In this document: positions 1-64,000 of the stretch, in pieces | How positions within the stretch are numbered: position 1 is the stretch's first letter | Layout: each line of letters begins with the position of its first letter | From: Corynebacterium jeddahense | GTDB lineage: Bacteria > Actinomycetota > Actinomycetes > Mycobacteriales > Mycobacteriaceae | Direction of reading: 5' to 3' | Assembly (NCBI RefSeq): GCF_028609865.1 | Contig: NZ_CP063194.1 | Coordinates: 496,001 to 560,000 of the forward strand | DNA length: 64,000 bases | Program-made: the position numbers and the translations under genes | The notes under the pieces: generated by a model | The model's database searches: none | Seen by the model: the letters and a program-made list of their open reading frames with translations, nothing else | Told to the model about the DNA's origin: nothing

Positions 1-1
1 G

Positions 2-73
2 CCCGAGGGCGCCACGACTGGGTGGCTGCTGGTGTGGAGCAGGCGCAGCTGGCGGGTCGAGGCGGTGTACTAG
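2..73 (+). CDS. C-terminal end of an unidentified protein (cut by window edge)
   Basis: An open frame enters from the left edge and ends at a TAG at 71-73, giving the tail TTGWLLVWSRRSWRVEAVY. It would converge on the lipoprotein gene that ends at 89. With only 23 codons the protein cannot be identified, and it may be a chance open frame; codon choice is GC-rich like the neighbours. Confidence 0.3.
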   Translation, partial: PEGATTGWLLVWSRRSWRVEAVY

Positions 74-88
74 CTACTTCTGCGCTGG

Positions 89-667
89 CTACTTCTGCAC
101 GATGTCGACGACCACGCGCGTCGGATCGTGCAGCACCTGCACGGAGTACGGCAGCTCGGAGCGCAGGCCCACAACGACCTGGCTGCGCCCCTCGTAGGTG
201 CCGGCGCTCACCGCGTCGATGACGTTGCCGGTGTCGCCCGCCATCTGCACCGGGACGTCGTTGTCGTGGCCCAGCTCGAAGGGGTAGACGGTGCCGTCGA
301 TGTTGATGTTGAGGAAGGCGTTGCCCGCCACCTCCAGCGGGTGCCCGACGGTCTCCTGCATCGGCGTGGAGGTGTAATCCACGAACCAGCCGGGCTCGCC
401 CTCGCCCTCGAGGTCTACTACCACGCGGTCGAACCCGTCGTGCGCCCCGACGCGCACCCCCGTGACGGCGAGCTGGGACGGCGCGGACGGCCGCTGCGTC
501 TTCGGGGCGGGGTTGGCGGAGCCGAGCGGACCCGCCTGCTGGGTGGGCGCGGCGAGGCTGCCCGCCAGGGTCTCCGACTCGACCATGCCACCGCAGGCGG
601 TGCAGGTGGCCAGCGCCACGCTGCACACGCCGGCGAGGACGGCGCGGGGTCGGATCTTTTTCAGCAC
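89..667 (-). CDS. AMIN-like domain lipoprotein
   Basis: Small secreted lipoprotein, about 192 residues from the GTG at 667. The start is chosen because it opens a normal lipoprotein signal (VLKKIRPR, then a hydrophobic stretch) ending in a lipobox-like TAC with Cys; an upstream ATG at 736 would put about 23 arginine-rich residues before the signal. The mature part starts with a low-complexity Ala/Pro/Gln linker, followed by a domain with FDRVVVDLEG and a C-terminal RVVVDIVQ, the pattern of AMIN-like domains in actinobacterial lipoproteins. These are thought to bind cell-envelope glycans, but the exact role is unknown. It is divergent from the sucrase/ferredoxin-like gene across about 140 bases. 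Confidence 0.7.
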   Translation of the reverse strand: MLKKIRPRAVLAGVCSVALATCTACGGMVESETLAGSLAAPTQQAGPLGSANPAPKTQRPSAPSQLAVTGVRVGAHDGFDRVVVDLEGEGEPGWFVDYTSTPMQETVGHPLEVAGNAFLNINIDGTVYPFELGHDNDVPVQMAGDTGNVIDAVSAGTYEGRSQVVVGLRSELPYSVQVLHDPTRVVVDIVQK

Positions 668-805
668 CCCGCCACCGTATCTACTGCGCCGTGGAGCGCA
701 AAAAGATTTCGGGCGAAAACGGAAATGGTTACGCAAACGTCATAACTTGGATCGTTGTACAAGTTGCCGCGACTTGTGCGGGGAAGGCGAGGCTAAGCTG
801 ACGGC

Positions 806-1687
806 ATGCAGTTGTGCTCCGATGTAGAGGTCGAACCGCTGCCCGGCACCGCGAAGCCGGGCGCCACGTACGTGCTGTTCGAGTGGCCGGGCCCGTGGCC
901 GCGCGACGTGATGGGCGACGCGGCGCTGGGCGAGGAGCTCACCGCCCAGCTGAAACCGCTGCTCGCCGAGCACGACGCGACCCTGCTGCTCATCCGCCAC
1001 CCCACGCGCGAGGGCCGCGACATCGCGGACCACCACCTTTACCTCGTCTTCGCCGACCAGGCCGTCACCGAGGTGATGCACGTCGACGGGCCCGAGGCGC
1101 TACTCGACCTCGACCTCTCCGGCCCGGGCAAGAACGGTGCGCGCGAACGCGACCGCCCCCTGCTGCTCATCTGCACGCACGCGAAGCGCGACCGCTGCTG
1201 CGCCATGAAGGGCCGCCCGCTGGTCAACGAGCTCAACGAGCGTCACCCCTTCGGCCCGGGCAACGACATGGTCTGGGAGACCTCCCACATCAAGGGCCAC
1301 CGCTTCGCGCCGACAATGCTGCTCATGCCGTGGGCGTACAGCTTCGGGCGCATGAACGTCGAGGCCACCGACGCGATGCTCGCCGCGGCCGCCGACGGCG
1401 CATACTTCGTGCCCGGCAACCGCGGGCGCGGCACGCTCGGCCCGGTCGAGCAGGTCGCGGAGCTCGCGGTCGCAGCGGAGGTCCCGGGCGCGCGCTACGG
1501 CGAGTTCGCGGTCGAGCCCACGCGTATCGACGGCAGCTCCGCCTCCACCACCGTCACCCACACCGCCAGCGGGGATACCTACGCCGTCGAGCTGGAGCAG
1601 CGCCCGGTTTCCGGTGTTGTCGACTCGTGCGGGAAGGATCCGAAAGACAGCCGCGCCTGGGTGGCCGTGGGCGTCGCGCGGCAGTAG
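806..1687 (+). CDS. Sucrase/ferredoxin-like family protein
   Basis: A 293-residue soluble protein with the signature CTHAKRDRCCAMKGRPL near residue 115, which carries the cysteines of the thioredoxin-like ferredoxin fold of the sucrase/ferredoxin-like family. A later HRFAPTMLLMPWAYSFGR segment is also typical of the family. It may bind a [2Fe-2S] cluster, but its substrate and partners are unknown and the sucrase name is historical. The ATG at 806 is preceded by a -10-like TAAGCT at 794-799, ending six bases before the start, with no Shine-Dalgarno sequence, so the transcript is probably leaderless. Confidence 0.75.
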   Translation: MQLCSDVEVEPLPGTAKPGATYVLFEWPGPWPRDVMGDAALGEELTAQLKPLLAEHDATLLLIRHPTREGRDIADHHLYLVFADQAVTEVMHVDGPEALLDLDLSGPGKNGARERDRPLLLICTHAKRDRCCAMKGRPLVNELNERHPFGPGNDMVWETSHIKGHRFAPTMLLMPWAYSFGRMNVEATDAMLAAAADGAYFVPGNRGRGTLGPVEQVAELAVAAEVPGARYGEFAVEPTRIDGSSASTTVTHTASGDTYAVELEQRPVSGVVDSCGKDPKDSRAWVAVGVARQ

Positions 1688-1703
1688 CCCCCGCGCTAGC
1701 CCG

Positions 1704-2474
1704 CTACATGTACTCCGGGAGCACCTCGGACACCGACCCGATGACGCGGTCCGTGGCGGCCCGCACCTCGGCGGGGGAGTGGGGGAAGCTGTGGGAGGAG
1801 TCGGCGAGCGCGTGCATGGTCAGGTCGTTCCAGGAGTCGCCGAACGTGTAGAGCTCGACGGTGTCGCGGGGGAGCCGGAGGACGTCGAGAAGCTGGAGGA
1901 TGCCCGCGCCCTTCGAGCGGCCCGGGGCCATGAGGTCGATGTAGTCCTGGTTCTGGGCGACCTCGACGGTGCCCAGGGCCCGGGCCCAGTCGACGATCTC
2001 CGCGCGCAGGCGCGCCCGGCCCGGCACCCAGATGGGCACGACGGCGAAGCGGTGGAGGGGGATGTCGGCGACGGTCATCGGCGAGAAGTGGGCGGTGAAG
2101 TCGTGGTCCGCGCCGGTGTTGTTGGCGAAGACGCCGTCGACGTGGCCGAGCGTGGTGCCGAAGATGGCGAGGCCGGGGTGGGTGCCGTAGGCGTCGATAG
2201 TCTGGCGCACGACGGCGCCGTCGACCTCGTAGCCGAAGAGGAGCTCGCGGTTCGCGCCGTCGGTGGCGGACCCGCCGTTGGAGAGCACGCAGTAGTCGAA
2301 GGTGAGCCCGCTGCCGCGCATGCCGTGGGCGAGCGCCGAGCGGGAGCGGCCGGTGGCGGAAATGGCAAGATGCCCGGCAGCGCGCCAGGCATCGATCGCG
2401 GCGATGTCCTCGGGGCGGAACCCGAGGCCGGGGTGGTGGAGAGTGCCGTCGAAGTCGAACGCCGCAACCTTCAT
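1704..2474 (-). CDS. HAD-superfamily hydrolase (Cof-type phosphatase)
   Basis: A 256-residue haloacid-dehalogenase-like hydrolase. Motif I is at the N-terminus (AFDFDGTLH, nucleophile and acid/base Asp pair), motif II is SATGRS around residue 50, and motifs III/IV are the late Lys plus FGDSWNDLTM. The long insert between motifs I and III is the type IIB cap of Cof-like sugar-phosphate and flavin phosphatases; the substrate cannot be told from sequence. The start is set at the ATG at 2474 because it places motif I at residue 6. An open frame continues upstream into metI and is not coding. The gene lies 11 bases downstream of metI on the same strand and may be cotranscribed. Confidence 0.85.
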   Translation of the reverse strand: MKVAAFDFDGTLHHPGLGFRPEDIAAIDAWRAAGHLAISATGRSRSALAHGMRGSGLTFDYCVLSNGGSATDGANRELLFGYEVDGAVVRQTIDAYGTHPGLAIFGTTLGHVDGVFANNTGADHDFTAHFSPMTVADIPLHRFAVVPIWVPGRARLRAEIVDWARALGTVEVAQNQDYIDLMAPGRSKGAGILQLLDVLRLPRDTVELYTFGDSWNDLTMHALADSSHSFPHSPAEVRAATDRVIGSVSEVLPEYM

Positions 2475-2485
2475 GGCACCCAAAC

Positions 2486-3178
2486 CTATCGGCGCATGAC
2501 CTTCTTGGACAGCCAGTTGCCCAGGAACTGGGCGAGCTGGACGATGACCACGATGACCAGCACGGCAGCCCAGGTGACCTGGGGTTCGAAGGCGCGGTAG
2601 CCGTAGACGATGGCGAAGTCGCCCAGGCCGCCGCCGCCGATGTAGCCGGCCATGGCGGACATGTCGATCACGGCGATGAAGATGAAGGTGTAGCCGAGGA
2701 TGAGCGGGCCGAGCGCCTCGGGGAGGATGACGGAGGTGATGATCTTCCATGGGCTCGCGCCCATCGAGCGCGCCGCCTCGATGACGCCCGGGTCGATGGC
2801 CACGAGGTTCTGCTCCACGATGCGGGCGACGGTGAACGTGGCGCAGAAGCACATGACGAACGTCGCCGCGCCGCGGCCGATGGTTGTGCCCACGACGAAG
2901 TGCGTCACCGGGTAGAGCATCGCGATCATGATGATGAACGGGATGGGGCGGAAGAAGTTCACCGCCACGTTGATCAGCGTGTAGACGACCTTATTCTGCA
3001 GGATGCCGCCGGGGCGGGTGGTGTAGAGCAGCAGGCCCAACACGAGGCCGAAGAAGCCGCCGACCACCATGGTGATGGCGACCATCCAGAGGGTGTCGCC
3101 GACGGCGTCGACAAACGTGGGCCACAGCGAGTCCCAGTTCGGGGCCGCCAGTACGTACTCGGTGATGCCAGAGCTCAT
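2486..3178 (-). CDS. metI: Methionine ABC transporter permease MetI
   Basis: A 230-residue integral membrane protein with about five hydrophobic segments, and the EAA loop motif EAARSMGASPWKIITSVILPEALG around residues 134-157 that docks onto the ATPase. Length and layout fit MetI of the methionine uptake family. The start codon overlaps the end of metN by four bases, so translation is probably coupled. It forms the channel of the MetQNI importer with the two lipoproteins upstream. Confidence 0.93.
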   Translation of the reverse strand: MSSGITEYVLAAPNWDSLWPTFVDAVGDTLWMVAITMVVGGFFGLVLGLLLYTTRPGGILQNKVVYTLINVAVNFFRPIPFIIMIAMLYPVTHFVVGTTIGRGAATFVMCFCATFTVARIVEQNLVAIDPGVIEAARSMGASPWKIITSVILPEALGPLILGYTFIFIAVIDMSAMAGYIGGGGLGDFAIVYGYRAFEPQVTWAAVLVIVVIVQLAQFLGNWLSKKVMRR

Positions 3179-4203
3179 CGGGTGATCTCCTCAATCTCGG
3201 TCGTGCGCTGCAGGGTGGACAGGAAGTCGTTGATGGCGGCGTCGTCGCCGTTGAGGCGGACCGTCATCTTGCCGAACGAACGCTCCTGGAGGGTGGTGAT
3301 GCCGGCGTGCACCGGCTCGACGACCACGCCGCGCGCGCGGGCGGCCTCGGCGGCGCCGAAGAAGCCGGAGTCCGCTGTGAGGTCCACGGTGAACAGGCGC
3401 CCGGGCGTGGCCAGCAGCTCGCGCCGCTCCACCTCGTCCGGCGTGTTGCGCAGGCTGGTGGCGGCGAAGCGCTGCGCCACGGCCGTCTGCGGGTTGGCGA
3501 AGACGTCGTATACGCTGCCGTACTCCACCACGCGGCCGTTCTCCATCACGGCGACCTTGTCGGCGATGGAGCGGATGACGTCCATCTCGTGCGTGATCAC
3601 CACGATGGTGATGCCGAGCTCCTCGTTGACGCGGCGCAGCACGCCGAGCACTTCCAGGGTGGTTTCCGGGTCGAGGGCTGAGGTGGCCTCGTCGGCGAGG
3701 AGCAGCGACGGGTTGGTCGCCAGCGCGCGGGCGATGCCGACGCGCTGCTTCTGGCCGCCGGAGAGCTGCTCCGGGTAGTTCTCGCCGCGCTCGGACAGGC
3801 CCACGAAGTCGAGCAGCTCGGCGACGCGGCGCTTGCGCTCCTCCTTGCCCACGCCGGCCAGCTTGAGCGGGTACTCGATATTGCCCGCGGCCGTGCGAGA
3901 GGAAAACAGGTTGAACTGCTGGAAGATCATGCCCACGTTGCGGCGGATCTCGCGCAGCTCGCGCTCGGGCATGCCGACCACGTCGGTGCCGTCGAGAAGC
4001 AACTGCCCGCTCGTGGGCATGTCGAGGCCGTTGATGAGGCGGACAAGCGTGGACTTGCCGGCACCCGAGTAGCCGATCACGCCGAGGATCTCGCCGGGTT
4101 CGACGGTCAGGGTGACGTCGTCGACGGCGGTGACCTCGCGATCCTTGGTTTTGAAGACCTTGGAAACGTTCCGGAACTCAATCCGGGTGCCGGTTGCAGC
4201 CAT
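3175..4203 (-). CDS. metN: Methionine ABC transporter ATP-binding protein MetN
   Basis: A 342-residue ATPase that powers methionine import. The Walker A motif GYSGAGKST is at residues 44-52, followed by a Q-loop (IFQQFNLF), the ABC signature LSGGQKQRV, Walker B LLLADEATSAL and the switch His in ITHEMD. The last ~80 residues form the NIL domain that senses methionine and gives transinhibition in MetN. It is second to last in the operon, abuts metQ1 with no spacer and overlaps metI. Confidence 0.95.
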   Translation of the reverse strand: MAATGTRIEFRNVSKVFKTKDREVTAVDDVTLTVEPGEILGVIGYSGAGKSTLVRLINGLDMPTSGQLLLDGTDVVGMPERELREIRRNVGMIFQQFNLFSSRTAAGNIEYPLKLAGVGKEERKRRVAELLDFVGLSERGENYPEQLSGGQKQRVGIARALATNPSLLLADEATSALDPETTLEVLGVLRRVNEELGITIVVITHEMDVIRSIADKVAVMENGRVVEYGSVYDVFANPQTAVAQRFAATSLRNTPDEVERRELLATPGRLFTVDLTADSGFFGAAEAARARGVVVEPVHAGITTLQERSFGKMTVRLNGDDAAINDFLSTLQRTTEIEEITR

Positions 4204-5097
4204 TTACTTGTACTCCTCCACGAGGTTGTCGAGGATCTTGTTCAGGTCCTCCTTCGAGCGCTGGACCTGCACGGCCGTGCCGTTGGAGTCCTCGTTGAGC
4301 GCCTCCGTCACCTCAGGCGACTGCCAGATGTCCACGAGCTTCTCGTACGTCGGGTTGTCCAGGTCGTCGCCCGAGACAGTGAAGACGTTGATGTACGGCT
4401 CCGCGAGCTCCGAGTTCGGATCGTCCGCCGCGACGGAGGATGCCGGGTCGATGCCCGCGCGCTGCAGCCAGTTGTTGTTGATGATGGCGGGACGGCCCTC
4501 GTTGTACGCGTTTGGCGTCTGCGAGGCGTCGACGGCGACGACCTTCACCTTCGAGGCGTTCTTGTCCACGTCCGCCGGCGTCGGCGTGAGCTTCGGTGCG
4601 CCGTCGCGGAGCTTGAGCAAGCCCGCCTGGACGAGCACGTTGATCGCGCGGCCCTGGTTGGACGGGTCGTTCGGGATCGCGACCTCTTGGCCGTCGATGC
4701 CGTCGAGCGACGTGTGATCCTTCCAGAACAGGCCGAGGACGTTGATCTCGCCGGAGCCGATGATGCGCAGGTCCTTGCCGGACGTGGCGTTGTACTGCGC
4801 CTGGTAGTTGATGGTCTGGAACTTCGAGATCTCGATCTGGCCCTCGGACTGCGCCGGGTTGACCTGCGGGTACTCGGAGAACCGCACGATGTCCAGGTGG
4901 ATGCCGTTCTTCTCCGCTTCGTCGGCGAAGACGCTCCAGGCCTTGAGGTCGGCGTCGGTCGTGCCGATCTTCACCGTCACGTTGTCGCCGTCGCCCTTGC
5001 TTGACGACGACGATTCCGTCTCCGACGAGCAGGCCACAAGCCCCGTGGAGGCGATGAGCGCCGCTGCCGCCGCGGCGAGAAAGCGCTTGGTACGCAT
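4204..5097 (-). CDS. metQ: Methionine-binding lipoprotein MetQ, copy 1
   Basis: A 297-residue substrate-binding lipoprotein (NlpA/MetQ family). The signal peptide ends in LVACSS, with Cys as the lipidated residue, followed by a Ser-rich linker and the mature fold beginning VTVKIGTTD. Typical family blocks are present, such as IAIPNDPSNQGRA, NVLVQAGLLKL and AIINNNWLQRAG. It is membrane-anchored and delivers D/L-methionine to MetNI. It sits directly upstream of metN and 21 bases downstream of a second metQ. Confidence 0.92.
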   Translation of the reverse strand: MRTKRFLAAAAAALIASTGLVACSSETESSSSSKGDGDNVTVKIGTTDADLKAWSVFADEAEKNGIHLDIVRFSEYPQVNPAQSEGQIEISKFQTINYQAQYNATSGKDLRIIGSGEINVLGLFWKDHTSLDGIDGQEVAIPNDPSNQGRAINVLVQAGLLKLRDGAPKLTPTPADVDKNASKVKVVAVDASQTPNAYNEGRPAIINNNWLQRAGIDPASSVAADDPNSELAEPYINVFTVSGDDLDNPTYEKLVDIWQSPEVTEALNEDSNGTAVQVQRSKEDLNKILDNLVEEYK

Positions 5098-5118
5098 AGT
5101 GGTGGTCCCTTACTTCTA

Positions 5119-6012
5119 CTACTTGTTCTGCAGGCGGTCGAGGATGTCGTTGAGCTCCTGCTTGTCGCGGTAGACCGGCACGGAGGTGCCCTTCGAGTCC
5201 TTCGCCACCGCTTCCTCGACCTCGGGGGTCTGCCACAGCTCGACGAGCTTGTTCAGCGTCTCGTCGTCAATGTCGTCCTTGCGGGCGGCGAAGACGTTGA
5301 TGTACGGCTCGGCCTCCTTGGAGTTCGGGTCGTCCTGGAAGATGGAGGTGCTCGGCTCGATGCCGGCGCGGTCCAGCCAGGTGTTGTTGATGATCGCGGG
5401 GCGGCCCTCGTTGTAGGCGGACGGGGTCTGCGACGCGTCCACCGGGACCACGGAGACCTTGGAGGCGTCCTTGTCGATGTCGGTCGGTGTCGGCGCGAGC
5501 TCGTCGGCAATGTTGCCCTTGAGCTTGAGCAGCCCGGCCTGGACGAGCACGTTGATCGCGCGGCCCTGGTTGGACGGGTCGTTCGGGATCGCGATCTCCT
5601 TGCCCTCAATGCCGTCGAGGGAGGTGTGGTCCTTCCAGAACAGCGCGAGCGGCACGATCTCGGTGGAGCCGACGATGCGCAGGTCGTTGCCGGAGGACTG
5701 GTTGTAGGCGGCGAGGTACTTGATGTGCTGGAACTTGTTCACGTCGATTTCGCCCTGGGCGAGCGCCTCGTTGACCGGCGAGTAGTCCGAGAACTGGACG
5801 ATGTCCAGGTTGATGCCGTTGTCCTTGGCCAGGTCCTTGAACACGCGCCAGGCTTCCTGGTCGGACTCGGTCGTGCCGATCTTGACGGTGACGTTGCCGC
5901 CGTCCTTCGCGTTGTTGTCCTTGTTGTCGTTGGAGTCGTCGGAGCAGGCGACCAGGCCGGTGGCGGCGATGGCGGCCGCGGCGACGGTGGCAAGGGTGCG
6001 CTTCATACGCAT
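5119..6012 (-). CDS. metQ: Methionine-binding lipoprotein MetQ, copy 2 (first gene of operon)
   Basis: A second 297-residue MetQ-type lipoprotein: signal peptide with LVACSD lipobox, Asp/Asn/Lys-rich linker, then VTVKIGTTES. It has the same length as copy 1 and shares long identical blocks with it, so the pair arose by tandem duplication. Linkers and ligand-facing stretches differ, so ligand range may differ, for example methionine forms or dipeptides. The start ATG at 6012 follows a good AAGGAG ribosome-binding site. A -10-like TAGATT (6057-6052) and a McbR-like operator lie upstream. Confidence 0.9.
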   Translation of the reverse strand: MRMKRTLATVAAAAIAATGLVACSDDSNDNKDNNAKDGGNVTVKIGTTESDQEAWRVFKDLAKDNGINLDIVQFSDYSPVNEALAQGEIDVNKFQHIKYLAAYNQSSGNDLRIVGSTEIVPLALFWKDHTSLDGIEGKEIAIPNDPSNQGRAINVLVQAGLLKLKGNIADELAPTPTDIDKDASKVSVVPVDASQTPSAYNEGRPAIINNTWLDRAGIEPSTSIFQDDPNSKEAEPYINVFAARKDDIDDETLNKLVELWQTPEVEEAVAKDSKGTSVPVYRDKQELNDILDRLQNK

Positions 6013-6065
6013 GGGGGTCTCCTTATTCAGGGGGAATGTATGACGGGTGAGAATCTAGCACCCTA

Positions 6066-6081
6066 TGTACCGCTTAGTCTA
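6066..6081 (-). promoter_or_regulatory. McbR-like operator upstream of metQ2
   Basis: TGTAC-CGCTTA-GTCTA matches 8 of 10 arm positions of the corynebacterial McbR box (TAGAC-N6-GTCTA). The six-base spacer is the exact reverse complement of the spacer at metX and metY. It lies just upstream of the presumed -10 (6057-6052), in the -35 region, where a repressor would block polymerase. Confidence 0.6.
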
Positions 6082-6247
6082 TTTTCGCTCCGACTTGGTT
6101 GCCGATTGCCTACTGAGCTGTCTGCTCGCGCCCTCGCCTGGGGGCTGTGTCGGTTCGCCCCGCCTGTGGCCCGCCTGCCCGCCGGGGCCGCCTCGTCCCG
6201 CCCCACGCCCGCTCGTCCCGCCCCGCGCCCGCCGCACGCCTGCTCGG
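6082..6247. other. Non-coding GC-rich stretch
   Basis: First part of the ~640-base gap between metQ2 and dnaE2. It is rich in repeated cgcccg/ccgccc runs on the plus strand; I see no credible gene, only chance open frames. Confidence 0.5.
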
Positions 6248-6356
6248 CGCCCCCAATCGGCTAAATCCAGCTACAAAGGTCCAGCTTTTCGGCCCTGGGG
6301 GGCGAAAAGCTGGGTCTTTCCAGCTGGAAACAGGCCCAAGGGGCCGGCGGGGTAGG
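6248..6356. repeat. Palindromic repeat element, copy 1
   Basis: About 109 bases that recur 187 bases downstream. The core is a perfect 11 bp inverted repeat, CCAGCTTTTCG (6281-6291) and CGAAAAGCTGG (6303-6313), with an 11-base loop. It is flanked by shared outer blocks (CGGCTAAATCC on the left, TTTCCAGCTGGAAACAGG on the right, itself containing a short palindrome). This resembles a REP/ERIC-like dispersed element. It could fold in RNA from either strand, but there is no T-tract to make it a standard terminator. Confidence 0.75.
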
Positions 6357-6434
6357 GTTACGGCGCCCGTGTCTGGCTTGGCCCCCGGTGCCGCGCCGCC
6401 TCGCCCGCCTCGCCCGCCATCCCGCGCCGCCTGA

Positions 6435-6545
6435 CGCCCCCAACCGGCTAAATCCGGCTACAAAGGCCCAGCTTTTCGGCTCTGGAGGGCGAAAAGCTGG
6501 GTCTTTCCAGCTGGAAACAGGCTCGCGGGGCCGGTGGGGCAGGCT
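6435..6545. repeat. Palindromic repeat element, copy 2
   Basis: Second copy of the element, with the identical 11 bp stem (6468-6478 and 6490-6500), the same 11-base loop length and the same outer blocks, and only scattered base changes. The stem arms are unchanged while the loop differs, suggesting selection or recent copying of the palindrome. Confidence 0.75.
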
Positions 6546-6650
6546 GGAGGGGCCGAGAGGTCGGTGGGGCAGGGCCGCGAGCCGGCAGGCCAGGGCCGCG
6601 GCGCCCCGAACAAGTAGCACACAGTTTCGAACGATGGTAGCGTTCCCGCC

Positions 6651-9600
6651 ATGAGGTTCAACGGGGGAGCGCCGCTGTCGTGGTCGCGGCTCGAGCGCAT
6701 CCTCTCCGGTCGCCCCGGTCCGGAGCCGGTGCCGGTCGCCCACACCGGCGCCCACACCGGCGCCCACACCGGCGCCCACACCGGCGCCCACGCCGGCGCA
6801 CCGACCGCGAAGCCGGGCACGAAACCGGGCGCTGCGCCGCCAACGCCCCACGGCCAACAGCATCCGACGGCCCCGTTCGCGGAGCTGCACGCGGTAAGTT
6901 CGTACAGCTTCCTCGGCGGGGCGAGTGAGCCGGAGGACCTCGTCGCCAGGGCGGCTGAGCTGGGTATAACCGCGCTCGGTGTGCTCGACCGAGACGGGTT
7001 CTACGGCGCGGTGAAGTTCGCCGAGGCGGCCGCGGCGGCGGGCCTGGACACCGTGTTCGGGGCCGAGCTGACGCTCCTCGACCGGATCCTGCCCGTCATC
7101 GCGCGCGGGCCCGAGGGGTACAAGCGCTTAAGCCACCTCATGGCGGACGCGCACATGGCCACGCGCGAAAAGGACAAGGTCGCCTACCCGCCGCTCGAGC
7201 TCATCGGGGACCAATTGAATGGCACCTGCGTCGCGCTCGCCGGGTGGCGGTGGGCGGGCGAAATCGATCAGCTTATCGACGCCTTCGGCACCCCCAACGT
7301 CGTCCTCGAGTACGAGGTGTCCATGACGCCGGAGGACGCGGACCGGCACGCGGCGCTGGACCGGGCACGAGACACAGCGCGAGACGCACGCGCGGGAAAG
7401 CACGCGGAAAAACTCCCCGCCATCGTGACGGCGATGCCCGCCGCGGCGACGCGCGACCAGGCCCGGCTCGCCGCCGCGAAGCGGGCGCTGGCCAGACGAG
7501 AGTCGCTCGCCCAGGCGCACGGGGATCTGCACCCGATGGGGGCGAACTGGCTGCGCTCTGGCGAGCAGCTCGCGCGGATGCTGCCCGGCTGCGAGGAGAA
7601 GCTCGCCTATACCGTGGAGCTGGCAAAGAGCTGCGCGTTCACGCTCGACCTCGTCGCCCCGGAGCTGCCGAAATACTCCACGCCGGACGGGCGCAGTGAG
7701 ATGGACCACCTGCGCAACCTCACCATGGCGAGCGCGGAGGTGAGGTATGCGGTGCGGGGGCCGGAGGTGCGTCGTCAAGCAATGGCCCAGATCCGCTACG
7801 AGCTGGGCGTGATCGACGAGCTGAACTTCCCCGGCTACTTCCTCATCGTCTACGACCTCGTGCAGTTTTGCGTCAGGCAGAACATCATGTGCCAGGGGCG
7901 CGGGAGCGCGGCGAACTCGGCGGTGTGCTTCGCGCTCGGGATCACCAACGTCGAGCCGATCGAGGCGGGGCTGCTGTTCGAGCGCTTCCTTTCGCCCGAC
8001 CGCGACGGCCCGCCGGACATCGACCTCGACATCGAGTCGGGCCGGCGCGAGGAGGTCATCCAGTACGTCTACGAAACGTACGGGCGCGACAACGCGGCGC
8101 AGGTGGCCAACGTGATCACGTACCGCACGAAGGGGGCGGTGCGCGACGCCGCCCGCGCGCTCGGGTTCCCGCAGGGCGCGGCGGACAGTTGGGCGAAGGG
8201 GATGACGGAGGTGCCGGAGGGCGTCGAGAAGCTGGCGGCCCAGTTCAAGGGGCAGCCGCGCCACCTGGGCATCCACTCCGGCGGCATGGTCATCTGCGAC
8301 CGCCCGATCGCCGACGTCGTGCCCGTCGAGTGGGCGCGCATGGAAAACCGCTCGGTGGTGCAGTGGGACAAGGACGACTGCGCCTCCGCCGGCCTGGTCA
8401 AGTTCGACCTGCTCGGCCTCGGCATGCTCGAGGCGCTGCACCACATGGTGGACCTCGTGGAGGAGACGACGGGGCGCACGGTGCACCTCTGGGAGCTTTC
8501 GCTTGACGACGCCCACGTGTACGACATGCTCTGCCGCGCCGATTCCGTCGGCGTCTTCCAGGTCGAGTCCCGCGCGCAGATGGGCACCCTGCCCCGGTTG
8601 AAGCCGCGCTGCTTCTTCGACCTCGTCGTGGAGGTCGCGCTCATCCGCCCCGGCCCGATCCAGGGTGGCTCCGTGCACCCTTACCTGCGGCGCCGCGACG
8701 GCCTCGAACCGGTGACCTACGACCACCCCGTGCTCGAGCGCTCTTTGGGCAAGACGCTGGGCATCCCCCTGTTCCAGGAGCAGCTCATGCAGATCTGCAT
8801 CGACGCCGCCGGGTTCTCCGGCCGCGAGGCAGATGCGTTACGACGAGCCATGGGCTCCAAACGCTCCCCCGCCAAGATGGCCGCGTTGCGGGCTCGCTTC
8901 TTCGAAGGCTGCTGGCGCACCAACGAGATCGGTGAGGACGTGGCGGAGCGGCTCTGGCAGAAGATCGTGGCGTTCGCCGCGTACGGCTTCCCGGAGTCGC
9001 ACTCCCAGTCGTTTGCGTCGCTGGTGTACTTCTCCGCGTGGTTCAAGTACCACTACCCGGCCGAGTTCTGCGTGGGGCTCTTGCGCGCGCAGCCGATGGG
9101 GTTCTACTCGCCGCAGTCGCTCATCCAGGACGCGCGGCGCCACGGGGTGGAGGTGCTGCCGGTGTGTGTGAACAACTCCGGGCGGGAGGCGCTGTGCGTG
9201 GATTCCTCGACGATCCGGATGGGGCTCGGGCTCGTGCGCGGCCTCGGCGACGCGGCTGCCGACAGGATCGAGGCGGCCGCCCCGTTTTCGGACATCGCCG
9301 ACCTTTCGCGCCGGGCGGATCTGTCGGTGGACCACGTCGAGGCGCTCGCCCGGGCTGGGGCGCTGGACTGCTTCGGCGTCACGCGCAGGCAGGCACTGTG
9401 GCAGGCGGGCGTGGCCGCCACCGAGCGCGAGGGGATGCTGCCGGGGCTGTCGTCGGTGGTGGCGCCGGCGTTGCCCGGCATGAACGCCTTCGAGCTCATG
9501 GCCGCCGACGTCGCCGTCACCGGTGTGACGCCGGGGGTGATGCCGGTGGCGATGGTGCGTTCGGCGCTGACGGCGCAGGGGGTCGTGCCGGCGTCCGAGC

Positions 9601-9902
9601 TTTTGCGCGGCGTGGAGGACGGCACCCGCGTGCGCGTCGCCGGCGTGATCACGCACCGCCAACACCCGGCCACTGCCGGCGGCGTAACGTTCCTTGGCAT
9701 GGAGGATGAGACCGGGCTGGTCAATGTGGTCATCTCCGTCGGGCTGTGGAACAAGCAGCGGGTGTTGGCCCGCACCGCGAAGGCCCTGGTCGTGCGCGGA
9801 ATCGTGCAGAATGCCTCGGGGGCGGTGTCCGTCGTCGCCGACAAGCTGGAGCCTTTGGCGATGGGGGAGTTGCTCTCCCGCGGGTCGCGGGATTTTCGTT
9901 AG
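6651..9902 (+). CDS. dnaE2: Error-prone DNA polymerase III alpha-type subunit DnaE2
   Basis: A 1083-residue C-family polymerase of the DnaE2/ImuC type used in damage-induced mutagenesis. After a divergent, repeat-bearing N-terminus comes the PHP domain (FAELHAVSSYSFLGGAS, about residues 72-90), the catalytic palm with PDIDLDI near residues 455-461, a finger region ending in the Tyr/His-rich FKYHYPAEF, and a C-terminal OB fold (GVTFLGMEDETGLVNVV). Length and the short C-terminus without a beta-clamp tail separate it from replicative DnaE1. The ATG is preceded by TAGCGT (6638-6643) seven bases upstream, so the message is probably leaderless. In many actinobacteria it acts with ImuA'/ImuB, which are not in this window. 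Confidence 0.93.
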   Translation: MRFNGGAPLSWSRLERILSGRPGPEPVPVAHTGAHTGAHTGAHTGAHAGAPTAKPGTKPGAAPPTPHGQQHPTAPFAELHAVSSYSFLGGASEPEDLVARAAELGITALGVLDRDGFYGAVKFAEAAAAAGLDTVFGAELTLLDRILPVIARGPEGYKRLSHLMADAHMATREKDKVAYPPLELIGDQLNGTCVALAGWRWAGEIDQLIDAFGTPNVVLEYEVSMTPEDADRHAALDRARDTARDARAGKHAEKLPAIVTAMPAAATRDQARLAAAKRALARRESLAQAHGDLHPMGANWLRSGEQLARMLPGCEEKLAYTVELAKSCAFTLDLVAPELPKYSTPDGRSEMDHLRNLTMASAEVRYAVRGPEVRRQAMAQIRYELGVIDELNFPGYFLIVYDLVQFCVRQNIMCQGRGSAANSAVCFALGITNVEPIEAGLLFERFLSPDRDGPPDIDLDIESGRREEVIQYVYETYGRDNAAQVANVITYRTKGAVRDAARALGFPQGAADSWAKGMTEVPEGVEKLAAQFKGQPRHLGIHSGGMVICDRPIADVVPVEWARMENRSVVQWDKDDCASAGLVKFDLLGLGMLEALHHMVDLVEETTGRTVHLWELSLDDAHVYDMLCRADSVGVFQVESRAQMGTLPRLKPRCFFDLVVEVALIRPGPIQGGSVHPYLRRRDGLEPVTYDHPVLERSLGKTLGIPLFQEQLMQICIDAAGFSGREADALRRAMGSKRSPAKMAALRARFFEGCWRTNEIGEDVAERLWQKIVAFAAYGFPESHSQSFASLVYFSAWFKYHYPAEFCVGLLRAQPMGFYSPQSLIQDARRHGVEVLPVCVNNSGREALCVDSSTIRMGLGLVRGLGDAAADRIEAAAPFSDIADLSRRADLSVDHVEALARAGALDCFGVTRRQALWQAGVAATEREGMLPGLSSVVAPALPGMNAFELMAADVAVTGVTPGVMPVAMVRSALTAQGVVPASELLRGVEDGTRVRVAGVITHRQHPATAGGVTFLGMEDETGLVNVVISVGLWNKQRVLARTAKALVVRGIVQNASGAVSVVADKLEPLAMGELLSRGSRDFR
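6738..6797 (+). repeat. 12 bp tandem repeat inside dnaE2
   Basis: Five copies of GCCCACACCGGC (the last with one change), encoding AHTG four times and then AHAG, at residues ~30-49 of DnaE2 before the PHP domain. Perfect unit identity suggests a slippage-prone array whose copy number could vary between strains without changing the frame. Confidence 0.9.
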
Positions 9903-9908
9903 GTGGGT

Positions 9909-10526
9909 CTACTGAAAGAAATCGTCTTGCCGCACCGATAGAAAATCTCGTTCCTTCAAGAAGTGGCACCAGAGGCGTTTACCGGAGTCTGCCGGGAATC
10001 GAAGCCCAGTCGAACCGTCCCACGCGGCGACTTCCACATGCATCCCGTTGTCGTATGCGAACTCCACCGCAGGGAACAGATCGGTATCGTTCGAGAAAAT
10101 TATAATCGCATCGACTTCGCCGGCGAGCGTCGTCTCCACCACCTTCATCGCCAGGGCCACATCGATTCCCTTTTCCGATGCCTCGAAATACGCCGGGTCA
10201 TGGCGGTTAGGGAAGTGATACTTCAACGGCCGGTGCACCACAGTGCATCTGCTATCTGCAACCCAGTCTGCTGTATACCTGTCGAAAAACTGGGACGCAG
10301 TGGGTTGGTGTTGAGGAACCGGGCGACCCCGGAAAACGGAAACGGCCTCGAGGGATGATGGTCTGATCTGACGGCTGACAAGGAGTTCTGCAAGTTCAAC
10401 GGGTTGAACCATCCCGGCGTGGAATGGCGCCGATAGCGGAAGAAATTGGCTCCGCGCGATTCACCGTACGTTCTCATAATCAACGAGTACATGAACCCGT
10501 TCGGTTTTCTCTGATTCTGGTTCCAT
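9909..10526 (-). pseudogene. NYN-domain (PIN-like nuclease) gene with two frameshifts
   Basis: Three reading frames must be joined to give one NYN-family protein. Frame one starts at the ATG at 10526 and encodes the first strand, HVLVDYENVR, which carries the catalytic Asp; it hits TGA at 10463-10461. A second frame continues RGANFFRYRRHSTPGWFNP. A third carries VELAELLVSRQ through KGIDVALAMKV and IIFSNDTDLFPAVEFA, the second and third acidic sites, to the stop at 9909. The second shift is explained by one missing G near 10403. Intact relatives would be RNA-processing or defence-type nucleases of about 200 residues. It converges on dnaE2. Either a decayed gene or, less likely, sequencing errors. 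Confidence 0.7.
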
Positions 10527-10538
10527 GACCCCCCTTTC

Positions 10539-10572
10539 AAAAAAACCGCCAATCCCCGTTAGGGGAAGGCGG
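10539..10572 (-). terminator. Intrinsic terminator placed between promoter and NYN start
   Basis: On the minus strand, CCGCC-TT-CCCC-TAAC-GGGG-ATT-GGCGG is followed by seven T residues (10545-10539), a standard rho-independent shape. It lies just upstream of the NYN ribosome-binding site (AAAGGGGGG) and ATG, and just downstream of a good promoter, so it would stop most transcripts before the gene. Confidence 0.7.
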
Positions 10573-10586
10573 GAGTAATACGGGCG

Positions 10587-10614
10587 ATAATATCGAAGAC
10601 TGCCGCTTTGTCAA
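10587..10614 (-). promoter_or_regulatory. SigA-type promoter reading toward the NYN gene
   Basis: TTGACA (10614-10609), 16-base spacer, TATTAT (10592-10587). The expected transcription start is near 10580, so the RNA begins almost directly with the terminator hairpin at 10572-10539. Confidence 0.6.
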
Positions 10615-10747
10615 ACCACTGCCGGTCCTGAAGATCTCCGCGCCTGTGGCGCCCAGTCCACCTTTTGGGACAGATTTCGCACGCACCTTTTCTGCGGCCT
10701 GGGGAAACTGAAAGATTCGACACCCGCGCGCTTTGTGAAATCTGTCA

Positions 10748-10781
10748 GCCGCGACCCGAAACAAGCCGCGACCCGAAACAA
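10748..10781. repeat. 17 bp tandem direct repeat
   Basis: Two perfect adjacent copies of GCCGCGACCCGAAACAA in the ~310-base gap between the NYN gene and the PH-domain operon. Apart from this, the NYN promoter/terminator and the -10 of the next gene, I see nothing coding there. Confidence 0.7.
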
Positions 10782-10836
10782 ACCACCAAACCCCACCAAC
10801 GCTGCCTCAAAACGGCTGGCTGGTACCGTAACCGCC

Positions 10837-11337
10837 ATGACTGAAGCGCTCGAGCCCGTCACCCCGCTTCCGACATCCGTCGAGTCGATGAATAGGGTTT
10901 CGTCGAAGCTGATGCTGCCGCGGTATGTGGCCAATGTGTTCTGGGCAATCATTTTGCTGACGATCTGCTGGCTCTGCTACCGGCAGTGGGGGTGGGGTTG
11001 GCTGATCCCGCTCGGGATCTTCGCCGTCTACTTCATCTGGCAGATGTTCCTCATCCCGTTCCAGGTGCGCAACATGGGCTGGCTGGAAACGGACAACGAG
11101 CTGATCTTGAGTACCGGCAAGATGTTCCACACGGTCACGGTGATCCCGTACGGCCGCATCCAGTTCGTGGACGTGAAGTCGGGCCCGGTCGCCCGCGCGA
11201 TGGGGCTCAAGGAGATTGAGGTGCACACGGCGTCCAACACGTCGAACACGGAGCTGCCGGGCCTCGAGGCGGACGAGGCCGACGCGCTGCGCGACCGGCT
11301 CGCCGCGAAGGCGCGCGAGCAGATGAGCGGGCTGTGA
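10837..11337 (+). CDS. PH-domain membrane protein (bPH2/YdbS-like), first of pair
   Basis: A 166-residue protein with two hydrophobic segments (about residues 32-70) followed by a bacterial PH domain (VIPYGRIQFVDVKSGPVARAMGLKEIEV), the signature of the YdbS/YdbT family. Function is unknown; neighbours of this type are linked to envelope homeostasis. The start is the ATG at 10837, because TACCGT (10824-10829) ends seven bases before it as a leaderless promoter, and the upstream open frame (from 10735) lies in repeat-bearing non-coding DNA. The next gene overlaps it. Confidence 0.8.
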   Translation: MTEALEPVTPLPTSVESMNRVSSKLMLPRYVANVFWAIILLTICWLCYRQWGWGWLIPLGIFAVYFIWQMFLIPFQVRNMGWLETDNELILSTGKMFHTVTVIPYGRIQFVDVKSGPVARAMGLKEIEVHTASNTSNTELPGLEADEADALRDRLAAKAREQMSGL

Positions 11338-12710
11338 TGGAGGGCTACCGCCAGGTCCATCGGCTCAGCCCGGTGCTGCGCGTCTGGGCGTTCCTCCTCG
11401 CGCTGGCCACGTTGGCCGTGTTCAACTTCACCATGCCCATCTACCACTGGCTGCAGCGCGAGGGCGTGGGCGTGGTCCAGGTCGGCTGGGCCGTCGCGGG
11501 TTTCGCCGCCGCGCTGCTCGTCCTGTTTGCGCTGTCGCGGATGTGGTGGCGCAGCTCCGGGTTCCGCATTGGCGAAGAGGAGATTGAGACGCGGCGCGGC
11601 GTGCTCACGAAGCAGGTCCGCTCGGCGCGCTACGACCGCATCCAGGCCGTCGACGTCATCGAACCGTTCGCACCGCGCCTCTTCGGCCTCGCGGCGGTGC
11701 GCATCGAGGTCGCCGGCAACACGAACGCCAGCCTCGAGATCACGTACCTGCCCCGCGCGGAGGCGGACGAGGTCCGCGAGGAGATCCTCCGCAAGATCGC
11801 CGAGGAGCGACCGCAGGGGCCATTGCTTGACGACGCCCCTCCGGCCGGCCCACTCGTCCCCCCGATCCCCATCAACCGGTCCCTCGCGGCCACGACGTTC
11901 CAGATGTCCACGGTCTTCACCCTGCTCTGGGCGTTCGTCCCGCTCTGGACGGACCTGTCCGCCGCCGCGATTATCCCGGTGGTGGTGGGCTTCTTCCCCC
12001 GCATCTGGCGCACGATCGACCAGTCCTGGCGCTTCTCGTGCACGAAGGACGGGGACGTGTTCCACCTCACCTACGGCCTGGCCAACCGGCGGCGCCAGGC
12101 GGTGCCGCGCGGGCGCATCCATGCGCTGCAGGTGCGCCAGCCGATGTTCTGGCGCATGTTCGGGTGGTGGACGGTGTCCGTCACCGTCGCGGGCTACGGC
12201 TCGGAGCGCAACCGGGCGACCGGCACGTCGAAGCTGCTGCCGGTGGGGACGTGGGAGCAGGCGCAGGCGGTGGTGCGCGCCGTCGGCCCCCTGTCGCTCG
12301 AGGAGCTCACGGACCTCGAGCACGCGACGTACCGCTCGCCACGGCGCGCCCGCTGGGTCTCGCCGATCGACTGGTCGCGCCAGACGGTGACGGTGCGCAA
12401 GGACGCGGGCGTGGTGCACTCCACGGTGGGCCGCGTCGGCCGCTGGTACCAGATGGTGGAAATCCCGCACATCCAGGAGCTCAGCTACACCACGGGGCCG
12501 ACGCAGCGGCCGCTCGACCTCGCCACGGTGGACCTGGATATCGTGCCGGGCGCGTTCAAGGTCTCGTGCAGGGATTTGGATGCGGGGCAGGCGCGAGAGC
12601 TCGTCGATACGCTGCGAGCCCGCGAACTGCCCCCGCTGCAGCCGGTCGATCCGCTGTCAGACCCCGCCGACGAAGCCGAGCTGGCGCCACGCCTCGTAGA
12701 CGGCGACTGA
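11337..12710 (+). CDS. PH-domain membrane protein (YdbT-like), second of pair
   Basis: A 457-residue membrane protein with repeated PH-domain modules. It has two N-terminal transmembrane segments, a PH module (ARYDRIQAVDVIEPFAPRLFGLAAVRIEVAG), a second membrane pair near residues 180-225, a second PH module (VPRGRIHALQVRQPMFWRMFGWWTVSVTVAGYG) and a third partial module at the C-terminus. The ATG at 11337 overlaps the stop of the previous gene; a GTG one codon earlier is possible. The pair is the usual two-gene YdbS-YdbT arrangement and probably forms a membrane complex. The last 54 bases overlap the convergent trmL gene. Confidence 0.8.
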   Translation: MEGYRQVHRLSPVLRVWAFLLALATLAVFNFTMPIYHWLQREGVGVVQVGWAVAGFAAALLVLFALSRMWWRSSGFRIGEEEIETRRGVLTKQVRSARYDRIQAVDVIEPFAPRLFGLAAVRIEVAGNTNASLEITYLPRAEADEVREEILRKIAEERPQGPLLDDAPPAGPLVPPIPINRSLAATTFQMSTVFTLLWAFVPLWTDLSAAAIIPVVVGFFPRIWRTIDQSWRFSCTKDGDVFHLTYGLANRRRQAVPRGRIHALQVRQPMFWRMFGWWTVSVTVAGYGSERNRATGTSKLLPVGTWEQAQAVVRAVGPLSLEELTDLEHATYRSPRRARWVSPIDWSRQTVTVRKDAGVVHSTVGRVGRWYQMVEIPHIQELSYTTGPTQRPLDLATVDLDIVPGAFKVSCRDLDAGQARELVDTLRARELPPLQPVDPLSDPADEAELAPRLVDGD

Positions 12711-13121
12711 CGCGGAGTTCGTGAGGTTCATGCTGCGCCGGGCGGGCAGCATTGGGATGCGCACGCGCTGGGTGACCCGCGGGTGGGCGAGGTGCTCCGG
12801 CGGGATGCCGTTCGCCTCGTTGCCGAACATGAGCGCGTCCCCGTCCTGGTAGGACACCTCGTGGTAGTGGTGCTCGGTGTGCGCCGTGAAGGCGAAGACG
12901 CGCGAGCCCGGGAGCGAGTCGAGGCAGGCGTCGATATTGGGGTGGACGAGCACGTCGGCGAGGTCGTGGTAGTCCAGGCCGGCGCGCTTGAGGTGCTTGT
13001 CGTTGAAGTTGAAGCCGAGCGGTTCGACGAAGTGGAGCTGCGCGCCCGTGTTCGCCGCGAGCCGGATCGCGGCGCCGGCGTTGCCGCCGATGGCCGGGTT
13101 GTCGTAGATGAGGTGGAGCAC
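12657..13121 (-). CDS. trmL: tRNA (cytidine/uridine-2'-O-)-methyltransferase, TrmL family
   Basis: A 154-residue SPOUT-class methyltransferase that 2'-O-methylates the tRNA wobble position 34 in the TrmL family. The N-terminal [19 protein letters not shown], the [11 protein letters not shown] motif and [22 protein letters not shown] make up the trefoil-knot SAM-binding site. The GTG start at 13121 is supported by the minus-strand -10 TAGACT (13134-13129), seven bases upstream, giving a leaderless message; a TTG two codons earlier is less likely. It is divergent from folD with only 24 bases between start codons. Confidence 0.85.
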
Positions 13122-13128
13122 GCGCAAG

Positions 13129-13138
13129 AGTCTAGGAT
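13129..13138. promoter_or_regulatory. Shared symmetrical -10 element for trmL and folD
   Basis: AGTCTAGGAT contains TAGGAT reading right (13133-13138) and TAGACT reading left (13134-13129), overlapping by the central TA. Each ends seven bases before a GTG start (folD 13146, trmL 13121). Both genes would be transcribed without leaders from the same melted region, so the two initiation events should exclude each other. Confidence 0.6.
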
Positions 13139-13145
13139 GGGCCGT

Positions 13146-14006
13146 GTGACTGCGATCAAACTGGACGGGAAGCTCTACCGCGAGGAGATTTTCGCGGACC
13201 TGAAGACGCGCGTGGCGGCGCTGAAGGAGAAGGGGATCACTCCCGGTCTGGCGACCGTGCTGGTGGGCGAGGACCCCGCGAGCCAGAACTACGTGCGCAT
13301 GAAGCACAAGGACTGCGAGGAGCTGGGCATCGCCTCGATACAAAAGCAGTTGCCGGGGGACTGCACGCAGGAGGAGCTCGAGCAGCTTATCGACGAGCTG
13401 AACCACGACGACGCCGTCACCGGCTACATCGTGCAGCTGCCGCTACCGAAGCACCTCGACGAGAACCGCGTCCTCGGCCTCATCGACCCGGACAAGGACG
13501 CCGACGGCCTGCATCCGGTGAACCTGGGCAAGCTCGTGCTCGGCGAGCCGGCGCCGCTTCCGTGCACCCCGAACGGCTCCATCAAGCTGTTGGAGCGCTT
13601 CGGCGTGGATCTCAACGGCGCGATCGTGTGTGTCATCGGCCGCGGCGTGACCGTGGGCCGCCCCATCTCGCTCATGCTCACCTCCCGCGACGTCAACGCC
13701 ACCGCCGTGCTGTGCCACACCGGCACGAAGGACCTTGCCGCGGAGACCCGCCGCGCCGACGTCGTCATCGCCGCCGCAGGTAAGCCGCACATGATCACCG
13801 CGGACATGATCAAGGAGGGCGCGGCGCTGCTCGACGTCGGCGTTTCCCGCGTCGACGGCAAGACGGTGGGCGACTTGCACCCCGACGTGTGGGAGAAGGC
13901 TGGTTGGGTCTCGCCGAACCCGGGCGGCGTCGGCCCGATGACGCGCACGTTCCTCGTCCGCAACATCGTCGAGAGTGCCGAGCGCCAGGCGGAGCGACTT
14001 GCTTAA
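13146..14006 (+). CDS. folD: Bifunctional methylenetetrahydrofolate dehydrogenase/cyclohydrolase FolD
   Basis: A 286-residue cytosolic enzyme that interconverts 5,10-methylene-, methenyl- and 10-formyl-tetrahydrofolate with NADP. Diagnostic stretches are [22 protein letters not shown] (catalytic Lys), [28 protein letters not shown], the dinucleotide-binding [11 protein letters not shown] and [10 protein letters not shown]. The GTG at 13146 aligns with the usual VTAIKLDG start and is seven bases from the leaderless -10; an in-frame ATG at 13137 overlaps that -10 and is unlikely. It overlaps the downstream DUF3017 gene. Confidence 0.95.
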
Positions 14007-14334
14007 CCCCCCGCCGGGGCTCACGCTCGACAACCCCCACGACCGCGGCAACGCCCCCTCGCCGCTGCCCCGCTGGGCGCAGCAGGTGCTGGTGGCGGTG
14101 TTCGTCGTGGGGTTCGTGCTCTCCGGCGTGTTCGCCGCGACGGAGCACTGGCGCCGCGCGACGTTCACGCTCGGCGCCGCCATGCTGTGGCTCACCATCA
14201 TGCGCCTGACCTGCGATTCTCAGGTGATTGGGCTTGTTGCGGTGCGCTCCAAACGCTTCGACGCCTTCTTTACGACGGCCCTGGGAGCCGCCATGTTGTG
14301 GCTGTCCTGGTCGGTGGATGCGCTTGGATCGTAG
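13999..14334 (+). CDS. DUF3017 small membrane protein
   Basis: About 112 residues with three hydrophobic segments and the conserved middle [27 protein letters not shown] and terminal [10 protein letters not shown] of DUF3017, which follows folD in corynebacteria and relatives. Function is unknown. I prefer the TTG at 13999, eight bases before the end of folD, because a GGAG sequence precedes it; a GTG at 13975 in the same frame is the alternative. Translational coupling with folD is likely. Confidence 0.75.
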
Positions 14335-14419
14335 TTCATATGTTCGAGAGTTAAGGGGTTCGTGTCGGCGCGCTTCTTATGGTTAGTGGTGTCCCTGATT
14401 CCCAACCATGGAGGTTTAC

Positions 14420-15715
14420 ATGACCGATACCCGCCCGAACGGCTTCTCTTTCACCGCCAACACCCACGGCACGAACGTGGAGGTCGCCGTTTCTGTGCAC
14501 TCGCTTTTCGACGATGCCCCGTCCGACGCGGAGGTCGAGTTCGCGAACGAGCTCGTCGTCAAGCTTGCTGATGCTGTGGCTGAATACGAGCCTGCTGAAG
14601 CCGTACGCAACGAGTCGCTTGATGCGTACGTTGTCCTTGCCAACACCCACCAGCTCCTCGACCTCGCCCGTGATTCGGTGGAAACCACCGCACCACAAGC
14701 CCGTCGCTACTTCTCTGACGCGGCCGACAACTTGGAAATTTTGAAGGAGTGGGACCCGCGCTTTACCACGGCCTACTACCAGGCGCGCAAGTGTGAGCAG
14801 GCGGCCGGGAACTTCCTTTTGGGCCAGCTCGCGCAGGCGGCCGAAAGCCTTGAGACGTGGCTTCCCGTACGCATCGGCGGGGACAGCCCGACCCCCCGCG
14901 CGGTGGTGGTGGATGACCGCCAAACCCCAGAAAGCTTCGCCGAAACCCGCACGCCGGACCACGAGGCCGTGAGTGTTTGCATGGTCGACGCCACCGAGCT
15001 CGACGAGTATCTCCCGGCCGGACGAACTGTCTTCCCGGTGCCCATGTTCCCCGACGGAATGCTTGAATCGCGCCTCGCATCCTCCACGTACGTACTCGGG
15101 ATGCGCATTGACTTCGCGGTGAGCACAGACCGCGAGGCGTTTCCGCTCCTCAAGGAGCTCGGTGAAGTGGTGGAAACCCATTGCTCGCTCACCCGCGGGT
15201 ACACGCCGGTGGAGTACTACACCCACCTCGCGTACGCCAAGCAGCTCGCCTACATCGTGGGTTCGCAGCGTTTCGTCGACGACGGCATTTACCGCCGCAA
15301 CCTTATCGACCAGTACGCGTACTCGCTCTCCGTACTCTCCGAGTTCGACACCGAGTTTGTCATGCCGCTCTTCCTCGCCCGCCGCGCCGCTGAGCTCAAC
15401 GAGGACATGACGAGTGATGAGGCAATTCACATCACCCGCACCATCGGCAACTGGCTCCCGCGCGACATCACGGACCTTATCCCTCAGGGCTGGGACGCAG
15501 ACGCGAGCGCGCAACTCCCGCAGCCGCTCGAGGCCGGGTTGAACGCATTGGAGGGCAGCCGCTTCGTCGTGGTCTTCGATGAGCAGACCGCGGCCGAGTT
15601 CGAAGAGACCGGGTTGCCGGACCTCGACAAGCTCGTCCCCGTCTTGCTCGGTGAGGAGGTGACCGAGAGGGTGTTCTCGCTCGAGAACGTGCAGATATTC
15701 TTGAGTGATGTCTAA
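14420..15715 (+). CDS. Conserved hypothetical protein, 431 residues
   Basis: I do not recognise this protein. It is soluble and acidic, with no signal peptide or membrane segment, and shows helical stretches (for example around residues 85-140, with YYQARKCEQAAGNFLLGQLAQAAESLE) that could form a TPR-like scaffold. The ATG at 14420 follows a GGAGG ribosome-binding site; an ATG four codons upstream overlaps that site. Codon use is like the core genes around it. It lies alone between DUF3017 and the convergent metX gene. Confidence 0.7.
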   Translation: MTDTRPNGFSFTANTHGTNVEVAVSVHSLFDDAPSDAEVEFANELVVKLADAVAEYEPAEAVRNESLDAYVVLANTHQLLDLARDSVETTAPQARRYFSDAADNLEILKEWDPRFTTAYYQARKCEQAAGNFLLGQLAQAAESLETWLPVRIGGDSPTPRAVVVDDRQTPESFAETRTPDHEAVSVCMVDATELDEYLPAGRTVFPVPMFPDGMLESRLASSTYVLGMRIDFAVSTDREAFPLLKELGEVVETHCSLTRGYTPVEYYTHLAYAKQLAYIVGSQRFVDDGIYRRNLIDQYAYSLSVLSEFDTEFVMPLFLARRAAELNEDMTSDEAIHITRTIGNWLPRDITDLIPQGWDADASAQLPQPLEAGLNALEGSRFVVVFDEQTAAEFEETGLPDLDKLVPVLLGEEVTERVFSLENVQIFLSDV

Positions 15716-15757
15716 CCCACCCAGGTCTCAGCGCATGGGCACCGTCGGCATCGTGGG

Positions 15758-16921
15758 CTAGATGTCGTAGCTGCCGCGCGACACGGCCACGTCGTGCGCC
15801 GATGGGGTGTCCCTGGTGAGCGCGATGAAGTTGCGCAAGATGCGGTCCATCTGGCGCGCCTCCACCAGGAAGGCGTCGTGGCCCACAGGAGAGGACAACT
15901 TCGCCATCGCCAGCAGGTTTCCCAGGTTGCGGGAGAGGTGTTCCTGCTGGTGGTAGGGGTAGAGGATGTCGGTGTCGATGCCCACGATCATGGTGGGCAC
16001 CGTCGAGGAGGCGAGCGCCTTGTTCAACCCGCCGCGGCCGCGGCCGACGTCGTGGCGGTTGAGCGCCTCGGTGAGGGCGACGTAGCAGGAGGCGTCGAAA
16101 CGCTTCGTCAGCTTCACGCCCTGATGCTCGAGGTAGGACTGCACGGCGAAGCGTTCGCCGTCCTCGCGGAACGGGCCGAGGGGGTTTTCGCCGGGCTGGG
16201 CGGAGGTGCCGAAGCGTTCGTCGATCTCCATCTCGCCGCGGTACGTCAGGTGTGCGATGCGGCGCGCCGCCGCCAGACCCGCGTCGGGGGTGTCACCGGT
16301 GCCGTGATAGTTGCCGCCCTGCCACGCCGGGTCCTGGGTGATCGAGGTGATCTGCGCTGTCTGCATGCCGATCTGCCAGGCGCTCGCTCGCGCAGACACC
16401 GCGAGCACCAGCGCGTAGTCCACTTCCTCGGGGTGCAGGAGCGTCCACTCGAGGGTACGGGCCCCGCCCATTGACCCGCCGATGACCGCATGCACCCGCG
16501 AGATTCCGAGCTCCTGAAGAAACGCGTGCTCCGCGTTCACCATGTCGCGCATGGAAATAGCGGGGAAGCGCGAACCCCACACGCCGCCGTCGGGGTGCTC
16601 GCTCGCAGGTCCCGTCGAGCCGTAGCACGATCCCAAGGCGTTGGTGCAGATCACGCACCATTCATCGGTGTCCAGCGCCTTGCCGGGGCCGACGGCTTCG
16701 CACCACCAGTTGGTGGCGTCGGAGTCGCCGGTCAGCGCATGCTCCACCAGCAGGATGTTGTTCTTGCCGTGGGGGTCGCCGCGGAAAGCGCCCCAGCGCC
16801 GAAAGGCAATGCTTGCGTCGCGGATCGTCACGCCAGCCTCGGTGGCGAGGTCACCAATGGAAACGACGCGCTGTTCGCCCTCTGGGGGCAGATGGGGTGC
16901 GGCCGAGCTGGTGTCACACAT
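15758..16921 (-). CDS. metX: Homoserine O-acetyltransferase MetX
   Basis: A 387-residue alpha/beta-hydrolase that acetylates homoserine with acetyl-CoA, the first committed step of methionine synthesis. The nucleophile elbow is VIGGSMGGARTLEW (Ser), the Asp is in GIDTDILYPYHQQEHL and the His in SPVGHDAFL; the motif HALTGDS is also present. The ATG at 16921 is preceded by the -10 TACAGT (16934-16929) seven bases upstream and has no Shine-Dalgarno sequence, so translation is probably leaderless. A GTG three codons upstream lies between them. The McbR-like operator covers the promoter. It works with MetY encoded 3 kb to the right. Confidence 0.95.
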   Translation of the reverse strand: MCDTSSAAPHLPPEGEQRVVSIGDLATEAGVTIRDASIAFRRWGAFRGDPHGKNNILLVEHALTGDSDATNWWCEAVGPGKALDTDEWCVICTNALGSCYGSTGPASEHPDGGVWGSRFPAISMRDMVNAEHAFLQELGISRVHAVIGGSMGGARTLEWTLLHPEEVDYALVLAVSARASAWQIGMQTAQITSITQDPAWQGGNYHGTGDTPDAGLAAARRIAHLTYRGEMEIDERFGTSAQPGENPLGPFREDGERFAVQSYLEHQGVKLTKRFDASCYVALTEALNRHDVGRGRGGLNKALASSTVPTMIVGIDTDILYPYHQQEHLSRNLGNLLAMAKLSSPVGHDAFLVEARQMDRILRNFIALTRDTPSAHDVAVSRGSYDI

Positions 16922-16932
16922 GGAACACACTG

Positions 16933-16968
16933 TAGACCGCTTAGGTACAAAGCGGACTAAGCGGTCTA
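16933..16968 (-). promoter_or_regulatory. Double McbR-like operator over the metX promoter
   Basis: A perfect 11 bp inverted repeat, TAGACCGCTTA (16933-16943) and TAAGCGGTCTA (16958-16968), with a 14-base spacer. The right arm forms the box CGGAC-TAAGCG-GTCTA (8 of 10 arm positions of TAGAC-N6-GTCTA). The left arm overlaps the metX -10 at 16934-16929. Two bound dimers would cover the whole promoter. Confidence 0.7.
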
Positions 16969-16972
16969 CTTT

Positions 16973-17869
16973 TTATTCAAAAGAGGCCGTAGCTGCAAGC
17001 CCGTCACGGTAAGGGGTCGGTGCCCAGGCCAGGTCGGACTCGAGCGCTCGAGGGCTGTCCCATAGCCACGTCATCTCCTGTAAGCCGCCAATATTTTCAT
17101 CGACTATTCCTGCGAGTTGCAGCATCCACGGCCGAAGGGTTAGCGGGCGGCGCTGTTTAACCCCGTAAGCTCCCGCCGCGAGAGTTGCGAACTCGCGCTG
17201 CGTAATCGGCCCGGCTGTGGGGGTGAGGGTGATTCCGCTGGTGCGTTTCGCCGAGGCGTCGACAAGCGCTCGTGCGTAGTCGCCGACGAAGGTGAACGCA
17301 TGGGGCGTGTCGGCATCGATCAGGGCCAGGGGCTGCTTCTCGGAGCGTATCCGGTCGATGATGAGCGATTGGGCGACCATCGAAGCGCCGCAGCCGGGAC
17401 CGTACAAGTCGGAGGCAACCACGGAAGCGGTCGGGACGGAGGAAGCGTCGCGTGCGGCAATCAGCTCGGTACGAACTCCAGGTTTGCCGGCGGTCGCGCT
17501 CACACGGCTCTCCGCAGTCACCGTCTGTTCGTCTGGGCCGAAAGCATAGACGGATTCCGGGAAAGTGACGTGGGCGTCAGCTTCCTCTGCGGCGCCAAGG
17601 ACTGTTCGCTCTAACGGAATGAGCTGATCGCGCCAGGCGGCCTCAGTGTACGGAGCGTGGACGCAGCAAATGATGCGGTCGGCGCCACTGGCTTCAAGTG
17701 CTCCCAGCAGGTCGGTGGCTGACGCGGCATCTCCCACAACGAGATCGGCACCGGCGGGTACCGGACGATTGGAGCGCGCCAACACGGTGACAGGTGATTC
17801 GGTATCGATGAGACGCCGCGTCACGGCCTGTCCAACCGCTCCAAAGCCAATGACCAGTGTTGAACCCAT
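16973..17869 (-). CDS. NAD(P)-dependent epimerase/dehydratase-like reductase
   Basis: A 298-residue Rossmann-fold protein. The N-terminal VIGFGAVGQAVTRRL is a GxGxxG dinucleotide site, and AFTFVGDYARALVDAS with WLWDSPRALESDLAW are typical of the atypical short-chain/epimerase family. The SDR Tyr-x-x-x-Lys pair is not obvious, so it may be a non-catalytic or atypical NAD(P)-binding member. The substrate is unknown. It is divergent from a TetR-family gene with operator-like repeats between them, so it is the likely target of that regulator. It ends close to the metX operator. Confidence 0.7.
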   Translation of the reverse strand: MGSTLVIGFGAVGQAVTRRLIDTESPVTVLARSNRPVPAGADLVVGDAASATDLLGALEASGADRIICCVHAPYTEAAWRDQLIPLERTVLGAAEEADAHVTFPESVYAFGPDEQTVTAESRVSATAGKPGVRTELIAARDASSVPTASVVASDLYGPGCGASMVAQSLIIDRIRSEKQPLALIDADTPHAFTFVGDYARALVDASAKRTSGITLTPTAGPITQREFATLAAGAYGVKQRRPLTLRPWMLQLAGIVDENIGGLQEMTWLWDSPRALESDLAWAPTPYRDGLAATASFE

Positions 17870-17882
17870 TTTGCGAGACCCC

Positions 17883-17955
17883 TGTTCTTAATTGTGAATT
17901 GTGTTCTCGGTTTGATCCTAAACTGCACTGAGGCTCAGAACAAGAACAGTGTTCT
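17883..17955. promoter_or_regulatory. Operator-like repeats between epimerase and TetR genes
   Basis: AGAACA-G-TGTTCT is a perfect inverted repeat at 17943-17955, and two more TGTTCT half-sites occur at 17883-17888 and 17902-17907. The palindrome sits just upstream of a -10-like TAATGT (17963-17968) that ends six bases before the TetR start. This is the layout of an autoregulated TetR operator also controlling the divergent gene. Confidence 0.55.
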
Positions 17956-17974
17956 CGTTTGTTAATGTGGCGAC

Positions 17975-18676
17975 ATGACCGTCGAGAAGCTAGGCCCACG
18001 AGCCCTGGCGAGGATCCAAACTGAGAAGCGGATCGAACAGCTTGCCTTTTCCCGTCTTGATGAAGGGGGCGTGGAGGCGGTGAACCTACGGGCAGTGGCA
18101 CGCGACCTCGGGGTTAGTCCGTCGGCGCTTTACCGCTACATCCCCGATCGGGACGGGCTGCTGACTACGCTCATTGCCGCGTCGTACACGCAACTCGCTG
18201 ATGCAGTGGAGTCGGAACTGGACGCGTTGGCGGAAGAGACGGCGGCGATAGACCGGTGCCGGGTGTTGGCGATGGCGATGCGACAATGGGCGCTGGTGTA
18301 CCCGCAGAGATGGGCATTGATTTACGGCAGTCCCGTCGCCAACTTTCACGCTCCGGCGGAGGTGACAGGTGCGGCTGGCACGCGAGTGATCGGGCTGCTC
18401 GGCGGTCTTCTCCAGGACGCGCGGCCGGGCGGGACGGCGGGGGCCCGTGGCGACGTGTTGACCGAGGACCTCGATGCTATCGGGCGGGATGAGGCCCCCG
18501 GGTTGAGCTCGGACGTGGTGGAGCTGGGGATGGACCTGTGGGTGACGATCGTCGGGTTGATTTCTGCCGAAGTATTCGGCCACTTCGGCAGCGGTACGTT
18601 GCGCGATCCCGGGGAGTTTTTCCTACGTTCAGTAGCTCGCGCGCTGCGGGGGATTTTTGACGGGGTGCCCGGTTAG
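17975..18676 (+). CDS. TetR/AcrR-family transcriptional regulator
   Basis: A 233-residue regulator with an N-terminal helix-turn-helix (VNLRAVARDLGVSPSALYRYIPDRDGLL, about residues 34-62) and a C-terminal ligand domain with alternating hydrophobic helices that fits the WHG-type TetR subfamily. The ATG at 17975 has no Shine-Dalgarno sequence and a -10-like TAATGT six bases upstream. It is divergently arranged with the epimerase gene and likely represses it and itself; the effector is unknown. Confidence 0.85.
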   Translation: MTVEKLGPRALARIQTEKRIEQLAFSRLDEGGVEAVNLRAVARDLGVSPSALYRYIPDRDGLLTTLIAASYTQLADAVESELDALAEETAAIDRCRVLAMAMRQWALVYPQRWALIYGSPVANFHAPAEVTGAAGTRVIGLLGGLLQDARPGGTAGARGDVLTEDLDAIGRDEAPGLSSDVVELGMDLWVTIVGLISAEVFGHFGSGTLRDPGEFFLRSVARALRGIFDGVPG

Positions 18677-18687
18677 GCGCGGGGGCG

Positions 18688-20010
18688 TTACACCGCCGCG
18701 AAGCCGTGCTCGAGGTCAGCGATGATGTCCTCGACGTCCTCGATGCCCACCGACAGACGCACCGTGGCTTGGGTGATGCCGGCGCGCGCGAGGCCTGCGG
18801 CGTCGGACTGCGAGTGCGTCGTGGACGCCGGGTGGACCACCAGCGAGCGCACGTCGCCGATGTTGGCCAGGTTGGAGTGCAGCTTCAGCGCGTCGATGAA
18901 CCTCCAGGCCGCGGTCTTGTCGTTCTGGTCGCCCGCGATGTCGAAGGAGAGCACCGAGCCGGTGTACTTCAGCCCCAGCTTCTCCTGCGTGGCCTTGTAC
19001 GGCGAGCCCTCCAGGCCCGCGTAGTTGACCTTGGCCACCTTGTCGTGGGTGCTCAAGAACTCGGCGACCTGCTTCGCGTTCGCATTATGCTTTTCGACGC
19101 GCAACGCCAACGTATCGATACCCTGCAGCGCCACCCAGGCATTGAACGGGGAAATGGCTGCACCCGTGTCACGCAGCAGGCCGGCGCGGGCGCGCAACGC
19201 AAACGCCGGGGCGCCGAGGTCCGCGTACTTCAGGCCGTGGTACGCCGGGTCCGGGGTGGTAAACAGCGGGAAGACCGGCTCGCCGTCGCGCTCGACGGTC
19301 CAGTCGAACGTGCCGCCGTCCACAAGCGCGCCGCCGATGGCCGCGCCGTTGCCGGTGTAGAACTTCGTGGTGGAAAGGACCACGATGTCTGCGCCCAGCT
19401 CCAGCGGCCGGACGAGCGCCGCGGTGGCCATGGTGTTGTCCACAATCAAGGGGACCTGGTTCGCGTGGGCGACTTGGGCGACTGCCGGAATGTCCAGAAT
19501 GTCCGCGATTGGGTTGCCGAACGTCTCGCCGTAGAACGCCTTGGTGTTGGGCTTGACGGCGGCCTGCCAGCTGGCCGGGTCGTCGGGGTTGTCCACGAAC
19601 GTGAACTCGATGCCGAGCTTGGGCAGGGTGTGCAGGAAGAGGGTCTCCGTGCCGCCGTAGAGGCGTGGGGAGGTGACCACGTGGTCGCCGGCCTGGGCGA
19701 GGGTGAGAATCGCCGCGGTCTCGGCAGCCATGCCGGAAGCGAACGCGGTCGCCGCGACGCCGCCCTCGAGGGAAGCGAGACGGTCCTCGAGCGCCGACTG
19801 CGTCGGGTTGGTCAGGCGCGTGTAAATCGGGCCGGCGTCCGACAGGTTGAAGCGGTTCTCCGCGTGCTGCGCGTCATCGAAGACGTAGCTGGTGGTCATG
19901 TAAATTGGTTGGTTGCGCGCTCCGTAATCCTGGTCGACCTGCTGGCCGGCGTGGATCGCGCGGGTGCCGAAGGACCACTCATTCGCATTGGAATTGTCGT
20001 AGTTCGCCAT
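18688..20010 (-). CDS. metY: O-acetylhomoserine sulfhydrylase MetY
   Basis: A 440-residue PLP enzyme that makes homocysteine from O-acetylhomoserine and sulfide. Markers are the N-terminal GTRAIHAGQ, YTRLTNPTQ (cofactor phosphate contacts), the LSTTKF block with the Schiff-base Lys near residue 215, and the C-terminal VVHPASTTHSQ typical of Cys/Met-metabolism PLP enzymes. The start ATG at 20010 lies six bases after the -10 TACATT (20022-20017), so it is probably leaderless. An McbR-like operator is at 20043-20058. Confidence 0.95.
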   Translation of the reverse strand: MANYDNSNANEWSFGTRAIHAGQQVDQDYGARNQPIYMTTSYVFDDAQHAENRFNLSDAGPIYTRLTNPTQSALEDRLASLEGGVAATAFASGMAAETAAILTLAQAGDHVVTSPRLYGGTETLFLHTLPKLGIEFTFVDNPDDPASWQAAVKPNTKAFYGETFGNPIADILDIPAVAQVAHANQVPLIVDNTMATAALVRPLELGADIVVLSTTKFYTGNGAAIGGALVDGGTFDWTVERDGEPVFPLFTTPDPAYHGLKYADLGAPAFALRARAGLLRDTGAAISPFNAWVALQGIDTLALRVEKHNANAKQVAEFLSTHDKVAKVNYAGLEGSPYKATQEKLGLKYTGSVLSFDIAGDQNDKTAAWRFIDALKLHSNLANIGDVRSLVVHPASTTHSQSDAAGLARAGITQATVRLSVGIEDVEDIIADLEHGFAAV

Positions 20011-20042
20011 GTGGGCAATGTAGCCCGCTTGGTCTTGCGTTG

Positions 20043-20058
20043 TGTACTAAGCGGTCTA
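20043..20058 (-). promoter_or_regulatory. McbR-like operator upstream of metY
   Basis: TGTAC-TAAGCG-GTCTA: 8 of 10 arm positions of the McbR box, with the same TAAGCG spacer as at metX and, inverted, at metQ2. It lies about 20 bases upstream of the presumed -10, over the -35 region. Confidence 0.65.
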
Positions 20059-20214
20059 CTGCGGTTGTGTGGCCTGCCGGAACCGGTGAATCTAATTGGG
20101 GGGGACGGGAACTTTCGGCCCCTCAGGTGGAGACGAAAGGGGCTGGTTGTGAGGCCTAGCGTCTCGTAGGCTTCGCAGCAGATCGCCACATCGATGACCA
20201 GAAAGGGCACCACG

Positions 20215-20421
20215 TTGAACAAATCCACCGCCATCAGCATTGCCGCACTTGTGCTGCTCATCGCACTCATCGCTGCCGGGCTCGTGTTGAGCCAAAGCTA
20301 TTTCAACGCCAAAGAGCTGCAGGTGCTTCTCGACGGCGCGGCAGCACAGGACATCGGCTACGAGGTCCAGATCCACAACCCATGGACAGGGCGATACTCG
20401 TTCTTCCCCGAAGTGGGGTAG
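20215..20421 (+). CDS. Small single-pass membrane protein, 68 residues
   Basis: From the TTG at 20215 the product is a short N-terminus, one strong transmembrane helix (AISIAALVLLIALIAAGLVL), and an outside part with SYFNAKELQVLLDGAAAQDIGYEVQIHNPWTGRYSF. The start is chosen because AGAAAGGG lies at the right distance; an ATG seven codons upstream overlaps that site. A frameshifted paralogue with the same SYFNAKELQ and GYEVQIHNPWTG blocks lies at 32943-33148, also ending just before icd-derived sequence. Function is unknown. Confidence 0.65.
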   Translation: MNKSTAISIAALVLLIALIAAGLVLSQSYFNAKELQVLLDGAAAQDIGYEVQIHNPWTGRYSFFPEVG

Positions 20422-20436
20422 GAACCACCAACATCG

Positions 20437-20474
20437 ACGGCCGGCTGCAGGAAAACCCGCAGCCGGCCGTTTTT
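20437..20474 (+). terminator. Intrinsic terminator after the small membrane protein gene
   Basis: Perfect 12 bp stem ACGGCCGGCTGC (20437-20448) and GCAGCCGGCCGT (20459-20470) with a ten-base loop and a T-tract, 15 bases after the stop codon. Confidence 0.85.
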
Positions 20475-20507
20475 GGCTTGAAGGTCTCGAGCGGGCGCAT
20501 GACAGGG
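20475..20507 (-). pseudogene. icd: Short remnant of an icd 3' end
   Basis: Read on the minus strand this encodes VMRPLETFK, matching VMRPSETFN of the icd fragment at 22.4 kb and VMRPSATFN of the intact gene. The DNA match (TTGAAGGTCTCG, then CGGGCGCATGAC) is closer to the 22.4 kb fragment than to icd itself. It directly abuts the terminator. Confidence 0.55.
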
Positions 20508-20531
20508 TTCGGGGGGATCCCTCAACCCTGT

Positions 20532-20645
20532 CATAAGCAAGAAACAGTCAAGAAAACGTTTCTGCAGTTAAGAGAGTTATTTGAGCAATTTTAGGGCCGT
20601 TCTGGCACCCTTTTCCGGTTACGAAGCAAGAAAACTATTCGGCCC
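20532..20645. repeat. 114 bp direct repeat, left copy (DR-A)
   Basis: Runs from CATAAGCAAGAAACAG to ACTATTCGGCCC. The same 114 bases recur at 22141-22254 with about a dozen substitutions and no gaps. The right end overlaps the last codons of the AlbA_2-type gene. Internally it contains a repeated AAGCAAGAAA motif at both ends. Confidence 0.85.
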
Positions 20646-22113
20646 AGAAAGGGACGTAGCGGCGGTTGCGCGCTCCGGCATCCGGATCGTAGAGCCGGAT
20701 GAGGCCTCTGTCCACAGTGGCGTTAATAAGTCGGGTCGCCTGGGAAGCCTGCGAATCCCTGAGTCCGAAGCGATTTCGTATCGATGTGTTGGTAACGGCG
20801 CGATTATCCAGAAATCCAAGACAGGCATGCTGGTAGACGGCTTCGATCTTTTCATCCGTAGTCATTAGGTTGAAGGGCCGGTAGGCACTCAGCGTTACGG
20901 TTGTTGTGCCGTTTGTGCGAACAAGTGCCGGTGGAAAATGCTCTGCCTCCAGCGAAGCAACGATTTTGTCCCAGCCGCTTCCACGTTGCTCTACGAAGTG
21001 TGCGAGACGAAGCGCTTCGCCGAGGTGTGCATTACGAGTTGTAGAAGCCGAGTCAATAAAACGCTGGGGATTGACCAGCGGTGTACCAGGATTGGTCACT
21101 TCGACGCGGTCGCTGAAAAGCTCAACGGTCAAGTATTGACCGCGTTGTTCCAGGTCTTGGTGCATGAGCGCATTCGCGAATACCTCGCGAAATGCAACCG
21201 TAGGTAGCAGCGGGGTTTCAATTCGGCGGCCGTTTGGATCGATAGTCTCTCCACCGGGTCTCAACGTATTCACCAACGTCACGATCTGGCTAAACGACGT
21301 GGCGTATCCCTCGTCAAACTCCCACTCTCGTTGCAGTTGAGTCCTTGATGTGTCACCGAAGAGCATCACTCGTGGGGCCAAACCGGCGAGGTGTGGGAAG
21401 TCGTTGAGCGAGCGCGCGTACATCAGCGCAGACCAGGCTGGAATACACCAGCCCAATTCGTGAGAATATGTGATCGCTTCCGCTGCTCGCATCGTGTCGA
21501 TGAGGGCATTGCCAACATTGCGTGGCAGTTCCGGCCGGTTGGTAAAGAATGCCTCAGAAGAGAGAAGCGCGGTGATCTCTTCGGGCTCGAGACCGTCCGC
21601 GGCGTTGCTGGTTTCAAACTCGAATTGGTTGAGCTTTCTCCACAACTCGCGCTCGCGATCTGGAAAGTCCATTAGGTTTTTGGTGTAACTGCCCTGTCGG
21701 AAGTAACGGGCTCCGTCGTAGGCGTAAGGGGCCGAGAAGGCAGCCGGAATCCGGAGAAGAACCACGGTTTTGCCTTCGATTGTGACCGACTCGAAGGAGA
21801 TCGTCGGCGTGGGGGAAATTACACGCTGCAGCCAGGGAAAAAGATCTTCGTTGCCTTTCCCTTTCACTATCTCCCATTGGAACGAAGTACCTACGAATTC
21901 ATGCGTATCACTTACACCCCAGATCAGGTAGCCAGCTGGTTCATCATGAAGACGTGCTGAGTTGCCTAACGCGCAGACATACTTGGCGATTTCCGGGCCG
22001 GTCGTTGCGCTGTTTTCCTTAAACTCCAACCAGGGGAGTTCCGCAGGCAAATCGACGAATCGTTGGATCCTAGCGATGAGTTGAGGCTCCGGCGTGGAGT
22101 TGAGTGGCGACAT
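20635..22113 (-). CDS. AlbA_2-domain / HATPase-type DNA-binding protein
   Basis: A 492-residue protein of the group often called RecG-like or divergent AAA_4/AlbA_2. The N-terminal AlbA_2 (Schlafen-type) domain has LPWLEFKEN, IAKYVCALGNSA, GYLIWGV and ARYFRQGS. A HATPase_c_4-like region follows (VAFREVFANALMHQDLEQRG, DRVEVTNPG, RGSGWDKI), then a C-terminal winged helix (NTSIRNRFGLRDSQASQATRLINATVDRGLI). Relatives act as regulators or in defence islands; the specific role is unknown. It is enclosed by the 114 bp direct repeats, with none of the flanking genes in its operon, so it looks like a mobile single-gene cassette. Confidence 0.75.
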   Translation of the reverse strand: MSPLNSTPEPQLIARIQRFVDLPAELPWLEFKENSATTGPEIAKYVCALGNSARLHDEPAGYLIWGVSDTHEFVGTSFQWEIVKGKGNEDLFPWLQRVISPTPTISFESVTIEGKTVVLLRIPAAFSAPYAYDGARYFRQGSYTKNLMDFPDRERELWRKLNQFEFETSNAADGLEPEEITALLSSEAFFTNRPELPRNVGNALIDTMRAAEAITYSHELGWCIPAWSALMYARSLNDFPHLAGLAPRVMLFGDTSRTQLQREWEFDEGYATSFSQIVTLVNTLRPGGETIDPNGRRIETPLLPTVAFREVFANALMHQDLEQRGQYLTVELFSDRVEVTNPGTPLVNPQRFIDSASTTRNAHLGEALRLAHFVEQRGSGWDKIVASLEAEHFPPALVRTNGTTTVTLSAYRPFNLMTTDEKIEAVYQHACLGFLDNRAVTNTSIRNRFGLRDSQASQATRLINATVDRGLIRLYDPDAGARNRRYVPFWAE

Positions 22114-22140
22114 GCCTCAAGTATCCCCCTAAAACCGGGC

Positions 22141-22254
22141 CACAAGCAAGAAACAGGCAAGAAAACGTTCCTGCAGGTAAGAGAGTTTTTGGAGGGATTT
22201 AAGGGCCGTTCTGGCGCCCTTTACCGGTTACGAAGCAAGAAAACTACTCGGCCC
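22141..22254. repeat. 114 bp direct repeat, right copy (DR-B)
   Basis: Same length and orientation as DR-A, about 89% identical by eye. It begins 27 bases upstream of the AlbA_2 gene start, and its right end leads directly into a scrap of dnaE2-like sequence. Confidence 0.85.
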
Positions 22255-22306
22255 GGCCACCGCAAGCGGAGTGACCATTTTGGGCGTGGAGGAGGAGACC
22301 GGGCTG
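22253..22306 (+). pseudogene. Scrap of a dnaE2-like gene (C-terminal OB fold)
   Basis: Translates as PATASGVTILGVEEETGL, matching PATAGGVTFLGMEDETGL near the C-terminus of the intact DnaE2 at 9670-9720. The similarity stops at about 22306, where the icd-type terminator begins. It differs from the local dnaE2 at many silent and some coding sites, so it was probably not copied recently from that gene. Confidence 0.65.
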
Positions 22307-22310
22307 AACG

Positions 22311-22351
22311 AAAACCGGCTGGTCGGGGGATGAAACCCCGGGCCAGCCGGT
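22311..22351 (-). terminator. Terminator downstream of the icd fragment
   Basis: On the minus strand, ACCGGCTGG and CCAGCCGGT arms (22351-22343 and 22322-22314) enclose a second CCCC/GGGG stem and are followed by TTTT. It sits about 75 bases past the icd fragment stop, where an icd terminator would be expected. Confidence 0.75.
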
Positions 22352-22427
22352 CATTCAAAGGCGACGGCCCAGGTACGCTACCAGGACCGGCGTCCGAGCC
22401 GGCGGCCCGGACGGTCAACCTTGAGGG

Positions 22428-22775
22428 TTACTTCAGGCCGTCGATGATGCGGTTGAAGGTCTCGGACGGGCGCATGACGGCGTTGGCCTTGGCGTCGTCC
22501 GGCCAGTAGTAGCCGCCGAGGTCGGCGGGCTCACCTTGGGCGTCGAGAAGCTCGCGGTCGATCTGCTCGGCGTTCTCGCGCAGCTCGGCCGCGATCGGCT
22601 CGAAGGTGGAAGCCAGCTCAGAATCCTCGGTCTGGGCGGCGAGTGCCTCTGCCCAGTAGAGGGAGAGCCAGAAGTGGGAGCCGCGGTCGTCGATCTCGCC
22701 GACCTTGCGGGACGGGGACTTGCCCTCCTCCAGCAGCTTCTCGGTGGCCTGGTCCCGCGCAGCCGTGAGGGCGCC
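22428..22775 (-). pseudogene. icd: 3' fragment of a second icd (isocitrate dehydrogenase) gene
   Basis: Encodes the last ~116 residues of a monomeric isocitrate dehydrogenase, from [19 protein letters not shown] through [24 protein letters not shown] to VMRPSETFNRIIDGLK and stop. It is collinear with the C-terminus of the intact icd at 33.2 kb but differs at many residues (for example ASTFEPIAAELREN against [14 protein letters not shown]), so it comes from a different allele. No start or catalytic core is present and it cannot make an active enzyme. It has the same orientation as icd and its own terminator. Confidence 0.88.
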
Positions 22776-22900
22776 GACGTGCTCAGGTAGATGAAGGCTC
22801 GTCGAAGCGGTACAGATGCGTGAGCAGCCGTCGCTGCACCGTGCCTGGGAACCCAAACTTGGCAAGATGTAGAGATTGGGTAGGGTTGCAAATCACAAAG

Positions 22901-22943
22901 GTAGGTTTTCCTACTTGTATCACACAAATTCGAATTTGATAAT
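22901..22943 (+). promoter_or_regulatory. Promoter with palindromic operator for the bacteriocin operon
   Basis: TTGTAT (22915-22920), 17-base spacer, GATAAT (22938-22943). The spacer holds a perfect 12 bp palindrome, AAATTCGAATTT (22926-22937), and a GTAGG-TTTT-CCTAC hairpin (22901-22914) adjoins the -35. These look like sites for a repressor or activator that is not encoded in the operon. Confidence 0.55.
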
Positions 22944-22996
22944 TGGATCACGGCGGAAGTACCTCCGCTTCTGAATACCTACCGAAGGGAGGAACC

Positions 22997-23290
22997 ATGA
23001 AAATTCAAAATCGAAACCGCATCACTGGTGCAGTTTTGGCGGGTGCGTTGACCCTTGCCGGCACGGGTGTTGCTGGGGCGACGATTGTCAGCATTGACGG
23101 AGGAACCTGGGATTATGGCAGTGATTCTTCCACAGTGTGGTCCCACTACTTTCACAACGGCGTCCCGCATGGCTCTACAGCTGTTGGGAAGTTTCGGTCA
23201 GATAGCGGCTGTGTGAACAAGAACGTGTGGTCACGCGCCACTGCTCCGCGCAAGGGAATTGGCAATGAGTCCTTCTACCGCCATTGCTAG
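22997..23290 (+). CDS. Lactococcin 972-family bacteriocin precursor
   Basis: A 97-residue secreted peptide precursor. A Sec signal peptide (MKIQNRNR, hydrophobic stretch, VAGA) is followed by a mature part of about 69 residues with the family landmarks GGTWDYG, YFHNGVPHGSTAVGKF and SGC, and an aromatic/basic C-terminus (FYRHC). Lactococcin 972 blocks septum synthesis by binding lipid II in related Gram-positives; the target range here is unknown. The ATG at 22997 follows GGGAGG. The immunity/permease gene begins three bases after the stop and the ATPase follows, the standard three-gene order of this bacteriocin class. Confidence 0.8.
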   Translation: MKIQNRNRITGAVLAGALTLAGTGVAGATIVSIDGGTWDYGSDSSTVWSHYFHNGVPHGSTAVGKFRSDSGCVNKNVWSRATAPRKGIGNESFYRHC

Positions 23291-23293
23291 AGC

Positions 23294-25282
23294 ATGTCTC
23301 TTCTGAAATCAGGCCTATTAGCCGTGGGGATATTCGCCACGGCTATTCTGGCCACTACCGTGGCTTTCCTCGGCGCGAGTCTCTACTCAACGATCGATGG
23401 TCACCTGGGTGAGTACGGGGTACAGGTGGAATCAGATCGCACCGCTTCGGAGCGCGCGAGTTTCTATTCCGAGCTGGCCGACTTTGCGCGAAGTAATGAC
23501 TTCGATATCGCGATTAACTACTCGTCGCTCGCTGTCTCTGGTGGTGAGCAGCGAGTCTACTCATCCTCGCTTCCGCCTGACGGCGGTCGGATGGAACGGC
23601 CGCGCTTTGAACGCGGGGAAGTTGACATATTTTATCCGCTGGAAGACTTTCCATACCCTGATCCGAGGCAACCTCTCCATATCAAAGGGTCTGCGACGGA
23701 CGAGCAGCACTTGCTGCGGTGGTTAGCCGAACAGGGGCTCGACGGGGTGCCTCTTACCCGTTACTTCTCCGAAATCTTTGCATCTTCGACAATTCCCATT
23801 CTGCTGATCTTATCTGTGCTCCTGTGTCTGGTACTAGGCGCGGGCCATGTCCTTGCCCGCTCGCGGGAGGTCGGTGTTCATCGACTACTAGGGCTCAGCG
23901 TCGCAGAAACGACCTGTATTGAAATTCAGCGCCAAAGATTCGCGCTTACGATCGCCTACCTCGGAGTCCCACTGCTTGTTGCTGGCCTTCTTTACGCCTA
24001 CAACGGGTGGGCGGAGAGCTGGGTATTTTGGAGAATTTATTTCACGATCAGCGTGATTCTGTCAGTGTGTTTGCTCGTTGGTTACCTGGGTGGGCAGTTT
24101 CTGGTTCGCAGGACATCGATACCTCAATCCATCAAGGGCAAGATCCACGCGCGGCCAATTCTCTATTCCCTGACCGTCGTCCGCGGCGTGACCCTGGTTG
24201 CTGCGCTCAGCGTGGTTGCAACCCTGGTCGGGTTTACGGCGGAACTTGAGGCGCGTCACCGCTTGCAGGGGGCGTGGGATATGCACCGTGGGCCGCAAGA
24301 GTTGGCGCTAAACGTCAACACCGCCTTCGAAGATTGGTCAGATACAGAGACTGCAGTGCCGTTCCGGGTTGCTGACGAGGCGGGAGACGTACTCCTCGTT
24401 GATCCTTATTGGATTACATGGCCCGTGGAATTAGAGGCACCAGTTCTATTGGTGAACCAGGAATTCGCGCTACAGGCGGGAATGTCGATGTTGGAAGGTG
24501 CTGTTGTGACGGTCTGCTCACCGGGGGAGTTGTCTGTGCACTCGAGAAACGTGATCGAGGAATCGCTCGAGTTCGAGGCTGGCTACACCAATGAACCAGC
24601 ACCCGAGATAGAGTGGCGCGAAAGCTGTAGCTTGGGCTCGGTATTCACTTACGATGTTGAGTACCGTCCGCAAGTAGAGAACCCGATTCTCGTCATCCTT
24701 CCGCGTGGCCTCGCTCCGTTGGGGGACCACAACTTGATGTCAAAGGTAGCCCAGCAAGTCCTTCTCACTGCCTCCCCTGATGTGCCTTCGAAAATGTTGA
24801 AGGGTGCCACCGGGAACACACTTGCTTTTTCTAGGCCGCGTGAAGACTCATGGCAGGCGAGCATTCGCACCGCCGAGCAGAATGTGGCTCTGTGGGGGCT
24901 AAATGGTTTTGCATCAGTCCTGCTTGTGACGGTCTTGGTCGGAGCCACTATCCTGACTTTTCGTCTTACTTACCGGCGCAAAATTCACGTTGCCTATGTT
25001 TGTGGGCGAAGCCCTTGGTGGGTTGCAAAAGAAGCAGTAGCTTTCGAAGTTGCATTTTTCCTAGCCATGATTGGCTGGCTGCTCTATAAGGTTCGCGATC
25101 ATTGGATTCAAGCCGAGAGCCGCGTACCGTCAACTTGGAGTATCGGGTTTGAAAATCAATGGACACCATCCACCATTTTCGCAGTAGTAGGTTTCGGCGC
25201 AGTATGGTTCGTGGTTTCTGTGGGGTTGATGCACAAAGCTGCGTCGCAGTGGGATGCTAGAGGAGATGCGGAACCGCAATGA
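23294..25282 (+). CDS. Bacteriocin-associated integral membrane protein (permease/immunity)
   Basis: A 662-residue membrane protein with an N-terminal helix (about residues 8-30), a large outside domain, membrane segments near 150-180, 210-270 and 300-320, a second outside domain, and C-terminal segments near 530-560, 580-600 and 630-655. This is the layout of the large membrane protein that accompanies lactococcin 972-like peptides (seven-transmembrane bacteriocin immunity/ABC permease type, MacB/FtsX-like). It likely works with the downstream ATPase for self-protection and/or export. Base composition is lower in GC than the core genes. It overlaps the ATPase gene by four bases. Confidence 0.75.
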   Translation: MSLLKSGLLAVGIFATAILATTVAFLGASLYSTIDGHLGEYGVQVESDRTASERASFYSELADFARSNDFDIAINYSSLAVSGGEQRVYSSSLPPDGGRMERPRFERGEVDIFYPLEDFPYPDPRQPLHIKGSATDEQHLLRWLAEQGLDGVPLTRYFSEIFASSTIPILLILSVLLCLVLGAGHVLARSREVGVHRLLGLSVAETTCIEIQRQRFALTIAYLGVPLLVAGLLYAYNGWAESWVFWRIYFTISVILSVCLLVGYLGGQFLVRRTSIPQSIKGKIHARPILYSLTVVRGVTLVAALSVVATLVGFTAELEARHRLQGAWDMHRGPQELALNVNTAFEDWSDTETAVPFRVADEAGDVLLVDPYWITWPVELEAPVLLVNQEFALQAGMSMLEGAVVTVCSPGELSVHSRNVIEESLEFEAGYTNEPAPEIEWRESCSLGSVFTYDVEYRPQVENPILVILPRGLAPLGDHNLMSKVAQQVLLTASPDVPSKMLKGATGNTLAFSRPREDSWQASIRTAEQNVALWGLNGFASVLLVTVLVGATILTFRLTYRRKIHVAYVCGRSPWWVAKEAVAFEVAFFLAMIGWLLYKVRDHWIQAESRVPSTWSIGFENQWTPSTIFAVVGFGAVWFVVSVGLMHKAASQWDARGDAEPQ

Positions 25283-25893
25283 CAATTCAGGTAAACGAAG
25301 TATCCTGCGCATTTGGCGAGCGGACGATTTTGCAAGCTTTCACAGCCACGTTTAGGGCAGGTCGAATCACGGCGCTTACGGGGCCCTCCGGCAGCGGCAA
25401 AACAACCTTGCTCAATATGTTAGGTGGGCTGACTACGCCGGATTCGGGGACGATCGAGTTCGAGGGGCTCGACATTGCATCTATGAATTCGCGCGCACGT
25501 CGCAAATTTCGGCGAGCAAACGTCGGGTATCTGTTTCAGGACTACGGTTTGGTCTCCGATCTTTCTGTGATCGAGAACATCAAGATCGCTGTTCCCCGCG
25601 TCTCCCGCGAAACAATGGAGTCGGCGCTGAATGAAGTCGGACTTGGCGGATCCGAGAAGCGAACGGTGAGCGAACTTTCTGGTGGTGAGCAACAACGCAT
25701 CGCTTTGGCACGACTCATTCTCGCGCAGCCGAAAATAGTGTTAGCAGATGAGCCAACCGGAGCCCTCGATAAAGCAAATGCGCAACTCGTTCTTAAACAT
25801 CTACGCCATTTTGCTCAGGAAGGCGCAGTAGTCGTCGTAGCCACCCATTCTGCGTTTATTTCAAATAATTCAGATGAGGTAGTGGAGCTCTGA
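25279..25893 (+). CDS. ABC transporter ATP-binding protein of the bacteriocin operon
   Basis: A 204-residue stand-alone ATPase of the MacB/LolD type. Walker A is GPSGSGKTT (about residues 35-43), the Q-loop LFQDYGL, the signature LSGGEQQRIALARL, Walker B IVLADEPTGALD and the switch His in ATHSAF. Short single-domain ATPases like this accompany lactococcin 972-type precursors. Translation is coupled to the permease through an ATGA overlap. Confidence 0.88.
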   Translation: MTIQVNEVSCAFGERTILQAFTATFRAGRITALTGPSGSGKTTLLNMLGGLTTPDSGTIEFEGLDIASMNSRARRKFRRANVGYLFQDYGLVSDLSVIENIKIAVPRVSRETMESALNEVGLGGSEKRTVSELSGGEQQRIALARLILAQPKIVLADEPTGALDKANAQLVLKHLRHFAQEGAVVVVATHSAFISNNSDEVVEL

Positions 25894-25989
25894 TGTAGCG
25901 GAAACAAATAGCTGGGATCGAGCGTCACCCCTGTACTTGTCGGATGCGCAGTCGTTTGGTGACGCGTAGGCAGCACCTAGCGACTACGG

Positions 25990-26054
25990 GAGGGGTGGCG
26001 TTTGGGAATGGAAGGCGAGACTGGGCTGATCAACGTGGTTGTCTCGGTCGGGCA
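25990..26054 (+). pseudogene. Second scrap of a dnaE2-like OB fold
   Basis: After a two-base deletion is allowed, the DNA follows the dnaE2 3' region and encodes GVAF plus GMEGETGLINVVVSVG, matching GVTFLGMEDETGLVNVVISVG. Recognisable similarity fades after the SVG and the truncated IS256-type element begins at about 26172. The intervening ~115 bases remain open but match nothing I know. Confidence 0.6.
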
Positions 26055-26171
26055 CAGCGTTTCCCAGCCGGCTAACGCCGGTGGCGAGACCTTCCTCGTA
26101 CTCAAGACGATCCAGGTCACCATGAACGGTCTCGTCATCGCCCTGCGCAACGCAGGGGAGGTTGTCTGCTC

Positions 26172-27148
26172 ACCGGCTCACAGAACTCGACGACATGATC
26201 GTCTCGCTCTACGCCGGTGGGATGACCGTGCGCGATATTCAGCACCATTTAGCGACCACCCTTGGGGTGGATATGAGCCCGGATACGATCAGCACCATTA
26301 CCGATGCGGTCTTGGAAGAGGTCATGATCTGGCAGAACCGTCAGCTCGACGAGTTTTACCCGGTGATCTTCCTCGACGCACTCCGAGTCAAGATCCGTGA
26401 TGGCCACCGCGTGGTCAACAAGGCCTGATATATGGCTGTCGGTGTGGACATCGACGGCATCAAGCACATCCTGGGATTGTGGATCGCGGAAAATGAAGGT
26501 GCTGCATTCTGGGCATCGGTGTGCGCGGATCTGGCCAACCGTGGCGTCCAGGACGTGTTCATTGTCTGCTGCGACGGGCTCAAAGGCCTGCCAGAAGCCG
26601 TGGAGGCAACCTGGCCGAATTCGATGGTGCAGACCTGTATTGTGCACCTGATTCGGGCTGCGAACCGGTGGGTGTCGTATCAGGACCGCAAATCTGTCTC
26701 CCGTGCGCTGCGTGAGGTCTACACGGCCGCCAACGAAGACACCGCGCGAGCCAGCCTGGTTGCTTTCGAGGCCAGTGAACTAGGCCGTAAATACCCGCAG
26801 TCGGTCAAAGTTTGGCGTGATGCGTGGGAGCGGTTCGTGCCGTTTCTGCAGTTCCCGCCGGCGGCACGCCGGGCGCTCTACACCACCAATTCAATCGAGT
26901 CGCTCAATGCTGAATTGCGTAAAGCTACCCGTAACCGGGGCCAATTCCCGAACGATACTGCGGCGCTGAAAACGCTGTGGCTGATGATCTGCAACATCGA
27001 AGACAAGCGCGCCGCCCAGCGCGCGAGGAAAGCGAAGCGCGACATTGAATGCAACGGCTATATTGAAGGAGCGAAAGCCACCGGGTGGAAACAAGCCATC
27101 AACCAACTAGCCGTGGCTTACCCCGACCGATTAGCGGACTACTTGTAA
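26172..27148 (+). pseudogene. Truncated IS256-family transposase with nonsense mutation
   Basis: Starts inside the coding sequence at RLTELDDMIVSLYAGGMTVRD and carries the catalytic-domain blocks (FLDALRVKIRDGHR, VCCDGLKGLPEA, TTNSIESLNAELRKATRNRG). A TGA at 26426-26428 replaces the TGC Cys codon of the complete copy (HRVVNKACYMAV), splitting the frame. A few further substitutions separate the copies. Not functional. Confidence 0.9.
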
Positions 27149-27183
27149 ACCAAGCCCCCGCACACAAATAATCGGACACTCTC
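26172..27183 (+). mobile_element. 5'-truncated IS256-family insertion sequence
   Basis: Corresponds to the last ~1.0 kb of the complete element at 27782-29222, in inverted orientation to it. The right end is intact (CGGACACTCTC at 27173-27183 matches the other copy's terminal repeat); the left terminal repeat and about 135 codons are missing. No target duplication is recognisable, as expected after deletion. Confidence 0.88.
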
Positions 27184-27459
27184 AGCAATTGGATCTGGCA
27201 CTAAAACTCTCCAACCCAAAGAAAACTGGCACAATCCTACAGATCCAGGGGGGTCGACGACCGACTGAGGCGACTGCAGACTAGCATACGGCCCCAATAC
27301 CAAGCAAAACTCACACCACAACTCCATTTTGCGGGAGGCTACCTAATGGATAAGTCAAACTTCTCAAATGTGAAACTCTCTGAAGAGTTCTTTCATATTT
27401 CTTTCACTCCCACCAATTGGCTTACGGACCCCTGGAAGTGCATCGAAGCGACTGAGAGA

Positions 27460-27469
27460 CCCGACCCGA
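27460..27469 (+). repeat. 5 bp tandem duplication causing a frameshift
   Basis: CCCGA occurs twice in a row. With one copy removed the frame reads ERPDSAVLETFDTEKF continuously; with both, the frame from the ATG at 27346 leaves the homologous sequence. Confidence 0.6.
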
Positions 27470-27781
27470 CTCGGCCGTGCTCGAAACATTCGACACTGAG
27501 AAATTCAAGGAGAACTACTCCCGAAAGGCAGCTGTCCTTTCGGATGTAAGAAGCAGTCTTTCAGGAAATATTGTCGACGACATCATTATTATCATGGAGC
27601 ACGAAAGGTTTCTAAAAGGACCGAAAGGCAACCTTCTCCATGATGGAGTGACGAACCGTGCCAAAATCGAAACTGCAGTAACCAACGGGGTCCCTATAGA
27701 AATTGTCATCCCTTCATTTGCGGGTCGCCCACATAATCCTGCAGCTCATAAGCGAGTAGCTCCCGACTTAGGTGAAATGTA

Positions 27782-29222
27782 GAGAGTGTCCGATTCTTTG
27801 TGCGCGGGGGTTTGGTTTACAAGTAGTCCGCGAATCGGTCGGGGTAAGCCACGGCTAGTTGGTTGATGGCTTGTTTCCACCCGGTGGCTTTCGCTCCTTC
27901 AATATAGCCGTTGCATTCAATCTCGCGCTTCGCTTTCCTCGCTCGCTGGGCGGCGCGCTTGTCTTCGATGTTGCAGATCATCAGCCACAGCGTTTTCAGC
28001 GCCGCAGTATCGTTCGGGAATTGGCCCCGGTTACGGGTAGCTTTACGCAATTCAGCATTGAGCGACTCGATCGAATTCGTGGTGTAGAGCACCCGTCGTG
28101 CCGCCGGCGGGAACTGCAGAAACGGCACGAACCGCTCCCACGCATCACGCCAAACTTTGACCGACTGCGGGTATTTCCGGCCGAGTTCACTGGTCTCGAA
28201 CGCATCCAGGCTGGCACGTGCGGTGTCTTCGTTGGCGGCCGTGTAGACCTCACGCAGCGCACGGGAAACTCCCTTGCGGTCCTGATACGACACCCACCGG
28301 TTCGCAGCCCGAATCAGGTGCACAATGCAGGTCTGCACCATCGAATTCGGCCAGGTTGCCTCGACAGCTTCCGGCAAGCCTTTGAGTCCGTCGCAGCACA
28401 CGATGAACACGTCCTGGACACCGCGGTTGGCCAGATCCGCGCACACCGATGCCCAGAATGCAGCGCCTTCATTGTCCGCGATCCACAATCCCAGGATGTG
28501 CTTGATGCCGTCCATGTCGACACCAACCGCCATGTAGCAAGCCTTGTTGACCACGCGGTGGCCATCACGGATCTTCACGCGCAGCGCGTCGAGGAAGATC
28601 ACCGGGTAAAACTCATCGAGCTGACGGTTCTGCCAGATCATGACCTCTTCCAAGACCGCATCGGTAATGGTGCTGATCGTATCCGGGCTCATATCCACCC
28701 CAAGGGTGGTCGCTAAATGGTGCTGAATATCGCGCACGGTCATCCCGCCGGCGTACAGCGAGACGATCATGTCGTCGAGCTCTGTGAGTCGGCGTGCACC
28801 TTTCGGCACCATCCGGGGAGTAAACGTGCCGGCACGATCCCTGGGCACAGTCACTTCCACCGGGCCGTAGCCAGAATCGACGGTCTTGGTGTACGACCCG
28901 TTGCGGTGATTGCTGCCCCGCCCGGTTTCCACCTGGGCTTTCGCCTTGCGGTCGGAATGGCCGTAACCCAAATGCGCATCCATCTCCGCCTGCAAACCAG
29001 CGTTGATCGATGCCTGCAGCAAGCCTTTGACCAGCTCGCTTGCATCATCAGCCGAGGTCGACAGTTCACTGATCAAACTGGCGAGCTCAGGATTTTCCAT
29101 CAGCTTCTCGCTGATCTCGTTGACCCTCGCCGGGTCATGGTTCTTCTTCGGTGACACCGTAGTCATTATCGGTGAAACTCCTTCTCAATCAGAGCCTCAC
29201 ACACAAACTTCCTGACACCCTC
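27782..29222 (-). mobile_element. Complete IS256-family insertion sequence (1441 bp)
   Basis: Bounded by imperfect terminal inverted repeats (GAGAGTGTCCGATTCTTTGTG at the left, GAGGGTGTCAGGAAGTTTGTG inverted at the right). It is flanked by a perfect 8 bp target duplication, GAAATGTA, at 27774-27781 and 29223-29230. It encodes one transposase. It sits inside the Dit1/PvcA-type gene. Confidence 0.95.
27817..29166 (-). CDS. IS256-family transposase
   Basis: A 449-residue mutator-type transposase. The N-terminal region holds the DNA-binding part (ASINAGLQAEMDAHLGYGHSDRKA, GNYRNG-like GSNHRNGSYTKTV). The catalytic core has Asp in FLDALRVKIRD, Asp in VCCDGLKGLP and Glu in TTNSIESLNAELRK, the DDE set of the family. 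The ATG at 29166 is preceded by AAGGAG. Intact and probably active, in agreement with the perfect target duplication. Confidence 0.95.
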   Translation of the reverse strand: MTTVSPKKNHDPARVNEISEKLMENPELASLISELSTSADDASELVKGLLQASINAGLQAEMDAHLGYGHSDRKAKAQVETGRGSNHRNGSYTKTVDSGYGPVEVTVPRDRAGTFTPRMVPKGARRLTELDDMIVSLYAGGMTVRDIQHHLATTLGVDMSPDTISTITDAVLEEVMIWQNRQLDEFYPVIFLDALRVKIRDGHRVVNKACYMAVGVDMDGIKHILGLWIADNEGAAFWASVCADLANRGVQDVFIVCCDGLKGLPEAVEATWPNSMVQTCIVHLIRAANRWVSYQDRKGVSRALREVYTAANEDTARASLDAFETSELGRKYPQSVKVWRDAWERFVPFLQFPPAARRVLYTTNSIESLNAELRKATRNRGQFPNDTAALKTLWLMICNIEDKRAAQRARKAKREIECNGYIEGAKATGWKQAINQLAVAYPDRFADYL

Positions 29223-29980
29223 GAAATGTATGCTCTTCTCTATCTCTTAGATATTTCAGATGCCGTGAGAGAAGTGTATCCACCAGGACTACTGTTTACA
29301 CTCATTCTTGACGGAACAATTTATCGACCTTTCTACGGGTACGCCCACAATGAAGCTGTCCCCTACGAGGAGAACCTAAACCGGCAGATTTCAGCACTTG
29401 AAGCAGAAAATTCTCTGCGAACTACCGATATGTGGCCCATCTACCAAGAACGAAAGAATGAAGCCGCTGCGATCGAAGTAGAAGTAAGAGAGCTCGTTTC
29501 GAGTCAGTGGAATGATCACGACCTTCCCGCCAGGCAAGATCTAATTGCCGCCCTTCGCCAGGGGGTTGAAACCACTCCCATAACTGTAGCTCTGATTGAG
29601 ATGTACAAGAGTGGGTCTTACAAGAATGTTGACCTAGATAGTTTCTTCATTCGCGCAGAAAAGGCCCTTCTCAAGAGAGCAGAGCACGCCGCGTTCGAAT
29701 ACACCGTGCTTCTGACCATTATGCGTAGACTCGACCTGGTAATGACCGCATTCCCAGATGCTATCCGTGGAACAGTGCACCCTAAGCCAGATCAGTACTC
29801 TCCCATTATGCGCGATGCCAAAACTGTGATTTCCCCTTGGCATGGCACAGCGATCGTCCGTCTAGATGGCTCCATCGTAACGGAGTATGAGGCTATTGTT
29901 TTTCAAGAGCCAGAGCGCTATAAAGCATGGTTTGTAAGGGGAGATGAAGCCCCCTTCTACTATGAAGAAATCAAACTGCC

Positions 29981-31210
29981 TTGATCAAACTTCCGAAAAG
30001 TTCGACGAAAAGCACCCTTGGGTTAATCTGGCCGATAGTTGCCACCCAAATCTGCGTATCCGCCGCGGTGGGACTAAATCTTACTATCGCCGCACTTGCA
30101 GCCGTTGAGGTTACAGGCAAGGAATCATTAGGGGGACTAGCCCAGACAAGCACCATCTTAGGTGCCACATTTATTACCATAACGGCAACGAGAATCAGCA
30201 TCCTCAAGGATAGGCTGTTTGCACTACGATGCACTATTGGTGTGGCTGCACTGGGATCTCTCGTTGCACACTTTGCCATCTCTACTAAAGGCTCCAGCGG
30301 ATGGCTTCTCTTCGTTGGACTATTTCTCCTTGGCGGTGGCACGGTAAGCGCACTTATTTCTCGCTTTACAGCCACTGAGAAAATCGGGCAAAATCAACAG
30401 GCCGCATCTGCAGTTGGCATAGTACTTTTTGGCTCCGCGATAGGCTCTGTAATAGGTCCAAATATATATGGCCTCATCTCTCTAAACGTCGAATCACCGA
30501 TGGAATGGGCATTCGTCGGGTCTGCTCTAACCTTCATTGTTGGACTGCTGGCCCTATCTTTTGAGAGGCGTCAAAGCTACACATCGGGGACCCCACGCTC
30601 GACTGCCTCTTTAGAATCAGGACGTCTCATATGGAAGCAATCCTATGTTTTTATATTCGCCACCGGCATCATTGCCCATGCATCAATGATTAGCCTGATG
30701 ACAATGGCACCCATTTACACTGATAGAGTTTTTGGTCCGTCTAAATCTGGAATCGTGATGACAGCTCACCTACTCGGCATGTATGCCATCGGACCTTTTG
30801 TGAGTTCTAGCCTTAATCGGTTCGGACTCATTAAGACGATTTCGTGGGGAGCAACCGCCTTTCTAATCTCGATTTTTCTCTTAGTTTTTCTGCATAGCTC
30901 TTTTATCCTGTTTACTGTGGGTCTCTTTGGAATCGGAGTGTTTTGGTCGGTAGGTATGATAATCTCCTCCACCCTTGCCTCTAAGATTGATGACACGGAC
31001 CAGCGCATGGCGCTCCAGGGCAGACTGGATCTGACCATAAATATTGCAGCGGGCGTAAGCTCTACCCTGTCTGGCATCTTAGTGACCATGATCGGATATC
31101 CACTGCTTGCGGGGCTAGTCTTCGCTTTTGCATTCCTTGCTTTCGTTTCCGTATTTTCACTGAAACCGCCTCAGATCGAAAGGGCAGATACACCACTAAC
31201 TAGGACTTGA
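29981..31210 (+). CDS. MFS transporter (drug/metabolite efflux type)
   Basis: A 409-residue protein with about twelve hydrophobic helices in two halves and a loop near residues 190-215. Charged motifs are weak, but SRFTATEKIGQNQQAASAVGIVLFGSAIGSVIGPN in the first half suits the major facilitator superfamily. The TTG at 29981 overlaps the TGA of the isocyanide-synthase-like gene, indicating one operon; an ordinary role would be export of that pathway's product. Base composition is clearly lower in GC than the core genome. It remains open even though its partner is destroyed. Confidence 0.78.
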   Translation: MIKLPKSSTKSTLGLIWPIVATQICVSAAVGLNLTIAALAAVEVTGKESLGGLAQTSTILGATFITITATRISILKDRLFALRCTIGVAALGSLVAHFAISTKGSSGWLLFVGLFLLGGGTVSALISRFTATEKIGQNQQAASAVGIVLFGSAIGSVIGPNIYGLISLNVESPMEWAFVGSALTFIVGLLALSFERRQSYTSGTPRSTASLESGRLIWKQSYVFIFATGIIAHASMISLMTMAPIYTDRVFGPSKSGIVMTAHLLGMYAIGPFVSSSLNRFGLIKTISWGATAFLISIFLLVFLHSSFILFTVGLFGIGVFWSVGMIISSTLASKIDDTDQRMALQGRLDLTINIAAGVSSTLSGILVTMIGYPLLAGLVFAFAFLAFVSVFSLKPPQIERADTPLTRT

Positions 31211-31230
31211 CCCGTGCAGCAGGACAGCGC

Positions 31231-31734
31231 ATGACCGACGCTGCGATCATCGACGCCTACGAACAGGCCTACAACACCGCACAACGCTTCGGAGCTGATG
31301 GGCGTGACGACGAAATGCCGCCGATGCGCGACCGCCAAACAATGGCCCGCCGCGTGCGCGGCTACGTCACGCAGTCCAAGAGCGGCTCATACACAAGTAC
31401 ATCCGCCCCGGGACGCGCGACAAGCTCAGAACGCAAAGCCCTCGCCACAATGGGCCGCAAAGGCGGAAAGAAAGCCGCAGAACGATGGACAACCGATCCA
31501 AACGGGGAATACGCCCAAGCCCAGCGTGCCACGATGAAGAAGACCCACCGAAAAAAGAAAGTCCAGGGAACGAGTAACCGCCAGAAGGTTGGCCAATTCG
31601 TAAACGAGTATTGGATCGAGACTGGACGCTTGCCAACGTGGAGAGAGATTCAGACGGAGACAGGGTTCTCCCGGGCTACGGTCGCGCGACACGTTGCCGC
31701 ACTCAAGGAAGCAGACGAGTGGCCTGATCTGTAG
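31231..31734 (+). pseudogene. C-terminal remnant of a corynebacterial plasmid RepA
   Basis: About 167 residues with DAYEQAYNTAQRFGADGRDDEMPPMRDRQTMARRVRGYV, then RKALATMGRKGGKKAAERW and a basic KKTHRKKKVQG, ending in a helix-turn-helix (LPTWREIQTETGFSRATVARHVAALKEA). From memory this is the C-terminal third of replication initiator proteins of the corynebacterial theta/rolling-circle plasmid families; the catalytic N-terminus is missing. The frame stays open upstream to 31207, overlapping the MFS stop. It could also be a chromosomal DNA-binding protein. Composition is higher in GC than the MFS gene beside it. Confidence 0.55.
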
Positions 31735-31920
31735 GGGTCTCACACCGTAAGCAATATACGGTTCCCCTGCCGTGAGGCAGTGGGTGGAGAAGAACTTGCT
31801 TTAAAGAAGTTTTGGGTAGCGAAAGACCCGGGGAGCTATAGGGGGAGTGCTCAACCCAGGCCCTCTAGGGTAGGTATTTTTGGAGAGGATCTGAGGCGCT
31901 ATTCCATATCTGGCGCCAGC
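31735..31920. other. Non-coding stretch after the rep remnant
   Basis: Holds a small hairpin (CCGTA-AGCAATA-TACGG near 31747-31763), a stretch with TTTAAAGAAGTTTTGGG, and GC-rich runs. It may be the plasmid region that follows rep; no gene seen. Confidence 0.35.
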
Positions 31921-31932
31921 TAGGATGAGTCC

Positions 31933-32313
31933 GTGGTGACTAAACGCTCATATATGTCTCTGACTGAAGAGGTCTTCCTCTATGCGACAGACCACGATTT
32001 GGAATATGCTGCAGAGCAGGTCGTCAAGGCGATACGATCTAAAATCCCCTTAGTGGGTGAACCGACCGTAGAGTCTACCGCACTTGCGGTAGATGAATTT
32101 GATCTAGAACGTCAATGGATCGATGATTTCGGTACTCCCGTAAATCCAGAAGTGCTAAACCTAAATAGAGTCAAGATCTCTTTTATGGCCGCATCTACCC
32201 ACGAAGAAATCGAGCACATTGGTGAAGCCATCTACTCTACGATTAGGGAACTTAGTCGTAGAAGGAAAATAGCCTACTTCAGTATGCTGAGTGAGTGCTC
32301 TAACGGGGAGTGA
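31933..32313 (+). CDS. Hypothetical protein, 126 residues
   Basis: I do not recognise this soluble, acidic protein. Its N-terminus (SLTEEVFLYATDHDLEYAAEQVVKAI) and C-terminus (STHEEIEHIGEAIYSTIRELSRRRKIAYF) are predicted helical. The GTG start at 31933 is supported by TAGGAT (31921-31926), a -10-like hexamer ending six bases upstream, as in other leaderless genes of the window. AT-rich codon use fits the island rather than the core genome. Confidence 0.5.
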   Translation: MVTKRSYMSLTEEVFLYATDHDLEYAAEQVVKAIRSKIPLVGEPTVESTALAVDEFDLERQWIDDFGTPVNPEVLNLNRVKISFMAASTHEEIEHIGEAIYSTIRELSRRRKIAYFSMLSECSNGE

Positions 32314-32340
32314 TCCTGACGGCACAGTGTCACTAAATAC

Positions 32341-32444
32341 GGTTGCGTCCCTTAGTGTGGTGTAACGCTTGCTGACGGTGGCCGCCCCTGCATTTCCCAG
32401 GGCCCACCATCAGCAAGCGTCACACCAAACTAAGGGACACAACC
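32341..32444. mobile_element. MITE-like 104 bp palindrome
   Basis: Two 41-base arms (32341-32381 and 32404-32444) form an inverted repeat with four mismatches around a 22-base centre. The outer ends read GGTTGYGTCCCTTAGT, like transposon terminal repeats. No transposase is enclosed and I see no clear target duplication. Either a miniature element or the fused ends of an IS that lost its middle. Confidence 0.75.
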
Positions 32445-32535
32445 TTGGCTTGGGCAGAAGTCTGGTTCAACGAGCGCTGACAAACGCGGAAACCTGAGAA
32501 GATAAGACGCACCACAACCGCGAGCGTTCCCGGAA

Positions 32536-32913
32536 GTGGACCTTGACAATGGCGTGTTTGAGAATGTGCGGGCTCAGCTCAATGCATTGAGCGAAAGCGA
32601 GGTGGATGAGATTCTCGTGGCCAATGGCTACGACCCGGTGCAGCTACGCGATGCTGAAGCATAGGCAACTGCCAACGTTGCTCCCATCGTCTGGGGCGCT
32701 GGAGTTACGATTGCCTCGTTGGTTGCCGGTGCGTTGATTTCTACTGCGACGTACTTCAATCACCAGGAAAAGATGAAGCTCATCGACGAATGCGGACGGG
32801 CCTCCGGCTATCCCGAGGTAGATTCGCGTGACAGCGGAGGGGTGGATGGCACCACCGACGCCTATGAAGCCCAGGCAGCTGGCGGCTACAAATTTCAGTG
32901 CAGGAAGCGCTAG
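32536..32913 (+). pseudogene. Small membrane protein gene with in-frame TAG
   Basis: An open frame from the GTG at 32536 gives a soluble segment (VRAQLNALSESEVDEILVANGYDPVQL), then an in-frame TAG at 32662-32664, then continues in the same frame with a transmembrane helix (PIVWGAGVTIASLVAGALISTATYF) and an acidic tail ending GGYKFQCRKR. It reads as one ~125-residue protein split by a nonsense codon. The downstream half could also start at an internal codon. It lies directly upstream of the frameshifted relative of the 20.2 kb gene. Confidence 0.45.
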
Positions 32914-32942
32914 CGCACCACCCACACTGGAAAGGACCCACT

Positions 32943-33148
32943 ATGAACCGCACCACAGCCGTGAACGTGATTGCACTCGTGCTTTTATCGCATTCATTGT
33001 GGCTGGGCTCGTGTTGAGCAAGAGCTACTTCAATGCGAAGGAGCTGCAGGCGCTCCTTGACGGCGCCGCTGAGCAGGGAATCGGCTACGAAGTCCAAATT
33101 CATAACCCCTGGACCGGGGATTACTCCTTTCACCCCGAGGCGAGATAG
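32943..33148 (+). pseudogene. Frameshifted paralogue of the small membrane protein at 20.2 kb
   Basis: Begins MNRTTAVNVIALVL like the 20215 gene (MNKSTAISIAALVL), then loses one base in the CTTTTA run near 32984 and continues in another frame as AFIVAGLVLSKSYFNAKELQALLDGAAEQGIGYEVQIHNPWTGDYSF. The two copies are otherwise collinear over their whole length. A GGAAAGGA ribosome-binding site is kept. Confidence 0.7.
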
Positions 33149-33173
33149 CCGCGCGGGCGAACTACAGTGCAAC

Positions 33174-33215
33174 AAAAACGGCCGGTGCCGGGGCGCGAAC
33201 CCCCGACATCGGCCG
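33174..33215 (-). terminator. Intrinsic terminator of icd
   Basis: Minus-strand stem CGGCCGATGTCGGGG with CCCCGGCACCGGCCG (two wobble or mismatch positions), seven-base loop, then a T-run (33178-33174). It starts 17 bases after the icd stop. Confidence 0.8.
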
Positions 33216-33231
33216 ATCTCAGATCAGCGAG

Positions 33232-35427
<2,196 letters not shown>

Positions 35428-35494
35428 CTAAGTATGCGTTCAGAGTTCAGCCCCCAAGCGTACCGCGTCGCCTCCCCCGGTATGGTGCAAACGC

Positions 35495-36400
35495 ATGACA
35501 CTCACCATCGCGTCGGTCAACGTCAACGGCATCCGCGCAGCCACCAAAGTGCGCAACGAAGACAACATGGGCATGCTTGCATGGCTCGCCGAAACCCCTG
35601 CCGACGTGGTGTTGATGCAGGAAGTCCGCGCCACCGAAAAGGAGGCGACCGCGGCGCTCGCGCTCGCCCTCGAGCGCGGCTGGCACCTCGAGGTCGCCCC
35701 CGCCGCCGCAAAGGGCCGCGCCGGCGTCGGCATCCTCTCGCGCACCCCGCTTCACGACGTCACCTCCGGCATCCCCCAATTCGAAAACAGCGGACGCTTC
35801 ATCGCCGGCACGCTTGACGACGGCACCCGGGTCGCCTCCCTCTACCTCCCATCCGGCTCGGCGGGCACAGCGAAACAGGACGAGAAGTACCGCTTTCTGG
35901 ACGAATTCGAACCGCTCTTAGAACAGTGGGCGGGGGAGTACCCCGACATGGTCATCGGCGGGGACTGGAACATCTGCCACCGCCGCGAGGACCTGAAGAA
36001 CTGGAAGACGAACCACAAGAAATCCGGGTTCCTGCCGCACGAGCGCGCGTTCATGGACGCGGTGTTCGGGTGCTTCCCGGACGACGAGGCCCAGGACCTG
36101 GACCTGAAATCGGCCGAGGGGTGGGCTGGGGCAGTGGAGTATGCGGCCGGAGGTCGTCGGCAAGCAAACTGCTCTCCGCAGTGGTTCGACGTGGCGCGAA
36201 GGCTGCAGCCGGACGACGCCCCGTACACGTGGTGGACGTTCCGCGGACAGGCCTTCAACAACAACGCGGGCTGGCGAATCGACGTGCAGGCTGCGACCGC
36301 GAACATGATGGAGCGGGCGCAACGCACGTGGGTGGACAAGGCGCCGACGGTGGAACAGCGCTGGTCGGACCACTCGCCGCTTCTGGTGGAGTACCGCTAA
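35495..36400 (+). CDS. xthA: Exodeoxyribonuclease III (AP endonuclease)
   Basis: A 301-residue Mg-dependent endonuclease/exonuclease/phosphatase-fold enzyme that cleaves at abasic sites in base-excision repair. SVNVNGIRAA, LMQEVRA (metal Glu), YLPSG, GGDWNICH (catalytic Asp/Asn) and the C-terminal RIDVQ and SDHSPLLVEY with the catalytic His are present. A -10-like TATGGT (35481-35486) ends eight bases before the ATG, so the transcript is probably leaderless. It is divergent from icd, and its stop overlaps that of the convergent vapC-like gene. Confidence 0.92.
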   Translation: MTLTIASVNVNGIRAATKVRNEDNMGMLAWLAETPADVVLMQEVRATEKEATAALALALERGWHLEVAPAAAKGRAGVGILSRTPLHDVTSGIPQFENSGRFIAGTLDDGTRVASLYLPSGSAGTAKQDEKYRFLDEFEPLLEQWAGEYPDMVIGGDWNICHRREDLKNWKTNHKKSGFLPHERAFMDAVFGCFPDDEAQDLDLKSAEGWAGAVEYAAGGRRQANCSPQWFDVARRLQPDDAPYTWWTFRGQAFNNNAGWRIDVQAATANMMERAQRTWVDKAPTVEQRWSDHSPLLVEYR

Positions 36401-36789
36401 ATTCCGGGGGAGAGTGCTTCGATGCCTACCTCAGTGGCGGCTTCCAGCATGCGCTTGTCGTAGGTAATTACGGCGGAAGCGTCCAAGAGTAGCGCGCAAG
36501 CAAGGTGGATCGCGTCAAGGGATCTCAGATGTGCGCCGGGAAGGAGACCTGCTTGTCGGTAGACGGTGGCGTCAATCTCGTAGATGTCCAGGCTCGTCAG
36601 GAAAGTTGTGACGTCGCCTTGTTTGACCGCCGGATTACGCAACGCGGCTCTGCGCAGCTCGGTCTCAAGCAGAACAGATGACACCAACCGAGGTTGATCA
36701 GTTTGGATGGCCAGAATCAGCGCGGACGATTCCCGCTCCTTGACAATTAGCTTGGCTGCTGCGGAAGTATCCAGATACCAGGTCCCCAT
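36397..36789 (-). CDS. vapC: PIN-domain toxin, VapC family
   Basis: A 130-residue PIN ribonuclease. The acidic residues are Asp in YLDTSAAAKL, Glu in LLETELRRAA, Asp in LRSLDAIHLA and Asp in VITYDKRM, the four metal ligands of VapC toxins that cut tRNA or rRNA. Its start touches the end of the antitoxin gene, giving coupled translation. Composition is close to the core, so it may be a resident module. Confidence 0.88.
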   Translation of the reverse strand: MGTWYLDTSAAAKLIVKERESSALILAIQTDQPRLVSSVLLETELRRAALRNPAVKQGDVTTFLTSLDIYEIDATVYRQAGLLPGAHLRSLDAIHLACALLLDASAVITYDKRMLEAATEVGIEALSPGI

Positions 36790-37046
36790 TAGTCGTCCCG
36801 CAGGCCTTCGAGCATCTCTGAGGTGGGCATCGAGCTTTCAACGAGCGTGTCCACATCCATGTTGAGGGCACGTGTGGCGGGCCGGAGACGAAGGCCTCGA
36901 GCTTCGGATTGGTCCGAAGGGACCTGGGTGATCAATGCCATCTCCTGCCCCCGGTTTGTCACGATGAAGTTCTCTCCGTCGGCGACGGCGTGAAGGATCT
37001 TCCCGCTTGAGTTGCGGAGTTCGCGGTGGGGGATGCGTGCAGTCAT
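36789..37046 (-). CDS. Antitoxin of the Phd/YefM type
   Basis: An 85-residue antitoxin from the ATG at 37046. The N-terminal [39 protein letters not shown] is the Phd/YefM DNA-binding fold, and the C-terminus ([14 protein letters not shown]) would wrap the toxin. It is the first gene of the pair with vapC and probably represses its own promoter, which lies in the ~100-base gap shared with bioB. An upstream in-frame ATG at 37082 would overlap the bioB operator and is less likely. Confidence 0.85.
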
Positions 37047-37075
37047 GCTACGAGCGTAGCACTTGGACCAATTGC

Positions 37076-37136
37076 TGAACACCGTTCAACCGGGGCGCTA
37101 CACTGCGACACATTCCCTGTTGTTAAACGGCGTTCA
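37076..37136 (+). promoter_or_regulatory. bioB promoter with two BioQ-like boxes
   Basis: TGAAC-ACC-GTTCA (37076-37088) is a perfect 13 bp palindrome close to the BioQ box known from C. glutamicum (TGAAC-N3-GTTAC). A second, TAAAC-GGC-GTTCA (37124-37136), overlaps the bioB ribosome-binding site. Between them lies a -10-like TACACT (37099-37104). This fits repression by the TetR-type BioQ at two points. Confidence 0.7.
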
Positions 37137-37145
37137 GGAGTAACC

Positions 37146-38225
37146 ATGACAGTGCCAACCGATTCCCGCGACATCCTCGACATCGCCCGCGAAAAGGCCC
37201 TTGATCAGGGCATCGGGCTGGCCCAGGAGGAAATCCTTCGGGTCCTGGAAATTGAGGACGACCGCCTCCAGGAGCTACTCGACCTCGCCCACCAGGTGCG
37301 CATCAAGCACTGCGGTGTTGATGTGTCGCTCGAGGGCATCATCTCGCTGAAGACCGGCGGCTGCCCCGAGGACTGCCACTTCTGCTCGCAGTCCGGCCTG
37401 TTCGAGTCCCCGGTACGCGCGGTGACGCTGGACATCGCTGAGCTCGTGGAGGCTGCGAAGCAGTCCGAGAAGATGGGCGCGTCCGAGTTCTGCATCGTCG
37501 CGGCCGTGAAGGGCCCGTCCCCGGAGCTGCTGGGCCAGGTTGCCGAGGCCGTCACCGCGATCCACGACGAGGTGGACATCTCCATCTCCGCCTCCCTCGG
37601 GATCCTCACCCGCGAGCAGGCGCACCAGCTCGCACAGATGGGCGTGAAGCGCTACAACCACAACTTCGAAACCGCCGAGTCCTTCTTCCCCAACGTGGTA
37701 ACCACCCACACCTGGCAGGAGCGCAAGGACACCCTGGAAAACGTCCGCGCCGAGGGGATGGAGACCTGCTGCGGCGGCATCATCGGCCTGGGCGAAACGC
37801 TGGAGCAGCGCGCCGAATTCGCGGCTCAGCTCGCCGAGGTCGAACCGCACGAGGTGCCGATGAACTTCCTCGACCCGCGCCCGGGCACCCCGTTCGCGGA
37901 CCGCCCGCTCGTGCCCCAGGGCGAGGCGCTGCGCGCCGTCGCCGCGTTCCGCTTGGCCATGCCGTCCACCCAGCTGCGCTTCGCGGGCGGCACGGAGCTC
38001 GCGCTTGGCGACGACGGTACCGAGGCCGGCCTCCTCGGCGGAGCCAACGCCATCATCGGCGGCAACTACCTGACCACGTTCGGCCGTCCGATGGAGAAGG
38101 ACCGCGACGCCGTGGACCGGGTCATGGAGGGCGCGAAGCCGGGCATGAACCTGAACATCACGCCGGTGGGCGAGAAGGTCAACTCCGGCCACGGCGCGCT
38201 CTACGACACGATCAAGTCGCTGTAG
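37146..38225 (+). CDS. bioB: Biotin synthase BioB
   Basis: A 359-residue radical-SAM enzyme that inserts sulfur into dethiobiotin. The radical-SAM cluster motif is [13 protein letters not shown] (three Cys, about residues 74-82), followed by the [2Fe-2S] ligands later in the barrel and [12 protein letters not shown], with [10 protein letters not shown] near the C-terminus. The ATG at 37146 follows CAGGAG. Next gene is bsaP, ten bases away. Biotin made here serves the pyruvate and acyl-CoA carboxylases also encoded in this window. Confidence 0.95.
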
Positions 38226-38235
38226 CTTTCGGCTG

Positions 38236-38439
38236 ATGAAAATTCCCGACAACACGAACCTCGCCGACGCCGTCCTGTCTGGCGAGGTCCCCTGGCCGCT
38301 CAACCCCGAGCGGCCCTACGACGCCCCCCGCATCTGCCCGCTGTGCGGGCGGCGCATGGTGGTGAAGATTTCCCCGATGGCGTGGGAGGCCGCGTGCTCG
38401 CGCCACGGCATCCTGCGCTCGGAGTGGGTGGAGCGGTAG
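38236..38439 (+). CDS. bsaP: Biotin synthase auxiliary protein BsaP
   Basis: A 67-residue protein with a [11 protein letters not shown] motif (Cys34, Cys37) and a third Cys in ACSRHG (Cys54). Small Cys-containing proteins encoded just after actinobacterial bioB, called BsaP, are needed to keep BioB active, probably by serving its auxiliary cluster. Position and motif fit. It is probably cotranscribed with bioB. Confidence 0.78.
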
Positions 38440-38446
38440 GACGAGA

Positions 38447-38608
38447 CTATGAATCAGCGAGGTCGCGAATCCGCTGGGTGATTACCACCTTGCCCTTGCC
38501 TTCGTCGTTTCGCTTGATAATCAGCTTTGCAGCAGCGATCTTCCCTTGGTCTCTCTTTACCGAGGAAGAGTTGGCGCGACGCTTCGGCTTAGGGGAGATT
38601 GTGGTCAT
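38447..38608 (-). CDS. Small basic protein, 53 residues
   Basis: An ATG at 38608 preceded by a perfect AAGGAGG site begins a 53-residue basic protein (TTISPKPKRRANSSSVKRDQ, then KIAAAKLIIKRNDEGKGKVVITQRIRDLADS). The start overlaps the end of the upstream membrane-protein gene by four bases, so the two are translationally coupled. I do not recognise the family. High Lys/Arg content suggests a nucleic-acid or partner-binding role, but this is a guess. Confidence 0.7.
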   Translation of the reverse strand: MTTISPKPKRRANSSSVKRDQGKIAAAKLIIKRNDEGKGKVVITQRIRDLADS

Positions 38609-39150
38609 TGTCGCGCCTCCTTTTGATCATGCGAACTCAAATTAGCTTCTTCGTCCCCTGATTGTAGTGAATCACCGTCGCCTTCCACTACGGCTTCCAG
38701 TATCTGGTCGATGAGAGCCTGTTGCTGTTCTCCTAGGAAAGGCAAACCATCGATTGAATCCAGCGTAGCCACACCTATTGCTACTGACGCGGGAGTGTTG
38801 GACGAACACAGTTCTGCTGCCCAGCGCAGATTTACGTACCACTCTTTTAATCGATCCTGCTGCACCTTCAGATCGTCTTGCCTACGCGTATCTCGAATGG
38901 TGTGATGCACTCCGGCCCAGGCAATTAATGCGGCGCCAATCGGACCCAAGAGTTTGCTTGCAAAGTCCAAGACCGCCTTGGCGCCGTCCGGAGTGCTTGC
39001 AGATAGCGCGACTGCATAGGCAATTGAGGTAAGAACCGATACGCTAGTAATTGCCCAGGGGAGAACCTGCCTCTTATATGTTTGCTCTTTTTCCGGCCTA
39101 TTGCTCAAGTTTCCCCCTCCAAGAACCAGATGTTTGTGTGGTTCAGCCAT
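38605..39150 (-). CDS. Hypothetical membrane protein, 181 residues
   Basis: Two membrane segments (VLPWAITSVSVLTSIAYAVAL, and LLGPIGAALIAWAGVHHTI after a short loop), then a charged coiled stretch (IRDTRRQDDLKVQQDRLKEWYVNLRWAAEL) and an acidic tail. The membrane-then-DTRRQ layout resembles small accessory membrane proteins of phage and defence regions, but I cannot name the family. First gene of a two-gene operon with the 53-residue protein, lying between core genes bsaP and trpS. Codon use is less GC-biased than the neighbours. Confidence 0.65.
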   Translation of the reverse strand: MAEPHKHLVLGGGNLSNRPEKEQTYKRQVLPWAITSVSVLTSIAYAVALSASTPDGAKAVLDFASKLLGPIGAALIAWAGVHHTIRDTRRQDDLKVQQDRLKEWYVNLRWAAELCSSNTPASVAIGVATLDSIDGLPFLGEQQQALIDQILEAVVEGDGDSLQSGDEEANLSSHDQKEARQ

Positions 39151-39208
39151 TCAGAATACTGAAAGCTACGGCAAGCTTCCTTGAGGGGAATCACATCAGG
39201 CAAGTTAA

Positions 39209-40225
<1,017 letters not shown>

Positions 40226-40292
40226 CTCCCGCCGCCGCGCGCCCTCCTCTACGATGTGATGCGGTAAACGACACACGTAAGAAGGGACGTCG

Positions 40293-41387
40293 ATGGCAAC
40301 CTCGACAGCGCCGTGGAAGGCGTACACCGACGAACATGGGATCGAGCGCGCCTCGAAACAGCAGACGGGCGGCTTCGAAGCCAAGGTGGAGAAGAAGTCC
40401 CCGGCGGCGGGGCACCTGCTGCGCATGAACGACCGCTTCGGCGCGGAGGGCGGCAACCAGTTCGCCGCCGGCATCACCTACTTCTCGGTGCTGTCGCTCT
40501 TCCCGCTGCTCATGCTCCTGTTCGCGGGCCTCGGCTTCTTCCTCAACGCCCGCCCGGACCTCATCCAGGACATCCAGGACCAGATCACCAAATCCCTCGA
40601 CGGGGACCTCGGGGACATGATGAACGACCTCGTCGACGCGGCCATCGACCAGCGCGGCACCGTCGCCGGCATCGGTTTGCTCACCACGCTGTGGTCGGGC
40701 CTGAGCTGGATGAACAACCTGCGCGTCGGCGTGTCCGCGATGTGGAAGGTGGACCCGAACGAGGGCGGCAACTTCGTCACCAAGAAGCTCTGGGACCTGC
40801 TTGGCCTCGTCGTGCTCATCGTCTTGTTCATCGTCGCGTTCGGCGTCACCGCCGTCGGCGTGTCCAGCTGGACCAGCACCGCGATGGAGCACCTCGGCAT
40901 CGGCGACTTCCCGGGCGCGCGCTTCCTCGTGTGGCTCGTCGGCTTCCTCGTGAGCGTCCTCGCCAGCTTCCTTGTCATGCTCTGGGTGAACCTGTACATG
41001 CCGCGCACGAAGGTGCCGGTGAAGTCGGGCCTGCTCGGCGCGCTCCTCGGCGCGGTGATCTTCGCCGTCCTACAGCAGTTCGCCGGCCTGGTCATCTCTT
41101 CGGCGACGGGCAACCCGGCGGGTGCGATCTTCGGGCCGATCATCACCCTCATGGTCGTGCTCTACCTCATCTGGCGCGTCGTGCTCTACGTCGCGGCGTG
41201 GACGGCCACCACCGAGGAATCCCTCGCGCTCGCGCCGGCGGAGGTGCCGGAGCCTGCCGTGATCAACGTGCGCTCCGGCGCGCTGCGCACCAACGAGGAG
41301 TCCCACACCGCGGGCAAGGCGCTCGGCGTGGGCGCGGCGCTCGGCGCTATCGGCGTCGGCGTCGCTTCGCTCCTGTCCCGAGACTGA
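40293..41387 (+). CDS. YihY/BrkB-family inner membrane protein
   Basis: A 364-residue protein with about six membrane helices. The family core is GAEGGNQFAAGITYFSVLSLFPLLML, with WSGLSWMNNLRVGVSAMWK and LLGALLGAVIFAVLQQF further on. Function is not settled; the ribonuclease BN name is wrong for this family. The ATG follows AAGGGA. The end overlaps the convergent carboxypeptidase gene by about 40 bases. Confidence 0.88.
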   Translation: MATSTAPWKAYTDEHGIERASKQQTGGFEAKVEKKSPAAGHLLRMNDRFGAEGGNQFAAGITYFSVLSLFPLLMLLFAGLGFFLNARPDLIQDIQDQITKSLDGDLGDMMNDLVDAAIDQRGTVAGIGLLTTLWSGLSWMNNLRVGVSAMWKVDPNEGGNFVTKKLWDLLGLVVLIVLFIVAFGVTAVGVSSWTSTAMEHLGIGDFPGARFLVWLVGFLVSVLASFLVMLWVNLYMPRTKVPVKSGLLGALLGAVIFAVLQQFAGLVISSATGNPAGAIFGPIITLMVVLYLIWRVVLYVAAWTATTEESLALAPAEVPEPAVINVRSGALRTNEESHTAGKALGVGAALGAIGVGVASLLSRD

Positions 41388-42642
41388 GCGCGGCCACCAC
41401 CGCGGCGAGCGCGAGCACGCCCGCCACGATGAGGTAGGCCCACCAGGACTTCCAGGCCGTCCCTTCCCCGGATCCGGATTCGGATCCCGCCCCAGCCGAG
41501 GGCGTGGGGGAGGGGGCGGCCTCCGTCGTGAGCGGCGCCGTCGTGGTCGCGGAGGCGGCCTCCAGCGTGGCGACGGAGCTTCGCACCCCGTACGCCTCGT
41601 GCAGCAGCATCTGCGCCTGCTCCCACGCGCGGTGGTCGTAGGCCGCGGTGTCCAGGACAACGGCCACGAGCCGGCGGCCGTCGTGGTTGACGGCGCCGAC
41701 GAAGGTGTGGTTCGCGTCGTCGGTGTAGCCGGTCTTGCCGCCGATGCCGTCCGGGTCGTTGAGGTAGAGCTTGTTGTCGTTCCACAGCTCGAAGGCGGGC
41801 TCCTCGCCGAAGCCGGGGAACGGGTAGTGCTCGGTGTCCGCGATGTCGGCGAAGGTGGGGTTGGCAAACGCGGCGCGGTACGCCAGCCCCATGTCCCACG
41901 CGGAGGTGGACATGCCGGGGCTGTCCAGCCCGGAGTAGGAGGTGGCGCGGGTATCGGTCATGCCCAGCTTCTTTGCCAGCTCGTTGACCTTGAGCAGCGT
42001 CACCTCGTCGCCTCCGAGCGCCTGGGCCAGCGCGTGGGCGCAGTCGTTGCCGGAGGAGAGGATGAGACCGTGCAGGAGGTCCTTGACTGTGTAGTCCCCG
42101 CCCTCGCCGATGCCGGCGCGGGAGCCCTCCTGGTTCGCGGACTCGGCCGAGACCGGCACCTTCTGGTCGAGCGGCAGCTCGTCGATGACGGTGAGCGCGA
42201 GCAGCACTTTGATGATGGAGGCGGGGCGGTAGCGCCCGTGCGGGTCCTTCATCGCCACCACCTCGCCGGAATCCAGGTCGGCGACGAGCCACGCGGAGGC
42301 GACCACGCCATCGGGCACCTTGTAGCCGTCGGCGGCGGTCACCCCGCACGGCCCGTCGTACGTGACGGGCAGGGGCAGCGGGCTGCTCGCGGAGCGCTCG
42401 GAGGTGGACACCGGCTCCGGCGGCCACGTCGCCTGCGGGCAGGCGTCAGTGTCCGGGGCGCGGCCGCGGCTCGGCGGCACCCAGCTGCCCGCGTCGTCGT
42501 AGTAGCCGGTCGTCGGCGCCGCCGAGGTCTGGGTTGTCGTGGTCGTCGCCGTTTCTTCGGCGTCCTGCGCTTGCGCAACCGTCGTCACGCATACGCCCAC
42601 GCTTATCGACGCCACCGCCGCGGCAATGCCCGCTCGCTTCAT
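41347..42642 (-). CDS. D-alanyl-D-alanine carboxypeptidase (penicillin-binding protein)
   Basis: A 431-residue exported peptidoglycan enzyme. After a signal peptide (cut near VAQA-QDAEE) and a Thr-rich linker come the three active-site motifs: SIIK (Ser142, Lys145), SGN (197-199) and KTG (303-305). A single C-terminal membrane helix followed by KRRRRR anchors it. It trims the terminal D-Ala of pentapeptides. The start directly abuts the stop of the TRIC-type gene, so the two are probably one operon. Confidence 0.9.
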   Translation of the reverse strand: MKRAGIAAAVASISVGVCVTTVAQAQDAEETATTTTTQTSAAPTTGYYDDAGSWVPPSRGRAPDTDACPQATWPPEPVSTSERSASSPLPLPVTYDGPCGVTAADGYKVPDGVVASAWLVADLDSGEVVAMKDPHGRYRPASIIKVLLALTVIDELPLDQKVPVSAESANQEGSRAGIGEGGDYTVKDLLHGLILSSGNDCAHALAQALGGDEVTLLKVNELAKKLGMTDTRATSYSGLDSPGMSTSAWDMGLAYRAAFANPTFADIADTEHYPFPGFGEEPAFELWNDNKLYLNDPDGIGGKTGYTDDANHTFVGAVNHDGRRLVAVVLDTAAYDHRAWEQAQMLLHEAYGVRSSVATLEAASATTTAPLTTEAAPSPTPSAGAGSESGSGEGTAWKSWWAYLIVAGVLALAAVVAALSLGTGAKRRRRR

Positions 42643-43764
42643 CTAGGAGCCTTTCTGGTTGTACCGGGCGACGAGCCGCTCGATGAGCTCGTCGGTCAGG
42701 GCCTCGTCCGAGAGAATGATATCGAGCATGTCCGCGTGCATCGCCTCGGTCTCCGCGGGATCCGGCGCCGCCGCGTCGTCGGCGTACGAATCGCCGCTGA
42801 AGTCCACGCCGATGCCGTCGAGGATCCCCTCGTCGGTGGCCGGGGCGACGCCCGCGGCGGCCAGCGTGTCCGCGTCGATGGCGGGGAACTGGGTGGTGAA
42901 CTCGGTGAGGAACTCGTCCGCGTCGCTGCGCGCGTCGGCCGGGCGCTTGCCCTTCTTGATGTCCGCCTCGATGCGGCGCTGCAGTGCCTTTTCCATCTGC
43001 CGGTGGCGCCACGAGCGCACCCGGGTGGGCTCCAGCTCGCGGGCGACGGCGCGGGACTTGTGCTCGGCCTTGCGCGCGAGGTGCGCGACCTGCGTCGCCG
43101 TCGCGTTGACGGTGGTGTTTACCGGCGCGAACTCCGAGTCGGTGGAAATGCGCCAGTTGCCGTAGTAGCCGAAGAGGAACATGACGAAGCTGACAACGGG
43201 CCCGAGGATCATGGCGAGGGCGAGGTAGCCGGTGGCGTTGCCGATGAGCGTGATCACCGCGCACGCCACGGCCGGGATGACGGTGGGCTGGTTGCCACCG
43301 AAGACGGCCGGTTCGCGGCCGGTGACCACGTCGCGGATCATGCCGCCGCCGGTCGCGGTGAACACGCCCATCATGATGGTCGGCAAGATCGGCAGCCCGT
43401 GCTGGATGGCCTTCGCCGCGCCCGTGGACGCCCACAGCGCGGAGACGAGCGCGTCGCCGTGGGACTGGAGGAACTCCCACGCGCGGCCCTTGAAGTAGGT
43501 GAACCTCGCGATGAGCGCCCCGGCGAAGGCGAGGATGAGATACTCCGGCTGGCTCATCGCGGCGACGGTGCCCTGATTGATCAGCACGTCGCGCAGCATG
43601 CCGCCGCCGAGGGCGGAGAGCATGGCGATGAAGAAGAACCCGACGATGTCGTAGCCGAGCTGGCGGGCGAGCGTGCCGCCGATGATGCCCATGAGCAGGA
43701 CGCCGGAGATGTCCAACCAGTAGTAGATGGAGCTAATGAGGGGGTCGACCTGGTCCACTGACAT
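42643..43764 (-). CDS. TRIC-type cation channel (UPF0126) with C-terminal extension
   Basis: A 373-residue membrane protein. Two TRIC half-repeats each carry a GGGMLRDV/GGGMIRDV motif (about residues 51-60 and 125-134) that lines the pore of these trimeric channels. The last ~160 residues form a soluble tail rich in Asp/Ala and charged helices, not part of the basic family and probably actinobacterial. Likely conducts K+ or Na+ or a related counter-ion. Abuts the carboxypeptidase gene. Confidence 0.82.
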   Translation of the reverse strand: MSVDQVDPLISSIYYWLDISGVLLMGIIGGTLARQLGYDIVGFFFIAMLSALGGGMLRDVLINQGTVAAMSQPEYLILAFAGALIARFTYFKGRAWEFLQSHGDALVSALWASTGAAKAIQHGLPILPTIMMGVFTATGGGMIRDVVTGREPAVFGGNQPTVIPAVACAVITLIGNATGYLALAMILGPVVSFVMFLFGYYGNWRISTDSEFAPVNTTVNATATQVAHLARKAEHKSRAVARELEPTRVRSWRHRQMEKALQRRIEADIKKGKRPADARSDADEFLTEFTTQFPAIDADTLAAAGVAPATDEGILDGIGVDFSGDSYADDAAAPDPAETEAMHADMLDIILSDEALTDELIERLVARYNQKGS

Positions 43765-43802
43765 AGGTCAGCATTCTAGAGGTGGCACGAATGTGGGGCA
43801 TG

Positions 43803-44369
43803 TCAGGGACGTCGGCGCGGGCCCGGCCCGGCGCTGCGTGGCGGGGGCGGCGGCCACTTCAGCGGCGGCGGCCCCCATGGATCGCCGGGCGGCGGGGGCG
43901 GCGGCCACTTCAGCGGCGGCGGCGGGAAGTCGTCCGGGGACATGCGTGACTCCGCGCCTGCGATGAGCTTGCCCAGCAGCCGCGACAGCTCCGCGCGCTC
44001 CGCGTCGTCGAGTACCGCGAACGGGTCGGCCTCGGGCTCGGGGTCCTCTTCGAGTGCGGCGGCGGCGGAACGTCCTGCGTCGGTAAGCGAAACGATGCTC
44101 GTGCGCCGGTCCTCGGGGTGCGGCGCGCGCTCGACGAGCCCCTTGTCCTCCATCTTCGCCAATAGCTCGGCGAGGGACTGGGAGCGGATGCCCAGCACGT
44201 AGGCGAGCTCCTTCTGCGCCGCCGGGCTGTTGAGCTGCAGCAGCCGGAGCACGCGGCCCTGGCCGGAGGCGGCGTCGCGGCCCTCCTGGGTGGGCCCGAA
44301 GTGGCGCATGAGCACCATGAGGTGGTGGAGCTGTTCGCGCAGGCGGTCGTGTTCGGGTGGGGTGTCCAT
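43803..44369 (-). CDS. MarR-family regulator with proline-rich tail
   Basis: A 188-residue protein. Residues ~10-145 form a MarR winged helix (AQKELAYVLGIRSQSLAELLAKMEDKGLVERAPHPEDRRTSIVSLTDAGR). The tail has two copies of a proline/tryptophan block, PPPLKWPPPPP, separated by GDPWG. At DNA level this is a 31 bp block repeated with 51 bp spacing (43841-43872 and 43892-43922). The tail is not part of MarR proteins in general; it may bind partners or be a slippage product. Targets are unknown; the neighbouring genes are the obvious candidates. Confidence 0.8.
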   Translation of the reverse strand: MDTPPEHDRLREQLHHLMVLMRHFGPTQEGRDAASGQGRVLRLLQLNSPAAQKELAYVLGIRSQSLAELLAKMEDKGLVERAPHPEDRRTSIVSLTDAGRSAAAALEEDPEPEADPFAVLDDAERAELSRLLGKLIAGAESRMSPDDFPPPPLKWPPPPPPGDPWGPPPLKWPPPPPRSAGPGPRRRP

Positions 44370-44387
44370 CGTCGTGCAGCCAGCCCG

Positions 44388-45626
44388 TTAGAACTTGGAG
44401 AAGCGCTTGATCAGCTGGTCTTCCATCTTCGTCCACGCCTCCGCCTTGTCGGTGAACGGCGCGGACGGCACGTAGCCGGCGGCCTCGGTAGAGCCGAGCA
44501 TGTACGCGAGGTAGTCCTGCATCCGCGGGTTCGCCAGCAGCAGCGAGTTGAGCGAATCGTCGCCCGCCCAGTCGGCGGCGTCGGCGAGCAGCTCGTAGGC
44601 CTTCGCCATCTGCTTCGTGTCCACCGCGTCGGGGCCCTTCGCGATGTCGGCGGCGATGCCGTTGAACGAGTAGGAGTTGTCCGGGTGGACCTCCACCTTG
44701 AGCTCGCCGGCGTTGGCCGCGTTGATGAGGTCGGTCCACGTGGACACGCTCGCGAGGTCGTGGTCGTCGTTCTCGAGGATCCAGCGGCCGAGGTGCTTCG
44801 TGGAGGGGAAGGTCATAATCTCGCCGTACTTGCCCAGGAACACCGGGGAGCCGGCGAGGTAGGTGCGCAGCGTGTACACGCTCTGGCCCTGGATGGAGAC
44901 CTTCACCGGGTCGATGCCGGCGCGGCCCCAGACGGAGGAGTCGTAGGGGTCCTCGGCCGCCGCGCGCGCCTCCTCGTCGGCGCGGCGCTGCTCGTCCGCC
45001 GCCGCGCGCGACTCCTGCGCCGCGGCGATCGCGGTCCCGGCAGCGGCTAGGCGGTCCGCGTCGAGCTCCTGCGTATCGACGACGCGCACAGCGTCATCCA
45101 GCGAGTGGACCACTTCCTCCCAGTTGGCGAGCACGACGCGGCCGACGCCGGACCACTCGGACAGACCATTCTCGCCGGCGTAGTGGTCGGCGCCGCGGGC
45201 GACGTTGCCCAGGATCGAGTGGGACGCGAAGAAGATCTGCGCGTGCTCGGCGGAGGCGACGTCGGCAAGCGAGCGCGAGATCTGGAATACTCGCGCGAGG
45301 CGCGAGACGTTCTCGTGGCTCGGGCGGTCGGCGAGGTAGGCCGGCGCGCCGATGATGTCGTAGTACTGCTTCTCGCTGGGCACGACGCGGTCGTCGCCCT
45401 GCGCCTGGAACTCAGCCCACTGCGGGTGGTCGGAGAGGTCGTGGACCGCGTGGGTGTCGAGGTATGCCAGCAGCTCCTCCGGGGAGTTGAAGACGAGGAC
45501 CGTCTGGTCGTCGCCGAGGAAGGCCTGCCACTGGGCACCGTTTTCCTTCCAGCTCGGTGCCCACAGCGTGTAGAAGTCGCCTGCGGTCAGCGACATCTTG
45601 ACGGGGAGAATCGCGCGCGTAGTCAT
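44388..45626 (-). CDS. Conserved hypothetical protein, 412 residues
   Basis: I do not recognise a named domain. A soluble protein without signal peptide, in two halves (SLTAGDFYTLWAPSWKENGAQWQAFLGDDQTVLVFNSPEELLAYL and SVYTLRTYLAGSPVFLGKYGEIMTFPSTKHLGRWILEN) that look like diverged copies of the same fold, joined by an Ala/Arg/Glu-rich helical linker near residues 190-225. The ATG at 45626 is chosen because the homologous first repeat follows at once. It is conserved in position next to upp in corynebacteria as I recall. Possibly cotranscribed with the MarR gene. Confidence 0.65.
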   Translation of the reverse strand: MTTRAILPVKMSLTAGDFYTLWAPSWKENGAQWQAFLGDDQTVLVFNSPEELLAYLDTHAVHDLSDHPQWAEFQAQGDDRVVPSEKQYYDIIGAPAYLADRPSHENVSRLARVFQISRSLADVASAEHAQIFFASHSILGNVARGADHYAGENGLSEWSGVGRVVLANWEEVVHSLDDAVRVVDTQELDADRLAAAGTAIAAAQESRAAADEQRRADEEARAAAEDPYDSSVWGRAGIDPVKVSIQGQSVYTLRTYLAGSPVFLGKYGEIMTFPSTKHLGRWILENDDHDLASVSTWTDLINAANAGELKVEVHPDNSYSFNGIAADIAKGPDAVDTKQMAKAYELLADAADWAGDDSLNSLLLANPRMQDYLAYMLGSTEAAGYVPSAPFTDKAEAWTKMEDQLIKRFSKF

Positions 45627-45637
45627 GCCGTCCGACT

Positions 45638-46753
45638 TTAGCCGGTCGGGCGCCAGAATCCGCAGAAGGTCATGCCGGTGTTTTCGGTGCGCACCGGGTT
45701 CATCTGCACGGGATCGCCCGCCTCGATCATCATCCCGTCGCCCGCGTAGATGGCCGCGTGGCCGGTCCAGAGGACGAGGTCGCCCGGCTGCAGCTCGTCG
45801 TAGCTCACCTGGCGGCCCACCGCCTGGTCGGCGGCGACGCGCGGAATTTCCAGCCCGGCCTGGCGGTACGCCCACGACGTCAGCCCGGAGCAGTCGAACC
45901 CGCCCGGCGCGCTGCCGCCCCACACGTACGGGGTGCCGATCTGGCTGCGCGCCGCCTCGACGGCCGCGGCGCCGACGGAGGAGCCAGCGGGGGCGGGGGC
46001 GGGCGCCTGTGCAGGTACGGGCGCCGGCGTCGGTTCCGGGGGCGGCGCGGCAGCGGGCGTGGGCGCTGGCGGTGGCGGTGCGACGACCGCGGCGGCGGGT
46101 GCCACCGCGGGCGGGGTGGGGGCCGCGGGAGGTGCGGACGGTGGCGCAACGAGTGCGGCGAGACGCTGCAGCTCGGCCTGCGCCTGCGCGCCGCGCGGCC
46201 CCGGCCCAGGGATCACGCGCGCGGCGGCCGCGGCGGTTTTCTCGTTGAGCTCGTCTGCGAGCTGCCGCATCTCCTGCTCCAGCTGCTGCAGCACGCTCAG
46301 CGCGTTGTTCAGGGCCATGGTGACCAGGGTGGTGGCGTAGAGCGCGGCGCCCGCCGGCCCGACCGGGGTGGCGGCGAGCGCCGGGGCGGCAGCTACGTCG
46401 CGGGCGAGTCCGATGGCGATGCTCGTGAGCTCGAACGCGGCGGTCCCGGTGCAGGCCGCCCCGCGCACGAGCGCGTCGCTGATGTCCGCGCGGAAGCCGG
46501 CGAGGTGCTGCGCGAACATCTCCCGCGTCAGCCCGGAGGCGTGGAACACCTCGGCGAGCGGGCCGAAGTCCTCGAAGTCCGGCATGCGGAAGTGGGGCAG
46601 CGTCGGCGGGTCGGACGGGCGCATCGTGAGAATCTTGGCCACGGCGCTGTGGGCGTCGAGGAAGAAGTTGACGTGGCGGTTGCTCGTCACCGACGGTGGG
46701 CCGAAGAGGCTGGACATCATATCCAGCGGGGTGGGAGGTGCCACGGCGGTCAT
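45638..46753 (-). CDS. NlpC/P60 peptidoglycan hydrolase with Pro/Ala linker
   Basis: A 371-residue protein. The N-terminal half is helical, without a clear signal peptide. It is followed by a long Ala/Pro linker (about residues 195-260) and a C-terminal NlpC/P60 domain with catalytic Cys288 (GGFDCSGLTSW) and His332 (WTGHAAIYAG). Such domains cut the D-Glu to meso-DAP bond in peptidoglycan. The ATG at 46753 overlaps the stop of an EspC-like gene; the pair resembles ESX-type small helical protein plus hydrolase arrangements, which could explain export without a Sec signal. Confidence 0.78.
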   Translation of the reverse strand: MTAVAPPTPLDMMSSLFGPPSVTSNRHVNFFLDAHSAVAKILTMRPSDPPTLPHFRMPDFEDFGPLAEVFHASGLTREMFAQHLAGFRADISDALVRGAACTGTAAFELTSIAIGLARDVAAAPALAATPVGPAGAALYATTLVTMALNNALSVLQQLEQEMRQLADELNEKTAAAAARVIPGPGPRGAQAQAELQRLAALVAPPSAPPAAPTPPAVAPAAAVVAPPPPAPTPAAAPPPEPTPAPVPAQAPAPAPAGSSVGAAAVEAARSQIGTPYVWGGSAPGGFDCSGLTSWAYRQAGLEIPRVAADQAVGRQVSYDELQPGDLVLWTGHAAIYAGDGMMIEAGDPVQMNPVRTENTGMTFCGFWRPTG

Positions 46754-47031
46754 AGCGTCGCCCCCAGCCGCTGGCAGGTGGAGGCCTCGACGGCCGCGGC
46801 GGCCTCGACGGCGAGGTCCATCGCGGCCGCGATGCGGCGGGCCTCGCCGCGCAGCGCGTCGGCGTCGGCGTTCGCTTTCGCGATGGCGTGGGACACCGCG
46901 GCGCTGAAGTCGCCGAGCGGCCAGGCGTCGGGCACGGCGACGTCGTGAAGCGGGTGCAAATTGGCGGCGTCGGCGCGCAGCGAATCGGTCCGGGCGGCGA
47001 CGGTGGCGGAATCGAGTTGGAAAATAGTCAT
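46750..47031 (-). CDS. Small helical EspC/WXG100-like protein
   Basis: A 93-residue all-helical protein (TIFQLDSATVAARTDSLRADAANL through AVSHAIAKANADADALRGEARRIAAAMDLAVEAAAAVEAS). Size and heptad-like Ala pattern resemble EspC/DUF2580 type VII secretion-associated proteins, though the WXG motif itself is absent. Two in-frame ATGs (47031 and 47037) are possible starts. It overlaps the NlpC/P60 gene by four bases, and the two may form a secreted pair. Confidence 0.55.
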   Translation of the reverse strand: MTIFQLDSATVAARTDSLRADAANLHPLHDVAVPDAWPLGDFSAAVSHAIAKANADADALRGEARRIAAAMDLAVEAAAAVEASTCQRLGATL

Positions 47032-47116
47032 GGCCATTGGACGCAGAAAGTGCCGCCCCGGTTCCCTCGCGCGGCAAAAAATTTTCGGCGGGGCGCGGTG
47101 AACTAGCATGAGCCGC

Positions 47117-47752
47117 ATGGATATCACGGTTGTCAACCACCCGCTCGCGGCGTCCCGCCTGACCATCATGCGCGACAAGCGCTCGAACAACGCGGCGTTC
47201 CGCGCGGCGCTCGCGGACCTCGGCGCGATGCTCGTCTACGAGGCGGCGCGCGAGCTCGAGGTCGAGGAATTCGACACCGAAACCCCCGTCGGCACCGCCA
47301 CCGGCGCCCGGCTGGCCACCCCGCCGATCATCGTGCCCATCATCCGCGCGGGCCTGGGCATGATCGACCCGGCCCTGTCCATGATCCCGGACGCGCAGGT
47401 CGGCTTCATCGGCCTCGCGCGCGACGAGGTCACCCACCAGCCCGTGCCGTACCTCGAGGCGCTGCCGCAGGACCTCGCGGGGCAGCCCGTCTTCCTCGTG
47501 GATCCCATGCTGGCCACGGGCGGCTCGCTCATCCACGCCATCGACCTGCTCGTCGAGCGCGGCGCGGACGACATCACCTGCGTGTGCATGGTGAGCGCCC
47601 AGCCGGGCGTCGATGCGCTCGAGGCGCACGGCGGCCCGATCCGGCTCATCACCGCGACGATCGACCCGTCGCTCAACGAGGACGCCTACATCGTCCCGGG
47701 CCTCGGCGACGCGGGCGACCGGCTCTACGGGCCCCGCAACATCGATCTTTAG
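47117..47752 (+). CDS. upp: Uracil phosphoribosyltransferase
   Basis: A 211-residue salvage enzyme converting uracil and PRPP to UMP. The PRPP-binding loop is [15 protein letters not shown], and [32 protein letters not shown] and [10 protein letters not shown] are diagnostic. The ATG at 47117 matches the usual [10 protein letters not shown] start and has a -10-like TAGCAT (47104-47109) seven bases before it; the upstream ATG at 47108 overlaps that hexamer. Confidence 0.95.
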
Positions 47753-47841
47753 CCCTTCCGCGTGCAGCCCCGCTGCGGCCGCGCTAGATTGAGACGCAGA
47801 TATCTAGGTGGGGACGACTGGGGACAACCGGGGGATCGAAC

Positions 47842-48249
47842 ATGGGGGACGTGCTGCCGCAATCGCATTGGGCGAGCTACGCGCTGGGGCTGGGGGAGCG
47901 GGTGCGCGCCATCCGCCTCATGCGGGGGCTGAGCCAGTCCCGCCTCGCGGAGCTTTCGGGGGTGTCGCGCTCGCTCATCTCGAACCTCGAGCGCAACGAC
48001 TACAACGGGTCGAAGGCCGCGGACCCGACGCTGTCGACGTGCTACCGGCTTGCGTCGGCGCTCCAGGTGCCGCCCGCCGCGCTCCTGCCGGGCGCCGGCG
48101 AGGCGGTCGAGGGGTGCTTCATGCGTGACGACGCCACCTCCGGCGCCGCACCCATCACCTTCGAGTGGCCGCGCGGGCCCCGCGACACGGCCCGGTTCCA
48201 CGACCTGTACCTGCGCCGCGGCGCGCCCGCTGACACGCCGCCGTTCTAG
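47842..48249 (+). CDS. XRE-family transcriptional regulator
   Basis: A 135-residue regulator with a Cro/CI helix-turn-helix (RAIRLMRGLSQSRLAELSGVSRSLISNLERN, about residues 22-53) and a short C-terminal part. This small regulator follows upp in several corynebacteria. Its targets are unknown; it lacks an obvious ligand domain. Confidence 0.8.
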   Translation: MGDVLPQSHWASYALGLGERVRAIRLMRGLSQSRLAELSGVSRSLISNLERNDYNGSKAADPTLSTCYRLASALQVPPAALLPGAGEAVEGCFMRDDATSGAAPITFEWPRGPRDTARFHDLYLRRGAPADTPPF

Positions 48250-48341
48250 CGCGCCCGCTGGCCGCGTTCCGCACCGCTTTGTCTAGATTGGCGGGGCACG
48301 GCGTACACTCTTGGCATCGCAACGGGAGCAAGGGAGGACAC

Positions 48342-49565
48342 GTGGACCAGACCGGCACGACCGAATCAGCCGGCATCGCCGCCGCGGTGGACAGCTGGCT
48401 AGCCGCCAACCACGACCGCGTCATCGGGTGGCGCCGCCACCTCCACGCCCACCCCGAGCTGTCGAACGAGGAGACGGCGACGACGGACTTCATCGCCGCC
48501 ACGCTCGAGGAGCACGGCCTTGCGCCCGTTCGCTTCCCCGGCACCGGCCTCTACGTCGACCTCGGCCCGGAGGGCGGCAAGCGCCTGGCGTTCCGGGCGG
48601 ACATCGACGCGCTGCGGGTGCCCGAGCTGACCGGCCTGAGCTTCGCGTCCACGAACCCCGGGGTCTCGCACTCGTGCGGCCACGACGTGCACGCCACCGT
48701 CGCCCTCGCGCTCGCGTGCGCGCTGTCCACCGTCGAGCTTGAGCACGGCGTCCGCGTCATCTTCCAGCCCGCCGAGGAGGTGATGGGCGGCGGCGCCCTC
48801 GACGTCGTCAAGTGGGGCGCCCTCGAGGACGTCTCCGCGATCTACGCCGTGCACGCCGAGCCGCACGTCAAGGTCGGCGAGATCGGCGTGCGCGCGGGCG
48901 CGATCACCTCGGCCTCCGACGTCATCCGCATCGAGGTCCAGGGCCCCGGCGGGCACACGTCGCGCCCGCAGCTCACGGCGGACGTGGTCTACGCGATGGG
49001 CGCGCTGATCACGCAGCTGCCCGCGCTGCTCTCGCGCCGGGTGGATCCGCGCACCGGCACCGTGCTCGTGTTCGGCCACGCCGAGTCGGGCGACGCCGCC
49101 AACGCGATCCCGAAGCGGGGCGTGCTCGAGGGCACCCTGCGCACCGCCGACATCGCCACGTGGCGCAGCAACGAGGACCTTTTCACGGACCTCATTGACC
49201 TCGTGGTCGCGCCGACCGGCTGCACATACCACCTCGACTACATCCGCGGCGTGCCGCCCGTGCTGAATGACGACGCGGCGACCGCGCTCGCCGTGCAGGC
49301 GGCCCGGGCCGTCGACCCGCACTGCGTCGTCGCCGCCCCGCAGTCGAGCGGCGGGGAGGACTTCTCCTGGTACCTCGAGCACGTGCCGGGCGCGATGATG
49401 CGGCTCGGCGCCTGGAACGGGGAGGGCGAGCCCCAGGACCTGCACCAGGGCAACCTCAACGTCGACGAGCGTGCGATCGGGGTGGGCGTGCGCCTGTTCG
49501 CCTCGATTGTGGAGCAGTACTTCCGGCCCGACCTCGCCGCCGGATTCCGCCCCGACGGGGAATAA
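48342..49565 (+). CDS. M20-family amidohydrolase (peptidase/N-acyl-amino-acid hydrolase)
   Basis: A 407-residue metal-dependent hydrolase. Ligand motifs are RADIDALRVPE, HSCGHDVHATV (Cys/His), QPAEEVMGGG (general-base Glu) and late SGGEDFSWYLEHVPG with a final His block (LHQGNLNVDE). A dimerisation lid domain interrupts the catalytic one. This is the HipO/AmiA subfamily acting on acylated or amidated amino acids. The GTG at 48342 is chosen because GGGAGG lies just upstream and TACACT (48304-48309) is a -10 candidate; an ATG at 48279 lies before the promoter. Confidence 0.87.
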   Translation: MDQTGTTESAGIAAAVDSWLAANHDRVIGWRRHLHAHPELSNEETATTDFIAATLEEHGLAPVRFPGTGLYVDLGPEGGKRLAFRADIDALRVPELTGLSFASTNPGVSHSCGHDVHATVALALACALSTVELEHGVRVIFQPAEEVMGGGALDVVKWGALEDVSAIYAVHAEPHVKVGEIGVRAGAITSASDVIRIEVQGPGGHTSRPQLTADVVYAMGALITQLPALLSRRVDPRTGTVLVFGHAESGDAANAIPKRGVLEGTLRTADIATWRSNEDLFTDLIDLVVAPTGCTYHLDYIRGVPPVLNDDAATALAVQAARAVDPHCVVAAPQSSGGEDFSWYLEHVPGAMMRLGAWNGEGEPQDLHQGNLNVDERAIGVGVRLFASIVEQYFRPDLAAGFRPDGE

Positions 49566-49645
49566 CCGGCTGTGGGTACACTGTGAGAGTGTTTGGCCCG
49601 TCACAGGCTGACCCGACCCGCACCCGACCCCTGAGGAGAGCTGTT

Positions 49646-51052
49646 TTGTCCAAGAAGATCGTCATCATGGGCGGAGGCCCCGGCGGCTACGAGGCTGCGC
49701 TGCTGGCATCGAAGCACGGTGCCGACATCACCCTCGTCGAGGACCAGGGCGCCGGCGGGTCCGCGATCCGGAAAGACGTGGTGCCGTCGAAAAGCTTCAT
49801 CGCGGGCGCGAACATTAAGAACGACCTGCGCCGCGCTGACGACATGGGCCTCAACCACGCCCTCGGCGACGCGAAGCTGTCGCTGCTCGCGCTCAATGAG
49901 CGCGTGAAGTCGCTCGCCGCCGAGCAGTCCGCGGACATCCGCGCGCAGCTCGAGCGCTCCGGGGCGCGCCTGATCAACGGCAAGGCGCGCTTCGCGGACG
50001 AGCAGACCGGCCACACGACGCACAACATCGAGGTGGTCACGGCCGACGGCGAGACCGAGACGATTAGCTGCGACATGGTGCTGGTCTCGGTGGGTGCGAG
50101 CCCGCGCGTGCTTAAGGGTGCGGAGCCGGACGGGGAGCGCATCCTCAACTGGCGGCAGATGTACGACCTGCAGGACCTGCCGTCGCACCTCATTGTCGTG
50201 GGCTCGGGCGTGACGGGCGCGGAGTTCGTCTCCGCGTTCGCGGAGCTCGGCGTCAAGGTGACCATGGTCGCCTCCCGCGATCGCATCCTGCCTCACGACG
50301 ACGCGGACGCGGCCGACGTGCTCGAGGCGGTCCTCGCGGACCGCGGCGTGCAGCTGGAGAAGGACGCGCGCGTGGAGCGGGTGGAGAACACGGGCGACGG
50401 CGTCGTCGTGCACACGACGGACGGACGCGCGATCGCGGGCTCGCACGTGATGATGTCCATCGGCTCGATCCCGAACACGGCGGACCTCAACCTCGAGGCG
50501 GCGGGCGTGGAAACGACCCCGTCGGGCCACATCCACGTCGACCGCGTCTCGCGCACGAACGTCGCCGGCATCTACGCCGCCGGCGACTGCACCGACCTCA
50601 TGCCGCTCGCCTCCGTGGCCGCGCAGCAGGGCCGCACCGCGATTGACCACGCGCTCGGCGACGGTGTGAGCCCGATCCGCCTGAAGACGGTGGGCAACGC
50701 GGTGTTCACCCGCCCCGAGATCGCGGCGGTCGGCGTGACCGAGCAGCAGATCCGCGATGGCGAGATCGAGGCCGACATCTACAAGCTGCCGCTGGCCACC
50801 AACGCCCGCGCGAAGATGCGCGCACTGCAGCACGGGTTTGTAAAGATCTTCGCGCGCAAGGGGTCCGGCCAGGTCATCGGCGGCGTCATCGTCGCGCCGA
50901 CCGCGTCCGAGCTCATCCTCTCGCTCACCATTGGGGTGACGAACAACCTCACGGTGCGCCAGTTGGCCAACTCGATGGCGGTCTACCCGTCGCTGTCCGG
51001 TTCGATCACCGAGGCGGCACGCCGCTTGATCACGCACTCCGACCTGGACTAG
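49646..51052 (+). CDS. lpdA: LpdA-type NAD(P)H:quinone oxidoreductase (flavoprotein disulfide reductase family)
   Basis: A 468-residue FAD enzyme with the fold of lipoamide dehydrogenase: FAD site IVIMGGGPGGYEAAL, NAD(P) site IVVGSGVTGAEFVSAF, and IYAAGDCTD near the C-terminal third. The redox Cys pair that should follow GG near residue 40 is absent (GGSAIRKDVVPSK), as in mycobacterial LpdA, which reduces quinones instead of disulfides. The TTG start at 49646 follows GAGGAG. It converges on prpR with overlapping stops. Confidence 0.88.
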   Translation: MSKKIVIMGGGPGGYEAALLASKHGADITLVEDQGAGGSAIRKDVVPSKSFIAGANIKNDLRRADDMGLNHALGDAKLSLLALNERVKSLAAEQSADIRAQLERSGARLINGKARFADEQTGHTTHNIEVVTADGETETISCDMVLVSVGASPRVLKGAEPDGERILNWRQMYDLQDLPSHLIVVGSGVTGAEFVSAFAELGVKVTMVASRDRILPHDDADAADVLEAVLADRGVQLEKDARVERVENTGDGVVVHTTDGRAIAGSHVMMSIGSIPNTADLNLEAAGVETTPSGHIHVDRVSRTNVAGIYAAGDCTDLMPLASVAAQQGRTAIDHALGDGVSPIRLKTVGNAVFTRPEIAAVGVTEQQIRDGEIEADIYKLPLATNARAKMRALQHGFVKIFARKGSGQVIGGVIVAPTASELILSLTIGVTNNLTVRQLANSMAVYPSLSGSITEAARRLITHSDLD

Positions 51053-52323
51053 CTCGGACCCGGACCAACCGGGAACGCACGCTGCGCGCAGTCGACGCGC
51101 GGGCACGTCGCGCAGCCCGGCCCGATCGGCGTGGCGGAGGACGGGTTGAGGTCGAGCCCGTCCGCGTAGACGAGCTGCGGGGCGTAGGCCGTGTCGCAGC
51201 CGAGCGCCACCGCGTGCTCGCGCCGCGGGGTGCCGAAGCCGACGGCGGGGCCCTGGACCATGCGCGCAACCCACATCTGCGTGCGCCCGTCCGGCGTGGC
51301 GGAGACCTGACGAGTGACGCGGTTCGGGGTCTCGAACGCGCGGTGGACCACCCACAGCGGGCACGTGCTGCCCGAGCGGGAGAAGTGGAACGACGGGGTC
51401 TCCTGACGCTTTGACACGTTGCCGGCCCGGTCGGTGCGCACGAACACGAACGGCACCGCCTGCGCCCCGGGCCGCTGCATCGTGCCCAGGCGCTGGCAGG
51501 TGGATTCGAAGCCGGTGCCGAAGCGGGCGGAGACGACGTCGATGTCGTAGCGCGTCTCGCGGGCGGCCTCGAGGATTTCGGTGTAGGGCATGGTCACCGC
51601 CGCGGCGAAGTACTGCGCGAGGCCGTGGGTGGTCACGGCGCGGGTGGGGGAGTCGGCGATGCCCCGGGTGAGGCCCGCGAGGATGTCGCCGTGGGCGAGG
51701 CGGCCGTAGCGGTAGGACAGCTCGAAGCACTGCTGCGCCTCGGTGAGCCCCGCGCGCAGGTGAATCTCGCGCGCGCCCATCGCCACGCTCGAGCGCCCGT
51801 CCTCGACGGGCTGGTTGAAGCGCACGGCGTAGCCGAACTCGCGGTCGAGCGTGGAGGCCAGCCGGGTGAGGCGCAGCTGGCGCCCGCCGAGGCGCGCGGC
51901 GAGGGTTTCGGCCTGCATGTCCAGGTCATGGAAGTAGTTGCGGTGGTCCTGGAAGAAGTTGCGGGTGTACTCGTACGGGTCGGGGGAGGTGCCCGCGAGG
52001 CGGTCGGGGATCTCGCGGACCTGCGCGGCGATGGTGGGGAAGCTGCGCGCGAAGTCGGCCAACTCGTCCTTCGGCACGCCGGGGAGGACCTCGGCGAGCG
52101 CCGCGGCGGCCTCGCGCTCCGCGTCGCCGGAAAAGTACGAGGCCTCCACGCCGAACGCCGTGGTGAGCGCGACGAGGACCGGGGCGGTAAGCGGGCGCTG
52201 GTCGTTCTCGAGCTGGTTGAGGTAGCTCGTGGAGATGTCGAGGGCGCGGGCCGCCTCCGCCTGGGTGAGGCGGTGGGCGGTGCGCAGCGTGCGGATCTGT
52301 GCCCCCGCGAACAGCTTCGGCAT
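51049..52323 (-). CDS. prpR: PrpR/RamB-type regulator of propionate metabolism
   Basis: A 424-residue regulator: XRE helix-turn-helix (IRTLRTAHRLTQAEAARALDISTSYLNQLEND, residues 9-40), a central IrrE/DUF955-like part without the metal motif, and a C-terminal DUF2083 domain with conserved cysteines (GCATCPRVDCAQR) of the short-chain fatty acyl regulator family. PrpR of C. glutamicum has this build and this position next to prpDBC2 and activates it in response to propionate-derived signals. The ATG at 52323 aligns with family starts and follows GAGGAG. Divergent from prpD; a TTTGCAAT-like site lies between them. Confidence 0.87.
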   Translation of the reverse strand: MPKLFAGAQIRTLRTAHRLTQAEAARALDISTSYLNQLENDQRPLTAPVLVALTTAFGVEASYFSGDAEREAAAALAEVLPGVPKDELADFARSFPTIAAQVREIPDRLAGTSPDPYEYTRNFFQDHRNYFHDLDMQAETLAARLGGRQLRLTRLASTLDREFGYAVRFNQPVEDGRSSVAMGAREIHLRAGLTEAQQCFELSYRYGRLAHGDILAGLTRGIADSPTRAVTTHGLAQYFAAAVTMPYTEILEAARETRYDIDVVSARFGTGFESTCQRLGTMQRPGAQAVPFVFVRTDRAGNVSKRQETPSFHFSRSGSTCPLWVVHRAFETPNRVTRQVSATPDGRTQMWVARMVQGPAVGFGTPRREHAVALGCDTAYAPQLVYADGLDLNPSSATPIGPGCATCPRVDCAQRAFPVGPGPS

Positions 52324-52362
52324 GACGGCGCTCCTCTCAACTGGGCAGTTGTCGTGCGGATT

Positions 52363-52449
52363 TACAACATATTGCAAAGTAACACGTCTGAGGACGCAAG
52401 ATTACGCAACCTTAACTATGACGCGTGACACAATGAAGTCCTTAGTATG
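52363..52449 (+). promoter_or_regulatory. Control region between prpR and prpDBC
   Basis: ATTGCAAAGT (52370-52379) resembles the RamB/PrpR-type box built around TTTGCAAA, and a second GCAA-containing stretch follows (GATTACGCAACC). A -10-like TAGTAT (52444-52449) lies about 55 bases before the prpD start and would give an mRNA with a short leader and an AAGGAG site. Assignment of the exact operator is tentative. Confidence 0.4.
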
Positions 52450-52503
52450 AGCCACACCATCTCAATTACTGCAATGACTGCATCACCGTCACAAGGAGAC
52501 CGC

Positions 52504-54015
52504 ATGATCCAGCACGAGGTACGAACGCACAAGTCCGCCGAGGACTTTCCCATCGAAGAGCATCTGGCCTACAAGATCGCCAAGGTCGCCGCGGACCCGG
52601 TCGAGGTCCCGGAGGACACCCGCGAGATGATCATCAACCGCATCATTGACAATGCGTCGGTTGCGGTGGCCTCCTACAACCGCCGCCCCGTCGCCGTCGC
52701 CCGCGAGATGGCGAAGGCGCACCCCGCGAACAACAAGGGCGCGCTCGTCTTCGGCGAGGACGGCACCTACTCCGCGGAGTGGGTCGCCTTCGCCAACGGC
52801 ACCGCCGTGCGCGAGCTCGACTACCACGACACGTTCCTCGCCGCGGAGTACTCCCACCCCGGCGACAACATCCCGCCGATGATCGCGGTCGCCCAGCACA
52901 AGGGCCTCGACGGCAAGACCCTCATCCGCGGCATCGCCACCGGGTACGAGGTTCAGGTGAACCTGGTGAAGGGCATCTCCCTGCACGAGTTCAAGATCGA
53001 CCACGTCGCGCACCTCGGCCCGTCGGTCGCCGCCGGCCTGGGCACCATGCTCGGCCTCGACGTGGACACGATCTACCAGGCCGTGGGCCAGGCGCTGCAC
53101 ACGACGACTGCGACGCGCCAGTCCCGCAAGGGCCTCATCTCCTCCTGGAAGGCGTCCGCCCCAGCGTTCGCCGGCAAGATGGCCATTGAGGCGGTCGACC
53201 GCGCGATGCGCGGTGAGGGCGCGCCCGCCCCGATCTGGGAGGGCGAGGACGGCGTCATCGCCTGGATGCTCCACTCGCCGGAGCGCACCTACACCGTGCC
53301 GCTGCCGGCGGACGGCGAGGAAAAGCGCGCGATCCTGGAAACCTACACCAAGGAGCACTCCGCCGAGTACCAGGCGCAGGCCCCGATCGACCTGGCCCGC
53401 CGCATGAAGCAGACCATCGCGGACGCGGGCAAGACCACCGCCGACATCGAGTCCATCGTGCTGCACACCTCGCACCACACGCACTACGTCATCGGCACCG
53501 GCGCGAACGACCCGCAGAAGATGGACCCGAAGGCGTCGCGTGAGACGCTCGACCACTCCATCATGTACATGTTCGCCGTCGCGCTCGAGGACGGGGCGTG
53601 GCACCACGTCGACTCCTACGCGCCCGAGCGTGCGAACCGCCCGGAGACCGTCGAGCTGTGGCACAAGATCTCCACGGTGGAGGACCCGAAGTGGACGCGC
53701 CGCTACCACTCCACCGACCCGGACGAGAAGGCGTTCGGCGCCCGCGCGGTGATCACGTTCAAGGACGGCTCGGTCATCGAGGACGAGATGGCCGTCGCCG
53801 ACGCGCACCCGCTCGGGGCACGCCCGTTCGCCCGCGAGAACTACATCGCCAAGTTCCGCACGTTGGCCGAAGGGATCGTCGATACGCAGGAGCAAGAGCG
53901 CTTCCTCGCCGCTGTGCAGGACCTCGAAAACCTCACCGACCTCACCGAGCTGAACATCCGCGTCAACGACGCCACCCGCGCCGCCGCGCCCGAGATCCCC
54001 GGAGGCATCTTCTAA
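52504..54015 (+). CDS. prpD: 2-Methylcitrate dehydratase PrpD
   Basis: A 503-residue MmgE/PrpD-family enzyme dehydrating 2-methylcitrate in the propionate-degrading methylcitrate cycle. Family blocks are [57 protein letters not shown] and [21 protein letters not shown]. The ATG at 52504 follows AAGGAG and starts [16 protein letters not shown]; an upstream in-frame ATG at 52447 lies in the promoter. prpB overlaps its stop by one base. Confidence 0.93.
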
Positions 54016-54935
54016 TGTTCGCACCCGAGCAAACCCCGAACGAGCGCCGCAAGGCGCTGCGCGCCTCGCTCACCAGCGACGCGATTACGACCCTGCCCGG
54101 CGCCTTCAACCCGCTCACCGCGCGCCTCATCGAGGACATCGGCGCCTTCTCCGGCGTCTACGTCTCCGGCGCGGTGGTGGCCAACGACCTCGGCCTGCCG
54201 GACATCGGCTTGACGACGCTGACCGAGGTGGCCCACCGCGGCGGCCAGATCGCCCGCGCCACGAACTTGCCGGTGCTCATCGACGCCGACACGGGCTTCG
54301 GCGAGCCGATGTCCGCCGCCCGCACCGTCGCCGAGTTCGAGGCCGCGGGACTTGCGGCCCTGCACCTCGAGGACCAGGTGAACCCGAAGCGCTGCGGGCA
54401 CCTCGACGGCAAGGAGGTCGTGCCCCGGGACCTCATGGTGCGCCGCATCACCGCCGCGGTGCGCGAGCGGCACGACGACGACTTCGTCATCTGCGCGCGC
54501 ACCGACGCCGCCGGCATCGAGGGCATCGACGAGGCCATCGAGCGCGCGAAGGCGTACGCGGATGCGGGCGCGGATCTCGTCTTCACCGAGGCGCTGTACT
54601 CGGAGGCCGACTTCGCGAAGTTCCGGGAGGCCGTCGATACGCCGCTGCTCGCGAACATGACCGAGTTCGGCAAAACCGAGCTGCTGAGCGCGAAGCAGCT
54701 GGAAGACCTCGGCTACAACGCCGTGATCTGGCCGGTGACCACGTTCCGCATCGCCATGGGGCAGACCGAGGCGATGCTGCGCGACATGGCCGAAACCGGC
54801 TCCCAGGTGCCGTGGCTGGACAAGATGCAGCACCGCTCCCGGCTCTACGAGCTGGTGAAGTACGACCAGTACAACCAGTTCGACCAGTCCGTTTTCACCT
54901 ACTCAAAAGACACCTACAGCTCGACCTTCGAATAA
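54015..54935 (+). CDS. prpB: 2-Methylisocitrate lyase PrpB
   Basis: A 306-residue isocitrate-lyase-superfamily enzyme splitting 2-methylisocitrate into pyruvate and succinate. Signature LEDQVNPKRCGHLDGKEVV contains the catalytic Cys (KRCGH), and DADTGFGEP and ICARTDAAGIEGIDEAIERA bind metal and substrate. Starts at the ATG overlapping the prpD stop codon. Second gene of the operon. Confidence 0.94.
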   Translation: MFAPEQTPNERRKALRASLTSDAITTLPGAFNPLTARLIEDIGAFSGVYVSGAVVANDLGLPDIGLTTLTEVAHRGGQIARATNLPVLIDADTGFGEPMSAARTVAEFEAAGLAALHLEDQVNPKRCGHLDGKEVVPRDLMVRRITAAVRERHDDDFVICARTDAAGIEGIDEAIERAKAYADAGADLVFTEALYSEADFAKFREAVDTPLLANMTEFGKTELLSAKQLEDLGYNAVIWPVTTFRIAMGQTEAMLRDMAETGSQVPWLDKMQHRSRLYELVKYDQYNQFDQSVFTYSKDTYSSTFE

Positions 54936-54948
54936 GGAGTGAAACACC

Positions 54949-56094
54949 ATGACTGAACAAGACATCCGCAAGGGCCTCAACGGCGTCGTCGCCGACTACA
55001 CGGCAGTGTCGAAGGTCAACCCGGAGACCAACTCTCTGCTCTACCGCGGCTACCCGGTCCAGGAGCTGGCCGAGCACTGCACGTTCGAGGAAGTCGCCTA
55101 CCTGCTCTGGAACGGCGAGCTGCCGAACGAGGAGCAGTTTGAAGAGTTCCGTGGCGGCTGCATGGCCAACCGCGACATCGATGAGAAGCTGATCCAAATC
55201 ATCAACTTCATGCCGATCGACTGCCACCCGATGGACGTGCTGCGCACGGCGGTGTCATACCTGGGCACGGAGGATCCGGAGAAGTTCACGCCGGATTCCG
55301 ACCACCTGCGTAGCATCGGCCGCAAGCTGCTGGCGAAGCTGCCGACCATCGTGGCCACCGACATCCGCCGCCGCCAGGGTAAGGAGTACATCGCACCTTC
55401 CAAGGAGAAGGGCTTTAGCGAGAACTTCCTGTGGATGGTCTTTGGCGACGACGAGAAGTCCCCGGCGAACATCCCGTCCGACATCGAGGCGTTTGAGAAG
55501 ACGATGATCCTCTACGCCGAGCACTCCTTCAACGCCTCCACCTTCACCGCGCGCACTATCGCGTCGACCATGTCCGACGGCTGGTCCGCCATCACCGGCG
55601 CCATCGGTGCGCTGAAGGGCCCGCTGCACGGCGGCGCGAACGAGTTCGTCATGCACCACATGGAGGAGATCGGCGACCCGGCGAAGGCCGAGGAGTGGTG
55701 CCTGAACAAGCTGAAGAACAAGGAGCTCGTCATGGGCTTCGGCCACCGCGTGTACAAGAAGGGCGACTCGCGCGTGCCCACCATGGAGGCCGCCTTTAAG
55801 AAGCTCGCCGCCGAGCACCCGGAGAAGGACGCCCAGAAGTGGGTGGAGATGTACGACATCATGGCCAAGACCATGTACGAGAACACCTCGATCAACATCC
55901 GCCCGAACCTGGACTTCCCGTCCGGCCCGGCGTACTACATCCTGGGCTTCGACATCGAGTTCTTCACCCCGCTGTTCGTCATGTCCCGCATCACCGGCTG
56001 GACCGCGCACATCATCGAGCAGTTCGAGAACAACTCGCTGATCCGCCCGCTGTCCGCCTACAACGGCCCGGAGGAGCGCCACATCGAGCGCTAG
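54949..56094 (+). CDS. prpC: 2-Methylcitrate synthase PrpC
   Basis: A 381-residue citrate-synthase-family enzyme condensing propionyl-CoA with oxaloacetate. Active-site blocks are GPLHGGANEFVMHHM (His), GFGHRVYKKGDSR (His) and NLDFPSGPAYYILGFDIEFFTPLFVMSRITGWTAHIIEQ (Asp). The short N-terminus without the citrate-synthase zinc-like extension and the position after prpDB argue for methylcitrate synthase. The start follows AAGGAG. Followed by a terminator. Confidence 0.94.
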   Translation: MTEQDIRKGLNGVVADYTAVSKVNPETNSLLYRGYPVQELAEHCTFEEVAYLLWNGELPNEEQFEEFRGGCMANRDIDEKLIQIINFMPIDCHPMDVLRTAVSYLGTEDPEKFTPDSDHLRSIGRKLLAKLPTIVATDIRRRQGKEYIAPSKEKGFSENFLWMVFGDDEKSPANIPSDIEAFEKTMILYAEHSFNASTFTARTIASTMSDGWSAITGAIGALKGPLHGGANEFVMHHMEEIGDPAKAEEWCLNKLKNKELVMGFGHRVYKKGDSRVPTMEAAFKKLAAEHPEKDAQKWVEMYDIMAKTMYENTSINIRPNLDFPSGPAYYILGFDIEFFTPLFVMSRITGWTAHIIEQFENNSLIRPLSAYNGPEERHIER

Positions 56095-56115
56095 CGGGCC
56101 AACGTTCCACCCCCG

Positions 56116-56152
56116 AAACGCGGGCAGTCGCTTATCGACGGCCCGCGTTTTC
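56116..56152 (+). terminator. Terminator of the prpDBC operon
   Basis: AAACGCGGGC (56116-56125) and GCCCGCGTTT (56141-56150) form a perfect 10 bp stem with a 15-base loop, ending in a short T-run. It lies 22 bases after the prpC stop and separates the operon from pyc. Confidence 0.75.
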
Positions 56153-56275
56153 GCGCCCCATGTTGGGGGAGGGGGTGACCGAATAACCGACCGAAATTCT
56201 TCCGAAAAAAGTGTGACCTGTACTAAACTACCCGATGTTGTATGACCCCCGTCTTTCCACGAGGAAAGGAACTTC

Positions 56276-59200
56276 ATGAATACGGACAACCTCCCGCTGC
56301 ACGACCTGCCGGCGTTCAACAAGATCCTGGTGGCCAACCGCGGTGAGATCGCCGTGCGCGCCTTCCGTGCCGCGTTCGAAACCGGCGCGAAGACCGTTGC
56401 GGTCTACCCCCGCGAAGACCGCAACTCGTTCCACCGCCCGTTCGCGGACGAGGCCGTCCAGATCGGCGTGCCGGGCCAGCCGGTGAAGGCGTACCTCGAC
56501 ATTGACGAGATCATCCGCGCCGCGAAGCAGACCGGCGCCGACGCCGTCTACCCCGGCTACGGCTTCCTCTCCGAGCGCGCGGACCTCGCCCGCGCCTGCC
56601 GCGACAACGGCATTAAGTTCATCGGCCCGTCCCCGGAGACCCTCGAGCTCACCGGCGACAAGTCCGCCGCCGTCCAGGCCGCGGAGCGCGCCGGGCTGCC
56701 GGTGCTTAAGGACTCCGAGCCGTCCACCGACCCGAAGCAGATCGCGGAGTACGCCAAGGACTTCGAGTTCCCCGTCTTTGTCAAGGCAGTCGCCGGCGGC
56801 GGCGGCCGCGGCATGCGCTTCATTGAGAAGCCGGAGGACGTCGAGAAGCTGGCTGCGGAAGCCTCGCGCGAGGCGGAGGCGGCGTTCGGCGACGCCCAGG
56901 TCTACCTCGAGCGCGCCGTGATCAAGCCGCAGCATATCGAGGTGCAGGTCATGGCCGACAGCCACGGCAACGTGGTGCACCTGTTCGAGCGCGACTGCTC
57001 CGTGCAGCGCCGCCACCAGAAGGTCGTCGAGATCGCCCCGGCGCAGCACATCACCGAGGAGCAGCGCCAGCGCATCTGCCAGGACGCGGTGAACTTCTGT
57101 AAGGAGATCAACTACGAGGGCGCCGGCACGGTCGAGTTCCTCGTCGACGAGGCCGGCAACCACGTGTTCATCGAAATGAACCCGCGCGTCCAGGTGGAGC
57201 ACACGGTGACCGAAGAGGTCACCGGCATCGACATCGTGAAGAACCAGATGTACATCGCCGCCGGCGCGAAGCTCGAGGACCTCCACCTCACCCAGGACCT
57301 CATCGAGGTCAACGGCGCGGCGCTGCAGTGCCGCATCACCACCGAGGACCCGGCGAACGGGTTCCGCCCGGACTCCGGCGTGGTCACGAGCTACCGCTCG
57401 CCGGGCGGCGCGGGCGTGCGTCTCGACGGCTCCGTGGCCGTGGGCACCACCATCACCCCGAACTTTGACTCCCTGCTGGTGAAGATGACCTGCCGCGGCC
57501 GCAACTTCCAGGTTGCCGTGGACCGCGCCCTGCGCGCCCTCAACGAGTTCACCATCAACGGCCTGTCCACCAACATCGGCTTCCTGCGCGCGCTGCTCAG
57601 CGAGCCGGAGTTCCGCCACGAGCGCATCAACACCGGCTTCATCGCGGACCACCCGCACCTGCTCGAAGCGCCCTCGGCCGCCGACGACGCCGGCAAGATC
57701 CTCAACTACCTCGCCTCCGTGACGGTGAACCAGCCGAACGGCCCGCGCCCGACGAACATCCGCCCGTCGAAGAAGCTGCCCCAGAACGAGTACGGCGACC
57801 TGCCGCGTGGCTCCCGCGACGACCTGCTCGAGCTCGGCCCGGTGAAGTGGGCGGAGAAGCTGCGCAACCAGACGGCCCTCGGCGTCACCGAGACGACGTT
57901 CCGCGACGCGCACCAGTCGCTGCTGGCCACCCGCGTGCGCACGAACACCCTCGTCGCCGCCGCGAAGCACGTCGGCCAACTCACCCCGCAGCTCACCTCG
58001 GTGGAGGCGTGGGGCGGCGCGACCTTTGACGTGGGCATGCGCTTCCTCCACGAGTCGCCCTGGATGCGTCTCGACGAGCTCCGCGAGGCCATGCCGAACG
58101 TAAACATCCAGATGCTGTTGCGCGGCCGCAACACCGTGGGCTACACGCCGTACCCGGACTCCGTGACCAAGGCGTTCGTGCAGGAGGCCGCGACGTCCGG
58201 CATTGATATCTTCCGCATCTTCGACGCGCTCAACGACGTGAGCCAGATGCGCCCGGCCATCGACGCCGTGCTGGAGACGAACACCACCGTCGCCGAGGTG
58301 GCCATGGCCTACTCCGGCAACCTGCTCGACCCGAACGAGGACATCTACACCCTCGACTACTACCTGCGCCTCGCCGAGGAGATCGTCGAGGCCGGCGCGC
58401 ACGTGCTGGCGATCAAGGACATGGCTGGCCTCATGCGCCCGGCGGCCGCGGCGAAGCTGGTGACGTCGCTACGCGAGCGCTTCGACCTGCCCATCCACGT
58501 GCACACCCACGACACCGCGGGCGGCCAGCTGGCCACCTATCTCGCGGCCGCGAACGCGGGCGCCGACGTCGTCGACGTCGCCTCCGCGCCGCTGGCGGGC
58601 ACGACCTCGCAGCCGTCCATGTCCGCGCTCGTCGCGGCGTTCGAGAACACCGAGCGCGACACCGGCATCGACCTGCAGGCCGTCTTCGACATGGAGCCGT
58701 ACTGGGAGGCCGTGCGCCAGGTCTACGCCCCATTCGAATCCGGCATCCCGGGCCCGACCGGCCGCGTCTACAAGCACGAGATCCCCGGCGGCCAGCTGTC
58801 CAACCTGCGCACGCAGGCGAAGGCGCTGGGCCTCGAGGACCGCTTCGAGCTCATCGAGGACACCTACGCGGGCGTGAACGAGATCCTCGGCCGCCCGACG
58901 AAGGTCACCCCGTCCTCGAAGGTGGTCGGCGACCTCGCGCTGCAGCTCGTCGGCCAGGGCGTGACCCCGCAGGAGTTCGCGGAGAACCCGCGTAAGTACG
59001 ACATTCCGGAGTCCGTCATCGGCTTCCTCCAGGGCGAGCTGGGCACGCCCCCCGGCGGCTGGCCGCTGCTGCGCGAGAAGGCGCTGGAGAACCGCGGCGA
59101 GGTGGACCACACCGTGCAGGTGCCGGAGGATCTCGCGCAGGACCTCCAGTCCGAGGACCACGAGACGCGCCGCGCCGCGCTGGACAAGCTCCTCTTCCCG

Positions 59201-59704
59201 AAGCAGTACGCGGAGTACCAGGAGCACCTGCGCACCTACGGCATCACCGACCAGCTCGGCGACAAGACGTTCTTCTACGGCCTGGAAGAGGGCGAGGAAA
59301 CGATGATCTGGTACGGCGAGATCGGGGATAACCGCCCGCCGCTCGTGGTCAGCCTCGACGCCGTCGGCGAGCCGGACGACAAGGGCATGCGCCAAGTCAT
59401 CCTCACCGTCAACGGCCAGGTCCGCCCGGTGGCGGTGCGCGACGAGTCCGTCGAGTCCTCCGTCGCCGAGGTGGAGAAGGCCGACGCCTCCAACCCGGAC
59501 CACGTCGCCGCCCCGTTCGCGGGCGCGGTCACCGTCACGGTGAAGGAGGGCGACGAGGTCAAGGCCGGCGACCCGGTGGCCACCATCGAGGCGATGAAGA
59601 TGGAGGCCGCGATCTCCGCGACGAAGGACGGCGTGATCCAGCGTGTCGCCTTCTCCAAGCCGACGAAGGTGGAGGGCGGCGACCTCGTCGTCGTGATCGG
59701 CTAG
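56276..59704 (+). CDS. pyc: Pyruvate carboxylase
   Basis: A 1142-residue biotin enzyme making oxaloacetate from pyruvate and bicarbonate. The N-terminal biotin carboxylase domain has [17 protein letters not shown], the ATP-grasp AVAGGGGRGMRF and EMNPRVQVEHTVTEEVTG. The central carboxyltransferase domain starts ETTFRDAHQSLLATRVR and has AIKDMAGLMRPAAA with the carbamylated-Lys site. The C-terminal biotinyl domain carries EAMKMEA with Lys1108. It replenishes oxaloacetate, which PrpC and citrate synthase consume. The ATG follows AAAGGAA; a -10-like TAAACT (56225-56230) lies about 45 bases upstream. Confidence 0.96.
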   Translation: MNTDNLPLHDLPAFNKILVANRGEIAVRAFRAAFETGAKTVAVYPREDRNSFHRPFADEAVQIGVPGQPVKAYLDIDEIIRAAKQTGADAVYPGYGFLSERADLARACRDNGIKFIGPSPETLELTGDKSAAVQAAERAGLPVLKDSEPSTDPKQIAEYAKDFEFPVFVKAVAGGGGRGMRFIEKPEDVEKLAAEASREAEAAFGDAQVYLERAVIKPQHIEVQVMADSHGNVVHLFERDCSVQRRHQKVVEIAPAQHITEEQRQRICQDAVNFCKEINYEGAGTVEFLVDEAGNHVFIEMNPRVQVEHTVTEEVTGIDIVKNQMYIAAGAKLEDLHLTQDLIEVNGAALQCRITTEDPANGFRPDSGVVTSYRSPGGAGVRLDGSVAVGTTITPNFDSLLVKMTCRGRNFQVAVDRALRALNEFTINGLSTNIGFLRALLSEPEFRHERINTGFIADHPHLLEAPSAADDAGKILNYLASVTVNQPNGPRPTNIRPSKKLPQNEYGDLPRGSRDDLLELGPVKWAEKLRNQTALGVTETTFRDAHQSLLATRVRTNTLVAAAKHVGQLTPQLTSVEAWGGATFDVGMRFLHESPWMRLDELREAMPNVNIQMLLRGRNTVGYTPYPDSVTKAFVQEAATSGIDIFRIFDALNDVSQMRPAIDAVLETNTTVAEVAMAYSGNLLDPNEDIYTLDYYLRLAEEIVEAGAHVLAIKDMAGLMRPAAAAKLVTSLRERFDLPIHVHTHDTAGGQLATYLAAANAGADVVDVASAPLAGTTSQPSMSALVAAFENTERDTGIDLQAVFDMEPYWEAVRQVYAPFESGIPGPTGRVYKHEIPGGQLSNLRTQAKALGLEDRFELIEDTYAGVNEILGRPTKVTPSSKVVGDLALQLVGQGVTPQEFAENPRKYDIPESVIGFLQGELGTPPGGWPLLREKALENRGEVDHTVQVPEDLAQDLQSEDHETRRAALDKLLFPKQYAEYQEHLRTYGITDQLGDKTFFYGLEEGEETMIWYGEIGDNRPPLVVSLDAVGEPDDKGMRQVILTVNGQVRPVAVRDESVESSVAEVEKADASNPDHVAAPFAGAVTVTVKEGDEVKAGDPVATIEAMKMEAAISATKDGVIQRVAFSKPTKVEGGDLVVVIG

Positions 59705-60208
59705 TTAGCCGGTGAAGTCCTCCACGTCGACGGCCATGACATTGTTCTGGCCGTCGACGTCTTTGAATCCGAACTTCTCGTAGCGGTGGCGGGCGCGCTC
59801 GTTGTCCGGGTCCACCCACAGCGCCACCTTCGGCGCGCCCTGGGACTTCGCCAGCTCAACCGCGGCCTCGAGCAGCCGCATCGCGAGCTGGTTGCCCGCG
59901 TAGCGGTTCTCCACCGCGATCGCGATCTCCGGCACGTCCGGGCCGACGTGCGCGTGGCCGTCGTCCGTGGAATCCCAGTAGCGCAGCCAGACGCCCCCGG
60001 CCGGCACGTCGAACTGGTCGAACGCGATGATGCCGCTTTCCTTCTCCGGGTCCCACTGGCCGACGTAGGTCTCCGCGCCCGCGCGCTCCTCGTGGCCGAC
60101 CTCCCCGTGCTCGTCGCCGAAGACGTCGGTGAGAAAATTCAACCGCCGCAGGTAGGTGCGGTCGGACTCGGTTGCTTCACGGAACTGGAACTCAGGTGTG
60201 TAATCCAT
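59705..60208 (-). CDS. GNAT-family N-acetyltransferase
   Basis: A 167-residue acetyltransferase. Late motif EIAIAVENRYAGNQLAMRLLEAAVELAKSQG is the acetyl-CoA binding region, and VALWVDPDNERARHRYEKFGFKDV is the GNAT C-terminal fold. The substrate is unknown. The ATG at 60208 lies seven bases after the minus-strand -10 TAACCT (60221-60216), consistent with a leaderless message. Convergent with pyc, with the stops adjacent. Confidence 0.87.
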   Translation of the reverse strand: MDYTPEFQFREATESDRTYLRRLNFLTDVFGDEHGEVGHEERAGAETYVGQWDPEKESGIIAFDQFDVPAGGVWLRYWDSTDDGHAHVGPDVPEIAIAVENRYAGNQLAMRLLEAAVELAKSQGAPKVALWVDPDNERARHRYEKFGFKDVDGQNNVMAVDVEDFTG

Positions 60209-60215
60209 GTCCCCC

Positions 60216-60225
60216 AGGTTAATCT
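60216..60225. promoter_or_regulatory. Shared symmetrical -10 element for GNAT and protease genes
   Basis: AGGTTAATCT contains TAATCT reading right (60220-60225) and TAACCT reading left (60221-60216), overlapping by the central TA. They end six and seven bases before the ATGs at 60232 and 60208. Same architecture as the trmL/folD element at 13129-13138. Confidence 0.6.
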
Positions 60226-60231
60226 TGATGC

Positions 60232-61105
60232 ATGCTTCGACGCTTGTGCCTGACGACGGCGGCCGCCCTCACACTCACCGCGGCCCCGGCAATAGCCGCC
60301 GAGACGCAGCCTGCAGCGCCCACCACGGCACCACAGGCGCCCACCGCGCCCACCGTGACGCAGGGCGACACCATCAAGGTGGGCGGCGCGAACACCTGCA
60401 CCATCGGGTTTAACGACCCGGGCCAGCACGTGAGCTACACCGCCGCGCACTGCGGCGCTTCGGGCGCGCGCGTCGAGTCGGACACCCCCGGCGGGGGCCG
60501 CGCCACCGGCGTGTTCTTCCCGTCGAAGGACTACCGCAAGCCGCTGAGCGGCAACGACTGGGGGGTCATCATCTGGGACGAGGCGGTCACCGTCGGGCCC
60601 AACAAGTACACCGGCAACACCGTCATCGACGGCGCCGACCTCGCCGCCGGCGACCAGCTTTGCATGTACGGCGTGACCAGCAAGCACCCGCTCTGCGGGA
60701 CGTACGTGAGCAACCTGGGCAACAACGTCTACTGGGACGGCCCGGGCGGCCGGCCCGGCGATTCGGGCGGCCCTGTCTGGGCGCCGGGGAAGGGCTTCGT
60801 GGCCATTTATACAGGCTCGAGCGAGGTGACCAACACCGTCACCGGCGACCGCGCCAAACTCAACCGCGGGTCGAAGCCGGCGGAGGGCCGCGAGGTGACA
60901 GAGAACGAGGAGCGCGACTTCATCGGCTCCAGGCTCCCAAAGCGCGTCACGGTGGTGCCGGTGACGATGACGCCGGCCTCCGATGCCTCGCACGCGCAGA
61001 GCAGCGAGGGTGGCAAGGTGGCGTTCTGGATCGCACTCGCCGTCGGGCTCGCGCTCGCCGCGCCGGCGATCCTGCGACAGCTGCCGCCGGAGCTCGTCGA
61101 GGCGC

Positions 61106-61122
<17 letters not shown>
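60232..61122 (+). CDS. Secreted, membrane-anchored trypsin-like serine protease
   Basis: A 296-residue exported S1-fold protease. A signal peptide ([22 protein letters not shown]) and a Pro/Ala/Thr linker are followed by the triad: His73 (TAAHC), Asp109 (GNDWGVI) and Ser178 (GDSGGP). Cys pairs flank the His and Ser sites. A C-terminal membrane helix ([19 protein letters not shown]) anchors it outside. Substrate unknown. TAATCT ends six bases before the ATG. The 3' end overlaps accBC by 17 bases. Confidence 0.85.
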
Positions 61123-62893
<1,771 letters not shown>

Positions 62894-63003
62894 GAAGCAA
62901 TCCCGTCCTTCATTCGGAAATAGGAACCGTCAAACCATCGGGTAAATGTCGCACCATGTTACAGGCCCGGCCGCCGCCTCCTCAACGACGCGGGGCGCGG
63001 CCG

Positions 63004-63867
63004 CTATTCGCCCTTTTCCACCGGCACGCGGACCATGTTGCCCCACTCGGCCCAGGAGCCGTCGTAGAGCGAAACGTCGGTGAAGCCGAGGACGTGCTTG
63101 AGCACGTACCACGTGTGCGACGAGCTCTCGCCGAGCTGGCAGTACACCACCGTCTCCGCGTCGCGGTCGAAGTCCTCGTAGATCGCGCGGATGTCCTCCA
63201 CCGGGCGGAAGCGCGCGTTGGGGAAGACGGAGCGACCCCACGGCACGTTCACCGCGCCCGGGATGTGGCCCTGGCGCAGCGAGGTGGCGCAGCTCGTCTC
63301 GGCGGCGTCGCTGTCGCCCTGGTAGAAGGGGGCCGGACGGGCGTCGATAAGCTGCTGCGGCTTGCGCTGGAGGAGCTCCGCGGCGAACGTGCGGAAGGGG
63401 CCGTCCTGGCGCTCCACGACGGGGTAGTCGGAGGGTGCGTACTCGGGCACGACGAACGAGGTGTCGCGCTCCTCGCCCATCCAGGCGTCGCGGCCGCCGT
63501 CGAGGAGGCGCACGTCGGGGTGGCCGAATAGCTCGAAGACCCAGGCGGTGTAGGCAGCCCACCAGTTGGAGCTGTCGCCGTAGATGACCACCGTGTCGTC
63601 GCGCTCGATGCCGCGCGAGCGCATGAGTTCGGCGAACGCTGCGCCGTCGATAAAGTCGCGCACGAGCGGGTCGTTGAGGTCCCGTGTCCAGTCGATGCGC
63701 ACGGCGCCGGGGATGTGGCCGATGTCGTAGAGGAACGCGTCCTCGTCGCTTTCCACAACCTTCAGCCCCGGCACGCCGAGGCGCGCCGACAACCACGCCG
63801 CGGAGACGAACTTCTCCGGGTGCGCGTAGTCCTTGAACTGGGGGTTGTCGTCGAGCTCGATGCCCAC
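63004..63867 (-). CDS. sseA: Thiosulfate/3-mercaptopyruvate sulfurtransferase (rhodanese)
   Basis: A 287-residue tandem rhodanese. The inactive N-terminal domain has LYDIGHIPGAVRIDW and GDSSNWWAAYTAWVF. The C-terminal domain carries the active-site Cys in VVYCQLGESSSHTWYVL and the entry motif RQGHIPGAVNVPWG. The active loop CQLGES is closer to thiosulfate sulfurtransferases of actinobacteria than to the CGSGVT type. The GTG at 63867 follows AAAGGTGG. sseA next to accBC is the usual corynebacterial arrangement. Confidence 0.92.
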   Translation of the reverse strand: MGIELDDNPQFKDYAHPEKFVSAAWLSARLGVPGLKVVESDEDAFLYDIGHIPGAVRIDWTRDLNDPLVRDFIDGAAFAELMRSRGIERDDTVVIYGDSSNWWAAYTAWVFELFGHPDVRLLDGGRDAWMGEERDTSFVVPEYAPSDYPVVERQDGPFRTFAAELLQRKPQQLIDARPAPFYQGDSDAAETSCATSLRQGHIPGAVNVPWGRSVFPNARFRPVEDIRAIYEDFDRDAETVVYCQLGESSSHTWYVLKHVLGFTDVSLYDGSWAEWGNMVRVPVEKGE

Positions 63868-64000
63868 GGCGACCACCTTTCTTCTCAGTCGGGTCCGCCT
63901 GAATCCGGCGGGGAGCAAAGCAACCACAACGATACAGAAACGAATGCGGTCCGCCTGATGCGATCGTGTGTTTTTCGCCCCGTGTGAACTTGCCCACTAT
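63868..64000. other. Upstream region of sseA to the window edge
   Basis: About 130 bases without a credible gene. It should hold the sseA promoter; I see no convincing -35/-10 pair or operator. Confidence 0.4.

What the first reader, a model, noticed from the sequence alone, without database searches (positions are those of the whole stretch)
27346..31210. Broken isocyanide-synthase (Dit1/PvcA-type) and MFS export operon
Virtual removal of an IS256-type element and one 5 bp duplication unit gives a continuous ~394-codon gene with PDLGE and YPPG...DG family marks, overlapping an MFS gene. Dit1/PvcA proteins make isonitrile or formyl-tyrosine products, as in paerucumarin and yeast dityrosine, where an MFS exporter is also used. 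A synthase plus exporter without an oxygenase would be a minimal and possibly undescribed corynebacterial metabolite pathway, here inactivated.
Basis: partly seen in the sequence, partly recalled or inferred. Interest (0 to 1): 0.75.

Follow-up and report, generated by a model that had tools for sequence, protein, structure and literature searches.

The report
Broken isocyanide-synthase and exporter gene pair
A Corynebacterium genome carries the recently broken remains of a two-gene unit, one gene for an enzyme of the isocyanide-making family and one for a membrane exporter, and intact copies in other bacteria suggest a very small, movable pathway for making and exporting an unknown metabolite.

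Summary
At 27346-31210 a DIT1_PvcA (PF05141) gene is split by a 1441-bp IS256 element with an 8-bp target duplication and is followed, with a 4-bp overlap, by an open MFS gene. The second lesion is a short frameshifting deletion, not the proposed 5-bp duplication. Intact copies exist in three other Corynebacterium genomes, Mycetocola and Rathayibacter (type A) and, diverged, Leuconostoc gelidum (type B): 9 of 9 type-A/B loci, broken ones included, have an MFS gene directly downstream. No TauD-family (PvcB/IsnB) gene was found anywhere in those nine genomes, whereas 6 of 13 canonical PvcA-like loci have one within 1.5 kb. The enzyme is a distinct clade keeping 17 of 50 positions invariant in ten canonical proteins, so substrate and exact product (isonitrile or N-formyl amino acid) are unknown. 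Best reading: a mobile "make and export" metabolite cassette, recently inactivated here. Chemistry, transport direction and role are inferred. No structure model was obtained (service busy).

The parts
26167..27183 (+). Truncated IS256-family copy (transposase ORF 26432-27148) abutting the 5' side of the synthase/exporter block
   Evidence: 95% identity to the inner IS; PF00872 at E 4.1e-61; the block shared with relatives begins at 27184
27346..27468 (+). Synthase fragment 1: N-terminal part, intact-profile positions 1-41; ends at a short frameshifting deletion near 27.46 kb
   Evidence: frame change located by DNA alignment to an intact relative
27453..27781 (+). Synthase fragment 2: middle part, profile positions 38-147, in another frame, carrying the PD..E mark and ending at the IS
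27774..27781 (.). Left copy of the 8-bp target-site duplication
   Evidence: present once in two intact relatives
27782..29222 (-). IS256-family insertion sequence, 1441 bp, transposase ORF 27817-29166 on the minus strand
29223..29230 (.). Right copy of the 8-bp target-site duplication
29223..29984 (+). Synthase fragment 3: C-terminal two thirds (profile about 145-397) with the DG, HPKP and PWHG marks; matches DIT1_PvcA on its own
   Evidence: PF05141 57 bits; 96% identical to the intact G042 protein
29981..31210 (+). Open MFS transporter gene (409 aa, listed start TTG, overlaps the synthase stop by 4 bp), probable exporter
   Evidence: 94.7% identical to the MFS next to the intact synthase in G042
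27184..31206 (+). Extent of the shared block (inserted IS left out): the same two-gene block with about 160 bp of upstream DNA lies between different flanks in G042 and G184
   Evidence: blastn of window 20000-34000 against each 19-kb stretch; flanking ORFs

Best explanation
This is the remnant of a two-gene, horizontally moved metabolite cassette. The first gene encodes a diverged member of the DIT1_PvcA (isocyanide synthase) family. The second, overlapping and probably translationally coupled gene encodes an MFS exporter. In the intact unit the enzyme would condense the amino group of an amino acid with a one-carbon donor (ribulose 5-phosphate in characterised relatives: PMC7345447 passages; PMC7949033 abstract in a listing) to give an alpha-isocyano acid, or its N-formyl hydrolysis product, and the MFS protein would export it with no TauD-type Fe/2OG or P450 tailoring. 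In the window the synthase was recently inactivated by an IS256 insertion and a short deletion, while the exporter frame is open. Shown: family membership, gene pair, its conservation, absence of TauD genes, lesions, constraint on the synthase until recently. Inferred: chemistry, export direction, coupling, role.
For: PF05141 over cut-off on the window piece and on intact relatives. A profile of the clade matches the solved PvcA structure 3e59 at E 9.8e-33 and 9dhm at 2.7e-28. hhalign to ten canonical PvcA-like proteins gives 99.85% probability over 282 columns. MFS directly downstream on the same strand in 7 of 7 type-A loci (own, G042, G184, G053, G131, Mycetocola, Rathayibacter; the first three are 94-99% alike and so not independent) and 2 of 2 type-B loci (C. 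oculi, MFS frame broken; Leuconostoc); overlaps of 4 or 1 bp or gaps of 2-9 bp in the eight with an intact MFS frame. Baseline: 27 MFS match stretches in the 2.57-Mb own genome. Searched with the Leuconostoc MFS, 3 of 5 genomes gave the synthase-adjacent MFS as their only match (3-11 first-look candidates scored per genome). No TauD (PF02668) match in the 9 genomes of types A and B; no P450 match in 3 of these 9, and in the other 6 none near the synthase. Control: canonical loci have a PvcB-like neighbour in 6 of 13 and a related MFS in 0 of 13; A/B/C loci have PvcB in 0 of 13. Mobility: GC 0.46-0.48 in a 27-kb stretch of 0.60 and different flanks; 7 of 242 genus genomes have the family at all. 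Recency of loss: the last 144 synthase codons show 7 synonymous and 0 non-synonymous changes on the window lineage.
Against: The enzyme keeps only 17 of 50 positions invariant in 10 canonical actinobacterial PvcA-like proteins; several strongly conserved positions (FxED region, SxAW, H of GHVF) are lost, so the activity may differ. NCBIfam's L-Tyr isonitrile synthase model gives only 21.7-84.8 bits against a cut-off of 600; three canonical proteins also miss that cut-off (249-290 bits). Type-C relatives in Lentzea (two) and Actinomadura show no related MFS within 6 kb, and the MFS next to the Allokutzneria synthase matches none of the others. The Leuconostoc MFS found nothing in G053 and a different place in Mycetocola at E 0.0014. 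Only the TauD and P450 families were tested; other oxygenases were not. G042 has a HAD hydrolase gene just upstream, so the unit may have had a third gene. No promoter-like site was found upstream. No structure model was obtained (17 busy answers).
Confidence: 0.62

Rival explanations
1. The enzyme is a Dit1-like N-formyl amino acid maker rather than an isonitrile maker; the MFS is the counterpart of yeast Dtr1 and exports a formylated amino acid used at the cell surface.
For: Dit1 was reported not to be an isocyanide synthase, and PvcA does not replace it (PMC7345447, passages). [quoted passage not shown] An ICS with an MFS and no Fe/2OG partner resembles dit plus DTR1 (the DTR1 papers were seen only as a search listing; the link is otherwise recalled).
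Against: A fungus chosen for its Dit1-like protein accumulates the tyrosine isonitrile itself (PMC13005658, passages). No P450 (Dit2 counterpart) is next to the pair, and none was found in G184, Mycetocola and Leuconostoc. No Dit1 sequence was available to place in the tree.
Confidence: 0.2
2. The synthase homologue has a different reaction altogether (another acylation or condensation of an amine), and the MFS exports or imports that compound.
For: 33 of 50 canonical invariant positions are not kept throughout type A. The type-A stem is long (1.46 changes per column).
Against: The D/E, DG, Y, R, HP and PW core is kept in types A, B and C almost throughout, and the only significant matches among solved structures are PvcA-type proteins.
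Confidence: 0.13
3. The MFS gene is an unrelated drug efflux pump that happens to lie next to the synthase.
For: MFS genes are common (27 match stretches in the own genome), three type-C loci show no related MFS, and the Allokutzneria MFS is of another kind.
Against: 9 of 9 type-A and type-B loci, in different flanks and two phyla, with related MFS proteins; overlaps of 4 or 1 bp in six of them.
Confidence: 0.05

Closest known systems
PvcA / IsnA (with PvcB / IsnB), L-Tyr or L-Trp isonitrile synthases of paerucumarin, rhabduscin and hapalindole pathways
   Same: Same Pfam family PF05141, profile match to PvcA 3e59, conserved PD..E, DG, HP and PW core
   Different: 21-28% identity to canonical actinobacterial relatives, separate starred clade, no PvcB/IsnB-family (TauD) match in the nine A/B genomes, MFS gene next door instead
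Yeast Dit1 with exporter Dtr1
   Same: Single-domain PF05141 enzyme working with an MFS exporter (Dtr1 from a search listing, and recall)
Fungal ICS gene clusters, about 60% of which hold an MFS gene (PMC10153163, passages)
   Same: ICS plus MFS is the commonest pairing there
   Different: That paper states that all characterised bacterial and fungal ICS clusters contain tailoring enzymes; no TauD or P450 tailoring gene lies by the pair described here
Phycomyces blakesleeanus tyrosine isonitrile, ascribed to a Dit1-like enzyme (PMC13005658, passages)
   Same: Precedent for the untailored alpha-isocyano acid as a stable product
   Different: Fungal; no exporter mentioned in the passages seen
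IS256 family insertion sequences
   Same: Transposase family, 8-bp target duplication, imperfect terminal inverted repeats
   Different: Nothing unusual

Membership tests
DIT1_PvcA (Pfam PF05141) | Score over the curated cut-off of 26.4 bits | tested here: met
   Window 3' piece 57 bits; intact relatives of types A, B and C 70-120 bits; G131, with its internal deletion, 22 bits, below it
DIT1_PvcA (Pfam PF05141) | Core conserved residues PD..E, DG, Y, R, HP, PW | tested here: met
   Kept in all 5 intact type-A proteins (the H after PW is Q in G184); in the window PD..E lies in fragment 2 and DG, Y, R, HP, PW in fragment 3
PvcA-type L-tyrosine isonitrile synthase (NCBIfam NF045653) | Score over the equivalog cut-off of 600 bits | tested here: not met
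   21.7 bits for the window piece, 40-84.8 for four intact relatives; three canonical actinobacterial proteins 249-290, also below it
PvcA/PvcB or IsnA/IsnB two-enzyme pathway | Fe/2OG (TauD, PF02668) partner | tested here: not met
   0 matches in the 9 type-A/B genomes, 10 in Allokutzneria; 0 of 13 A/B/C loci against 6 of 13 canonical loci
Dit1/Dit2 dityrosine pathway | P450 partner | tested here: not met
   None near any A/B locus; no P450 match in 3 of 9 A/B genomes
Isocyanide synthase in the functional sense | Makes an isonitrile from an amino acid and ribulose 5-phosphate | not testable with these tools
   Needs expression and mass spectrometry
PvcA fold | Predicted structure matches 3e59/9dh4 | tested here: inconclusive
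   Sequence profile match E 9.8e-33; the structure prediction itself never ran
MFS_1 (PF07690) | Score over the cut-off of 33.4 bits | tested here: met
   77.9 bits
IS256 family | IS256 transposase (NF033543) and an 8-9 bp target duplication (range recalled) | tested here: met
   394.6 bits, cut-off 150; 8-bp repeats

The most novel reading that the evidence does not exclude
A minimal, self-contained 'make and export' cassette, one isocyanide-synthase-family enzyme and one dedicated MFS exporter with no tailoring oxygenase, moves horizontally between bacteria of two phyla and releases an untailored alpha-isocyano (or N-formyl) amino acid that acts outside the cell, for example by binding metals or blocking copper enzymes. 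Loss of the synthase with the exporter kept (the window and G131) would then leave non-producers that still pump out, and so tolerate, the compound.
Probability: 0.25. Interest if true: 0.72.

Novelty: new variant of a known kind. Interest (0 to 1): 0.55.

Why it matters
The described route to vinyl isonitriles and isocyanoacrylates pairs the synthase with a Fe/2OG oxygenase (PMC9467999, passages), and the fungal survey PMC10153163 (passages) says all characterised clusters include tailoring enzymes. A conserved synthase-plus-exporter pair in genomes without any TauD match predicts a simpler product that cluster finders may miss (PMC5126622, passages, says antiSMASH did not detect isnAB then). 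Intact copies in Mycetocola, Rathayibacter and Leuconostoc gelidum give directly testable, small systems, and breakage seen in three Corynebacterium genomes (the window's, G131, C. oculi) makes the pair a natural case of gain and loss of a small metabolite.

Tried and rejected
The 5-bp duplication as cause of the frame change was rejected by alignment with an intact relative. A first genome-contig scan, for which the tool chose two N-terminal patterns, found nothing; a scan with a C-terminal profile found 11 loci among 40 pattern matches. Plasmids: 3 records, 23-25% identity; the one opened (Hymenobacter) has a TauD neighbour. Phages: no match. Defence-gene library: no match for the four proteins given. 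IS element in plasmids: one partial match, Corynebacterium stationis. Phylum-wide search with the type-A profile: beyond the own genome only 2 weak matches in 396 genomes. Class-wide search with the A/B/C profile: 16 of 394 genomes at E<=1e-10; apart from the own genome and G184 the matches score 65-96 bits and are mostly partial. Dropped before the A/B/C counts: L062 (short MAG contig), L065 (fragment), L068 (divergent MAG), L006, L036 and L082 (standalone, divergent; only about 1.5 kb of flank held), G199 (fragment, L016). Type C is not a supported clade (2 changes, one origin in 54% of bootstrap trees). The paper with the PvcA structure was not held. Literature: isonitrile synthase or isocyanide synthase with Corynebacterium gave 0 papers; at least two of isocyanide synthase, MFS transporter and PvcA gave 13 papers, judged by title and abstract start only, none on a bacterial synthase-MFS pair; a five-term search with 'major facilitator' and IsnA gave 2 papers, both looked at as passages. 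This covers only the held open-licence library.
Full report
Where it lies. The window is bases 496001-560000 of a one-contig, 2.57-Mb genome. The genus is Corynebacterium by inference: genome G193, labelled 'same genus', has its family match on a contig of 826293 bases, and a contig of that length in the named collection, with the same gene, is Corynebacterium oculi NZ_LKST01000001.1. The species was not determined.

The observation. The 3' piece (29202-29981) matches Pfam DIT1_PvcA at 57 bits over a cut-off of 26.4, and the family has a single match in the genome and none in 14 control genomes. A profile made from two intact relatives finds three consecutive pieces here, profile positions 1-41, 38-147 and 140-397. 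Between pieces two and three lies an IS256-family element, 27782-29222, with an 8-bp duplication on both sides. Two intact relatives carry that site once, and the element has four other copies at 100% (rounded) in the genome, so the insertion looks young. Between pieces one and two the frame changes at a short deletion. The MFS gene (29981-31210) is open and overlaps the synthase end by 4 bp. A second, truncated IS256 copy abuts the block at 27183.

Intact copies. Within the genus 7 of 242 genomes hold the family at E<=0.001, 6 of them over its cut-off. Five carry the same type (A): the window's genome; G042 and G184 (intact, 397 codons from the shared start, 99% identical to each other; window piece 96% identical to G042); G053 (intact, 71% identical to G042); and G131, whose synthase has lost an internal part including the PD..E and DG motifs while its MFS is open. 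One, C. oculi, carries a diverged type (B) with its MFS frame broken in two; its synthase also ends early against its relatives, which I did not pursue. One (G199) holds only a fragment that looks canonical by its motifs (not in the tree). Outside the genus the second scan of the named genome collection gave 11 loci. Mycetocola tolaasinivorans and Rathayibacter sp. VKM Ac-2856 carry type A (46-49% identical to the intact Corynebacterium proteins), and Leuconostoc gelidum, a different phylum, carries type B (46% identical to C. oculi).

The pair. In types A and B together, 9 of 9 loci have an MFS gene directly downstream on the same strand; the window, G042 and G184 copies are close kin and not independent. 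Among a looser set (type C), Allokutzneria has an MFS gene 133 bp downstream, but one that matches none of the others; G352 has a related one about 2.1 kb downstream; two Lentzea and one Actinomadura have no related MFS within 6 kb. The type-A and type-B MFS proteins are related to each other across phyla, at 21-31% identity between the types. Searching five genomes with the Leuconostoc MFS, three (own, G042, Rathayibacter) returned the synthase-adjacent MFS as their only match, one (Mycetocola) returned another place at E 0.0014 and one (G053) nothing; 3-11 first-look candidates were scored per genome. The block shared by the window, G042 and G184 runs from about 160 bp upstream of the synthase to about the end of the MFS gene, with no further blastn similarity in 14 kb of window against 19-kb stretches except IS256 copies in G184, and the flanking ORFs differ. 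Its GC is 0.46-0.48 in a 27-kb stretch of 0.60. Two genes moving together as a unit is the simplest reading. G042 has a HAD hydrolase gene of the same low GC just upstream, so a third member cannot be excluded.

No oxygenase of the known kinds. The described bacterial routes use a Fe/2OG enzyme (PvcB, IsnB) after the synthase (PMC9467999, passages). TauD-family genes (PF02668) gave no match in any of the nine genomes that carry types A or B, not only near the pair; Allokutzneria has ten. Cytochrome P450 genes gave no match in three of the nine (G184, Mycetocola, Leuconostoc) and lie far from the synthase in the rest: on another contig or more than 250 kb away. As a control, 6 of 13 canonical PvcA-like loci of the same order have a PvcB-like gene within 1.5 kb and 0 of 13 have a related MFS gene; 0 of 13 type A/B/C loci have a PvcB-like gene although their stretches are longer, 12-19 kb. 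Other oxygenase families were not searched.

What the enzyme is. A profile of the clade finds the solved PvcA 3e59 at E 9.8e-33 and the isonitrile synthase family entries 9dhm and 9dh4 at 2.7e-28 and 4.1e-28. Profile-profile comparison with ten canonical proteins gives 99.85% probability over 282 columns. In a tree of 32 proteins types A and B and the canonical group are each set apart by branches at 100/100; the canonical proteins (with one Hymenobacter plasmid protein) and the rest lie on opposite sides of a 100/100 branch. Of 50 positions invariant in the canonical set, types A, B and C keep 17, 21 and 18 throughout. Kept almost throughout are F, N, PD..E, DG, Y, R, HP and PW (type B lacks the P of PD..E, one type-C protein has ES for DG, another Y for F). 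Lost are the FxED region, the SxAW block and the H of GHVF, and the K of the FPxK motif is R in type A. I read this as the same fold and probably the same kind of reaction, with a changed pocket. Which residues are catalytic was not established here: the structure paper was not held, and structure prediction never ran.

Selection and loss. Window versus G042: synthase 3' piece dN 0.014, dS 0.097; MFS dN 0.034, dS 0.152. On the window's own branch the last 144 synthase codons have 7 synonymous and 0 non-synonymous changes (G042 branch 4 and 0), and the MFS gene 17 and 10 (G042 branch 13 and 5; outgroup G131). The synthase was therefore under constraint until recently. Two of five type-A Corynebacterium copies have a broken synthase next to an open exporter; C. 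oculi has a broken exporter. G184 carries PWQG for PWHG, but type B and three of four type-C proteins compared also have Q there, so this need not mean loss of function.

How it most likely works. In intact strains the enzyme makes an alpha-isocyano acid from an amino acid and a sugar phosphate carbon, or a product that ends as the N-formyl amino acid, and the MFS protein sends it out. There is precedent for both halves: a fungus with a Dit1-like protein accumulates the untailored tyrosine isonitrile (PMC13005658, passages), and MFS genes are the commonest partner in fungal clusters, about 60% (PMC10153163, passages). Steps shown: family, pairing, conservation, absence of TauD matches, lesions. 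Steps inferred: substrate, product, direction of transport, role. Possible roles are metal binding or inhibition of copper enzymes, as for other isonitriles (PMC10153163, passages).

Novelty. Searches gave no paper that joins isonitrile or isocyanide synthases with Corynebacterium, and none seen, by listing or passages, describes a bacterial synthase-MFS pair, within an open-licence library only. I rate it a new variant of a known kind: known enzyme family and known transporter family, in a minimal pairing that the sources seen here do not describe for bacteria.

Noticed in passing
window 22943-25893: A lactococcin-972-like small secreted peptide (TIGR01653 31.7 bits, just under the cut-off of 32.1) with a 662-aa protein weakly like bacteriocin-associated membrane proteins (TIGR01654 37.5 bits, cut-off 189.35) and a bacteriocin-export type ABC ATPase (TIGR03608 212.5 bits, cut-off 254.85), just upstream of the IS256 remnant.
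   Followed up: partly
L051 10265-10945 and L057 10196-10789: HAD-family hydrolase genes next to the synthase in G042 (upstream, same low GC) and beside a type-C synthase in G352, where an AMP-binding ligase and an MFS gene are also close.
   Followed up: partly
L032-L035 and L037-L045: Thirteen proteins with open frames of 961-1231 aa, all in one family of the same order (f14), carry a partial DIT1_PvcA match inside a much longer chain; three of them and one from f5 form their own clade in the tree.
   Followed up: no
L016 144-1866: G199, same genus, keeps only a C-terminal synthase fragment (1402-1866, PF05141 101.5 bits over profile 135-267) beside ORFs that read like a frame-broken MFS gene (no family search made on these).
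   Followed up: no
L066 5287-7466: A synthase-family gene with an overlapping MFS gene in Leuconostoc gelidum, a lactic acid bacterium.
   Followed up: partly
L063 5041-7637 and L064 5071-7903: In two Lentzea species the type-C synthase lies near a cupin-like protein gene, with a rhodanese-like gene as well in L. flava, instead of a related MFS gene (the cupin and rhodanese names come from reading the sequences, not from a family search).
   Followed up: no
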